From Phorcus lineatus (taxonomy: Eukaryota; Mollusca; Gastropoda; Trochida; Trochidae): a DNA stretch of 64,000 bases. The stretch lies in the NCBI GenBank assembly GCA_921293015.1, contig OV121086.1, positions 31,495,194-31,559,193 of the forward strand. Direction: 5' to 3'. The notes under the pieces were generated by a model. That model searched no databases and was not told the DNA's origin. It was given only the letters and a program-made list of their open reading frames with translations. A program made the translations under genes and the position numbers. Below, piece after piece: positions 1 to 64,000 of the stretch (position 1 is the first letter of the stretch; each line of letters opens with the position of its first letter).

Positions 1-820
1 CCATGTCAGAAAATGCCTACATACATCGTTGAATTAAAGAAACGCAAAGTCGGTAATTTCCCTATTGCAGCAATGGTTAAGACCAAGTAGCAATTTCAAA
101 CGCGCATTAAATAAATTTTCAAAAGTAAATTCCACATAAAAAGCTATGTAGCAGTTAGATAAAGTTGTCAACTAACCTTTTCAATCGTTTTTACGGGCCG
201 GCGGCGCTTTAATCCGCCGAAATCGCCGTTTTCTGGGAGCTAACGCAAAGCGCGTCAGAGCTCTCTTCTGTCTATGACGTTACTATGGCACACGTCTGTT
301 ACGTCACGACTTGACCCTTGAAACAATGAAAGGTCACGGTTCCGACTTTGGTCACCAAAATTTAGCTAGAACGCTAACTAGAGGGGTTAGCGATGTGAAA
401 ATGGTATCAAACGAAAGCTAATTTAACGGCGCATCTTTTCCGATTGCCATGACGGCGGATTTGAGCCGTAGTTTGAACGGGAAGGGACCCCAAAAAGGGT
501 ATAATGTGAACAGATGAGTAAACTCCAGAGTACGTGTACTTGCACTTGGATACAGTGTGTGGCGATCAAATTCGGCCGCCACTACTTTGGATATACATCT
601 ACACACTTTTAGCAAATGTTTAGGCCACAAAATTCCCTAAGAACACCTAAAAGAAGCGACCCTAACTACTCGTAATGTCGTGTACAGCACTGAAGGAACT
701 TATTCAATTTCTTCTGCTCAACGTTTAACACATACCCCACATGGCTACATCCCATTAACATACAATTGCAACGTAGGTTAAACGTCGGACATGTCCGAAA
801 TACGTATTTGAAGACATTAC

Positions 821-1105
821 ATGAAGCAACTAAGAGTCAGTCGGACAGCCGAAACTAACAGTACAGCTATACCCTTCGGCCAAAAAGCACTCAAAAAGTA
901 CTATAACGCACATGGGTTAACTATGCCCCCAAATAGGTATTTAAAGGACGAAAATATACACAAAATGAACAAAAACATAAGGAATACTGTGTTAGAAGAC
1001 TTGCAAAACACATGGCCATGTCAGAAAATGCCTACATACATCGTTGAATTAAAGAAACGCAAAGTCGGTAATTTCCCTATTGCAGCAACGGTTAAGACCA
1101 AGTAG
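821..1105 (+). CDS. 94-codon ORF of the satellite unit (array 1 representative), unknown function, possibly non-coding
   Basis: Every unit has this reading frame at the same place: 1836, 2851, 3866, 6919, 7934, 10987, 15059, 16074, 18108, 19123, 21157 and 22172 are the other intact array-1 copies. The predicted protein is basic (18 Lys/Arg against 6 Asp/Glu), begins MKQLRVSRTAE, ends VGNFPIAATVKTK, and has one Cys, no signal peptide and no membrane segment. I recognise no family. An in-frame TGA lies four codons before the ATG, and the ATG context is poor (T at -3). An AATAAA (1125-1130) follows the stop by 19 bp, which looks like a compact gene. Against coding: nine of the 22 complete units have a +4 frameshift that stops the frame at about codon 30 and leaves only a 60-codon internal ORF, and most substitutions change the protein (V to F in unit 1106-2120, A to T near 18174, N to Y near 22334). 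The gene-like look may be accidental. Confidence 0.25.
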   Translation: MKQLRVSRTAETNSTAIPFGQKALKKYYNAHGLTMPPNRYLKDENIHKMNKNIRNTVLEDLQNTWPCQKMPTYIVELKKRKVGNFPIAATVKTK

Positions 1106-1124
1106 CAATTTCTAACGCTCATTA

Positions 1125-1130
1125 AATAAA
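1125..1130 (+). terminator. AATAAA polyadenylation-like signal of the unit (representative)
   Basis: The sequence ATTAAATAAATTTT lies 15-30 bp after the TAG of the 94-codon ORF in every unit I read. It matches the canonical animal poly(A) signal in the right place, but in AT-rich DNA this hexamer also occurs by chance. Confidence 0.3.
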
Positions 1131-1213
1131 TTTTCAAAAGTAAATTCCACATAAAAAGCTATGTAGCAGTTAGATAAAGTTGTCAACTAACCTTTGCAAT
1201 CGTTTTTACGGGC

Positions 1214-1234
1214 CGGCGGCGCTTTAATCCGCCG
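1214..1234 (+). other. GC-rich hairpin of the unit (representative)
   Basis: CGGCGG (1214-1219) pairs with CCGCCG (1229-1234) across a 9-nt loop. It lies in the most CpG-rich part of the unit, next to the array 2 T/G, A-deletion and T/C marker sites. Confidence 0.45.
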
Positions 1235-1289
1235 AAAACGCCGTTTTCTGGAAGCTAACGCAAAGCGCGTCAGAGCTCTCTTCTGTCTA

Positions 1290-1371
1290 TGACGTTACTA
1301 TGGCACACGTCTGTTACGTCACGACTTGACCCTTGAAACAATGAAAGGTCACGGTTCCGACTTTGGTCACC
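1290..1371 (+). promoter_or_regulatory. CRE-like and GGTCA-like motif cluster of the unit (representative)
   Basis: TGACGT (1290-1295) and ACGTCA (1316-1321) form a 6-bp inverted repeat; both are halves of the CREB/ATF element TGACGTCA. Next come TGACC (1327-1331), AAAGGTCAC (1344-1352) and TTGGTCACC (1363-1371), which resemble nuclear-receptor half sites. The cluster is present in every unit. Binding by these factor families is an inference from motif likeness only. Confidence 0.25.
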
Positions 1372-1386
1372 AAAATTTAGCTAGAA

Positions 1387-1407
1387 CGCTAACTAGAGGG
1401 GTTAGCG
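1387..1407 (+). other. 7-bp perfect hairpin of the unit (representative)
   Basis: CGCTAAC (1387-1393), a 7-nt spacer TAGAGGG, then GTTAGCG (1401-1407) form a perfect inverted repeat. It is intact in array 1. In array 2 it is interrupted by a C-to-T change (GTTAGTG) only in the units that also carry GACCAATG. Confidence 0.5.
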
Positions 1408-1513
1408 ATGTGAAAATGGTATCAAACGAAAGCTAATTTAACGGCGCATCTTTTCCGATTGCCATGACGGCGGATTTGAGCCGTAGTTTGAACGGGAAGG
1501 GGCCCCAAAAAGG

Positions 1514-1520
1514 GTATAAT
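1514..1520 (+). promoter_or_regulatory. TATA-like motif of the unit (representative)
   Basis: GGGTATAATG sits about 320 bp upstream of the next 94-codon ORF (ATG at 1836) and is unchanged in all units read. A start site about 30 bp downstream would give a leader near 290 nt containing several upstream ATGs, so a promoter role is weakly supported. Confidence 0.2.
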
Positions 1521-1799
1521 GTGAACAGATGAGTAAACTCCAGAGTACGTGTACTTGCACTTGGATACAGTGTGTGGCGATCAAATTCGGCCGCCACTAC
1601 TTTGGATATACATCTACACACTTTTAGCAAATGTTTAGGCCACAAAATTCCCTAAGAACACCTAAAAGAAGCGACCCTAACTACTCGTAATGTCGTGTAC
1701 AGCACTGAAGGAACTTATTCAATTTCTTCTGCTCAACGTTTAACACATACCCCACATGGCTACATCCCATTAACATACAATTGCAACGTAGGTTAAACG

Positions 1800-1813
1800 T
1801 CGGACATGTCCGA
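1800..1813 (+). other. 14-bp perfect palindrome of the unit, p53-half-site-like (representative)
   Basis: TCGGACATGTCCGA is fully self-complementary and lies 23 bp before the ATG of the 94-codon ORF. Its core GGACATGTCC fits the p53-family half-site pattern RRRCWWGYYY. It is unchanged in every unit read. A single half site is weak evidence of p53-family binding; it could also be a dimer operator or a structural element of the satellite. Confidence 0.5.
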
Positions 1814-3135
1814 AATACGTATTTGAAGACATTACATGAAGCAACTAAGAGTCAGTCGGACAGCCGAAACTAACAGTACAGCTATACCCTTCGGCCAAAA
1901 AGCACTCAAAAAGTACTATAACGCACATGGGTTAACTATGCCCCCAAATAGGTATTTAAAGGACGAAAATATACACAAAATGAACAAAAACATAAGGAAT
2001 ACTGTGTTAGAAGACTTGCAAAACACATGGCCATGTCAGAAAATGCCTACATACATCGTTGAATTAAAGAAACGCAAAGTCGGTAATTTCCCTATTGCAG
2101 CAACGTTTAAGACCAAGTAGCAATTTCAAACGCTCATTAAATAAATTTTCAAAAGTAAATTCCACATTAAAAGCTATGTAGCAGTTAGATAAAGTTGTCA
2201 ACTAACCTTTTCAATCGTTTTTACGGGCCGGCGGCGCTTTAATCCGCCGAAATCGCCGTTTTCTGGGAGCTAACGCAAAGCGCGTCAGAGCTCTCTTCTG
2301 TCTATGACGTTACTATGGCACACGTCTGTTACGTCACGACTTGACCCTTGAAACAATGAAAGGTCACGGTTCCGACTTTGGTCACCAAAATTTAGCTAGA
2401 ACGCTAACTAGAGGGGTTAGCGATGTGAAAATGGTATCAAACGAAAGCTAATTTAACGGCGCATCTTTTCCGATTGCCATGACGGCGGATTTGAGCCGTA
2501 GTTTGAACGGGAAGGGGCCCCAAAAAGGGTATAATGTGAACAGATGAGTAAACTCCAGAGTACGTGTACTTGCACTTGGATACAGTGTGTGGCGTTCAAA
2601 TTCGGCCGCCACTACTTTGGATATACATCTACACACTTTTAGCAAATGTTTAGGCCACAAAATTCCCTAAGAACACCTAAAAGAAGCGACCCTAACTACT
2701 CGTAATGTCGTGTACAGCACTGAAGGAACTTATTCAATTTCTTCTGCTCAACGTTTAACACATACCCCACATGGCTACATCCCATTAACATACAATTGCA
2801 ACGTAGGTTAAACGTCGGACATGTCCGAAATACGTATTTGAAGACATTACATGAAGCAACTAAGAGTCAGTCGGACAGCCGAAACTAACAGTACAGCTAT
2901 ACCCTTCGGCCAAAAAGCACTCAAAAAGTACTATAACGCACATGGGTTAACTATGCCCCCAAATAGGTATTTAAAGGACGAAAATATACACAAAATGAAC
3001 AAAAACATAAGGAATACTGTGTTAGAAGACTTGCAAAACACATGGCCATGTCAGAAAATGCCTACATACATCGTTGAATTAAAGAAGCGCAAAGTCGGTA
3101 ATTTCCCTATTGCAGCAACGGTTAAGACCAAGTAG

Positions 3136-6100
3136 CAATTTCAAACGCTCATTAAATAAATTTTCAAAAGTAAATTCCACATAAAAAGCTATGTAGCAGT
3201 TAGATAAAGTTGTCAACTAACCTTTTCAATCGTTTTTACGGGCCGGCGGCGCTTTAATCCGCCGAAATCGCCGTTTTCTGGGAGCTAACGCAAAGCGCGT
3301 CAGAGCTCTCTTCTGTCTATGACGTTACTATGGCACACGTCTGTTACGTCACGACTTGACCCTTGAAACAATGAAAGGTCACGGTTCCGACTTTGGTCAC
3401 CAAAATTTAGCTAGAACGCTAACTAGAGGGGTTAGCGATGTGAAAATGGTATCAAACGAAAGCTAATTTAACGGCGCATCTTTTCCGATTGCCATGACGG
3501 CGGATTTGAGCCGTAGTTTGAACGGGAAGGGGCCCCAAAAAGGGTATAATGTGAACAGATGAGTAAACTCCAGAGTACGTGTACTTGCACTTGTATACAG
3601 TGTGTGGCGTTCAAATTCGGCCGCCACTACTTTGGATATACATCTACACACTTTTAGCAAATGTTTAGGCCACAAAATTCCCTAAGAACACCTAAAAGAA
3701 GCGACCCTAACTACTCGTAATGTCGTGTACAGCACTGAAGGAACTTATTCAATTTCTTCTGCTCAACGTTTAACACATACCCCACATGGCTACATCCCAT
3801 TAACATACAATTGCAACGTAGGTTAAACGTCGGACATGTCCGAAATACGTATTTGAAGACATTACATGAAGCAACTAAGAGTCAGTCGGACAGCCGAAAC
3901 TAACAGTACAGCTATACCCTTCGGCCAAAAAGCACTCAAAAAGTACTATAACGCACATGGGTTAACTATGCCCCCAAATAGGTATTTAAAGGACGAAAAT
4001 ATACACAAAATGAACAAAAACATAAGGAATACTGTGTTAGAAGACTTGCAAAACACATGGCCATGTCAGAAAATGCCTACATACATCGTTGAATTAAAGA
4101 AGCGCAAAGTCGGTAATTTCCCTATTGCAGCAACGGTTAAGACCAAGTAGCAATTTCAAACGCTCATTAAATAAATTTTCAAAAGTAAATTCCACATAAA
4201 AAGCTATGTAGCAGTTAGATAAAGTTGTCAACTAACCTTTTCAATCGTTTTTACGGGCCGGCGGCGCTTTAATCCGCCGAAATCGCCGTTTTCTGGGAGC
4301 TAACGCAAAGCGCGTCAGAGCTCTCTTCTGTCTATGACGTTACTATGGCACACGTCTGTTACGTCACGACTTGACCCTTGAAACAATGAAAGGTCACGGT
4401 TCCGACTTTGGTCACCAAAATTTAGCTAGAACGCTAACTAGAGGGGTTAGCGATGTGAAAATGGTATCAAACGAAAGCTAATTTAACGGCGCATCTTTTC
4501 CGATTGCCATGACGGCGGATTTGAGCCGTAGTTTGAACGGGAAGGGGCCCCAAAAAGGGTATAATGTGAACAGATGAGTAAACTCCAGAGTACGTGTACT
4601 TGCACTTGTATACAGTGTGTGGCGTTCAAATTCGGCCGCCACTACTTTGGATATACATCTACACACTTTTAGCAAATGTTTAGGCCACAAAATTCCCTAA
4701 GAACACCTAAAAGAAGCGACCCTAACTACTCGTAATGTCGTGTACAGCACTGAAGGAACTTATTCAATTTCTTCTGCTCAACGTTTAACACATACCCCAC
4801 ATGGCTACATCCCATTAACATACAATTGCAACGTAGGTTAAACGTCGGACATGTCCGAAATACGTATTTGAAGACATTACATGAAGCAACTAAGAGTCAG
4901 TCGGACAGCCGAAACTAACAGTACAGCTATACCCTTAATTCGGCCAAAAAGCACTCAAAAAGTACTATAACGCACATGGGTTAACTATGCCCCCAAATAG
5001 GTATTTAAAGGACGAAAATATACACAAAATGAACAAAAACATAAGGAATACTGTGTTAGAAGACTTGCAAAACACATGGCCATGTCAGAAAATGCCTACA
5101 TACATCGTTGAATTAAAGAAACGCAAAGTCGGTAATTTCCCTATTGCAGCAACGGTTAAGACCAAGTAGCAATTTCAAACGCTCATTAAATAAATTTTCA
5201 AAAGTAAATTCCACATAAAAAGCTATGTAGCAGTTAGATAAAGTTGTCAACTAACCTTTTCAATCGTTTTTACGGGCCGGCGGCGCTTTAATCCGCCGAA
5301 ATCGCCGTTTTCTGGGAGCTAACGCAAAGCGCGTCAGAGCTCTCTTCTGTCTATGACGTTACTATGGCACACGTCTGTTACGTCACGACTTGACCCTTGA
5401 AACAATGAAAGGTCACGGTTCCGACTTTGGTCACCAAAATTTAGCTAGAACGCTAACTAGAGGGGTTAGCGATGTGAAAATGGTATCAAACGAAAGCTAA
5501 TTTAACGGCGCATCTTTTCCGATTGCCATGACGGCGGATTTGAGCCGTAGTTTGAACGGGAAGGGGCCCCAAAAAGGGTATAATGTGAACAGATGAGTAA
5601 ACTCCAGAGTACGTGTACTTGCACTTGGATACAGTGTGTGGCGTTCAAATTCGGCCGCCACTACTTTGGATATACATCTACACACTTTTAGCAAATGTTT
5701 AGGCCACAAAATTCCCTAAGAACACCTAAAAGAAGCGACCCTAACTACTCGTAATGTCGTGTACAGCACTGAAGGAACTTATTCAATTTCTTCTGCTCAA
5801 CGTTTAACACATACCCCACATGGCTACATCCCATTAACATACAATTGCAACGTAGGTTAAACGTCGGACATGTCCGAAATACGTATTTGAAGACATTACA
5901 TGAAGCAACTAAGAGTCAGTCGGACAGCCGAAACTAACAGTACAGCTATACCCTTAATTCGGCCAAAAAGCACTCAAAAAGTACTATAACGCACATGGGT
6001 TAACTATGCCCCCAAATAGGTATTTAAAGGACGAAAATATACACAAAATGAACAAAAACATAAGGAATACTGTGTTAGAAGACTTGCAAAACACATGGCC

Positions 6101-7203
6101 ATGTCAGAAAATGCCTACATACATCGTTGAATTAAAGAAACGCAAAGTCGGTAATTTCCCTATTGCAGCAACGGTTAAGACCAAGTAGCAATTTCAAACG
6201 CTCATTAAATAAATTTTCAAAAGTAAATTCCACATAAAAAGCTATGTAGCAGTTAGATAAAGTTGTCAACTAACCTTTTCAATCGTTTTTACGGGCCGGC
6301 GGCGCTTTAATCCGCCGAAATCGCCGTTTTCTGGGAGCTAACGCAAAGCGCGTCAGAGCTCTCTTCTGTCTATGACGTTACTATGGCACACGTCTGTTAC
6401 GTCACGACTTGACCCTTGAAACAATGAAAGGTCACGGTTCCGACTTTGGTCACCAAAATTTAGCTAGAACGCTAACTAGAGGGGTTAGCGATGTGAAAAT
6501 GGTATCAAACGAAAGCTAATTTAACGGCGCATCTTTTCCGATTGCCATGACGGCGGATTTGAGCCGTAGTTTGAACGGGAAGGGGCCCCAAAAAGGGTAT
6601 AATGTGAACAGATGAGTAAACTCCAGAGTACGTGTACTTGCACTTGGATACAGTGTGTGGCGTTCAAATTCGGCCGCCACTACTTTGGATATACATCTAC
6701 ACACTTTTAGCAAATGTTTAGGCCACAAAATTCCCTAAGAACACCTAAAAGAAGCGACCCTAACTACTCGTAATGTCGTGTACAGCACTGAAGGAACTTA
6801 TTCAATTTCTTCTGCTCAACGTTTAACACATACCCCACATGGCTACATCCCATTAACATACAATTGCAACGTAGGTTAAACGTCGGACATGTCCGAAATA
6901 CGTATTTGAAGACATTACATGAAGCAACTAAGAGTCAGTCGGACAGCCGAAACTAACAGTACAGCTATACCCTTCGGCCAAAAAGCACTCAAAAAGTACT
7001 ATAACGCACATGGGTTAACTATGCCCCCAAATAGGTATTTAAAGGACGAAAATATACACAAAATGAACAAAAACATAAGGAATACTGTGTTAGAAGACTT
7101 GCAAAACACATGGCCATGTCAGAAAATGCCTACATACATCGTTGAATTAAAGAAGCGCAAAGTCGGTAATTTCCCTATTGCAGCAACGGTTAAGACCAAG
7201 TAG
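3136..7203 (+). repeat. Higher-order block, array 1, copy 1 (4 units, 4068 bp)
   Basis: Four consecutive units (starts 3136, 4151, 5170, 6189) carry the variant order: GTATAC without AATT, GTATAC with AATT, GGATAC with AATT, GGATAC without AATT. All four have the GGCGTTC variant. The same order and the same lengths (1015, 1019, 1019, 1015) recur in the next 4068 bp. Confidence 0.85.
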
Positions 7204-10200
7204 CAATTTCAAACGCTCATTAAATAAATTTTCAAAAGTAAATTCCACATAAAAAGCTATGTAGCAGTTAGATAAAGTTGTCAACTAACCTTTTCAATCG
7301 TTTTTACGGGCCGGCGGCGCTTTAATCCGCCGAAATCGCCGTTTTCTGGGAGCTAACGCAAAGCGCGTCAGAGCTCTCTTCTGTCTATGACGTTACTATG
7401 GCACACGTCTGTTACGTCACGACTTGACCCTTGAAACAATGAAAGGTCACGGTTCCGACTTTGGTCACCAAAATTTAGCTAGAACGCTAACTAGAGGGGT
7501 TAGCGATGTGAAAATGGTATCAAACGAAAGCTAATTTAACGGCGCATCTTTTCCGATTGCCATGACGGCGGATTTGAGCCGTAGTTTGAACGGGAAGGGG
7601 CCCCAAAAAGGGTATAATGTGAACAGATGAGTAAACTCCAGAGTACGTGTACTTGCACTTGTATACAGTGTGTGGCGTTCAAATTCGGCCGCCACTACTT
7701 TGGATATACATCTACACACTTTTAGCAAATGTTTAGGCCACAAAATTCCCTAAGAACACCTAAAAGAAGCGACCCTAACTACTCGTAATGTCGTGTACAG
7801 CACTGAAGGAACTTATTCAATTTCTTCTGCTCAACGTTTAACACATACCCCACATGGCTACATCCCATTAACATACAATTGCAACGTAGGTTAAACGTCG
7901 GACATGTCCGAAATACGTATTTGAAGACATTACATGAAGCAACTAAGAGTCAGTCGGACAGCCGAAACTAACAGTACAGCTATACCCTTCGGCCAAAAAG
8001 CACTCAAAAAGTACTATAACGCACATGGGTTAACTATGCCCCCAAATAGGTATTTAAAGGACGAAAATATACACAAAATGAACAAAAACATAAGGAATAC
8101 TGTGTTAGAAGACTTGCAAAACACATGGCCATGTCAGAAAATGCCTACATACATCGTTGAATTAAAGAAGCGCAAAGTCGGTAATTTCCCTATTGCAGCA
8201 ACGGTTAAGACCAAGTAGCAATTTCAAACGCTCATTAAATAAATTTTCAAAAGTAAATTCCACATAAAAAGCTATGTAGCAGTTAGATAAAGTTGTCAAC
8301 TAACCTTTTCAATCGTTTTTACGTGCCGGCGGCGCTTTAATCCGCCGAAATCGCCGTTTTCTGGGAGCTAACGCAAAGCGCGTCAGAGCTCTCTTCTGTC
8401 TATGACGTTACTATGGCACACGTCTGTTACGTCACGACTTGACCCTTGAAACAATGAAAGGTCACGGTTCCGACTTTGGTCACCAAAATTTAGCTAGAAC
8501 GCTAACTAGAGGGGTTAGCGATGTGAAAATGGTATCAAACGAAAGCTAATTTAACGGCGCATCTTTTCCGATTGCCATGACGGCGGATTTGAGCCGTAGT
8601 TTGAACGGGAAGGGGCCCCAAAAAGGGTATAATGTGAACAGATGAGTAAACTCCAGAGTACGTGTACTTGCACTTGTATACAGTGTGTGGCGTTCAAATT
8701 CGGCCGCCACTACTTTGGATATACATCTACACACTTTTAGCAAATGTTTAGGCCACAAAATTCCCTAAGAACACCTAAAAGAAGCGACCCTAACTACTCG
8801 TAATGTCGTGTACAGCACTGAAGGAACTTATTCAATTTCTTCTTCTCAACGTTTAACACATACCCCACATGGCTACATCCCATTAACATACAATTGCAAC
8901 GTAGGTTAAACGTCGGACATGTCCGAAATACGTATTTGAAGACATTACATGAAGCAACTAAGAGTCAGTCGGACAGCCGAAACTAACAGTACAGCTATAC
9001 CCTTAATTCGGCCAAAAAGCACTCAAAAAGTACTATAACGCACATGGGTTAACTATGCCCCCAAATAGGTATTTAAAGGACGAAAATATACACAAAATGA
9101 ACAAAAACATAAGGAATACTGTGTTAGAAGACTTGCAAAACACATGGCCATGTCAGAAAATGCCTACATACATCGTTGAATTAAAGAAACGCAAAGTCGG
9201 TAATTTCCCTATTGCAGCAACGGTTAAGACCAAGTAGCAATTTCAAACGCTCATTAAATAAATTTTCAAAAGTAAATTCCACATAAAAAGCTATGTAGCA
9301 GTTAGATAAAGTTGTCAACTAACCTTTTCAATCGTTTTTACGGGCCGGCGGCGCTTTAATCCGCCGAAATCGCCGTTTTCTGGGAGCTAACGCAAAGCGC
9401 GTCAGAGCTCTCTTCTGTCTATGACGTTACTATGGCACACGTCTGTTACGTCACGACTTGACCCTTGAAACAATGAAAGGTCACGGTTCCGACTTTGGTC
9501 ACCAAAATTTAGCTAGAACGCTAACTAGAGGGGTTAGCGATGTGAAAATGGTATCAAACGAAAGCTAATTTAACGGCGCATCTTTTCCGATTGCCATGAC
9601 GGCGGATTTGAGCCGTAGTTTGAACGGGAAGGGGCCCCAAAAAGGGTATAATGTGAACAGATGAGTAAACTCCAGAGTACGTGTACTTGCACTTGGATAC
9701 AGTGTGTGGCGTTCAAATTCGGCCGCCACTACTTTGGATATACATCTACACACTTTTAGCAAATGTTTAGGCCACAAAATTCCCTAAGAACACCTAAAAG
9801 AAGCGACCCTAACTACTCGTAATGTCGTGTACAGCACTGAAGGAACTTATTCAATTTCTTCTGCTCAACGTTTAACACATACCCCACATGGCTACATCCC
9901 ATTAACATACAATTGCAACGTAGGTTAAACGTCGGACATGTCCGAAATACGTATTTGAAGACATTACATGAAGCAACTAAGAGTCAGTCGGACAGCCGAA
10001 ACTAACAGTACAGCTATACCCTTAATTCGGCCAAAAAGCACTCAAAAAGTACTATAACGCACATGGGTTAACTATGCCCCCAAATAGGTATTTAAAGGAC
10101 GAAAATATACACAAAATGAACAAAAACATAAGGAATACTGTGTTAGAAGACTTGCAAAACACATGGCCATGTCAGAAAATGCCTACATACATCGTTGAAT

Positions 10201-11271
10201 TAAAGAAACGCAAAGTCGGTAATTTCCCTATTGCAGCAACGGTTAAGACCAAGTAGCAATTTCAAACGCTCATTAAATAAATTTTCAAAAGTAAATTCCA
10301 CATAAAAAGCTATGTAGCAGTTAGATAAAGTTGTCAACTAACCTTTTCAATCGTTTTTACGGGCCGGCGGCGCTTTAATCCGCCGAAATCGCCGTTTTCT
10401 GGGAGCTAACGCAAAGCGCGTCAGAGCTCTCTTCTGTCTATGACGTTACTATGGCACACGTCTGTTACGTCACGACTTGACCCTTGAAACAATGAAAGGT
10501 CACGGTTCCGACTTTGGTCACCAAAATTTAGCTAGAACGCTAACTAGAGGGGTTAGCGATGTGAAAATGGTATCAAACGAAAGCTAATTTAACGGCGCAT
10601 CTTTTCCGATTGCCATGACGGCGGATTTGAGCCGTAGTTTGAACGGGAAGGGGCCCCAAAAAGGGTATAATGTGAACAGATGAGTAAACTCCAGAGTACG
10701 TGTACTTGCACTTGGATACAGTGTGTGGCGTTCAAATTCGGCCGCCACTACTTTGGATATACATCTACACACTTTTAGCAAATGTTTAGGCCACAAAATT
10801 CCCTAAGAACACCTAAAAGAAGCGACCCTAACTACTCGTAATGTCGTGTACAGCACTGAAGGAACTTATTCAATTTCTTCTGCTCAACGTTTAACACATA
10901 CCCCACATGGCTACATCCCATTAACATACAATTGCAACGTAGGTTAAACGTCGGACATGTCCGAAATACGTATTTGAAGACATTACATGAAGCAACTAAG
11001 AGTCAGTCGGACAGCCGAAACTAACAGTACAGCTATACCCTTCGGCCAAAAAGCACTCAAAAAGTACTATAACGCACATGGGTTAACTATGCCCCCAAAT
11101 AGGTATTTAAAGGACGAAAATATACACAAAATGAACAAAAACATAAGGAATACTGTGTTAGAAGACTTGCAAAACACATGGCCATGTCAGAAAATGCCTA
11201 CATACATCGTTGAATTAAAGAAACGCAAAGTCGGTAATTTCCCTATTGCAGCAACGGTTAAGACCAAGTAG
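7204..11271 (+). repeat. Higher-order block, array 1, copy 2 (4 units, 4068 bp)
   Basis: This block repeats the four-unit order of 3136-7203 (unit starts 7204, 8219, 9238, 10257). It carries private changes, including ACGTGCCGG for ACGGGCCGG near 8323, TCTTCTTCTC for TCTTCTGCTC near 8843, and AGAAACGC rather than AGAAGCGC in its last unit. It is therefore a diverged second copy rather than an identical duplicate. Confidence 0.85.
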
Positions 11272-14200
11272 CAATTTCAAACGCTCATTAAATAAATTTT
11301 CAAAAGTAAATTCCACATAAAAAGCTATGTAGCAGTTAGATAAAGTTGTCAACTAACCTTTTCAATCGTTTTTACGGGCCGGCGGCGCTTTAATCCGCCG
11401 AAATCGCCGTTTTCTGGGAGCTAACGCAAAGCGCGTCAGAGCTCTCTTCTGTCTATGACGTTACTATGGCACACGTCTGTTACGTCACGACTTGACCCTT
11501 GAAACAATGAAAGGTCACGGTTCCGACTTTGGTCACCAAAATTTAGCTAGAACGCTAACTAGAGGGGTTAGCGATGTGAAAATGGTATCAAACGAAAGCT
11601 AATTTAACGGCGCATCTTTTCCGATTGCCATGACGGCAGATTTGAGCCGTAGTTTGAACGGGAAGGGGCCCCAAAAAGGGTATAATGTGAACAGATGAGT
11701 AAACTCCAGAGTACGTGTACTTGCACTTGGATACAGTGTGTGGCGATCAAATTCGGCCGCCACTAATTTGGATATACATCTACACACTTTTAGCAAATGT
11801 TTAGGCCACAAAATTCCCTAAGAACACCTAAAAGAAGCGACCCTAACTACTCGTAATGTCGTGTACAGCACTGAAGGAACTTATTCAATTTCTTCTGCTC
11901 AACGTTTAACACATACCCCACATGGCTACATCCCATTAACATACAATTGCAACGTAGGTTAAACGTCGGACATGTCCGAAATACGTATTTGAAGACATTA
12001 CATGAAGCAACTAAGAGTCAGTCGGACAGCCGAAACTAACAGTACAGCTATACCCTTAATTCGGCCAAAAAGCACTCAAAAAGTACTATAACGCACATGG
12101 GTTAACTATGCCCCCAAATAGGTATTTAAAGGACGAAAATATACACAAAATGAACAAAAACATAAGGAATACTGTGTTAGAAGACTTGCAAAACACATGG
12201 CCATGTCAGAAAATGCCTACATACATCGTTGAATTAAAGAAACGCAAAGTCGGTAATTTCCCTATTGCAGCAACGGTTAAGACCAAGTAGCAATTTCAAA
12301 CGCTCATTAAATAAATTTTCAAAAGTAAATTCCACATAAAAAGCTATGTAGCAGTTAGATAAAGTTGTCAACTAACCTTTTCAATCGTTTTTACGGGCCG
12401 GCGGCGCTTTAATCCGCCGAAATCGCCGTTTTCTGGGAGCTAACGCAAAGCGCGTCAGAGCTCTCTTCTGTCTATGACGTTACTATGGCACACGTCTGTT
12501 ACGTCACGACTTGACCCTTGAAACAATGAAAGGTCACGGTTCCGACTTTGGTCACCAAAATTTAGCTAGAACGCTAACTAGAGGGGTTAGCGATGTGAAA
12601 ATGGTATCAAACGAAAGCTAATTTAACGGCGCATCTTTTCCGATTGCCATGACGGCGGATTTGAGCCGTAGTTTGAACGGGAAGGGGCCCCAAAAAGGGT
12701 ATAATGTGAACAGATGAGTAAACTCCAGAGTACGTGTACTTGCACTTGGATACAGTGTGTGGCGTTCAAATTCGGCCGCCACTACTTTGGATATACATCT
12801 ACACACTTTTAGCAAATGTTTAGGCCACAAAATTCCCTAAGAACACCTAAAAGAAGCGACCCTAACTACTCGTAATGTCGTGTACAGCACTGAAGGAACT
12901 TATTCAATTTCTTCTGCTCAACGTTTAACACATACCCCACATGGCTACATCCCATTAACATACAATTGCAACGTAGGTTAAACGTCGGACATGTCCGAAA
13001 TACGTATTTGAAGACATTACATGAAGCAACTAAGAGTCAGTCGGACAGCCGAAACTAACAGTACAGCTATACCCTTAATTCGGCCAAAAAGCACTCAAAA
13101 AGTACTATAACGCACATGGGTTAACTATGCCCCCAAATAGGTATTTAAAGGACGAAAATATACACAAAATGAACAAAAACATAAGGAATACTGTGTTAGA
13201 AGACTTGCAAAACACATGGCCATGTCAGAAAATGCCTACATACATCGTTGAATTAAAGAAACGCAAAGTCGGTAATTTCCCTATTGCAGCAACGGTTAAG
13301 ACCAAGTAGCAATTTCAAACGCTCATTAAATAAATTTTCAAAAGTAAATTCCACATAAAAAGCTATGTAGCAGTTAGATAAAGTTGTCAACTAACCTTTT
13401 CAATCGTTTTTACGGGCCGGCGGCGCTTTAATCCGCCGAAATCGCCGTTTTCTGGGAGCTAACGCAAAGCGCGTCAGAGCTCTCTTCTGTCTATGACGTT
13501 ACTATGGCACACGTCTGTTACGTCACGACTTGACCCTTGAAACAATGAAAGGTCACGGTTCCGACTTTGGTCACCAAAATTTAGCTAGAACGCTAACTAG
13601 AGGGGTTAGCGATGTGAAAATGGTATCAAACGAAAGCTAATTTAACGGCGCATCTTTTCCGATTGCCATGACGGCGGATTTGAGCCGTAGTTTGAACGGG
13701 AAGGGGCCCCAAAAAGGGTATAATGTGAACAGATGAGTAAACTCCAGAGTACGTGTACTTGCACTTGGATACAGTGTGTGGCGTTCAAATTCGGCCGCCA
13801 CTACTTTGGATATACATCTACACACTTTTAGCAAATGTTTAGGCCACAAAATTCCCTAAGAACACCTAAAAGAAGCGACCCTAACTACTCGTAATGTCGT
13901 GTACAGCACTGAAGGAACTTATTCAATTTCTTCTGCTCAACGTTTAACACATACCCCACATGGCTACATCCCATTAACATACAATTGCAACGTAGGTTAA
14001 ACGTCGGACATGTCCGAAATACGTATTTGAAGACATTACATGAAGCAACTAAGAGTCAGTCGGACAGCCGAAACTAACAGTACAGCTATACCCTTAATTC
14101 GGCCAAAAAGCACTCAAAAAGTACTATAACGCACATGGGTTAACTATGCCCCCAAATAGGTATTTAAAGGACGAAAATATACACAAAATGAACAAAAACA

Positions 14201-17200
14201 TAAGGAATACTGTGTTAGAAGACTTGCAAAACACATGGCCATGTCAGAAAATGCCTACATACATCGTTGAATTAAAGAAACGCAAAGTCGGTAATTTCCC
14301 TATTGCAGCAACGGTTAAGACCAAGTAGCAATTTCAAACGCTCATTAAATAAATTTTCAAAAGTAAATTCCACATAAAAAGCTATGTAGCAGTTAGATAA
14401 AGTTGTCAACTAACCTTTTCAATCGTTTTTACGGGCCGGCGGCGCTTTAATCCGCCGAAATCGCCGTTTTCTGGGAGCTAACGCAAAGCGCGTCAGAGCT
14501 CTCTTCTGTCTATGACGTTACTATGGCACACGTCTGTTACGTCACGACTTGACCCTTGAAACAATGAAAGGTCACGGTTCCGACTTTGGTCACCAAAATT
14601 TAGCTAGAACGCTAACTAGAGGGGTTAGCGATGTGAAAATGGTATCAAACGAAAGCTAATTTAACGGCGCATCTTTTCCGATTGCCATGACGGCGGATTT
14701 GAGCCGTAGTTTGAACGGGAAGGGGCCCCAAAAAGGGTATAATGTGAACAGATGAGTAAACTCCAGAGTACGTGTACTTGCACTTGGATACAGTGTGTGG
14801 CGTTCAAATTCGGCCGCCACTACTTTGGATATACATCTACACACTTTTAGCAAATGTTTAGGCCACAAAATTCCCTAAGAACACCTAAAAGAAGCGACCC
14901 TAACTACTCGTAATGTCGTGTACAGCACTGAAGGAACTTATTCAATTTCTTCTGCTCAACGTTTAACACATACCCCACATGGCTACATCCCATTAACATA
15001 CAATTGCAACGTAGGTTAAACGTCGGACATGTCCGAAATACGTATTTGAAGACATTACATGAAGCAACTAAGAGTCAGTCGGACAGCCGAAACTAACAGT
15101 ACAGCTATACCCTTCGGCCAAAAAGCACTCAAAAAGTACTATAACGCACATGGGTTAACTATGCCCCCAAATAGGTATTTAAAGGACGAAAATATACACA
15201 AAATGAACAAAAACATAAGGAATACTGTGTTAGAAGACTTGCAAAACACATGGCCATGTCAGAAAATGCCTACATACATCGTTGAATTAAAGAAGCGCAA
15301 AGTCGGTAATTTCCCTATTGCAGCAACGGTTAAGACCAAGTAGCAATTTCAAACGCTCATTAAATAAATTTTCAAAAGTAAATTCCACATAAAAAGCTAT
15401 GTAGCAGTTAGATAAAGTTGTCAACTAACCTTTTCAATCGTTTTTACGGGCCGGCGGCGCTTTAATCCGCCGAAATCGCCGTTTTCTGGGAGCTAACGCA
15501 AAGCGCGTCAGAGCTCTCTTCTGTCTATGACGTTACTATGGCACACGTCTGTTACGTCACGACTTGACCCTTGAAACAATGAAAGGTCACGGTTCCGACT
15601 TTGGTCACCAAAATTTAGCTAGAACGCTAACTAGAGGGGTTAGCGATGTGAAAATGGTATCAAACGAAAGCTAATTTAACGGCGCATCTTTTCCGATTGC
15701 CATGACGGCGGATTTGAGCCGTAGTTTGAACGGGAAGGGGCCCCAAAAAGGGTATAATGTGAACAGATGAGTAAACTCCAGAGTACGTGTACTTGCACTT
15801 GGATACAGTGTGTGGCGTTCAAATTCGGCCGCCACTACTTTGGATATACATCTACACACTTTTAGCAAATGTTTAGGCCACAAAATTCCCTAAGAACACC
15901 TAAAAGAAGCGACCCTAACTACTCGTAATGTCGTGTACAGCACTGAAGGAACTTATTCAATTTCTTCTGCTCAACGTTTAACACATACCCCACATGGCTA
16001 CATCCCATTAACATACAATTGCAACGTAGGTTAAACGTCGGACATGTCCGAAATACGTATTTGAAGACATTACATGAAGCAACTAAGAGTCAGTCGGACA
16101 GCCGAAACTAACAGTACAGCTATACCCTTCGGCCAAAAAGCACTCAAAAAGTACTATAACGCACATGGGTTAACTATGCCCCCAAATAGGTATTTAAAGG
16201 ACGAAAATATACACAAAATGAACAAAAACATAAGGAATACTGTGTTAGAAGACTTGCAAAACACATGGCCATGTCAGAAAATGCCTACATACATCGTTGA
16301 ATTAAAGAAGCGCAAAGTCGGTAATTTCCCTATTGCAGCAACGGTTAAGACCAAGTAGCAATTTCAAACGCTCATTAAATAAATTTTCAAAAGTAAATTC
16401 CACATAAAAAGCTATGTAGCAGTTAGATAAAGTTGTCAACTAACCTTTTCAATCGTTTTTACGGGCCGGCGGCGCTTTAATCCGCCGAAATCGCCGTTTT
16501 CTGGGAGCTAACGCAAAGCGCGTCAGAGCTCTCTTCTGTCTATGACGTTACTATGGCACACGTCTGTTACGTCACGACTTGACCCTTGAAACAATGAAAG
16601 GTCACGGTTCCGACTTTGGTCACCAAAATTTAGCTAGAACGCTAACTAGAGGGGTTAGCGATGTGAAAATGGTATCAAACGAAAGCTAATTTAACGGCGC
16701 ATCTTTTCCGATTGCCATGACGGCGGATTTGAGCCGTAGTTTGAACGGGAAGGGGCCCCAAAAAGGGTATAATGTGAACAGATGAGTAAACTCCAGAGTA
16801 CGTGTACTTGCACTTGGATACAGTGTGTGGCGATCAAATTCGGCCGCCACTAATTTGGATATACATCTACACACTTTTAGCAAATGTTTAGGCCACAAAA
16901 TTCCCTAAGAACACCTAAAAGAAGCGACCCTAACTACTCGTAATGTCGTGTACAGCACTGAAGGAACTTATTCAATTTCTTCTGCTCAACGTTTAACACA
17001 TACCCCACATGGCTACATCCCATTAACATACAATTGCAACGTAGGTTAAACGTCGGACATGTCCGAAATACGTATTTGAAGACATTACATGAAGCAACTA
17101 AGAGTCAGTCGGACAGCCGAAACTAACAGTACAGCTATACCCTTAATTCGGCCAAAAAGCACTCAAAAAGTACTATAACGCACATGGGTTAACTATGCCC

Positions 17201-20200
17201 CCAAATAGGTATTTAAAGGACGAAAATATACACAAAATGAACAAAAACATAAGGAATACTGTGTTAGAAGACTTGCAAAACACATGGCCATGTCAGAAAA
17301 TGCCTACATACATCGTTGAATTAAAGAAACGCAAAGTCGGTAATTTCCCTATTGCAGCAACGGTTAAGACCAAGTAGCAATTTCAAACGCTCATTAAATA
17401 AATTTTCAAAAGTAAATTCCACATAAAAAGCTATGTAGCAGTTAGATAAAGTTGTCAACTAACCTTTTCAATCGTTTTTACGGGCCGGCGGCGCTTTAAT
17501 CCGCCGAAATCGCCGTTTTCTGGGAGCTAACGCAAAGCGCGTCAGAGCTCTCTTCTGTCTATGACGTTACTATGGCACACGTCTGTTACGTCACGACTTG
17601 ACCCTTGAAACAATGAAAGGTCACGGTTCCGACTTTGGTCACCAAAATTTAGCTAGAACGCTAACTAGAGGGGTTAGCGATGTGAAAATGGTATCAAACG
17701 AAAGCTAATTTAACGGCGCATCTTTTCCGATTGCCATGACGGCGGATTTGAGCCGTAGTTTGAACGGGAAGGGGCCCCAAAAAGGGTATAATGTGAACAG
17801 ATGAGTAAACTCCAGAGTACGTGTACTTGCACTTGGATACAGTGTGTGGCGATCAAATTCGGCCGCCACTAATTTGGATATACATCTACACACTTTTAGC
17901 AAATGTTTAGGCCACAAAATTCCCTAAGAACACCTAAAAGAAGCGACCCTAACTACTCGTAATGTCGTGTACAGCACTGAAGGAACTTATTCAATTTCTT
18001 CTGCTCAACGTTTAACACATACCCCACATGGCTACATCCCATTAACATACAATTGCAACGTAGGTTAAACGTCGGACATGTCCGAAATACGTATTTGAAG
18101 ACATTACATGAAGCAACTAAGAGTCAGTCGGACAGCCGAAACTAACAGTACAGCTATACCCTTCGGCCAAAAAACACTCAAAAAGTACTATAACGCACAT
18201 GGGTTAACTATGCCCCCAAATAGGTATTTAAAGGACGAAAATATACACAAAATGAACAAAAACATAAGGAATACTGTGTTAGAAGACTTGCAAAACACAT
18301 GGCCATGTCAGAAAATGCCTACATACATCGTTGAATTAAAGAAACGCAAAGTCGGTAATTTCCCTATTGCAGCAACGGTTAAGACCAAGTAGCAATTTCA
18401 AACGCTCATTAAATAAATTTTCAAAAGTAAATTCCACATAAAAAGCTATGTAGCAGTTAGATAAAGTTGTCAACTAACCTTTTCAATCGTTTTTACGGGC
18501 CGGCGGCGCTTTAATCCGCCGAAATCGCCGTTTTCTGGGAGCTAACGCAAAGCGCGTCAGAGCTCTCTTCTGTCTATGACGTTACTATGGCACACGTCTG
18601 TTACGTCACGACTTGACCCTTGAAACAATGAAAGGTCACGGTTCCGACTTTGGTCACCAAAATTTAGCTAGAACGCTAACTAGAGGGGTTAGCGATGTGA
18701 AAATGGTATCAAACGAAAGCTAATTTAACGGCGCATGTTTTCCGATTGCCATGACGGCGGATTTGAGCCGTAGTTTGAACGGGAAGGGGCCCCAAAAAGG
18801 GTATAATGTGAACAGATGAGTAAACTCCAGAGTACGTGTACTTGCACTTGGATACAGTGTGTGGCGATCAAATTCGGCCGCCACTACTTTGGATATACAT
18901 CTACACACTTTTAGCAAATGTTTAGGCCACAAAATTCCCTAAGAACACCTAAAAGAAGCGACCCTAACTACTCGTAATGTCGTGTACAGCACTGAAGGAA
19001 CTTATTCAATTTCTTCTGCTCAACGTTTAACACATACCCCACATGGCTACATCCCATTAACATACAATTGCAACGTAGGTTAAACGTCGGACATGTCCGA
19101 AATACGTATTTGAAGACATTACATGAAGCAACTAAGAGTCAGTCGGACAGCCGAAACTAACAGTACAGCTATACCCTTCGGCCAAAAAGCACTCAAAAAG
19201 TACTATAACGCACATGGGTTAACTATGCCCCCAAATAGGTATTTAAAGGACGAAAATATACACAAAATGAACAAAAACATAAGGAATACTGTGTTAGAAG
19301 ACTTGCAAAACACATGGCCATGTCAGAAAATGCCTACATACATCGTTGAATTAAAGAAACGCAAAGTCGGTAATTTCCCTATTGCAGCAACGGTTAAGAC
19401 CAAGTAGCAATTTCAAACGCTCATTAAATAAATTTTCAAAAGTAAATTCCACATAAAAAGCTATGTAGCAGTTAGATAAAGTTGTCAACTAACCTTTTCA
19501 ATCGTTTTTACGGGCCGGCGGCGCTTTAATCCGCCGAAATCGCCGTTTTCTGGGAGCTAACGCAAAGCGCGTCAGAGCTCTCTTCTGTCTATGACGTTAC
19601 TATGGCACACGTCTGTTACGTCACGACTTGACCCTTGAAACAATGAAAGGTCACGGTTCCGACTTTGGTCACCAAAATTTAGCTAGAACGCTAACTAGAG
19701 GGGTTAGCGATGTGAAAATGGTATCAAACGAAAGCTAATTTAACGGCGCATCTTTTCCGATTGCCATGACGGCGGATTTGAGCCGTAGTTTGAACGGGAA
19801 GGGGCCCCAAAAAGGGTATAATGTGAACAGATGAGTAAACTCCAGAGTACGTGTACTTGCACTTGGATACAGTGTGTGGCGATCAAATTCGGCCGCCACT
19901 AATTTGGATATACATCTACACACTTTTAGCAAATGTTTAGGCCACAAAATTCCCTAAGAACACCTAAAAGAAGCGACCCTAACTACTCGTAATGTCGTGT
20001 ACAGCACTGAAGGAACTTATTCAATTTCTTCTGCTCAACGTTTAACACATACCCCACATGGCTACATCCCATTAACATACAATTGCAACGTAGGTTAAAC
20101 GTCGGACATGTCCGAAATACGTATTTGAAGACATTACATGAAGCAACTAAGAGTCAGTCGGACAGCCGAAACTAACAGTACAGCTATACCCTTAATTCGG

Positions 20201-22640
20201 CCAAAAAGCACTCAAAAAGTACTATAACGCACATGGGTTAACTATGCCCCCAAATAGGTATTTAAAGGACGAAAATATACACAAAATGAACAAAAACATA
20301 AGGAATACTGTGTTAGAAGACTTGCAAAACACATGGCCATGTCAGAAAATGCCTACATACATCGTTGAATTAAAGAAACGCAAAGTCGGTAATTTCCCTA
20401 TTGCAGCAACGGTTAAGACCAAGTAGCAATTTCAAACGCTCATTAAATAAATTTTCAAAAGTAAATTCCACATAAAAAGCTATGTAGCAGTTAGATAAAG
20501 TTGTCAACTAACCTTTTCAATCGTTTTTACGGGCCGGCGGCGCTTTAATCCGCCGAAATCGCCGTTTTCTGGGAGCTAACGCAAAGCGCGTCAGAGCTCT
20601 CTTCTGTCTATGACGTTACTATGGCACACGTCTGTTACGTCACGACTTGACCCTTGAAACAATGAAAGGTCACGGTTCCGACTTTGGTCACCAAAATTTA
20701 GCTAGAACGCTAACTAGAGGGGTTAGCGATGTGAAAATGGTATCAAACGAAAGCTAATTTAACGGCGCATCTTTTCCGATTGCCATGACGGCGGATTTGA
20801 GCCGTAGTTTGAACGGGAAGGGGCCCCAAAAAGGGTATAATGTGAACAGATGAGTAAACTCCAGAGTACGTGTACTTGCACTTGGATACAGTGTGTGGCG
20901 ATCAAATTCGGCCGCCACTACTTTGGATATACATCTACACACTTTTAGCAAATGTTTAGGCCACAAAATTCCCTAAGAACACCTAAAAGAAGCGACCCTA
21001 ACTACTCGTAATGTCGTGTACAGCACTGAAGGAACTTATTCAATTTCTTCTGCTCAACGTTTAACACATACCCCACATGGCTACATCCCATTAACATACA
21101 ATTGCAACGTAGGTTAAACGTCGGACATGTCCGAAATACGTATTTGAAGACATTACATGAAGCAACTAAGAGTCAGTCGGACAGCCGAAACTAACAGTAC
21201 AGCTATACCCTTCGGCCAAAAAGCACTCAAAAAGTACTATAACGCACATGGGTTAACTATGCCCCCAAATAGGTATTTAAAGGACGAAAATATACACAAA
21301 ATGAACAAAAACATAAGGAATACTGTGTTAGAAGACTTGCAAAACACATGGCCATGTCAGAAAATGCCTACATACATCGTTGAATTAAAGAAACGCAAAG
21401 TCGGTAATTTCCCTATTGCAGCAACGGTTAAGACCAAGTAGCAATTTCAAACGCTCATTAAATAAATTTTCAAAAGTAAATTCCACATAAAAAGCTATGT
21501 AGCAGTTAGATAAAGTTGTCAACTAACCTTTTCAATCGTTTTTACGGGCCGGCGGCGCTTTAATCCGCCGAAATCGCCGTTTTCTGGGAGCTAACGCAAA
21601 GCGCGTCAGAGCTCTCTTCTGTCTATGACGTTACTATGGCACACGTCTGTTACGTCACGACTTGACCCTTGAAACAATGAAAGGTCACGGTTCCGACTTT
21701 GGTCACCAAAATTTAGCTAGAACGCTAACTAGAGGGGTTAGCGATGTGAAAATGGTATCAAACGAAAGCTAATTTAACGGCGCATCTTTTCCGATTGCCA
21801 TGACGGCGGATTTGAGCCGTAGTTTGAACGGGAAGGGGCCCCAAAAAGGGTATAATGTGAACAGATGAGTAAACTCCAGAGTACGTGTACTTGCACTTGG
21901 ATACAGTGTGTGGCGATCAAATTCGGCCGCCACTACTTTGGATATACATCTACACACTTTTAGCAAATGTTTAGGCCACAAAATTCCCTAAGAACACCTA
22001 AAAGAAGCGACCCTAACTACTCGTAATGTCGTGTACAGCACTGAAGGAACTTATTCAATTTCTTCTGCTCAACGTTTAACACATACCCCACATGGCTACA
22101 TCCCATTAACATACAATTGCAACGTAGGTTAAACGTCGGACATGTCCGAAATACGTATTTGAAGATATTACATGAAGCAACTAAGAGTCAGTCGGACAGC
22201 CGAAACTAACAGTACAGCTATACCCTTCGGCCAAAAAGCACTCAAAAAGTACTATAACGCACATGGGTTAACTATGCCCCCAAATAGGTATTTAAAGGAC
22301 GAAAATATACACAAAATGAACAAAAACATAAGGTATACTGTGTTAGAAGACTTGCAAAACACATGGCCATGTCAGAAAATGCCTACATACATCGTTGAAT
22401 TAAAGAAACGCAAAGTCGGTAATTTCCCTATTGCAGCAACGGTTAAGACCAAGTAGCAATTTCAAACGCTCATTAAATAAATTTTCAAAAGTAAATTCCA
22501 CATAAAAAGCTATGTAGCAGTTAGATAAAGTTGTCAACTAACCTTTTCAATCGTTTTTACGGGCCGGCGGCGCTTTAATCCGCCGAAATCGCCGTTTTCT
22601 GGGAGCTAACGCAAAGCGCGTCAGAGCTCTCTTCTGTCTA

Positions 22641-23150
22641 CCCAGCAAACAATTTTACGTTGTCACAACGTTGTGTCAACGTTGTGAAAGGGTGTCAGGA
22701 ACGTAATTTCACTACGTTTATTTAACGTTATTTGTAGATTCCTTTTTACGTAATTTTTACGTATTTTTGTGACGTTACAAAACCAACCGTCAGGTAACAT
22801 TATTTAGTAACGTTAATTGACGTTATTTGTAGATTCCTTTTTACGTGACTTTTACGTGATTTTGTAACGTAACACAGCCAACTTTCTTGCAACGTTATTT
22901 TGTAATGTTATTTCACGTAATTTGTAGATTCCTTTTTACGTAATTTTTACGTTATTTTGTAATGTTGTTAACCAAATGTTCTGACAACGATTTTGTTGAA
23001 ACTTTTATTGACGTTATTTGTAGCTTTTTTAAAGGTTATTCAAACCTTGTTTTCTAATGTTACAATACCAACGTTCAGGCAACATCAGATGTACATCGTT
23101 TATAGATTCCTTTTTCCGTTATTTAAACCTTTCGTTTTGATGTCAAATAA
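22641..23150 (+). mobile_element. CCCAGCAAAC-terminated non-autonomous repeat with about 95-bp internal repeats
   Basis: The satellite is cut after CTGTCTA and the next bases are CCCAGCAAAC, an end sequence I associate with ACGTT-rich non-autonomous repeats of marine invertebrates and fish (recalled pattern, not searched). TTTGTAGATTCCTTTTTACG recurs at 22731, 22826 and 22921, exactly 95 bp apart, with poorer copies near 23027 and 23099. ACGTTATTT and AACGTTG motifs fill the interval. I find no matching right end (TGTTTGCTGGG) in the window, so the element is truncated, fused to the minisatellite that follows, or one-ended. Confidence 0.55.
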
Positions 23151-23159
23151 CATGTTTGA

Positions 23160-23740
23160 GCAACGTTGTAAAACATTATTAATCCACGTCCCCTGAATGT
23201 TGGAAGGCAACGTCCCCTGGACATTTTGAACCTACGTACCCTCGACGTTGTTATCCAATTTCCTCTGAATGTTGTGAGGCAACATCCTCGTAATATTGTA
23301 AACTTACGTCCCCTGAATGTTAAAAGGCAACGGCCCCTGAATGATGTATAGAAACGTCCCCTGAATGATGTATAGCAACGTCCCCTAAATGATGTATAGC
23401 AACGTCGCCTAAATGTTGCAAACGTATGTCCCCCGATTGTTCTATAGCAACATTCCCTGAATGTAGTAAAGCAACGTCCGTTGAATGTTCTAAACCAATG
23501 ACCCCTGAATGTAGTATAGTAACATCAGCTGAATGTAGCGTAGCAACGTCAGCTAAAAGTTGAAAACAAACGTCAGCTGAAAGTTGTAAACCAACATCAC
23601 CTGAACATTAAAAATCAAAGTTACCTGAATGTAATATAACAATGTTACTAAATGTTATAAACAAACGTCTAATGTAGAATAGGAACGTCACCTGAATGTT
23701 GTAAAGCAATGTCTGCTTGACATTGTTAATCAACATCCAT
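23160..23740 (+). repeat. Degenerate 24-bp minisatellite
   Basis: Imperfect tandem copies of a 24-bp motif of the form CAACGTCCCCTGAATGNTGTAN. The best-kept copies lie near 23350-23420, where GATGTATAGCAACGTCCCCT recurs every 24 bp. Copies decay toward both ends (CGTCAGCTGAA, CGTCACCTGAA). The ACGT core links it to the preceding element, so both may belong to one composite repeat. I see no coding potential. Confidence 0.7.
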
Positions 23741-24034
23741 ACAATTCCTCTCTTCTACATATTTGAAGTTGCCTCTGGTGAAGAACAAATTTGGTTCAAG
23801 ACATTGAAAGTCCTCTTTATGGGAAGAATCAATTTAAGTTAAATATTGGGGGTAATGCAATAGAAAAGTTTTAACTTAAACAAGATCAGGAGCACTTGTG
23901 AGATTCAACTTCAACACATGCAATAAAGAGAAATACCGGAAAGGACAATAAGACGACCTCGGAGAAAAAATTGGAATATGATAACATGTACAATTGTTTT
24001 ATTCCATAGTACAGAGTATCTACAAACTGCATAA
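23741..24034. other. Non-coding stretch holding the host gene's 3' UTR
   Basis: Apart from the minus-strand 3' UTR and poly(A) signal at 23998-24003, I see nothing recognisable here. The base composition is ordinary AT-rich flank. Confidence 0.4.
23998..24003 (-). terminator. AATAAA poly(A) signal of the minus-strand host gene
   Basis: On the minus strand GGAATAAAAC lies 31 bp beyond the TAG stop of the terminal exon (stop at 24035-24037). Its position fits cleavage near 23975-23985. Confidence 0.55.
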
Positions 24035-24090
24035 CTATTTCCTTTCTAAAGCATGATTTGCTGACTGGATTGGCATTTTCATTTCCATAC
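24035..24090 (-). CDS. Terminal coding exon of an unrecognised host gene (exon 4 of 4 seen)
   Basis: Minus strand. A strong acceptor (TTCTTCTTTTTTTTGTTTCAG) ends at 24091, and the exon begins GTATGGAAATG. Read in the phase left by the upstream exon at 27503-27548 (one leftover base), it gives a split Cys codon and then 17 residues, MEMKMPIQSANHALERK, ending at TAG (24035-24037). An AATAAA follows 31 bp later. The long pyrimidine tract, stop and poly(A) signal together make a convincing last exon, although the other two frames are also open for some distance, so the frame depends on the upstream exons being right. I do not recognise the protein family. Confidence 0.55.
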
Positions 24091-25200
24091 CTGAAACAAA
24101 AAAAAGAAGAATCATTGTTTGTTTATTAGTGCTTACTTTCAAGGCACCCTGCTACATCAGTGTATTTGAATCTACAGAGCTCCTTCAATATCCCAGTATC
24201 CATCCCGGTGATTGAACTATTTAAATAGGTGAAGATACAATGAATTTATTATACAAAAGAGAACATCCTCCCCTATTCTCTCTCCACAGAGGCAGCTCCA
24301 TCATACCTGTTCTAATAAAAACAATTTTTATTGTCCTAGAAATGTAGAAACCTGAATGGCTGCAATCAAAGATGCTCTTTTAATTGTTATCATTCAAAAA
24401 GGCATGTTATTTTGGGAAAGCTAAACTTTGTTCCAATGTGCACTTTGCACTTGTAGTCTTCTTTACAGAACAATGCAGCATTTCAAAGGCCTCTAGGACA
24501 ACAATTATCCATGCATGGTTTTTTTAATTGGCTGAAATATTGCAATATGTTGCTACTAGGCCAACCTGCTAAAGCCAGACAGGAGCTTGTAATAAAAACA
24601 AGGTCAGTAATGGAATTTATGACAAAGCTACCTCTATTGGGAGAGAATTCATACTGTATCCATCTGTTCAAACCCAAAAATCTGTGATTTTCTTAAGACT
24701 TATTTACCATGTTCTACTGAAATGGAGAGAGTTAATTCAGACCACCACAACTAAATCTGTAGTCAAGTCAAACTGATAAAAAAGAGATAGATACAAATAT
24801 GTGCATCCTGGCTGCATGTGAGGCCCCCTACCCAAACCCTTAATCCATCAACAATAATATCTATATTTGCCACTTTCCCCATTGAAAATCCAATAAGGTA
24901 AATCTAGTTTAATATGATAGACGAGACATGTGTAAAAGAAAGCAGAGCTCTCGTATCCCCGCTTCCCAGAGAATTCGAAAACAGGAAAATAAATGGTACA
25001 AGACAGGTGTTGACTAAGAATAGCGAGAAACAGTCTTCATAACATGGAATAAGTCACCACGGAAGAATTTTGTAGTTATAAAGTTGAACCCTTCATCAGA
25101 CTGTTAAAGAGGCGTTTTGAAATGTTGTCAGCTTTTAAAATAAGTAAAGTAAATGAGCACAGCTCGCATACCCCCGCTTCAAATTACATTCTGGCTTTCT
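24091..25200. other. Intron, no recognised content
   Basis: AT-rich DNA inside the intron between the last two predicted exons of the minus-strand gene. Short open frames occur on both strands, but none has splice support or a recognisable domain. I see no RNA gene or mobile element here. Confidence 0.4.
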
Positions 25201-25206
25201 TTTTCC

Positions 25207-25437
25207 AAAAGGCACACCTATGGATCAAGGTTGATAAGTGTATGAAGTTTGGTGAAGATAAAATGTTTAGTTTAAAAGATATACTCTGGAAAAAGGACTT
25301 TGTCACTGTTTTAGTCATGTTTAGATGGAAACCGCAAAAAATACAAAACATTTAATGGTCTAATCCTCAAAAGGCACATCTAGGGATCATGGTTGATAAG
25401 TGTATAAAGTTTGGTGAAGGTAGCATGTATAGTTAAG
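25207..25437 (+). repeat. Pair of diverged direct repeats, dispersed-repeat type
   Basis: Copies at 25207-25274 and 25370-25437 (offset 163 bp) share AAAAGGCACAYCTAKGGATCA, GGTTGATAAGTGTAT and AAGTTTGGTGAAG with scattered differences. Related text recurs near 26805-26870 (ACTTCTAGGGATTATG, GTATGAAGTTTAGTGAAG). It fits a dispersed repeat family common in mollusc introns. The open frame at 25122-25355 is part of this repeat and is not a gene. Confidence 0.55.
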
Positions 25438-26259
25438 CAGTGTCCATTCCAGGACTGGAAGACAAGGGGGGATTAGTTGCCCCCTGATGAAAAAAAGAGG
25501 GGGGGATTTTCAAAAAGTATGGGGGAGGGGGTAGTTAATTGGTTGCTTTTGAAAACTGGAAATATTCAGTTTCTGTAACTTCATCAGATTTTAACGAGTT
25601 TTACACGGTATTGGTTTGTAACAAGTGAATAACCGTTAATCGATTCATGTCAGCGCTTCACCTACACAAATAATTACATGTTGGCGAGGTGGAAAACAGT
25701 ACATTCATGCAAATATTTATCGGAAATCACAGAAAATATTTTGTTAAAAGATATCACGCTTCTCAGAGTCTTAATATGAATTCTTCAATAATCAATTCGG
25801 TCCCGTAAATATGATCAACAAAATAAGAACCAAAACAAAATATCACTGATGATAGCATTGATGAGATCAGTATTGATAGAACCAATTATTATAACATATT
25901 TTCAAATGAAACCTACGGTCTTACATTCATTTGTAAAGAATTAAACTTTGAAAGCTAAGATCAAAACAGGAGATATAAAAAGTACAGCAATTTGGTAGAT
26001 GTTTGTATCAAGCATTATGATAGGCTTAGATTACATGATCTTCACAGGAGGGCCAACCACTGACATGAAATGCATCGGTAACTACCCGCTGTGAGATATG
26101 ATTTTACAATTGTTAATTTAAGTTAATATATAAACTAATTATTTTTAACATCACAACAATACTCTGGGAAAAATAAAGCTTTTTTGCAGGGATTATATCT
26201 CTATTTATAAAGATAATTAAGTCAAAATAAATGACTTTTTTATGTGGGGCGATTTGATT
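25438..26259. other. Intron with a G-rich low-complexity patch
   Basis: A G-run patch at 25462-25541 (GGGGGGATT, GGGGGAGGGGG) is the only notable feature. The rest is AT-rich with no supported gene. Confidence 0.4.
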
Positions 26260-26412
26260 TTTTTGTTCATGTGAACCGCGCGATCCAGTGTCCTAGATTG
26301 GACACTGGTTAAGGATATTGGCTCCTGACAAAGATTTGTGACGGACAGACGGATGGACAGAATGAATGCTACTTACCCCAGCATAAGCGGTAAGGCCGGG
26401 GGTATAATTAAA
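26260..26412 (+). mobile_element. 3' end of a mollusc-type dispersed repeat (GGACAGACGG...GGGGGTATAATTA)
   Basis: TGTGACGGACAGACGGATGG followed by ACAGAATGAATGCTACTTACCCC and ending GGCCGGGGGTATAATTA matches, from memory, the tail of a very abundant repeat in bivalve genomes. TACCCC and GGGGTA near the end form an inverted repeat. A 9-bp perfect hairpin (26285-26308) lies just upstream. No coding frame is present. Confidence 0.6.
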
Positions 26413-26759
26413 TGTTTATAAATAATATACATTGTTAACCATTACCTAGCTTAATTGAAGTTATCTTCAGTTTTCTTAAATAGTGTACCATTATTTCGGG
26501 TATCACATGAACTTCTATTATGTTTGGTGTATGTATACTTAAAGAGAAACCCACCAGGTAAAATTTATAGTGTTACTGATCTAAACATGTTTCAATTGAA
26601 ACTTAACTTTTAAAAATTCCTTTGAGGGTCTAACGCTCATTTTGAATTATGACTGATTCTTGTATTAATTTTGGTGATGCTTAAATGAAGAGTTTAGAAA
26701 ATAATAATGCTGTGGACATAAGCCAAAGTCTTAGAGTCGCTGTTTCAGTCATGTTTCCC
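26413..26759. other. Intron, no recognised content
   Basis: AT-rich sequence between two copies of the dispersed repeat. No gene, RNA or clear repeat is visible. Confidence 0.4.
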
Positions 26760-26960
26760 TGCAAACCACAAAACATAAAATTCATTTGCAGGTGTAATCC
26801 TAAAACACACTTCTAGGGATTATGACAGATATGAGTATGAAGTTTAGTGAAGCTAGTATGCGTAGATCAGGAGATATATTTTAAACAAAGTTCTAGAAGG
26901 CAGACAGACTTACAGAATGAACGCTATATACCTCTGCCGACACTGCAAGGGAAGGTATTA
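26760..26960 (+). mobile_element. Second, degraded copy of the GACAGAC-type dispersed repeat
   Basis: It carries CTTCTAGGGATTATGACAGATATGAG, then GGCAGACAGACTTACAGAATGAACGC, and a decayed terminal hairpin (ATACCTCTGCCGACACTGCAAGGGAAGGTATTATG). This aligns in order and orientation with the parts at 25207-25437 and 26326-26412, which suggests one repeat family with internal and tail segments. Confidence 0.5.
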
Positions 26961-27502
26961 TGAATGAGAACAAAAGAAATTTATGGCAATTACGTACTTC
27001 CATCTGCTAAAGATAAAAGTAAAATGTATATGTAATTTGCTAGAAATTAGTCATCTTGGCAAAGCATATCATCATCAGTTTATTAATGTGTATTCTCTGT
27101 ATACATGAAAGCATGAACGGTACATTTTCAGTCAAGTACCTCACAACTCTATTTCAGTGACAAATAATATTTTACCCTTAAACTTGCTTAAAATGTTATA
27201 TTACAGGCGAGCTTTAATTCTATTCAAAGTGAGAGTGAATTTTTCATGAATTTCATAATGTTAAATAGAGCCAAATTATTGACTATTACCAGAGATAAGT
27301 ACACATCCCCTTTGTAAAGTTGCATCTTTTTGAGAGAAGTGTCCAAATGATGATAATTTCTTATTTTCTTAAATGTTTAGCGAAATTTCATCAATTTACA
27401 TATATATAAGCTAAATGTAAAATATAAAAGAAAAACATGACTAGAGATACCCTCAAAGTCCGTCTTATTTCTTCTCAGAGGCCCTGGGTCTTCCAAACTC
27501 AC
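26961..27502. other. Intron, no recognised content
   Basis: AT-rich sequence running up to the donor side of the small exon at 27503-27548. No further gene or repeat is visible. Confidence 0.4.
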
Positions 27503-27548
27503 ATGTAAACAGTTTATCATAGAAAGTCCTATGTTTTGTCCCATACAG
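27503..27548 (-). CDS. 46-bp internal exon of the unrecognised host gene (exon 3 of 4 seen)
   Basis: Minus strand. The acceptor is TTTTGTGATGATCTTAG ending at 27549, and the donor is GTGAGT at 27497-27502. In phase 0, which is the phase left by exon 32299-32408, it reads LYGTKHRTFYDKLFT plus one leftover base. That leftover base pairs with the first two bases of the terminal exon to make a Cys codon. The perfect GTGAGT donor and the phase match on both sides support it. At 46 bp it could be a chance hit in isolation. Confidence 0.55.
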
Positions 27549-27639
27549 CTAAGATCATCACAAAATAAATAATGCATCAATGAGCTTCACAGGCAAATGC
27601 AGTTCTTTAATGAATTCCTTTTATTTCCGAAATGGCTTT

Positions 27640-28665
27640 AGATATTGTCTGAGAAAACTTGTCCCCACAGTGGACCATCACATCTGTTAATCAATACAAG
27701 TCTAATTGCGCATTCAAGGACCATAACTCTGTGAAAAATATCATTTCGGAAATGGCTTTTCAACTCGATCAAGAGAATAAACAGGTGTGTCCAAAACCAA
27801 AATTATATTCATTTTAGTGTGATACTGTGTGAGAAATTTTTTACCCATTGAGGCATCAGACCTGTTAATCACTTCAAGTTGAATTGTGCATTCAAAAGCC
27901 ACAAATCTGTGTAAAATAATATTTCAGAAATCACTTTCGAACTCGATCAAGCGCATCAACAGATGTATCCAAAACCAAAATGTATTTACTCTAGGTGTTA
28001 TAGTTTCTGAGTAAAGGATTCTGTCCCCATTGAAGCAACAGACCTGTTAATCACTCGAAGTCCAATAGAGCAATCAATGGCCACAACTCTTTAAAAAATA
28101 AAATTGCTTTAAAACTCTTTAGAACTCAATTAAGTGCACATCAGATGTATCAATACAGTATCCAAAACCAAAATTTCATTTACCTAAGTGTGATACTGTC
28201 TGAGAAAATATGTCCCAATTGAAGCATCAGATAGACCTGTTAATCGCTTCACGTCCAATTTCAGAAATAAGGGCAATTTTGAACTCAATCAAGAGTATCA
28301 TCAGGTGTATCAAAAAAAACAAAATGTCACTCCACTAGGTGTTATAATGTAAAGGATTCTGTCCCCATTGAAGCAACAGACTGCTAATCGCTCAAAGTCC
28401 ATTGAGCAATCAATGGCCATAACTCTTTAAAAAATAATTTTCAAACTCACTCAAGAGTTTCTGAGTATCATCAGTTGTAATCATAACCAACATTTCACTT
28501 CTCTAGGTGAAACAGTTCCTGAGAAAATCTGTCCCCAAGTTGGAGCAACAGATCTGTTAATCACTAGAAGTCGAATTGCGCATTTGTAGGGCCATAACTC
28601 TGTCACAAATATAATATCGGAAATGGCTTTCGAACTCGATCAAGAGTATCATCAGGTGTATCCAA
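27640..28665 (-). repeat. Degenerate about 180-bp tandem repeat (six copies)
   Basis: The phrase CTGTTAATCA or a close variant recurs at 27684, 27862, 28044, 28237, 28381 and 28554, spaced 144-193 bp apart. Each is followed by a GGCCATAACTCT-like block (best kept in the later copies), a CGAACTCGATCAAGAGTATC-like block and CAGGTGTATCCAAAACCAAA. Copies are strongly diverged, so this is an old array. Its last copy runs directly into the LINE fragment at 28666-29046, which suggests that the element carried, or inserted beside, this repeat. Confidence 0.75.
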
Positions 28666-29046
28666 ATCTTGGAACTGAATATCTTTGCACCGTACCAGGA
28701 AAGTCTGCATGAATAAATCATAATTGCCTAAATCCTGCGATATCCAAACATATGAAAATCCCATTGAAAACAATAACATACGAATTCCTGTTACCCAGTT
28801 AGCTTTTCCATTACTATCCTGTAATTTAAGCATTTCGTAGCATGCTTTAGGATTCCGACTTCTGTCCATTATACACACGAGCCGATACCAAAATCCGACA
28901 CAGCGACTGAAATAATTCATACAAACCGGATGCCTTCCAACATCGCCTAGTACAACACGATTTGGAGTAAATTTAGAAATATTAAGACAACTTTTGAACT
29001 TTCTCGATTTCACCTCTGAAAGTAAACCCCCAAATTTAGGAACCAT
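28666..29046 (-). pseudogene. Non-LTR retrotransposon ORF2 fragment (post-RT region)
   Basis: A minus-strand open frame runs from an ATG at 29046 to 28603. Residues about 30-45 (VVLGDVGRHPVCMNYFSRC), followed by FWYRLVCIM, NWVTGIRMLLFSMGFSYVW and a later RCKD motif, match what I recall of the segment between the reverse transcriptase core and the C-terminus in LINE ORF2 proteins of molluscs and other invertebrates. The RT core is absent upstream. The last 20 or so residues are translation of the 180-bp repeat rather than LINE sequence, so the fragment is truncated at both ends. It lies in the intron between exons 27503-27548 and 32299-32408 and is a dead element. Confidence 0.65.
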
Positions 29047-29339
29047 ATAACATTATTGGCATTATCTTTGTATCAAATATTTTATATTTATATTTGGATC
29101 GGTTGTGGTATATTAAAGAACACATTAATTCGCCCCTTATATTTCTCAAAGTATTTATTCAATTTATCATGGGCATTACTATTAATCAAAATAAGTACAG
29201 TTTACACATTTTTTGTTTTTTAAGTAGCTGCACAATTTAATCCAGGAAAATATGAGAAAGTCAAATTTATCAGGGGAGTATATGTTTTTAGACATACAAT
29301 GAAAAGAGGTGTCCCATAATGTATCACAATAATCACCCT

Positions 29340-29745
29340 TGCAATACTATTCTATCGATAGGGAGCCTCATACACTATTGATATATCAATAGTAAGGTAA
29401 ACTATTGATACTATTGAAAGTGTAATTTTCCTGGATTAGTTATATTCTTAATGACTTTTCCAAATATTTCAAGCATGTTCATTTGAATTCATTTCATTTC
29501 TTAATGTTAAAGATGAGAAATTTTCTTTTAGACTTATGAACCCTGGTTGCAATTGTGGATGATTGCTGATATCTGTATTAATTAAATTATCCTCATGAAA
29601 TCTTTGGAAATCACAGCTGAAATACATTGGATCTAAAACTATCGCAACTAAGCAATTGCAATAGTGGGACACAATTGTATAGTCTATTGCTATTGCAATA
29701 GTAGACTGCAATAGTCTCGCTATCGCAATAGTCAAATTAGGCCAG
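29340..29745. repeat. CTATTG/CAATAG-rich palindromic patch
   Basis: The motif CTATTGATA and its complement recur many times at 29340-29425, including a perfect 20-bp palindrome ACTATTGATATATCAATAGT at 29374-29393. A second cluster at 29640-29735 repeats CTATTGCAATAG and GCAATAGT in both orientations. The minus-strand open frame across the second cluster (29469-29735) is an IAIA-type translation of the repeat and not a gene. It could be a small foldback or hairpin element. Confidence 0.55.
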
Positions 29746-30600
29746 TATAGTCACCCCTACATTTCAACTAGTTCAAGAAATCTAAATGTCCTTTTCTCAT
29801 ATGATATTCTTAAAGAATTGAGGTTTAGTACCTCCTGTCACATCCATATCTAAAAGAGTGAAAACCTCACATTCTGACAGAGTTTTGTGCCGCTAAAACC
29901 CTCGCCAAGTAGGAAAAGTATGCAATATAAATTGTTAGATGATTATAAAACTGTAATCTTAAATCAGCCCTTCATAACTCAAATATTTAGTTGAAAACTT
30001 TCATAAGGTGTACCAATCATTTGTACTGAATCAAAGCTACGCAAGATTATTGTTCAATAGCCTTGAAGTTTCATTGTGCTCAGGCTTTATGATTTTCAAA
30101 TTCTGGTCTGAAAAATGTTGCGCTTCCATAAAAAGTTTTAAAACAATGAAAATCATATCATGAAAAAGTTGAAAACCCAAAAAAGGCACATCAAGTGGGA
30201 ATGATCGATTCACATACCATGTTTAAAGGAGCTGATTCAAAAAGGTTTGCAGTTCTGGTCCAGAAACAAAATTCTATGTTGAAATGACAAAAGAGGTAGG
30301 GAGAATTTGAAAACACCAAAACACAACTGATGACTTTTCCACATATCAAATATGAAAAGGCTTGCTCAGACAATGGAGGTCATTTCTAAATTCCCCAACA
30401 ATTGTTGGGGGCTCTTCAGAAAAGAAAGTTCATACTTCTTTCATCCCTTACGTGTCCTGGTGCCCACACACAAGTTTTAAGCTTTGACAAGAGTTAGGAG
30501 AGAGAATTCTGAATTGCAAAAAGTTTATAAAAAAAATCCCATGTAGCCTTATAGACCTGATGAGATTCACAGCTAAACTTCCCTTGAATAATTAACACTG
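29746..30600. other. Intron, no recognised content
   Basis: AT-rich sequence with no supported exon, RNA gene or repeat. A short palindromic CAACAATTGTTG occurs near 30397. Confidence 0.4.
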
Positions 30601-30609
30601 TTTAACCTC

Positions 30610-31333
30610 TTACCTTGGATATATTATAACCTTCAAATGAAGTGGGAATCTAAGCTCAATATCACTCTGCCTGAAAACTATTTACCAGACTGTTTTGCAG
30701 CAATAGACCTTACTACAATCGAAAATAAAGCAAGGAATTTCCAGTTTAAGTTAACCCATAGAATAGTCTCAACAAGATCCTTTTTATTTAAAGTCGGTAT
30801 ATGTCAGGACAATAACTGTACCTTTTGCGGTAGAGAAATTGAAACATTCGAGCATTTATTTTATTCATGTGAGAAAACTAAAAACCTTATTTCACAGTTA
30901 GAATCATGGTACTTCTCAAAAACTAGAACCAGCCTTGATATTGTTATTACAAAATTTCTACTCGAGGACCCAAAGGCAAATGTATTAATAAATCACATTT
31001 ACATGATCACAAAAGAATATATCAATAAAACTTACTTCCAATGCTTTAAACTTCAACAATCTGATGCATTGCATATCACTATCACTTAGAAAAGTACATA
31101 TTTTCGGAGGAAGACCCCAAATTTAAACAAAATGGTCATGGCACCGTGAGTTTCTTTTACTCTTGCCCTCTGTAACTGTCCACTATCTCCTGTCTATCTC
31201 TATCTCAGTCTTAACAATTTATCAACAATTTAACTTTCATATGTTGAAATCATACAATTTGTTTGTACGATTCTCTTGTAGTAAAAAAAAAAGTCCAGGG
31301 AAAACAAAAAACAAAAAAAACCAAAAAAATAAC
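30610..31333 (+). pseudogene. L1-like LINE ORF2 C-terminal fragment with zinc-knuckle and A-rich tail
   Basis: The plus-strand open frame 30637-31089 (150 codons) contains KARNFQFKLTHRIVSTRSFL and then CTFCGREIETFEHLFYSC, the C-x2-C...H-x4-C finger typical of the C-terminal zf-RVT region of L1-type reverse transcriptases. No RT core precedes it, so the copy is 5'-truncated. The frame stops at TAG 31087-31089, but the shifted frame continues just there with EKYIFSEEDPKFKQ, a sequence resembling the usual C-terminal end, which points to a frameshift near 31080. An A-rich run (31280-31333) probably marks the 3' tail. It is inactive and lies in an intron of the minus-strand gene in the opposite orientation. 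Confidence 0.75.
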
Positions 31334-32298
31334 CAACACTGTTTAAGCTCTGCTCACTTGAAGACAGCATTTCACCTCGGGAGGTATTTGTTTATGAAGC
31401 AGTTTTCTTGCTTGACAAATGCCTTTAATCCTGAAAAGTTAAAATCCAAATTGTGACCTATGTTTTACCTTCTGGATTTATAAATGATTAGTTTCAGATT
31501 TAATATCAACAATATGATAATTTACGCCAAATATGACTGTCAAATCTCAGAATCAAACAGTGCAACAGAGAGACAGAAGTTAATTCTATTCAATGCAGTG
31601 CTGTTCCCTGAAGATAATAGTTGGTGTTCATATGGTCAACTACACATTAGATTGGACAATTACCAATGACAACAGTCTCCCACACCTTTACAATTTTAAG
31701 GGATATAATAGACAACTTACTTACACAGTTAAAATTAACAGAAACCAAAGCTGTTCCTGCCTCACTCCCACCTAGACGGGACAACTCTGTTTTTCACCAT
31801 TGCAATTTTGTCTATCATCTTTCCGTCACCTGTTCAAATGAAAAAAATAGACATTTGCGTTAATATGGAAACAAATATCATTTAAGAGAATTTTGTTCCA
31901 GAATTATTTTGTTTCAGCTCATATTTCTTAAACTAGAAACATATAATTATTTTATGTTTATTAGTTACTGCGTTTTCAAGGTCATAATCTTTAAAAATCA
32001 ATGCTATTTTATGAATGCTGGTGAAATTTATCAATAGAATTTTCTTTATCAGCCATTTTTTAAAATAAAATATGTAATAACGACCCCCATTTGTCAATCT
32101 ATCTTTGATGGAGCCCATTATTTTCAATAAGCCTTAGGCATGCACATATCAAACTAGCAATTTTAAAGAAGACAAACTCACTTTACAAAGAGTGTGCCTT
32201 CAATCTTGTCTTGTCAATAGCATGAAATTTTAACAGTTTTTTTCAAGTTCAATACAGGTTTAACCAAGAATGGCATCTGCAAACAGCAAGTCTCTCAC
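31334..32298. other. Intron, no supported gene
   Basis: Several overlapping short plus-strand frames at 31484-31863 have no domain, no splice support and AT-rich composition. A GTGAGT-like donor on the minus strand near 32180 has no open exon behind it. I see nothing else. Confidence 0.4.
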
Positions 32299-32408
32299 CT
32301 TCAGCCTATACTGTAACTTGTGTAGATCCTGTGGAGTAAACCAATAAAAGCTTCCAGCATCCTTGCCCTCTTGGGACAGTACCTCCTCCTCAACATTAGA
32401 GGTCATTT
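32299..32408 (-). CDS. 110-bp internal exon of the unrecognised host gene (exon 2 of 4 seen)
   Basis: Minus strand. The acceptor has a long pyrimidine tract (TTCTGCCTTTTATTGCAG ending at 32409), and the donor is AAG|GTGAGA at 32299/32298. Only one frame is open: two bases completing a split codon, then 36 codons beginning MTSNVEEEVLSQEGKDAGSF and continuing YWFTPQDLHKLQYRLK. It starts in phase 1 and ends in phase 0, matching the exon before it (33006-33194) and after it (27503-27548). Composition is clearly protein-like: an acidic linker, then a predicted amphipathic helix around DLHKLQYRLK. I do not recognise the family. Confidence 0.75.
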
Positions 32409-32499
32409 CTGCAATAAAAGGCAGAAGTAGGTGAAAAAAGGTTAGCACACATCATATTAAATCAAGTTAAATAATTTTTTATTTTAAAAAAAATCTCAG

Positions 32500-33005
32500 T
32501 TGATCATCCTCATTGGCCAAAGAGTTTGCACACAAATTTAAGCTTTCTACAGCTTTTTATTCATTCTTGAGAAGTTAACGATATATTAAGAAAGGGAAAA
32601 AATACAATTTGTAGGGCATGAAATACCAGGCTTACACAAGGGGCCACATAGTCTCTAAATCTGCCATTCATAATTTGTCCTTGGCCAATGTGTCTGGACG
32701 CAAGATTTCAGCCTTTTTAAATGTTTTAAGATAAAGTATGTTTTTTTGAAGGGCATGGCTCCTCATGCCCTGATTGAGGGCTACCAGCTCAGTGAATTAC
32801 AATTAATAAAGCCCTGAGTGGTTTGTGTGCAGAAGATTTCAGCTCTCGAAAGATAGCTGAAGTTGGAAACACAATGCAAATGTGTCCGAAGTTTCAAATG
32901 AATTGACAGATGGATATGCTTTCAGGCCTGATGAAATAAAGATGTCTGTTTGACAAAAGAATGTATCCAGATATTCTCTTACTATAATTTTTTTTAATCA
33001 ATTAC
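32500..33005. repeat. Intron with diverged dispersed repeats
   Basis: CATTGGCCAAAGAGTTTGCA (about 32511), CTTGGCCAATGTGTCTGGACGCAAGATTTCAGCC (about 32681) and GAGTGGTTTGTGTGCAGAAGATTTCAGC (about 32817) are related phrases spaced 135-170 bp apart, which suggests an old repeat. GGGCATGGCTCCTCATGCCC near 32751-32770 is a short hairpin. No coding frame is supported. Confidence 0.35.
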
Positions 33006-33194
33006 CATTGCCATAGACTTCTTTAATTATTTTATAATTGCAAATATAATGTATGAGAACCTGCCAACTGTTAGGGATTCCAATAAAATTTATGCTTGGG
33101 CAGATGAAAAACCCTTGGATAAGCAATCTGCTGATGGTGTTGTCATCTTTCTCAGAATATCCCAATGGTCCTTCTGTGTAGCTATCCTTTACAC
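33006..33194 (-). CDS. 189-bp internal exon of the unrecognised host gene (exon 1 of 4 seen)
   Basis: Minus strand. Acceptor CTGTTGTAG ends at 33195; donor AATG|GTAATT lies at 33006/33005. Only one frame is open: it begins VKDSYTEGPLGYSEKDDNTI, continues with a hydrophobic stretch (RLLIQGFFICPSINFIGIP) and ends EVYGN plus one leftover base that joins the next exon as Glu. An alternative donor CAG|GTTCTC at 33061/33060 would leave the wrong phase for exon 32299-32408, so I prefer the longer exon. Upstream exons must lie at higher coordinates, across the 200-N gap or beyond; I found none between 33195 and 33761. The four exons give the last 132 residues of the protein. I do not recognise the protein. 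Confidence 0.6.
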
Positions 33195-33761
33195 CTACAA
33201 CAGATCATTATGAATTTCATGAAAGTATGAAAATAAAACCACTATTTAGTCCTAAAACTTAAGACAGTTCCGTAGACAAAATACAACGCAATGTGGTACT
33301 CAAAACTTTTAGTAAAGAATTAAAATTACACTTAAGAAGTACAAATGGCTTATTACAAAATTATTACATGTCAAACTAGCACTTTCTGAAGCTCATAACA
33401 TCAGGCTATTCAATCTTGAAGTCTAACAAGTGAAACAGGAGTAGAAGCGGACACCTCTTTCCTAAAGAAAACTGATCATCTAATTGGTAACTGATTGACA
33501 TAAGCATTGTAAGAAGTCCTAGAGGGAGTCTTGAGGAAATAAATTGCCCACCTTCTGGCTTTGTTTACCTTAAAACTTTAAAAATAGCCTGTGACTCTGA
33601 AGCTCACCATGATATGTTTGTTTGAGGTGGACATTAACATAAAAATGACAGGTTTATAACATGAAACGAATGAATTTTCTTATCAAAATTTGTCTACTCA
33701 AGCCTTCAAAATTCATGTGCTTATCCTTCAAATTCCTTTTAAAGTGATAACCTACCGACTT
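33195..33761. other. Upstream intron of the host gene, up to the assembly gap
   Basis: AT-rich DNA. A donor-like CATG|GTGAGC occurs on the minus strand near 33606 and a short open frame runs to the gap edge, but no acceptor-bounded exon can be defined. Confidence 0.35.
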
Positions 33762-33961
33762 NNNNNNNNNNNNNNNNNNNNNNNNNNNNNNNNNNNNNNN
33801 NNNNNNNNNNNNNNNNNNNNNNNNNNNNNNNNNNNNNNNNNNNNNNNNNNNNNNNNNNNNNNNNNNNNNNNNNNNNNNNNNNNNNNNNNNNNNNNNNNNN
33901 NNNNNNNNNNNNNNNNNNNNNNNNNNNNNNNNNNNNNNNNNNNNNNNNNNNNNNNNNNNNN
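33762..33961. other. Assembly gap, 200 N
   Basis: Exactly 200 Ns, a conventional fixed scaffold-gap size rather than a measured length. Unique intronic sequence ends on the left and satellite begins mid-unit on the right (the last seven bases of a unit). Order, orientation and distance across it are therefore scaffolding inferences. Confidence 0.99.
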
Positions 33962-34698
33962 CAAGTAGCAATTTCAAACGCTCATTAAATAAATTTTCAA
34001 AAGTAAATTCCACATAAAAAGCTATGTAGCAGTTAGATAAAGTTGTCAACTAACCTTTTCAATCGTTGTTACGGGCCGGCGGCGCTTTAATCCGCCGAAA
34101 TCGCCGTTTTCTGGGAGCTAACGCAAAGCGCGTCAGAGCTCTCTTCTGTCTATGACGTTACTATGGCACACGTCTGTTACGTCACGACTTGACCCTTGAA
34201 ACAATGAAAGGTCACGGTTCCGACTTTGGTCACCAAAATTTAGCTAGAACGCTAACTAGAGGGGTTAGCGATGTGAAAATGGTATCAAACGAAAGCTAAT
34301 TTAACGGCGCATCTTTTCCGATTGCCATGACGGCGGATTTGAGCCGTAGTTTGAACGGGAAGGGGCCCCAAAAAGGGTATAATGTGAACAGATGAGTAAA
34401 CTCCAGAGTACGTGTACTTGCACTTGGATACAGTGTGTGGCGATCAAATTCGGCCGCCACTACTTTGGATATACATCTACACACTTTTAGCAAATGTTTA
34501 GGCCACAAAATTCCCTAAGAATACCTAAAAGAAGCGACCCTAACTACTCGTAATGTCGTGTACAGCACTGAAGGAACTTATTCAATTTATTCTGCTCAAC
34601 GTTTAACACATACCCCACATGGCTACATCCCATTAACATACAATTGCAACGTAGGTTAAACGTCGGACATGTCCGAAATACGTATTTGAAGACATTAC

Positions 34699-34983
34699 AT
34701 GAAGCAACTAAGAGTCAGTCGGACAGCCGAAACTAACAGTACAGCTATACCCTTCGGCCAAAAAGCACTCAAAAAGTACTATAACGCACATGGGTTAACT
34801 ATGCCCCCAAATAGGTATTTAAAGGACGAAAATATACACAAAATGAACAAAAACATAAGGAATACTGTGTTAGAAGACTTGCAAAACACATGGCCATGTC
34901 AGAAAATGCCTACATACATCGTTGAATTAAAGAAACGCAAAGTCGGTAATTTCCCTATTGCAGCAACGGTTAAGACCAAGTAG
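34699..34983 (+). CDS. 94-codon ORF of the satellite unit (array 2 representative), unknown function
   Basis: This is the same frame as in array 1, taken from the first complete unit after the gap. All 28 intact complete array-2 copies, from 34699 to the one at 62107, predict an identical 94-residue protein. Only the unit at 62392-63408 is broken, by an extra TA (CTATATACCC) near 63170 that leaves an internal 60-codon ORF from 63226. The protein is strongly basic, has no recognisable domain, and has no membrane or signal segment. Each copy is followed by AATAAA and preceded, about 320 bp upstream, by GGGTATAATG. The lack of protein change contrasts with array 1, but could equally reflect recent copying. 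I treat coding status as unproven. Confidence 0.3.
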   Translation: MKQLRVSRTAETNSTAIPFGQKALKKYYNAHGLTMPPNRYLKDENIHKMNKNIRNTVLEDLQNTWPCQKMPTYIVELKKRKVGNFPIAATVKTK

Positions 34984-37900
34984 CAATTTCAAACGCTCAT
35001 TAAATAAATTTTCAAAAGTAAATTCCACATAAAAAGCTATGTAGCAGTTAGATAAAGTTGTCAACTAACCTTTTCAATCGTTTTTACGGGCCGGCGGCGC
35101 TTTAATCCGCCGAAATCGCCGTTTTCTGGGAGCTAACGCAAAGCGCGTCAGAGCTCTCTTCTGTCTATGACGTTACTATGGCACACGTCTGTTACGTCAC
35201 GACTTGACCCTTGAAACAATGAAAGGTCACGGTTCCGACTTTGGTCACCAAAATTTAGCTAGAACGCTAACTAGAGGGGTTAGCGATGTGAAAATGGTAT
35301 CAAACGAAAGCTAATTTAACGGCGCATCTTTTCCGATTGCCATGACGGCGGATTTGAGCCGTAGTTTGAACGGGAAGGGGCCCCAAAAAGGGTATAATGT
35401 GAACAGATGAGTAAACTCCAGAGTACGTGTACTTGCACTTGGATACAGTGTGTGGCGATCAAATTCGGCCGCCACTACTTTGGATATACATCTACACACT
35501 TTTAGCAAATGTTTAGGCCACAAAATTCCCTAAGAATACCTAAAAGAAGCGACCCTAACTACTCGTAATGTCGTGTACAGCACTGAAGGAACTTATTCAA
35601 TTTATTCTGCTCAACGTTTAACACATACCCCACATGGCTACATCCCATTAACATACAATTGCAACGTAGGTTAAACGTCGGACATGTCCGAAATACGTAT
35701 TTGAAGACATTACATGAAGCAACTAAGAGTCAGTCGGACAGCCGAAACTAACAGTACAGCTATACCCTTCGGCCAAAAAGCACTCAAAAAGTACTATAAC
35801 GCACATGGGTTAACTATGCCCCCAAATAGGTATTTAAAGGACGAAAATATACACAAAATGAACAAAAACATAAGGAATACTGTGTTAGAAGACTTGCAAA
35901 ACACATGGCCATGTCAGAAAATGCCTACATACATCGTTGAATTAAAGAAACGCAAAGTCGGTAATTTCCCTATTGCAGCAACGGTTAAGACCAAGTAGCA
36001 ATTTCAAACGCTCATTAAATAAATTTTCAAAAGTAAATTCCACATAAAAAGCTATGTAGCAGTTAGATAAAGTTGTCAACTAACCTTTTCAATCGTTTTT
36101 ACGGGCCGGCGGCGCTTTAATCCGCCGAAATCGCCGTTTTCTGGGAGCTAACGCAAAGCGCGTCAGAGCTCTCTTCTGTCTATGACGTTACTATGGCACA
36201 CGTCTGTTACGTCACGACTTGACCAATGAAACAATGAAAGGTCACGGTTCCGACTTTGGTCACCAAAATTTAGCTAGAACGCTAACTAGAGGGGTTAGTG
36301 ATGTGAAAATGGTATCAAACGAAAGCTAATTTAACGGCGCATCTTTTCCGATTGCCATGACGGCGGATTTGAGCCGTAGTTTGAACGGGAAGGGGCCCCA
36401 AAAAGGGTATAATGTGAACAGATGAGTAAACTCCAGAGTACGTGTACTTGCACTTGGATACAGTGTGTGGCGATCAAATTCGGCCGCCACTACTTTGGAT
36501 ATACATCTACACACTTTTAGCAAATGTTTAGGCCACAAAATTCCCTAAGAACACCTAAAAGAAGCGACCCTAACTACTCGTAATGTCGTGTACAGCACTG
36601 AAGGAACTTATTCAATTTCTTCTGCTCAACGTTTAACACATACCCCACATGGCTACATCCCATTAACATACAATTGCAACGTAGGTTAAACGTCGGACAT
36701 GTCCGAAATACGTATTTGAAGACATTACATGAAGCAACTAAGAGTCAGTCGGACAGCCGAAACTAACAGTACAGCTATACCCTTCGGCCAAAAAGCACTC
36801 AAAAAGTACTATAACGCACATGGGTTAACTATGCCCCCAAATAGGTATTTAAAGGACGAAAATATACACAAAATGAACAAAAACATAAGGAATACTGTGT
36901 TAGAAGACTTGCAAAACACATGGCCATGTCAGAAAATGCCTACATACATCGTTGAATTAAAGAAACGCAAAGTCGGTAATTTCCCTATTGCAGCAACGGT
37001 TAAGACCAAGTAGCAATTTCAAACGCTCATTAAATAAATTTTCAAAAGTAAATTCCACATAAAAAGCTATGTAGCAGTTAGATAAAGTTGTCAACTAACC
37101 TTTTCAATCGTTGTTACGGGCCGGCGGCGCTTTAATCCGCCGAAATCGCCGTTTTCTGGGAGCTAACGCAAAGCGCGTCAGAGCTCTCTTCTGTCTATGA
37201 CGTTACTATGGCACACGTCTGTTACGTCACGACTTGACCCTTGAAACAATGAAAGGTCACGGTTCCGACTTTGGTCACCAAAATTTAGCTAGAACGCTAA
37301 CTAGAGGGGTTAGCGATGTGAAAATGGTATCAAACGAAAGCTAATTTAACGGCGCATCTTTTCCGATTGCCATGACGGCGGATTTGAGCCGTAGTTTGAA
37401 CGGGAAGGGGCCCCAAAAAGGGTATAATGTGAACAGATGAGTAAACTCCAGAGTACGTGTACTTGCACTTGGATACAGTGTGTGGCGATCAAATTCGGCC
37501 GCCACTACTTTGGATATACATCTACACACTTTTAGCAAATGTTTAGGCCACAAAATTCCCTAAGAATACCTAAAAGAAGCGACCCTAACTACTCGTAATG
37601 TCGTGTACAGCACTGAAGGAACTTATTCAATTTATTCTGCTCAACGTTTAACACATACCCCACATGGCTACATCCCATTAACATACAATTGCAACGTAGG
37701 TTAAACGTCGGACATGTCCGAAATACGTATTTGAAGACATTACATGAAGCAACTAAGAGTCAGTCGGACAGCCGAAACTAACAGTACAGCTATACCCTTC
37801 GGCCAAAAAGCACTCAAAAAGTACTATAACGCACATGGGTTAACTATGCCCCCAAATAGGTATTTAAAGGACGAAAATATACACAAAATGAACAAAAACA

Positions 37901-40900
37901 TAAGGAATACTGTGTTAGAAGACTTGCAAAACACATGGCCATGTCAGAAAATGCCTACATACATCGTTGAATTAAAGAAACGCAAAGTCGGTAATTTCCC
38001 TATTGCAGCAACGGTTAAGACCAAGTAGCAATTTCAAACGCTCATTAAATAAATTTTCAAAAGTAAATTCCACATAAAAAGCTATGTAGCAGTTAGATAA
38101 AGTTGTCAACTAACCTTTTCAATCGTTTTTACGGGCCGGCGGCGCTTTAATCCGCCGAAATCGCCGTTTTCTGGGAGCTAACGCAAAGCGCGTCAGAGCT
38201 CTCTTCTGTCTATGACGTTACTATGGCACACGTCTGTTACGTCACGACTTGACCCTTGAAACAATGAAAGGTCACGGTTCCGACTTTGGTCACCAAAATT
38301 TAGCTAGAACGCTAACTAGAGGGGTTAGCGATGTGAAAATGGTATCAAACGAAAGCTAATTTAACGGCGCATCTTTTCCGATTGCCATGACGGCGGATTT
38401 GAGCCGTAGTTTGAACGGGAAGGGGCCCCAAAAAGGGTATAATGTGAACAGATGAGTAAACTCCAGAGTACGTGTACTTGCACTTGGATACAGTGTGTGG
38501 CGATCAAATTCGGCCGCCACTACTTTGGATATACATCTACACACTTTTAGCAAATGTTTAGGCCACAAAATTCCCTAAGAATACCTAAAAGAAGCGACCC
38601 TAACTACTCGTAATGTCGTGTACAGCACTGAAGGAACTTATTCAATTTATTCTGCTCAACGTTTAACACATACCCCACATGGCTACATCCCATTAACATA
38701 CAATTGCAACGTAGGTTAAACGTCGGACATGTCCGAAATGCGTATTTGAAGACATTACATGAAGCAACTAAGAGTCAGTCGGACAGCCGAAACTAACAGT
38801 ACAGCTATACCCTTCGGCCAAAAAGCACTCAAAAAGTACTATAACGCACATGGGTTAACTATGCCCCCAAATAGGTATTTAAAGGACGAAAATATACACA
38901 AAATGAACAAAAACATAAGGAATACTGTGTTAGAAGACTTGCAAAACACATGGCCATGTCAGAAAATGCCTACATACATCGTTGAATTAAAGAAACGCAA
39001 AGTCGGTAATTTCCCTATTGCAGCAACGGTTAAGACCAAGTAGCAATTTCAAACGCTCATTAAATAAATTTTCAAAAGTAAATTCCACATAAAAAGCTAT
39101 GTAGCAGTTAGATAAAGTTGTCAACTAACCTTTTCAATCGTTGTTACGGGCCGGCGGCGCTTTAATCCGCCGAAATCGCCGTTTTCTGGGAGCTAACGCA
39201 AAGCGCGTCAGAGCTCTCTTCTGTCTATGACGTTACTATGGCACACGTCTGTTACGTCACGACTTGACCCTTGAAACAATGAAAGGTCACGGTTCCGACT
39301 TTGGTCACCAAAATTTAGCTAGAACGCTAACTAGAGGGGTTAGCGATGTGAAAATGGTATCAAACGAAAGCTAATTTAACGGCGCATCTTTTCCGATTGC
39401 CATGACGGCGGATTTGAGCCGTAGTTTGAACGGGAAGGGGCCCCAAAAAGGGTATAATGTGAACAGATGAGTAAACTCCAGAGTACGTGTACTTGCACTT
39501 GGATACAGTGTGTGGCGATCAAATTCGGCCGCCACTACTTTGGATATACATCTACACACTTTTAGCAAATGTTTAGGCCACAAAATTCCCTAAGAATACC
39601 TAAAAGAAGCGACCCTAACTACTCGTAATGTCGTGTACAGCACTGAAGGAACTTATTCAATTTATTCTGCTCAACGTTTAACACATACCCCACATGGCTA
39701 CATCCCATTAACATACAATTGCAACGTAGGTTAAACGTCGGACATGTCCGAAATACGTATTTGAAGACATTACATGAAGCAACTAAGAGTCAGTCGGACA
39801 GCCGAAACTAACAGTACAGCTATACCCTTCGGCCAAAAAGCACTCAAAAAGTACTATAACGCACATGGGTTAACTATGCCCCCAAATAGGTATTTAAAGG
39901 ACGAAAATATACACAAAATGAACAAAAACATAAGGAATACTGTGTTAGAAGACTTGCAAAACACATGGCCATGTCAGAAAATGCCTACATACATCGTTGA
40001 ATTAAAGAAACGCAAAGTCGGTAATTTCCCTATTGCAGCAACGGTTAAGACCAAGTAGCAATTTCAAACGCTCATTAAATAAATTTTCAAAAGTAAATTC
40101 CACATAAAAAGCTATGTAGCAGTTAGATAAAGTTGTCAACTAACCTTTTCAATCGTTGTTACGGGCCGGCGGCGCTTTAATCCGCCGAAATCGCCGTTTT
40201 CTGGGAGCTAACGCAAAGCGCGTCAGAGCTCTCTTCTGTCTATGACGTTACTATGGCACACGTCTGTTACGTCACGACTTGACCCTTGAAACAATGAAAG
40301 GTCACGGTTCCGACTTTGGTCACCAAAATTTAGCTAGAACGCTAACTAGAGGGGTTAGCGATGTGAAAATGGTATCAAACGAAAGCTAATTTAACGGCGC
40401 ATCTTTTCCGATTGCCATGACGGCGGATTTGAGCCGTAGTTTGAACGGGAAGGGGCCCCAAAAAGGGTATAATGTGAACAGATGAGTAAACTCCAGAGTA
40501 CGTGTACTTGCACTTGGATACAGTGTGTGGCGATCAAATTCGGCCGCCACTACTTTGGATATACATCTACACACTTTTAGCAAATGTTTAGGCCACAAAA
40601 TTCCCTAAGAATACCTAAAAGAAGCGACCCTAACTACTCGTAATGTCGTGTACAGCACTGAAGGAACTTATTCAATTTCTTCTGCTCAACGTTTAACACA
40701 TACCCCACATGGCTACATCCCATTAACATACAATTGCAACGTAGGTTAAACGTCGGACATGTCCGAAATACGTATTTGAAGACATTACATGAAGCAACTA
40801 AGAGTCAGTCGGACAGCCGAAACTAACAGTACAGCTATACCCTTCGGCCAAAAAGCACTCAAAAAGTACTATAACGCACATGGGTTAACTATGCCCCCAA

Positions 40901-42088
40901 ATAGGTATTTAAAGGACGAAAATATACACAAAATGAACAAAAACATAAGGAATACTGTGTTAGAAGACTTGCAAAACACATGGCCATGTCAGAAAATGCC
41001 TACATACATCGTTGAATTAAAGAAACGCAAAGTCGGTAATTTCCCTATTGCAGCAACGGTTAAGACCAAGTAGCAATTTCAAACGCTCATTAAATAAATT
41101 TTCAAAAGTAAATTCCACATAAAAAGCTATGTAGCAGTTAGATAAAGTTGTCAACTAACCTTTTCAATCGTTGTTACGGGCCGGCGGCGCTTTAATCCGC
41201 CGAAATCGCCGTTTTCTGGGAGCTAACGCAAAGCGCGTCAGAGCTCTCTTCTGTCTATGACGTTACTATGGCACACGTCTGTTACGTCACGACTTGACCC
41301 TTGAAACAATGAAAGGTCACGGTTCCGACTTTGGTCACCAAAATTTAGCTAGAACGCTAACTAGAGGGGTTAGCGATGTGAAAATGGTATCAAACGAAAG
41401 CTAATTTAACGGCGCATCTTTTCCGATTGCCATGACGGCGGATTTGAGCCGTAGTTTGAACGGGAAGGGGCCCCAAAAAGGGTATAATGTGAACAGATGA
41501 GTAAACTCCAGAGTACGTGTACTTGCACTTGGATACAGTGTGTGGCGATCAAATTCGGCCGCCACTACTTTGGATATACATCTACACACTTTTAGCAAAT
41601 GTTTAGGCCACAAAATTCCCTAAGAACACCTAAAAGAAGCGACCCTAACTACTCGTAATGTCGTGTACAGCACTGAAGGAACTTATTCAATTTCTTCTGC
41701 TCAACGTTTAACACATACCCCACATGGCTACATCCCATTAACATACAATTCCAACGTAGGTTAAACGTCGGACATGTCCGAAATACGTATTTGAAGACAT
41801 TACATGAAGCAACTAAGAGTCAGTCGGACAGCCGAAACTAACAGTACAGCTATACCCTTCGGCCAAAAAGCACTCAAAAAGTACTATAACGCACATGGGT
41901 TAACTATGCCCCCAAATAGGTATTTAAAGGACGAAAATATACACAAAATGAACAAAAACATAAGGAATACTGTGTTAGAAGACTTGCAAAACACATGGCC
42001 ATGTCAGAAAATGCCTACATACATCGTTGAATTAAAGAAACGCAAAGTCGGTAATTTCCCTATTGCAGCAACGGTTAAGACCAAGTAG

Positions 42089-45000
42089 CAATTTCAAACG
42101 CTCATTAAATAAATTTTCAAAAGTAAATTCCACATAAAAAGCTATGTAGCAGTTAGATAAAGTTGTCAACTAACCTTTTCAATCGTTTTTACGGGCCGGC
42201 GGCGCTTTAATCCGCCGAAATCGCCGTTTCCTGGGAGCTAACGCAAAGCGCGTCAGAGCTCTCTTCTGTCTATGACGTTACTATGGCACACGTCTGTTAC
42301 GTCACGACTTGACCCTTGAAACAATGAAAGGTCACGGTTCCGACTTTGGTCACCAAAATTTAGCTAGAACGCTAACTAGAGGGGTTAGCGATGTGAAAAT
42401 GGTATCAAACGAAAGCTAATTTAACGGCGCATCTTTTCCGATTGCCATGACGGCGGATTTGAGCCGTAGTTTGAACGGGAAGGGGCCCCAAAAAGGGTAT
42501 AATGTGAACAGATGAGTAAACTCCAGAGTACGTGTACTTGCACTTGGATACAGTGTGTGGCGATCAAATTCGGCCGCCACTACTTTGGATATACATCTAC
42601 ACACTTTTAGCAAATGTTTAGGCCACAAAATTCCCTAAGAATACCTATAAAAGAAGCGACCCTAACTACTCGTAATGTCGTGTACAGCACTGAAGGAACT
42701 TATTCAATTTATTCTGCTCAACGTTTAACACATACCCCACATGGCTACATCCCATTAACATACAATTGCAACGTAGGTTAAACGTCGGACATGTCCGAAA
42801 TACGTATTTGAAGACATTACATGAAGCAACTAAGAGTCAGTCGGACAGCCGAAACTAACAGTACAGCTATACCCTTCGGCCAAAAAGCACTCAAAAAGTA
42901 CTATAACGCACATGGGTTAACTATGCCCCCAAATAGGTATTTAAAGGACGAAAATATACACAAAATGAACAAAAACATAAGGAATACTGTGTTAGAAGAC
43001 TTGCAAAACACATGGCCATGTCAGAAAATGCCTACATACATCGTTGAATTAAAGAAACGCAAAGTCGGTAATTTCCCTATTGCAGCAACGGTTAAGACCA
43101 AGTAGCAATTTCAAACGCTCATTAAATAAATTTTCAAAAGTAAATTCCACATAAAAAGCTATGTAGCAGTTAGATAAAGTTGTCAACTAACCTTTTCAAT
43201 CGTTTTTACGGGCCGGCGGCGCTTTAATCCGCCGAAATCGCCGTTTTCTGGGAGCTAACGCAAAGCGCGTCAGAGCTCTCTTCTGTCTATGACGTTACTA
43301 TGGCACACGTCTGTTACGTCACGACTTGACCCTTGAAACAATGAAAGGTCACGGTTCCGACTTTGGTCACCAAAATTTAGCTAGAACGCTAACTAGAGGG
43401 GTTAGCGATGTGAAAATGGTATCAAACGAAAGCTAATTTAACGGCGCATCTTTTCCGATTGCCATGACGGCGGATTTGAGCCGTAGTTTGAACGGGAAGG
43501 GGCCCCAAAAAGGGTATAATGTGAACAGATGAGTAAACTCCAGAGTACGTGTACTTGCACTTGGATACAGTGTGTGGCGATCAAATTCGGCCGCCACTAC
43601 TTTGGATATACATCTACACACTTTTAGCAAATGTTTAGGCCACAAAATTCCCTAAGAACACCTAAAAGAAGCGACCCTAACTACTCGTAATGTCGTGTAC
43701 AGCACTGAAGGAACTTATTCAATTTATTCTGCTCAACGTTTAACACATACCCCACATGGCTACATCCCATTAACATACAATTGCAACGTAGGTTAAACGT
43801 CGGACATGTCCGAAATACGTATTTGAAGACATTACATGAAGCAACTAAGAGTCAGTCGGACAGCCGAAACTAACAGTACAGCTATACCCTTCGGCCAAAA
43901 AGCACTCAAAAAGTACTATAACGCACATGGGTTAACTATGCCCCCAAATAGGTATTTAAAGGACGAAAATATACACAAAATGAACAAAAACATAAGGAAT
44001 ACTGTGTTAGAAGACTTGCAAAACACATGGCCATGTCAGAAAATGCCTACATACATCGTTGAATTAAAGAAACGCAAAGTCGGTAATTTCCCTATTGCAG
44101 CAACGGTTAAGACCAAGTAGCAATTTCAAACGCTCATTAAATAAATTTTCAAAAGTAAATTCCACATAAAAAGCTATGTAGCAGTTAGATAAAGTTGTCA
44201 ACTAACCTTTTCAATCGTTGTTACGGGCCGGCGGCGCTTTAATCCGCCGAAATCGCCGTTTTCTGGGAGCTAACGCAAAGCGCGTCAGAGCTCTCTTCTG
44301 TCTATGACGTTACTATGGCACACGTCTGTTACGTCACGACTTGACCCTTGAAACAATGAAAGGTCACGGTTCCGACTTTGGTCACCAAAATTTAGCTAGA
44401 ACGCTAACTAGAGGGGTTAGCGATGTGAAAATGGTATCAAACGAAAGCTAATTTAACGGCGCATCTTTTCCGATTGCCATGACGGCGGATTTGAGCCGTA
44501 GTTTGAACGGGAAGGGGCCCCAAAAAGGGTATAATGTGAACAGATGAGTAAACTCCAGAGTACGTGTACTTGCACTTGGATACAGTGTGTGGCGATCAAA
44601 TTCGGCCGCCACTACTTTGGATATACATCTACACACTTTTAGCAAATGTTTAGGCCACAAAATTCCCTAAGAATACCTAAAAGAAGCGACCCTAACTACT
44701 CGTAATGTCGTGTACAGCACTGAAGGAACTTATTCAATTTATTCTGCTCAACGTTTAACACATACCCCACATGGCTACATCCCATTAACATACAATTGCA
44801 ACGTAGGTTAAACGTCGGACATGTCCGAAATACGTATTTGAAGACATTACATGAAGCAACTAAGAGTCAGTCGGACAGCCGAAACTAACAGTACAGCTAT
44901 ACCCTTCGGCCAAAAAGCACTCAAAAAGTACTATAACGCACATGGGTTAACTATGCCCCCAAATAGGTATTTAAAGGACGAAAATATACACAAAATGAAC

Positions 45001-47164
45001 AAAAACATAAGGAATACTGTGTTAGAAGACTTGCAAAACACATGGCCATGTCAGAAAATGCCTACATACATCGTTGAATTAAAGAAACGCAAAGTCGGTA
45101 ATTTCCCTATTGCAGCAACGGTTAAGACCAAGTAGCAATTTCAAACGCTCATTAAATAAATTTTCAAAAGTAAATTCCACATAAAAAGCTATGTAGCAGT
45201 TAGATAAAGTTGTCAACTAACCTTTTCAATCGTTTTTACGGGCCGGCGGCGCTTTAATCCGCCGAAATCGCCGTTTCCTGGGAGCTAACGCAAAGCGCGT
45301 CAGAGCTCTCTTCTGTCTATGACGTTACTATGGCACACGTCTGTTACGTCACGACTTGACCCTTGAAACAATGAAAGGTCACGGTTCCGACTTTGGTCAC
45401 CAAAATTTAGCTAGAACGCTAACTAGAGGGGTTAGCGATGTGAAAATGGTATCAAACGAAAGCTAATTTAACGGCGCATCTTTTCCGATTGCCATGACGG
45501 CGGATTTGAGCCGTAGTTTGAACGGGAAGGGGCCCCAAAAAGGGTATAATGTGAACAGATGAGTAAACTCCAGAGTACGTGTACTTGCACTTGGATACAG
45601 TGTGTGGCGATCAAATTCGGCCGCCACTACTTTGGATATACATCTACACACTTTTAGCAAATGTTTAGGCCACAAAATTCCCTAAGAATACCTAAAAGAA
45701 GCGACCCTAACTACTCGTAATGTCGTGTACAGCACTGAAGGAACTTATTCAATTTCTTCTGCTCAACGTTTAACACATACCCCACATGGCTACATCCCAT
45801 TAACATACAATTGCAACGTAGGTTAAACGTCGGACATGTCCGAAATACGTATTTGAAGACATTACATGAAGCAACTAAGAGTCAGTCGGACAGCCGAAAC
45901 TAACAGTACAGCTATACCCTTCGGCCAAAAAGCACTCAAAAAGTACTATAACGCACATGGGTTAACTATGCCCCCAAATAGGTATTTAAAGGACGAAAAT
46001 ATACACAAAATGAACAAAAACATAAGGAATACTGTGTTAGAAGACTTGCAAAACACATGGCCATGTCAGAAAATGCCTACATACATCGTTGAATTAAAGA
46101 AACGCAAAGTCGGTAATTTCCCTATTGCAGCAACGGTTAAGACCAAGTAGCAATTTCAAACGCTCATTAAATAAATTTTCAAAAGTAAATTCCACATAAA
46201 AAGCTATGTAGCAGTTAGATAAAGTTGTCAACTAACCTTTTCAATCGTTTTTACGGGCCGGCGGCGCTTTAATCCGCCGAATCGCCGTTTTCTGGGAGCT
46301 AACGCAAAGCGCGTCAGAGCTCTCTTCTGTCTATGACGTTACTATGGCACACGTCTGTTACGTCACGACTTGACCAATGAAACAATGAAAGGTCACGGTT
46401 CCGACTTTGGTCACCAAAATTTAGCTAGAACGCTAACTAGAGGGGTTAGTGATGTGAAAATGGTATCAAACGAAAGCTAATTTAACGGCGCATCTTTTCC
46501 GATTGCCATGACGGCGGATTTGAGCCGTAGTTTGAACGGGAAGGGGCCCCAAAAAGGGTATAATGTGAACAGATGAGTAAACTCCAGAGTACGTGTACTT
46601 GCACTTGGATACAGTGTGTGGCGATCAAATTCGGCCGCCACTACTTTGGATATACATCTACACACTTTTAGCAAATGTTTAGGCCACAAAATTCCCTAAG
46701 AACACCTAAAAGAAGCGACCCTAACTACTCGTAATGTCGTGTACAGCACTGAAGGAACTTATTCAATTTCTTCTGCTCAACGTTTAACACATACCCCACA
46801 TGGCTACATCCCATTAACATACAATTGCAACGTAGGTTAAACGTCGGACATGTCCGAAATACGTATTTGAAGACATTACATGAAGCAACTAAGAGTCAGT
46901 CGGACAGCCGAAACTAACAGTACAGCTATACCCTTCGGCCAAAAAGCACTCAAAAAGTACTATAACGCACATGGGTTAACTATGCCCCCAAATAGGTATT
47001 TAAAGGACGAAAATATACACAAAATGAACAAAAACATAAGGAATACTGTGTTAGAAGACTTGCAAAACACATGGCCATGTCAGAAAATGCCTACATACAT
47101 CGTTGAATTAAAGAAACGCAAAGTCGGTAATTTCCCTATTGCAGCAACGGTTAAGACCAAGTAG
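42089..47164 (+). repeat. Higher-order block A-B-C-D-E, array 2, copy 1 (5076 bp)
   Basis: Five units (starts 42089, 43106, 44121, 45136, 46151; lengths 1017, 1015, 1015, 1015, 1014). A has GTTTCCTGGG plus CCTATAAAAG. B has AACACC with TTTATTCTG. C has GTTGTT with AATACC and TTTATTCTG. D has GTTTCCTGGG, AATACC and TTTCTTCTG. E has CCGCCGAATCG, GACCAATG, GTTAGTG, AACACC and TTTCTTCTG. Confidence 0.9.
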
Positions 47165-50100
47165 CAATTTCAAACGCTCATTAAATAAATTTTCAAAAGT
47201 AAATTCCACATAAAAAGCTATGTAGCAGTTAGATAAAGTTGTCAACTAACCTTTTCAATCGTTTTTACGGGCCGGCGGCGCTTTAATCCGCCGAAATCGC
47301 CGTTTCCTGGGAGCTAACGCAAAGCGCGTCAGAGCTCTCTTCTGTCTATGACGTTACTATGGCACACGTCTGTTACGTCACGACTTGACCCTTGAAACAA
47401 TGAAAGGTCACGGTTCCGACTTTGGTCACCAAAATTTAGCTAGAACGCTAACTAGAGGGGTTAGCGATGTGAAAATGGTATCAAACGAAAGCTAATTTAA
47501 CGGCGCATCTTTTCCGATTGCCATGACGGCGGATTTGAGCCGTAGTTTGAACGGGAAGGGGCCCCAAAAAGGGTATAATGTGAACAGATGAGTAAACTCC
47601 AGAGTACGTGTACTTGCACTTGGATACAGTGTGTGGCGATCAAATTCGGCCGCCACTACTTTGGATATACATCTACACACTTTTAGCAAATGTTTAGGCC
47701 ACAAAATTCCCTAAGAATACCTATAAAAGAAGCGACCCTAACTACTCGTAATGTCGTGTACAGCACTGAAGGAACTTATTCAATTTATTCTGCTCAACGT
47801 TTAACACATACCCCACATGGCTACATCCCATTAACATACAATTGCAACGTAGGTTAAACGTCGGACATGTCCGAAATACGTATTTGAAGACATTACATGA
47901 AGCAACTAAGAGTCAGTCGGACAGCCGAAACTAACAGTACAGCTATACCCTTCGGCCAAAAAGCACTCAAAAAGTACTATAACGCACATGGGTTAACTAT
48001 GCCCCCAAATAGGTATTTAAAGGACGAAAATATACACAAAATGAACAAAAACATAAGGAATACTGTGTTAGAAGACTTGCAAAACACATGGCCATGTCAG
48101 AAAATGCCTACATACATCGTTGAATTAAAGAAACGCAAAGTCGGTAATTTCCCTATTGCAGCAACGGTTAAGACCAAGTAGCAATTTCAAACGCTCATTA
48201 AATAAATTTTCAAAAGTAAATTCCACATAAAAAGCTATGTAGCAGTTAGATAAAGTTGTCAACTAACCTTTTCAATCGTTTTTACGGGCCGGCGGCGCTT
48301 TAATCCGCCGAAATCGCCGTTTTCTGGGAGCTAACGCAAAGCGCGTCAGAGCTCTCTTCTGTCTATGACGTTACTATGGCACACGTCTGTTACGTCACGA
48401 CTTGACCCTTGAAACAATGAAAGGTCACGGTTCCGACTTTGGTCACCAAAATTTAGCTAGAACGCTAACTAGAGGGGTTAGCGATGTGAAAATGGTATCA
48501 AACGAAAGCTAATTTAACGGCGCATCTTTTCCGATTGCCATGACGGCGGATTTGAGCCGTAGTTTGAACGGGAAGGGGCCCCAAAAAGGGTATAATGTGA
48601 ACAGATGAGTAAACTCCAGAGTACGTGTACTTGCACTTGGATACAGTGTGTGGCGATCAAATTCGGCCGCCACTACTTTGGATATACATCTACACACTTT
48701 TAGCAAATGTTTAGGCCACAAAATTCCCTAAGAACACCTAAAAGAAGCGACCCTAACTACTCGTAATGTCGTGTACAGCACTGAAGGAACTTATTCAATT
48801 TATTCTGCTCAACGTTTAACACATACCCCACATGGCTACATCCCATTAACATACAATTGCAACGTAGGTTAAACGTCGGACATGTCCGAAATACGTATTT
48901 GAAGACATTACATGAAGCAACTAAGAGTCAGTCGGACAGCCGAAACTAACAGTACAGCTATACCCTTCGGCCAAAAAGCACTCAAAAAGTACTATAACGC
49001 ACATGGGTTAACTATGCCCCCAAATAGGTATTTAAAGGACGAAAATATACACAAAATGAACAAAAACATAAGGAATACTGTGTTAGAAGACTTGCAAAAC
49101 ACATGGCCATGTCAGAAAATGCCTACATACATCGTTGAATTAAAGAAACGCAAAGTCGGTAATTTCCCTATTGCAGCAACGGTTAAGACCAAGTAGCAAT
49201 TTCAAACGCTCATTAAATAAATTTTCAAAAGTAAATTCCACATAAAAAGCTATGTAGCAGTTAGATAAAGTTGTCAACTAACCTTTTCAATCGTTGTTAC
49301 GGGCCGGCGGCGCTTTAATCCGCCGAAATCGCCGTTTTCTGGGAGCTAACGCAAAGCGCGTCAGAGCTCTCTTCTGTCTATGACGTTACTATGGCACACG
49401 TCTGTTACGTCACGACTTGACCCTTGAAACAATGAAAGGTCACGGTTCCGACTTTGGTCACCAAAATTTAGCTAGAACGCTAACTAGAGGGGTTAGCGAT
49501 GTGAAAATGGTATCAAACGAAAGCTAATTTAACGGCGCATCTTTTCCGATTGCCATGACGGCGGATTTGAGCCGTAGTTTGAACGGGAAGGGGCCCCAAA
49601 AAGGGTATAATGTGAACAGATGAGTAAACTCCAGAGTACGTGTACTTGCACTTGGATACAGTGTGTGGCGATCAAATTCGGCCGCCACTACTTTGGATAT
49701 ACATCTACACACTTTTAGCAAATGTTTAGGCCACAAAATTCCCTAAGAATACCTAAAAGAAGCGACCCTAACTACTCGTAATGTCGTGTACAGCACTGAA
49801 GGAACTTATTCAATTTATTCTGCTCAACGTTTAACACATACCCCACATGGCTACATCCCATTAACATACAATTGCAACGTAGGTTAAACGTCGGACATGT
49901 CCGAAATACGTATTTGAAGACATTACATGAAGCAACTAAGAGTCAGTCGGACAGCCGAAACTAACAGTACAGCTATACCCTTCGGCCAAAAAGCACTCAA
50001 AAAGTACTATAACGCACATGGGTTAACTATGCCCCCAAATAGGTATTTAAAGGACGAAAATATACACAAAATGAACAAAAACATAAGGAATACTGTGTTA

Positions 50101-52240
50101 GAAGACTTGCAAAACACATGGCCATGTCAGAAAATGCCTACATACATCGTTGAATTAAAGAAACGCAAAGTCGGTAATTTCCCTATTGCAGCAACGGTTA
50201 AGACCAAGTAGCAATTTCAAACGCTCATTAAATAAATTTTCAAAAGTAAATTCCACATAAAAAGCTATGTAGCAGTTAGATAAAGTTGTCAACTAACCTT
50301 TTCAATCGTTTTTACGGGCCGGCGGCGCTTTAATCCGCCGAAATCGCCGTTTCCTGGGAGCTAACGCAAAGCGCGTCAGAGCTCTCTTCTGTCTATGACG
50401 TTACTATGGCACACGTCTGTTACGTCACGACTTGACCCTTGAAACAATGAAAGGTCACGGTTCCGACTTTGGTCACCAAAATTTAGCTAGAACGCTAACT
50501 AGAGGGGTTAGCGATGTGAAAATGGTATCAAACGAAAGCTAATTTAACGGCGCATCTTTTCCGATTGCCATGACGGCGGATTTGAGCCGTAGTTTGAACG
50601 GGAAGGGGCCCCAAAAAGGGTATAATGTGAACAGATGAGTAAACTCCAGAGTACGTGTACTTGCACTTGGATACAGTGTGTGGCGATCAAATTCGGCCGC
50701 CACTACTTTGGATATACATCTACACACTTTTAGCAAATGTTTAGGCCACAAAATTCCCTAAGAATACCTAAAAGAAGCGACCCTAACTACTCGTAATGTC
50801 GTGTACAGCACTGAAGGAACTTATTCAATTTCTTCTGCTCAACGTTTAACACATACCCCACATGGCTACATCCCATTAACATACAATTGCAACGTAGGTT
50901 AAACGTCGGACATGTCCGAAATACGTATTTGAAGACATTACATGAAGCAACTAAGAGTCAGTCGGACAGCCGAAACTAACAGTACAGCTATACCCTTCGG
51001 CCAAAAAGCACTCAAAAAGTACTATAACGCACATGGGTTAACTATGCCCCCAAATAGGTATTTAAAGGACGAAAATATACACAAAATGAACAAAAACATA
51101 AGGAATACTGTGTTAGAAGACTTGCAAAACACATGGCCATGTCAGAAAATGCCTACATACATCGTTGAATTAAAGAAACGCAAAGTCGGTAATTTCCCTA
51201 TTGCAGCAACGGTTAAGACCAAGTAGCAATTTCAAACGCTCATTAAATAAATTTTCAAAAGTAAATTCCACATAAAAAGCTATGTAGCAGTTAGATAAAG
51301 TTGTCAACTAACCTTTTCAATCGTTTTTACGGGCCGGCGGCGCTTTAATCCGCCGAATCGCCGTTTTCTGGGAGCTAACGCAAAGCGCGTCAGAGCTCTC
51401 TTCTGTCTATGACGTTACTATGGCACACGTCTGTTACGTCACGACTTGACCAATGAAACAATGAAAGGTCACGGTTCCGACTTTGGTCACCAAAATTTAG
51501 CTAGAACGCTAACTAGAGGGGTTAGTGATGTGAAAATGGTATCAAACGAAAGCTAATTTAACGGCGCATCTTTTCCGATTGCCATGACGGCGGATTTGAG
51601 CCGTAGTTTGAACGGGAAGGGGCCCCAAAAAGGGTATAATGTGAACAGATGAGTAAACTCCAGAGTACGTGTACTTGCACTTGGATACAGTGTGTGGCGA
51701 TCAAATTCGGCCGCCACTACTTTGGATATACATCTACACACTTTTAGCAAATGTTTAGGCCACAAAATTCCCTAAGAACACCTAAAAGAAGCGACCCTAA
51801 CTACTCGTAATGTCGTGTACAGCACTGAAGGAACTTATTCAATTTCTTCTGCTCAACGTTTAACACATACCCCACATGGCTACATCCCATTAACATACAA
51901 TTGCAACGTAGGTTAAACGTCGGACATGTCCGAAATACGTATTTGAAGACATTACATGAAGCAACTAAGAGTCAGTCGGACAGCCGAAACTAACAGTACA
52001 GCTATACCCTTCGGCCAAAAAGCACTCAAAAAGTACTATAACGCACATGGGTTAACTATGCCCCCAAATAGGTATTTAAAGGACGAAAATATACACAAAA
52101 TGAACAAAAACATAAGGAATACTGTGTTAGAAGACTTGCAAAACACATGGCCATGTCAGAAAATGCCTACATACATCGTTGAATTAAAGAAACGCAAAGT
52201 CGGTAATTTCCCTATTGCAGCAACGGTTAAGACCAAGTAG
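47165..52240 (+). repeat. Higher-order block A-B-C-D-E, array 2, copy 2 (5076 bp)
   Basis: It directly follows copy 1 with the same five-unit variant order and the same unit lengths (starts 47165, 48182, 49197, 50212, 51227). I noticed no difference from copy 1 at the marker sites. Confidence 0.9.
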
Positions 52241-53255
52241 CAATTTCAAACGCTCATTAAATAAATTTTCAAAAGTAAATTCCACATAAAAAGCTATGTA
52301 GCAGTTAGATAAAGTTGTCAACTAACCTTTTCAATCGTTGTTACGGGCCGGCGGCGCTTTAATCCGCCGAAATCGCCGTTTTCTGGGAGCTAACGCAAAG
52401 CGCGTCAGAGCTCTCTTCTGTCTATGACGTTACTATGGCACACGTCTGTTACGTCACGACTTGACCCTTGAAACAATGAAAGGTCACGGTTCCGACTTTG
52501 GTCACCAAAATTTAGCTAGAACGCTAACTAGAGGGGTTAGCGATGTGAAAATGGTATCAAACGAAAGCTAATTTAACGGCGCATCTTTTCCGATTGCCAT
52601 GACGGCGGATTTGAGCCGTAGTTTGAACGGGAAGGGGCCCCAAAAAGGGTATAATGTGAACAGATGAGTAAACTCCAGAGTACGTGTACTTGCACTTGGA
52701 TACAGTGTGTGGCGATCAAATTCGGCCGCCACTACTTTGGATATACATCTACACACTTTTAGCAAATGTTTAGGCCACAAAATTCCCTAAGAATACCTAA
52801 AAGAAGCGACCCTAACTACTCGTAATGTCGTGTACAGCACTGAAGGAACTTATTCAATTTATTCTGCTCAACGTTTAACACATACCCCACATGGCTACAT
52901 CCCATTAACATACAATTGCAACGTAGGTTAAACGTCGGACATGTCCGAAATACGTATTTGAAGACATTACATGAAGCAACTAAGAGTCAGTCGGACAGCC
53001 GAAACTAACAGTACAGCTATACCCTTCGGCCAAAAAGCACTCAAAAAGTACTATAACGCACATGGGTTAACTATGCCCCCAAATAGGTATTTAAAGGACG
53101 AAAATATACACAAAATGAACAAAAACATAAGGAATACTGTGTTAGAAGACTTGCAAAACACATGGCCATGTCAGAAAATGCCTACATACATCGTTGAATT
53201 AAAGAAACGCAAAGTCGGTAATTTCCCTATTGCAGCAACGGTTAAGACCAAGTAG

Positions 53256-56200
53256 CAATTTCAAACGCTCATTAAATAAATTTTCAAAAGTAAATTCCAC
53301 ATAAAAAGCTATGTAGCAGTTAGATAAAGTTGTCAACTAACCTTTTCAATCGTTTTTACGGGCCGGCGGCGCTTTAATCCGCCGAAATCGCCGTTTCCTG
53401 GGAGCTAACGCAAAGCGCGTCAGAGCTCTCTTCTGTCTATGACGTTACTATGGCACACGTCTGTTACGTCACGACTTGACCCTTGAAACAATGAAAGGTC
53501 ACGGTTCCGACTTTGGTCACCAAAATTTAGCTAGAACGCTAACTAGAGGGGTTAGCGATGTGAAAATGGTATCAAACGAAAGCTAATTTAACGGCGCATC
53601 TTTTCCGATTGCCATGACGGCGGATTTGAGCCGTAGTTTGAACGGGAAGGGGCCCCAAAAAGGGTATAATGTGAACAGATGAGTAAACTCCAGAGTACGT
53701 GTACTTGCACTTGGATACAGTGTGTGGCGATCAAATTCGGCCGCCACTACTTTGGATATACATCTACACACTTTTAGCAAATGTTTAGGCCACAAAATTC
53801 CCTAAGAATACCTATAAAAGAAGCGACCCTAACTACTCGTAATGTCGTGTACAGCACTGAAGGAACTTATTCAATTTATTCTGCTCAACGTTTAACACAT
53901 ACCCCACATGGCTACATCCCATTAACATACAATTGCAACGTAGGTTAAACGTCGGACATGTCCGAAATACGTATTTGAAGACATTACATGAAGCAACTAA
54001 GAGTCAGTCGGACAGCCGAAACTAACAGTACAGCTATACCCTTCGGCCAAAAAGCACTCAAAAAGTACTATAACGCACATGGGTTAACTATGCCCCCAAA
54101 TAGGTATTTAAAGGACGAAAATATACACAAAATGAACAAAAACATAAGGAATACTGTGTTAGAAGACTTGCAAAACACATGGCCATGTCAGAAAATGCCT
54201 ACATACATCGTTGAATTAAAGAAACGCAAAGTCGGTAATTTCCCTATTGCAGCAACGGTTAAGACCAAGTAGCAATTTCAAACGCTCATTAAATAAATTT
54301 TCAAAAGTAAATTCCACATAAAAAGCTATGTAGCAGTTAGATAAAGTTGTCAACTAACCTTTTCAATCGTTTTTACGGGCCGGCGGCGCTTTAATCCGCC
54401 GAAATCGCCGTTTTCTGGGAGCTAACGCAAAGCGCGTCAGAGCTCTCTTCTGTCTATGACGTTACTATGGCACACGTCTGTTACGTCACGACTTGACCCT
54501 TGAAACAATGAAAGGTCACGGTTCCGACTTTGGTCACCAAAATTTAGCTAGAACGCTAACTAGAGGGGTTAGCGATGTGAAAATGGTATCAAACGAAAGC
54601 TAATTTAACGGCGCATCTTTTCCGATTGCCATGACGGCGGATTTGAGCCGTAGTTTGAACGGGAAGGGGCCCCAAAAAGGGTATAATGTGAACAGATGAG
54701 TAAACTCCAGAGTACGTGTACTTGCACTTGGATACAGTGTGTGGCGATCAAATTCGGCCGCCACTACTTTGGATATACATCTACACACTTTTAGCAAATG
54801 TTTAGGCCACAAAATTCCCTAAGAACACCTAAAAGAAGCGACCCTAACTACTCGTAATGTCGTGTACAGCACTGAAGGAACTTATTCAATTTATTCTGCT
54901 CAACGTTTAACACATACCCCACATGGCTACATCCCATTAACATACAATTGCAACGTAGGTTAAACGTCGGACATGTCCGAAATACGTATTTGAAGACATT
55001 ACATGAAGCAACTAAGAGTCAGTCGGACAGCCGAAACTAACAGTACAGCTATACCCTTCGGCCAAAAAGCACTCAAAAAGTACTATAACGCACATGGGTT
55101 AACTATGCCCCCAAATAGGTATTTAAAGGACGAAAATATACACAAAATGAACAAAAACATAAGGAATACTGTGTTAGAAGACTTGCAAAACACATGGCCA
55201 TGTCAGAAAATGCCTACATACATCGTTGAATTAAAGAAACGCAAAGTCGGTAATTTCCCTATTGCAGCAACGGTTAAGACCAAGTAGCAATTTCAAACGC
55301 TCATTAAATAAATTTTCAAAAGTAAATTCCACATAAAAAGCTATGTAGCAGTTAGATAAAGTTGTCAACTAACCTTTTCAATCGTTGTTACGGGCCGGCG
55401 GCGCTTTAATCCGCCGAAATCGCCGTTTTCTGGGAGCTAACGCAAAGCGCGTCAGAGCTCTCTTCTGTCTATGACGTTACTATGGCACACGTCTGTTACG
55501 TCACGACTTGACCCTTGAAACAATGAAAGGTCACGGTTCCGACTTTGGTCACCAAAATTTAGCTAGAACGCTAACTAGAGGGGTTAGCGATGTGAAAATG
55601 GTATCAAACGAAAGCTAATTTAACGGCGCATCTTTTCCGATTGCCATGACGGCGGATTTGAGCCGTAGTTTGAACGGGAAGGGGCCCCAAAAAGGGTATA
55701 ATGTGAACAGATGAGTAAACTCCAGAGTACGTGTACTTGCACTTGGATACAGTGTGTGGCGATCAAATTCGGCCGCCACTACTTTGGATATACATCTACA
55801 CACTTTTAGCAAATGTTTAGGCCACAAAATTCCCTAAGAATACCTAAAAGAAGCGACCCTAACTACTCGTAATGTCGTGTACAGCACTGAAGGAACTTAT
55901 TCAATTTATTCTGCTCAACGTTTAACACATACCCCACATGGCTACATCCCATTAACATACAATTGCAACGTAGGTTAAACGTCGGACATGTCCGAAATAC
56001 GTATTTGAAGACATTACATGAAGCAACTAAGAGTCAGTCGGACAGCCGAAACTAACAGTACAGCTATACCCTTCGGCCAAAAAGCACTCAAAAAGTACTA
56101 TAACGCACATGGGTTAACTATGCCCCCAAATAGGTATTTAAAGGACGAAAATATACACAAAATGAACAAAAACATAAGGAATACTGTGTTAGAAGACTTG

Positions 56201-58331
56201 CAAAACACATGGCCATGTCAGAAAATGCCTACATACATCGTTGAATTAAAGAAACGCAAAGTCGGTAATTTCCCTATTGCAGCAACGGTTAAGACCAAGT
56301 AGCAATTTCAAACGCTCATTAAATAAATTTTCAAAAGTAAATTCCACATAAAAAGCTATGTAGCAGTTAGATAAAGTTGTCAACTAACCTTTTCAATCGT
56401 TTTTACGGGCCGGCGGCGCTTTAATCCGCCGAAATCGCCGTTTCCTGGGAGCTAACGCAAAGCGCGTCAGAGCTCTCTTCTGTCTATGACGTTACTATGG
56501 CACACGTCTGTTACGTCACGACTTGACCCTTGAAACAATGAAAGGTCACGGTTCCGACTTTGGTCACCAAAATTTAGCTAGAACGCTAACTAGAGGGGTT
56601 AGCGATGTGAAAATGGTATCAAACGAAAGCTAATTTAACGGCGCATCTTTTCCGATTGCCATGACGGCGGATTTGAGCCGTAGTTTGAACGGGAAGGGGC
56701 CCCAAAAAGGGTATAATGTGAACAGATGAGTAAACTCCAGAGTACGTGTACTTGCACTTGGATACAGTGTGTGGCGATCAAATTCGGCCGCCACTACTTT
56801 GGATATACATCTACACACTTTTAGCAAATGTTTAGGCCACAAAATTCCCTAAGAATACCTAAAAGAAGCGACCCTAACTACTCGTAATGTCGTGTACAGC
56901 ACTGAAGGAACTTATTCAATTTCTTCTGCTCAACGTTTAACACATACCCCACATGGCTACATCCCATTAACATACAATTGCAACGTAGGTTAAACGTCGG
57001 ACATGTCCGAAATACGTATTTGAAGACATTACATGAAGCAACTAAGAGTCAGTCGGACAGCCGAAACTAACAGTACAGCTATACCCTTCGGCCAAAAAGC
57101 ACTCAAAAAGTACTATAACGCACATGGGTTAACTATGCCCCCAAATAGGTATTTAAAGGACGAAAATATACACAAAATGAACAAAAACATAAGGAATACT
57201 GTGTTAGAAGACTTGCAAAACACATGGCCATGTCAGAAAATGCCTACATACATCGTTGAATTAAAGAAACGCAAAGTCGGTAATTTCCCTATTGCAGCAA
57301 CGGTTAAGACCAAGTAGCAATTTCAAACGCTCATTAAATAAATTTTCAAAAGTAAATTCCACATAAAAAGCTATGTAGCAGTTAGATAAAGTTGTCAACT
57401 AACCTTTTCAATCGTTTTTACGGGCCGGCGGCGCTTTAATCCGCCGAATCGCCGTTTTCTGGGAGCTAACGCAAAGCGCGTCAGAGCTCTCTTCTGTCTA
57501 TGACGTTACTATGGCACACGTCTGTTACGTCACGACTTGACCAATGAAACAATGAAAGGTCACGGTTCCGACTTTGGTCACCAAAATTTAGCTAGAACGC
57601 TAACTAGAGGGGTTAGTGATGTGAAAATGGTATCAAACGAAAGCTAATTTAACGGCGCATCTTTTCCGATTGCCATGACGGCGGATTTGAGCCGTAGTTT
57701 GAACGGGAAGGGGCCCCAAAAAGGGTATAATGTGAACAGATGAGTAAACTCCAGAGTACGTGTACTTGCACTTGGATACAGTGTGTGGCGATCAAATTCG
57801 GCCGCCACTACTTTGGATATACATCTACACACTTTTAGCAAATGTTTAGGCCACAAAATTCCCTAAGAACACCTAAAAGAAGCGACCCTAACTACTCGTA
57901 ATGTCGTGTACAGCACTGAAGGAACTTATTCAATTTCTTCTGCTCAACGTTTAACACATACCCCACATGGCTACATCCCATTAACATACAATTGCAACGT
58001 AGGTTAAACGTCGGACATGTCCGAAATACGTATTTGAAGACATTACATGAAGCAACTAAGAGTCAGTCGGACAGCCGAAACTAACAGTACAGCTATACCC
58101 TTCGGCCAAAAAGCACTCAAAAAGTACTATAACGCACATGGGTTAACTATGCCCCCAAATAGGTATTTAAAGGACGAAAATATACACAAAATGAACAAAA
58201 ACATAAGGAATACTGTGTTAGAAGACTTGCAAAACACATGGCCATGTCAGAAAATGCCTACATACATCGTTGAATTAAAGAAACGCAAAGTCGGTAATTT
58301 CCCTATTGCAGCAACGGTTAAGACCAAGTAG
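53256..58331 (+). repeat. Higher-order block A-B-C-D-E, array 2, copy 3 (5076 bp)
   Basis: Same order and lengths again (starts 53256, 54273, 55288, 56303, 57318), separated from copy 2 by one extra C-type unit at 52241-53255. It is followed by C (58332), D (59347), an E-like unit lacking the A deletion (60362), and C (61377). Confidence 0.9.
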
Positions 58332-61300
58332 CAATTTCAAACGCTCATTAAATAAATTTTCAAAAGTAAATTCCACATAAAAAGCTATGTAGCAGTTAGA
58401 TAAAGTTGTCAACTAACCTTTTCAATCGTTGTTACGGGCCGGCGGCGCTTTAATCCGCCGAAATCGCCGTTTTCTGGGAGCTAACGCAAAGCGCGTCAGA
58501 GCTCTCTTCTGTCTATGACGTTACTATGGCACACGTCTGTTACGTCACGACTTGACCCTTGAAACAATGAAAGGTCACGGTTCCGACTTTGGTCACCAAA
58601 ATTTAGCTAGAACGCTAACTAGAGGGGTTAGCGATGTGAAAATGGTATCAAACGAAAGCTAATTTAACGGCGCATCTTTTCCGATTGCCATGACGGCGGA
58701 TTTGAGCCGTAGTTTGAACGGGAAGGGGCCCCAAAAAGGGTATAATGTGAACAGATGAGTAAACTCCAGAGTACGTGTACTTGCACTTGGATACAGTGTG
58801 TGGCGATCAAATTCGGCCGCCACTACTTTGGATATACATCTACACACTTTTAGCAAATGTTTAGGCCACAAAATTCCCTAAGAATACCTAAAAGAAGCGA
58901 CCCTAACTACTCGTAATGTCGTGTACAGCACTGAAGGAACTTATTCAATTTATTCTGCTCAACGTTTAACACATACCCCACATGGCTACATCCCATTAAC
59001 ATACAATTGCAACGTAGGTTAAACGTCGGACATGTCCGAAATACGTATTTGAAGACATTACATGAAGCAACTAAGAGTCAGTCGGACAGCCGAAACTAAC
59101 AGTACAGCTATACCCTTCGGCCAAAAAGCACTCAAAAAGTACTATAACGCACATGGGTTAACTATGCCCCCAAATAGGTATTTAAAGGACGAAAATATAC
59201 ACAAAATGAACAAAAACATAAGGAATACTGTGTTAGAAGACTTGCAAAACACATGGCCATGTCAGAAAATGCCTACATACATCGTTGAATTAAAGAAACG
59301 CAAAGTCGGTAATTTCCCTATTGCAGCAACGGTTAAGACCAAGTAGCAATTTCAAACGCTCATTAAATAAATTTTCAAAAGTAAATTCCACATAAAAAGC
59401 TATGTAGCAGTTAGATAAAGTTGTCAACTAACCTTTTCAATCGTTTTTACGGGCCGGCGGCGCTTTAATCCGCCGAAATCGCCGTTTCCTGGGAGCTAAC
59501 GCAAAGCGCGTCAGAGCTCTCTTCTGTCTATGACGTTACTATGGCACACGTCTGTTACGTCACGACTTGACCCTTGAAACAATGAAAGGTCACGGTTCCG
59601 ACTTTGGTCACCAAAATTTAGCTAGAACGCTAACTAGAGGGGTTAGCGATGTGAAAATGGTATCAAACGAAAGCTAATTTAACGGCGCATCTTTTCCGAT
59701 TGCCATGACGGCGGATTTGAGCCGTAGTTTGAACGGGAAGGGGCCCCAAAAAGGGTATAATGTGAACAGATGAGTAAACTCCAGAGTACGTGTACTTGCA
59801 CTTGGATACAGTGTGTGGCGATCAAATTCGGCCGCCACTACTTTGGATATACATCTACACACTTTTAGCAAATGTTTAGGCCACAAAATTCCCTAAGAAT
59901 ACCTAAAAGAAGCGACCCTAACTACTCGTAATGTCGTGTACAGCACTGAAGGAACTTATTCAATTTCTTCTGCTCAACGTTTAACACATACCCCACATGG
60001 CTACATCCCATTAACATACAATTGCAACGTAGGTTAAACGTCGGACATGTCCGAAATACGTATTTGAAGACATTACATGAAGCAACTAAGAGTCAGTCGG
60101 ACAGCCGAAACTAACAGTACAGCTATACCCTTCGGCCAAAAAGCACTCAAAAAGTACTATAACGCACATGGGTTAACTATGCCCCCAAATAGGTATTTAA
60201 AGGACGAAAATATACACAAAATGAACAAAAACATAAGGAATACTGTGTTAGAAGACTTGCAAAACACATGGCCATGTCAGAAAATGCCTACATACATCGT
60301 TGAATTAAAGAAACGCAAAGTCGGTAATTTCCCTATTGCAGCAACGGTTAAGACCAAGTAGCAATTTCAAACGCTCATTAAATAAATTTTCAAAAGTAAA
60401 TTCCACATAAAAAGCTATGTAGCAGTTAGATAAAGTTGTCAACTAACCTTTTCAATCGTTTTTACGGGCCGGCGGCGCTTTAATCCGCCGAAATCGCCGT
60501 TTTCTGGGAGCTAACGCAAAGCGCGTCAGAGCTCTCTTCTGTCTATGACGTTACTATGGCACACGTCTGTTACGTCACGACTTGACCAATGAAACAATGA
60601 AAGGTCACGGTTCCGACTTTGGTCACCAAAATTTAGCTAGAACGCTAACTAGAGGGGTTAGTGATGTGAAAATGGTATCAAACGAAAGCTAATTTAACGG
60701 CGCATCTTTTCCGATTGCCATGACGGCGGATTTGAGCCGTAGTTTGAACGGGAAGGGGCCCCAAAAAGGGTATAATGTGAACAGATGAGTAAACTCCAGA
60801 GTACGTGTACTTGCACTTGGATACAGTGTGTGGCGATCAAATTCGGCCGCCACTACTTTGGATATACATCTACACACTTTTAGCAAATGTTTAGGCCACA
60901 AAATTCCCTAAGAACACCTAAAAGAAGCGACCCTAACTACTCGTAATGTCGTGTACAGCACTGAAGGAACTTATTCAATTTCTTCTGCTCAACGTTTAAC
61001 ACATACCCCACATGGCTACATCCCATTAACATACAATTGCAACGTAGGTTAAACGTCGGACATGTCCGAAATACGTATTTGAAGACATTACATGAAGCAA
61101 CTAAGAGTCAGTCGGACAGCCGAAACTAACAGTACAGCTATACCCTTCGGCCAAAAAGCACTCAAAAAGTACTATAACGCACATGGGTTAACTATGCCCC
61201 CAAATAGGTATTTAAAGGACGAAAATATACACAAAATGAACAAAAACATAAGGAATACTGTGTTAGAAGACTTGCAAAACACATGGCCATGTCAGAAAAT

Positions 61301-64000
61301 GCCTACATACATCGTTGAATTAAAGAAACGCAAAGTCGGTAATTTCCCTATTGCAGCAACGGTTAAGACCAAGTAGCAATTTCAAACGCTCATTAAATAA
61401 ATTTTCAAAAGTAAATTCCACATAAAAAGCTATGTAGCAGTTAGATAAAGTTGTCAACTAACCTTTTCAATCGTTGTTACGGGCCGGCGGCGCTTTAATC
61501 CGCCGAAATCGCCGTTTTCTGGGAGCTAACGCAAAGCGCGTCAGAGCTCTCTTCTGTCTATGACGTTACTATGGCACACGTCTGTTACGTCACGACTTGA
61601 CCCTTGAAACAATGAAAGGTCACGGTTCCGACTTTGGTCACCAAAATTTAGCTAGAACGCTAACTAGAGGGGTTAGCGATGTGAAAATGGTATCAAACGA
61701 AAGCTAATTTAACGGCGCATCTTTTCCGATTGCCATGACGGCGGATTTGAGCCGTAGTTTGAACGGGAAGGGGCCCCAAAAAGGGTATAATGTGAACAGA
61801 TGAGTAAACTCCAGAGTACGTGTACTTGCACTTGGATACAGTGTGTGGCGATCAAATTCGGCCGCCACTACTTTGGATATACATCTACACACTTTTAGCA
61901 AATGTTTAGGCCACAAAATTCCCTAAGAATACCTAAAAGAAGCGACCCTAACTACTCGTAATGTCGTGTACAGCACTGAAGGAACTTATTCAATTTATTC
62001 TGCTCAACGTTTAACACATACCCCACATGGCTACATCCCATTAACATACAATTGCAACGTAGGTTAAACGTCGGACATGTCCGAAATACGTATTTGAAGA
62101 CATTACATGAAGCAACTAAGAGTCAGTCGGACAGCCGAAACTAACAGTACAGCTATACCCTTCGGCCAAAAAGCACTCAAAAAGTACTATAACGCACATG
62201 GGTTAACTATGCCCCCAAATAGGTATTTAAAGGACGAAAATATACACAAAATGAACAAAAACATAAGGAATACTGTGTTAGAAGACTTGCAAAACACATG
62301 GCCATGTCAGAAAATGCCTACATACATCGTTGAATTAAAGAAACGCAAAGTCGGTAATTTCCCTATTGCAGCAACGGTTAAGACCAAGTAGCAATTTCAA
62401 ACGCTCATTAAATAAATTTTCAAAAGTAAATTCCACATAAAAAGCTATGTAGCAGTTAGATAAAGTTGTCAACTAACCTTTTCAATCGTTTTTACGGGCC
62501 GGCGGCGCTTTAATCCGCCGAAATCGCCGTTTTCTGGGAGCTAACGCAAAGCGCGTCAGAGCTCTCTTCTGTCTATGACGTTACTATGGCACACGTCTGT
62601 TACGTCACGACTTGACCCTTGAAACAATGAAAGGTCACGGTTCCGACTTTGGTCACCAAAATTTAGCTAGAACGCTAACTAGAGGGGTTAGCGATGTGAA
62701 AATGGTATCAAACGAAAGCTAATTTAACGGCGCATCTTTTCCGATTGCCATGACGGCGGATTTGAGCCGTAGTTTGAACGGGAAGGGGCCCCAAAAAGGG
62801 TATAATGTGAACAGATGAGTAAACTCCAGAGTACGTGTACTTGCACTTGGATACAGTGTGTGGCGATCAAATTCGGCCGCCACTACTTTGGATATACATC
62901 TACACACTTTTAGCAAATGTTTAGGCCACAAAATTCCCTAAGAATACCTAAAAGAAGCGACCCTAACTACTCGTAATGTCGTGTACAGCACTGAAGGAAC
63001 TTATTCAATTTATTCTGCTCAACGTTTAACACATACCCCACATGGCTACATCCCATTAACATACAATTGCAACGTAGGTTAAACGTCGGACATGTCCGAA
63101 ATACGTATTTGAAGACATTACATGAAGCAACTAAGAGTCAGTCGGACAGCCGAAACTAACAGTACAGCTATATACCCTTCGGCCAAAAAGCACTCAAAAA
63201 GTACTATAACGCACATGGGTTAACTATGCCCCCAAATAGGTATTTAAAGGACGAAAATATACACAAAATGAACAAAAACATAAGGAATACTGTGTTAGAA
63301 GACTTGCAAAACACATGGCCATGTCAGAAAATGCCTACATACATCGTTGAATTAAAGAAACGCAAAGTCGGTAATTTCCCTATTGCAGCAACGGTTAAGA
63401 CCAAGTAGCAATTTCAAACGCTCATTAAATAAATTTTCAAAAGTAAATTCCACATAAAAAGCTATGTAGCAGTTAGATAAAGTTGTCAACTAACCTTTTC
63501 AATCGTTTTTACGGGCCGGCGGCGCTTTAATCCGCCGAAATCGCCGTTTTCTGGGAGCTAACGCAAAGCGCGTCAGAGCTCTCTTCTGTCTATGACGTTA
63601 CTATGGCACACGTCTGTTACGTCACGACTTGACCCTTGAAACAATGAAAGGTCACGGTTCCGACTTTGGTCACCAAAATTTAGCTAGAACGCTAACTAGA
63701 GGGGTTAGCGATGTGAAAATGGTATCAAACGAAAGCTAATTTAACGGCGCATCTTTTCCGATTGCCATGACGGCGGATTTGAGCCGTAGTTTGAACGGGA
63801 AGGGGCCCCAAAAAGGGTATAATGTGAACAGATGAGTAAACTCCAGAGTACGTGTACTTGCACTTGGATACAGTGTGTGGCGATCAAATTCGGCCGCCAC
63901 TACTTTGGATATACATCTACACACTTTTAGCAAATGTTTAGGCCACAAAATTCCCTAAGAATACCTAAAAGAAGCGACCCTAACTACTCGTAATGTCGTG

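Follow-up and report, generated by a model that had tools for sequence, protein, structure and literature searches.

Results

Two arrays of one satellite

A satellite array of the gastropod Phorcus lineatus contains three copies of a five-unit block, and the locus raises the question of whether this block is a higher-order repeat that is amplified as such, or the product of copying several units at a time in varying numbers. Within the window (the whole stretch of 64,000 nucleotides analysed here), 53 satellite unit starts were found on one strand and 0 on the other. They belong to two arrays on one scaffold.

Positions 1 to 22640, plus strand: array 1, the same satellite with 22 complete units and partial ends, carrying shared variants of its own.
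Positions 33762 to 33961, no strand: assembly gap, a run of 200 N directly preceding array 2.
Positions 33962 to 64000, plus strand: array 2, 29 complete units of the ~1,015-bp satellite and partial units.

The complete units of array 2 are 1,014–1,017 bp long and are accompanied by one 595-bp piece, the partial unit u53, which was left out of the counts. The array begins at the scaffold gap and continues past the right end of the window. Forming a long head-to-tail array of one non-coding unit, the repeat belongs among the satellites. Tandem Repeats Finder was run with a longest period of 500, so the ~1,015-bp arrays are unlisted in its output. The units were aligned and labelled by their shared variants, with u23 (cut at 22454–23468, leaving the array at 22640) aligned but dropped from the labelling. 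Internal subrepeats in the unit amount to just short pairs of 10–13 bases.

About 11 kb of non-satellite sequence and the 200-N gap separate the arrays, and because of the gap the distance between them is a statement of the assembly. A blastn comparison found no satellite pieces in the sequence between the arrays (22643–33761; best E-value 1.1), and one exact 34-base satellite pattern had 0 matches in viral_contigs. Variants common within array 1 are absent from array 2, and vice versa, so that each array seems to have been homogenised on its own. The CpG observed/expected ratio is 1.17 in arrays 1 (1–22640) and 2 (33962–64000) versus 0.49 between them (22643–33761); the high ratio may mean that the satellite is unmethylated in the germ line or was amplified recently.

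No coding or RNA role of the unit is indicated. The unit shows neither an Rfam match at the gathering score nor a tRNA, and Pfam gave no match for two of its open reading frames. Its 94-codon frame is shortened in 10 of the 51 copies found by their exact start, and it is not unusually long, since frames of this length occur in 50 of 500 base-shuffled units. Outside the satellite, array 1 stops partway through a unit, and the sequence that takes over (22641–23713) opens with CCCAGCAAAC and continues with tandem repeats of 95 and 24 bp that are rich in ACGTT/ACGTCCCCTGAATGTTG; it may be a mobile element. At 30592–31089, a 165-codon open frame matching zf-RVT, the reverse-transcriptase zinc-binding domain (E 6.5e-09), is probably a retrotransposon remnant. 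The interval between the arrays also holds a 178-bp tandem repeat in 2.6 copies (27684–28151) and two open stretches on the minus strand (32260–32451 and 32998–33204), which are candidate exons of a minus-strand gene. Peptides tried from these stretches had no Pfam match, and weak matches of one minus-strand peptide to phage coat proteins (PDB, E 0.029 and 0.11) were taken as chance.

Three identical five-unit blocks in array 2

Labelling of units u24–u52 gave the order C F E' C F* C G H A B C D E A B C D E C A B C D E C D E' C F', which comprises the following parts, the blocks and the extra C being defined by unit labels and string comparison.

Positions 33966 to 42085, plus strand: array 2 before block 1, units u24–u31 in the order C F E' C F* C G H, outside the five-unit order.
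Positions 42086 to 47161, plus strand: block 1, A-B-C-D-E (u32–u36), 5,076 bp.
Positions 47162 to 52237, plus strand: block 2, A-B-C-D-E (u37–u41), equal to block 1.
Positions 52238 to 53252, plus strand: the 'extra' C unit (u42), closing a six-unit block u37–u42.
Positions 53253 to 58328, plus strand: block 3, A-B-C-D-E (u43–u47), equal to blocks 1 and 2.
Positions 58329 to 62388, plus strand: C-D-E'-C (u48–u51), 3' of block 3; C-D-E' equals u45–u47 at a three-unit shift bar the 1-bp deletion of E.

The original prediction described three 5,076-bp A-B-C-D-E blocks with one extra C between copies 2 and 3, identical to each other while neighbouring units differ, and expected unit n to be closer to n+5 than to n+1. 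The unit comparison bears out each of these points. Blocks 1–3 are equal 5,076-bp strings, both at their own boundaries and at the offset starts 42089, 47165 and 53256. Haplotype A comprises u32, u37 and u43; B comprises u33, u38 and u44; D comprises u35, u40, u46 and also u49; and E comprises u36, u41 and u47, with E', which is without the 1-bp deletion of E, at u26 and u50. Haplotype C comprises u34, u39 and u45, and also u24, u27, u29, u42, u48 and u51 (u42, u45 and u48 being identical C units); it is the commonest unit of array 2 (9/29) and is not position-specific. The five haplotypes are separated by few changes: the pairwise differences among A–E are 3, 3, 2, 8, 2, 3, 5, 3, 7 and 6 events per ~1,015 bp, so that the monomers inside a block (2–8 events) are about 99.2–99.8% identical.

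No two adjacent complete units of array 2 are identical (0/28 pairs at lag 1), and identical pairs number 6/26 at lag 3, 7/24 at lag 5 and 7/23 at lag 6. Among u32–u47, the counts are 0/15 at lag 1, 5/11 at lag 5, 5/10 at lag 6 and 5/5 at lag 11, and in this part unit n is thus closer to n+k than to n+1, as in arrays of the alpha type, with k being 5 or 6. Five different labels recurring three times in the same order were seen in 0/500,000 label shuffles, and twice in 58/500,000. The lag counts alone were reached by 2,925 (lag 5), 2,325 (lag 6) and 16,399 (lag 3) of 200,000 shuffles, the lag-5 count alone being just moderately unusual because C makes up so many of the units.

A six-unit step alongside the five-unit step

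The list of exact repeats was limited to those of at least 2,500 bp, and the longest of them steps by six units.

Positions 46771 to 59905, plus strand: longest exact repeat, 46771–53814 equal to 52862–59905, 7,044 bp at a shift of 6,091 bp (six units), the copies overlapping.

The five-unit exact repeat extends over 5,512 bp at a shift of 5,076, and blocks 1 and 3 match exactly over 5,512 bp at a shift of 11,167. In addition, array 2 contains an exact repeat with a three-unit step (2,555 bp, shift 3,044), and another, far more widely spaced (3,135 bp, shift 24,363), joins its left and right parts. All steps in the array are whole numbers of units. Block 2 and the extra C form a six-unit block, A-B-C-D-E-C, which recurs as block 3 and the next C. 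One five-unit and one six-unit removal reduce the exact label string of array 2 from 29 to 18 units, an order that is irreducible; when E/E' and the F variants are merged, a further three-unit removal leaves 15 units, and 1 of 5,000 shuffles of the merged string was as reducible. Two duplications thus account for the extra C, and its separate insertion is unneeded. A fixed five-unit step as the amplification unit was rejected, since lag 6 equals lag 5 in strength and six units is the step of the longest exact repeat. These two features, the C D E' C that follows block 3 and the gap before array 2 are additions to the original prediction.

Three identical five-unit blocks in which no neighbours are identical are what would be seen if A-B-C-D-E were the settled amplification unit of a larger array, a true higher-order repeat whose extra C and irregular ends are edge effects. 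We consider this very unlikely: matches are as frequent at lag 6 as at lag 5 and the longest exact repeat steps six units, the units are nearly identical to one another, and the order is missing on both flanks (u24–u31 and u48–u52) and in array 1. Rolling-circle copying of an excised five-unit circle, reinserted by homologous recombination, is also expected to give identical in-register blocks, but one five-unit circle predicts a constant five-unit step, and the six-unit step here needs a second event anyway; this route appears scarcely credible to us.

A four-unit order in array 1

The A-B-C-D-E order is absent from array 1, in which another order occurs twice.

Positions 2118 to 10253, plus strand: P-Q-R-S twice in array 1 (u3–u10), with private changes in u3 and u9.

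With the private changes in u3, u9 and u12 merged in the array 1 labels of the shuffle tests, four different labels occurred in one order twice in 498/500,000 shuffles. An exact 3,052-bp repeat at a shift of 8,140 is also present in array 1.

Exact block identity by itself cannot separate exchange from assembly error. The assembler may have repeated the same stretch, so that the animal carries fewer blocks; zero differences among the three blocks agree with this, and the run of 200 N at the start of array 2 is evidence of difficult assembly at this place. On the other hand, the longest exact repeat of array 2, at 7,044 bp, is below the length of typical high-accuracy long reads, which applies here if such reads were used. 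Array 1 has a multi-unit duplication with private changes in its copies, which argues that such duplications are real in this satellite. An assembly artefact is therefore rather unlikely in our judgement. The different step of array 1 (four units, with private changes between the copies) supports a reading in which units were exchanged.

Probable duplication of several units by exchange

Our preferred reading, which we regard as probable, is that several units at once were recently duplicated in register within a homogenised ~1,015-bp satellite, via homologous exchange between misaligned copies. The exchange would be in register and would proceed by unequal sister-chromatid exchange or a related repair route. 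One compatible history starts from the ancestral order H A B C D E C D E' C F', to which a six-unit (ABCDEC) and a five-unit (ABCDE) duplication would have been added, in either order; C-D-E and C-D-E' would go back to an older duplication of three units, E and E' differing by one base. The two larger duplications, if exchange produced them, would place the exchange sites within 436 and 953 bp, by subtraction from the exact-repeat lengths. Block identity, varying steps, low divergence and mixed variant combinations are observed, and the mechanism and the order of events are our inference.

In array 2, 4 of 45 informative column pairs had all four variant combinations, as did 13 of 36 in array 1, the columns of one indel being counted separately. 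Short tracts have therefore probably moved between units, and recurrent mutation is a possible source of the same signal. Movement of short tracts, like multi-unit copying, would follow from exchange between misaligned copies.

A toy neutral exchange model, in which rates were chosen by us and units were handled as whole labels, was run 400 times per setting. Steps of up to 8 units produced repeated blocks of 4–7 units in 245 runs (three-copy blocks in 44), and steps of up to 4 units in 94 (three-copy blocks in 6). When steps were limited to 1 or to 2 units, such blocks appeared in 0/400 runs each. The claim of the original prediction that the amplified unit is the block and not the monomer therefore stands for the recent events, in which several units were copied together. 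Against our preferred reading, three copies of one five-unit block would be uncommon under the model: they arose in 13/400 runs with steps up to 8 and, in an earlier version with 300 runs for each of four mutation rates, in 0.7–3.0% of the runs. Nothing beyond exchange of several units is required to explain the blocks.

Discussion

The blocks of array 2 can be compared with several tandem repeats. Alpha-satellite higher-order repeats combine monomers of about 70% identity into blocks that are 97–100% identical to one another, and on some human chromosomes the block consists of five monomers (PMC8122249). The likeness to alpha satellite that was originally proposed holds in that several monomers are copied as a block and the blocks are more alike than neighbouring monomers. 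It does not extend further: in place of monomers diverged to about 70% identity (PMC8122249) there are nearly identical ones, in place of one block size in many successive copies there are, within the window, three copies and steps of 5 and 6, and C is not tied to a position.

The CENP-B box is not required of all centromeres. Scored with the generally known core motif, one satellite unit has no such box: its best site has 6 of 9 core bases, and among 500 shuffled units 421 contain a site that matches at least 7.

By the looser TRASH default for higher-order repetition, as for CEN178 of Arabidopsis (at least 3 monomers, variant score limit 5; PMC10199239), the A–E blocks, which have 0 differences, would count as higher-order repetition, but the test is weak here, since a difference of at most 5 events is also found between many unrelated units of array 2. 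Like CEN178, the satellite has nearly identical monomers that were duplicated in blocks. Unlike that centromeric repeat of the 178-bp class (a length taken from its name), the present unit is ~1,015 bp long. The Drosophila melanogaster histone array, in which local homogenisation is attributed mainly to within-chromosome exchange and adjacent units are most alike (0.12% within strains; PMC12400953), is similar in having a long unit whose copies diverge by less than one percent, and is a near parallel for within-chromosome exchange. It bears genes and its neighbours are the most alike, whereas array 2 has no identical adjacent complete units. Higher-order organisation of tandem units is likewise described, in long reads, for pike 5S rDNA arrays (PMC5437419); those consist of rRNA genes, and the present window has no Rfam match.

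Among molluscs, the SSUsat satellite of the bivalve Spisula subtruncata has a nucleotide diversity of 0.0294 in 39 monomers, and cloned SSUsat multimers are described as having no higher-order organisation (PMC5537241); the present satellite is homogeneous like SSUsat but, unlike it, forms multi-unit blocks. In one bivalve paper, 'higher-order' refers to units formed from subrepeats (PMC5874043), and neither 'higher-order' nor 'higher order' had a match in four oyster and mussel satellite papers. A five-unit order in a ~1-kb mollusc satellite was not found in the open-licence literature searched, which included PMC5874043, PMC5537241, PMC8268682, PMC13218726, PMC5437419, PMC8122249, PMC12400953, PMC10199239, PMC12818792, PMC7348941, PMC10048060 and PMC11136912. 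That such structure has seldom been described in satellites of molluscs, as originally stated, is consistent with the open-licence papers searched.

We would attach no coding or chromosomal function to the blocks, which are read from one assembly. They are possibly an early stage of a higher-order repeat and not a fixed one. A stronger form of this idea, in which array 2 shows a higher-order repeat just forming, with nested 3-, 5- and 6-unit duplications before divergence locks the blocks, while array 1 on the same scaffold sets out with a 4-unit step, seems unlikely to us.

Unequal exchange that duplicates several units is the usual account of both the uniformity of satellites and the origin of higher-order repeats. 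In this locus, the individual steps are legible, being 3, 5 and 6 units in array 2 and 4 units in array 1, all in register. The satellite of P. lineatus is thus a useful worked example of the expected behaviour of such an array and no new kind of system. If the block continues beyond the window at a constant step, it would represent an early, chromosome-specific higher-order repeat in an invertebrate.
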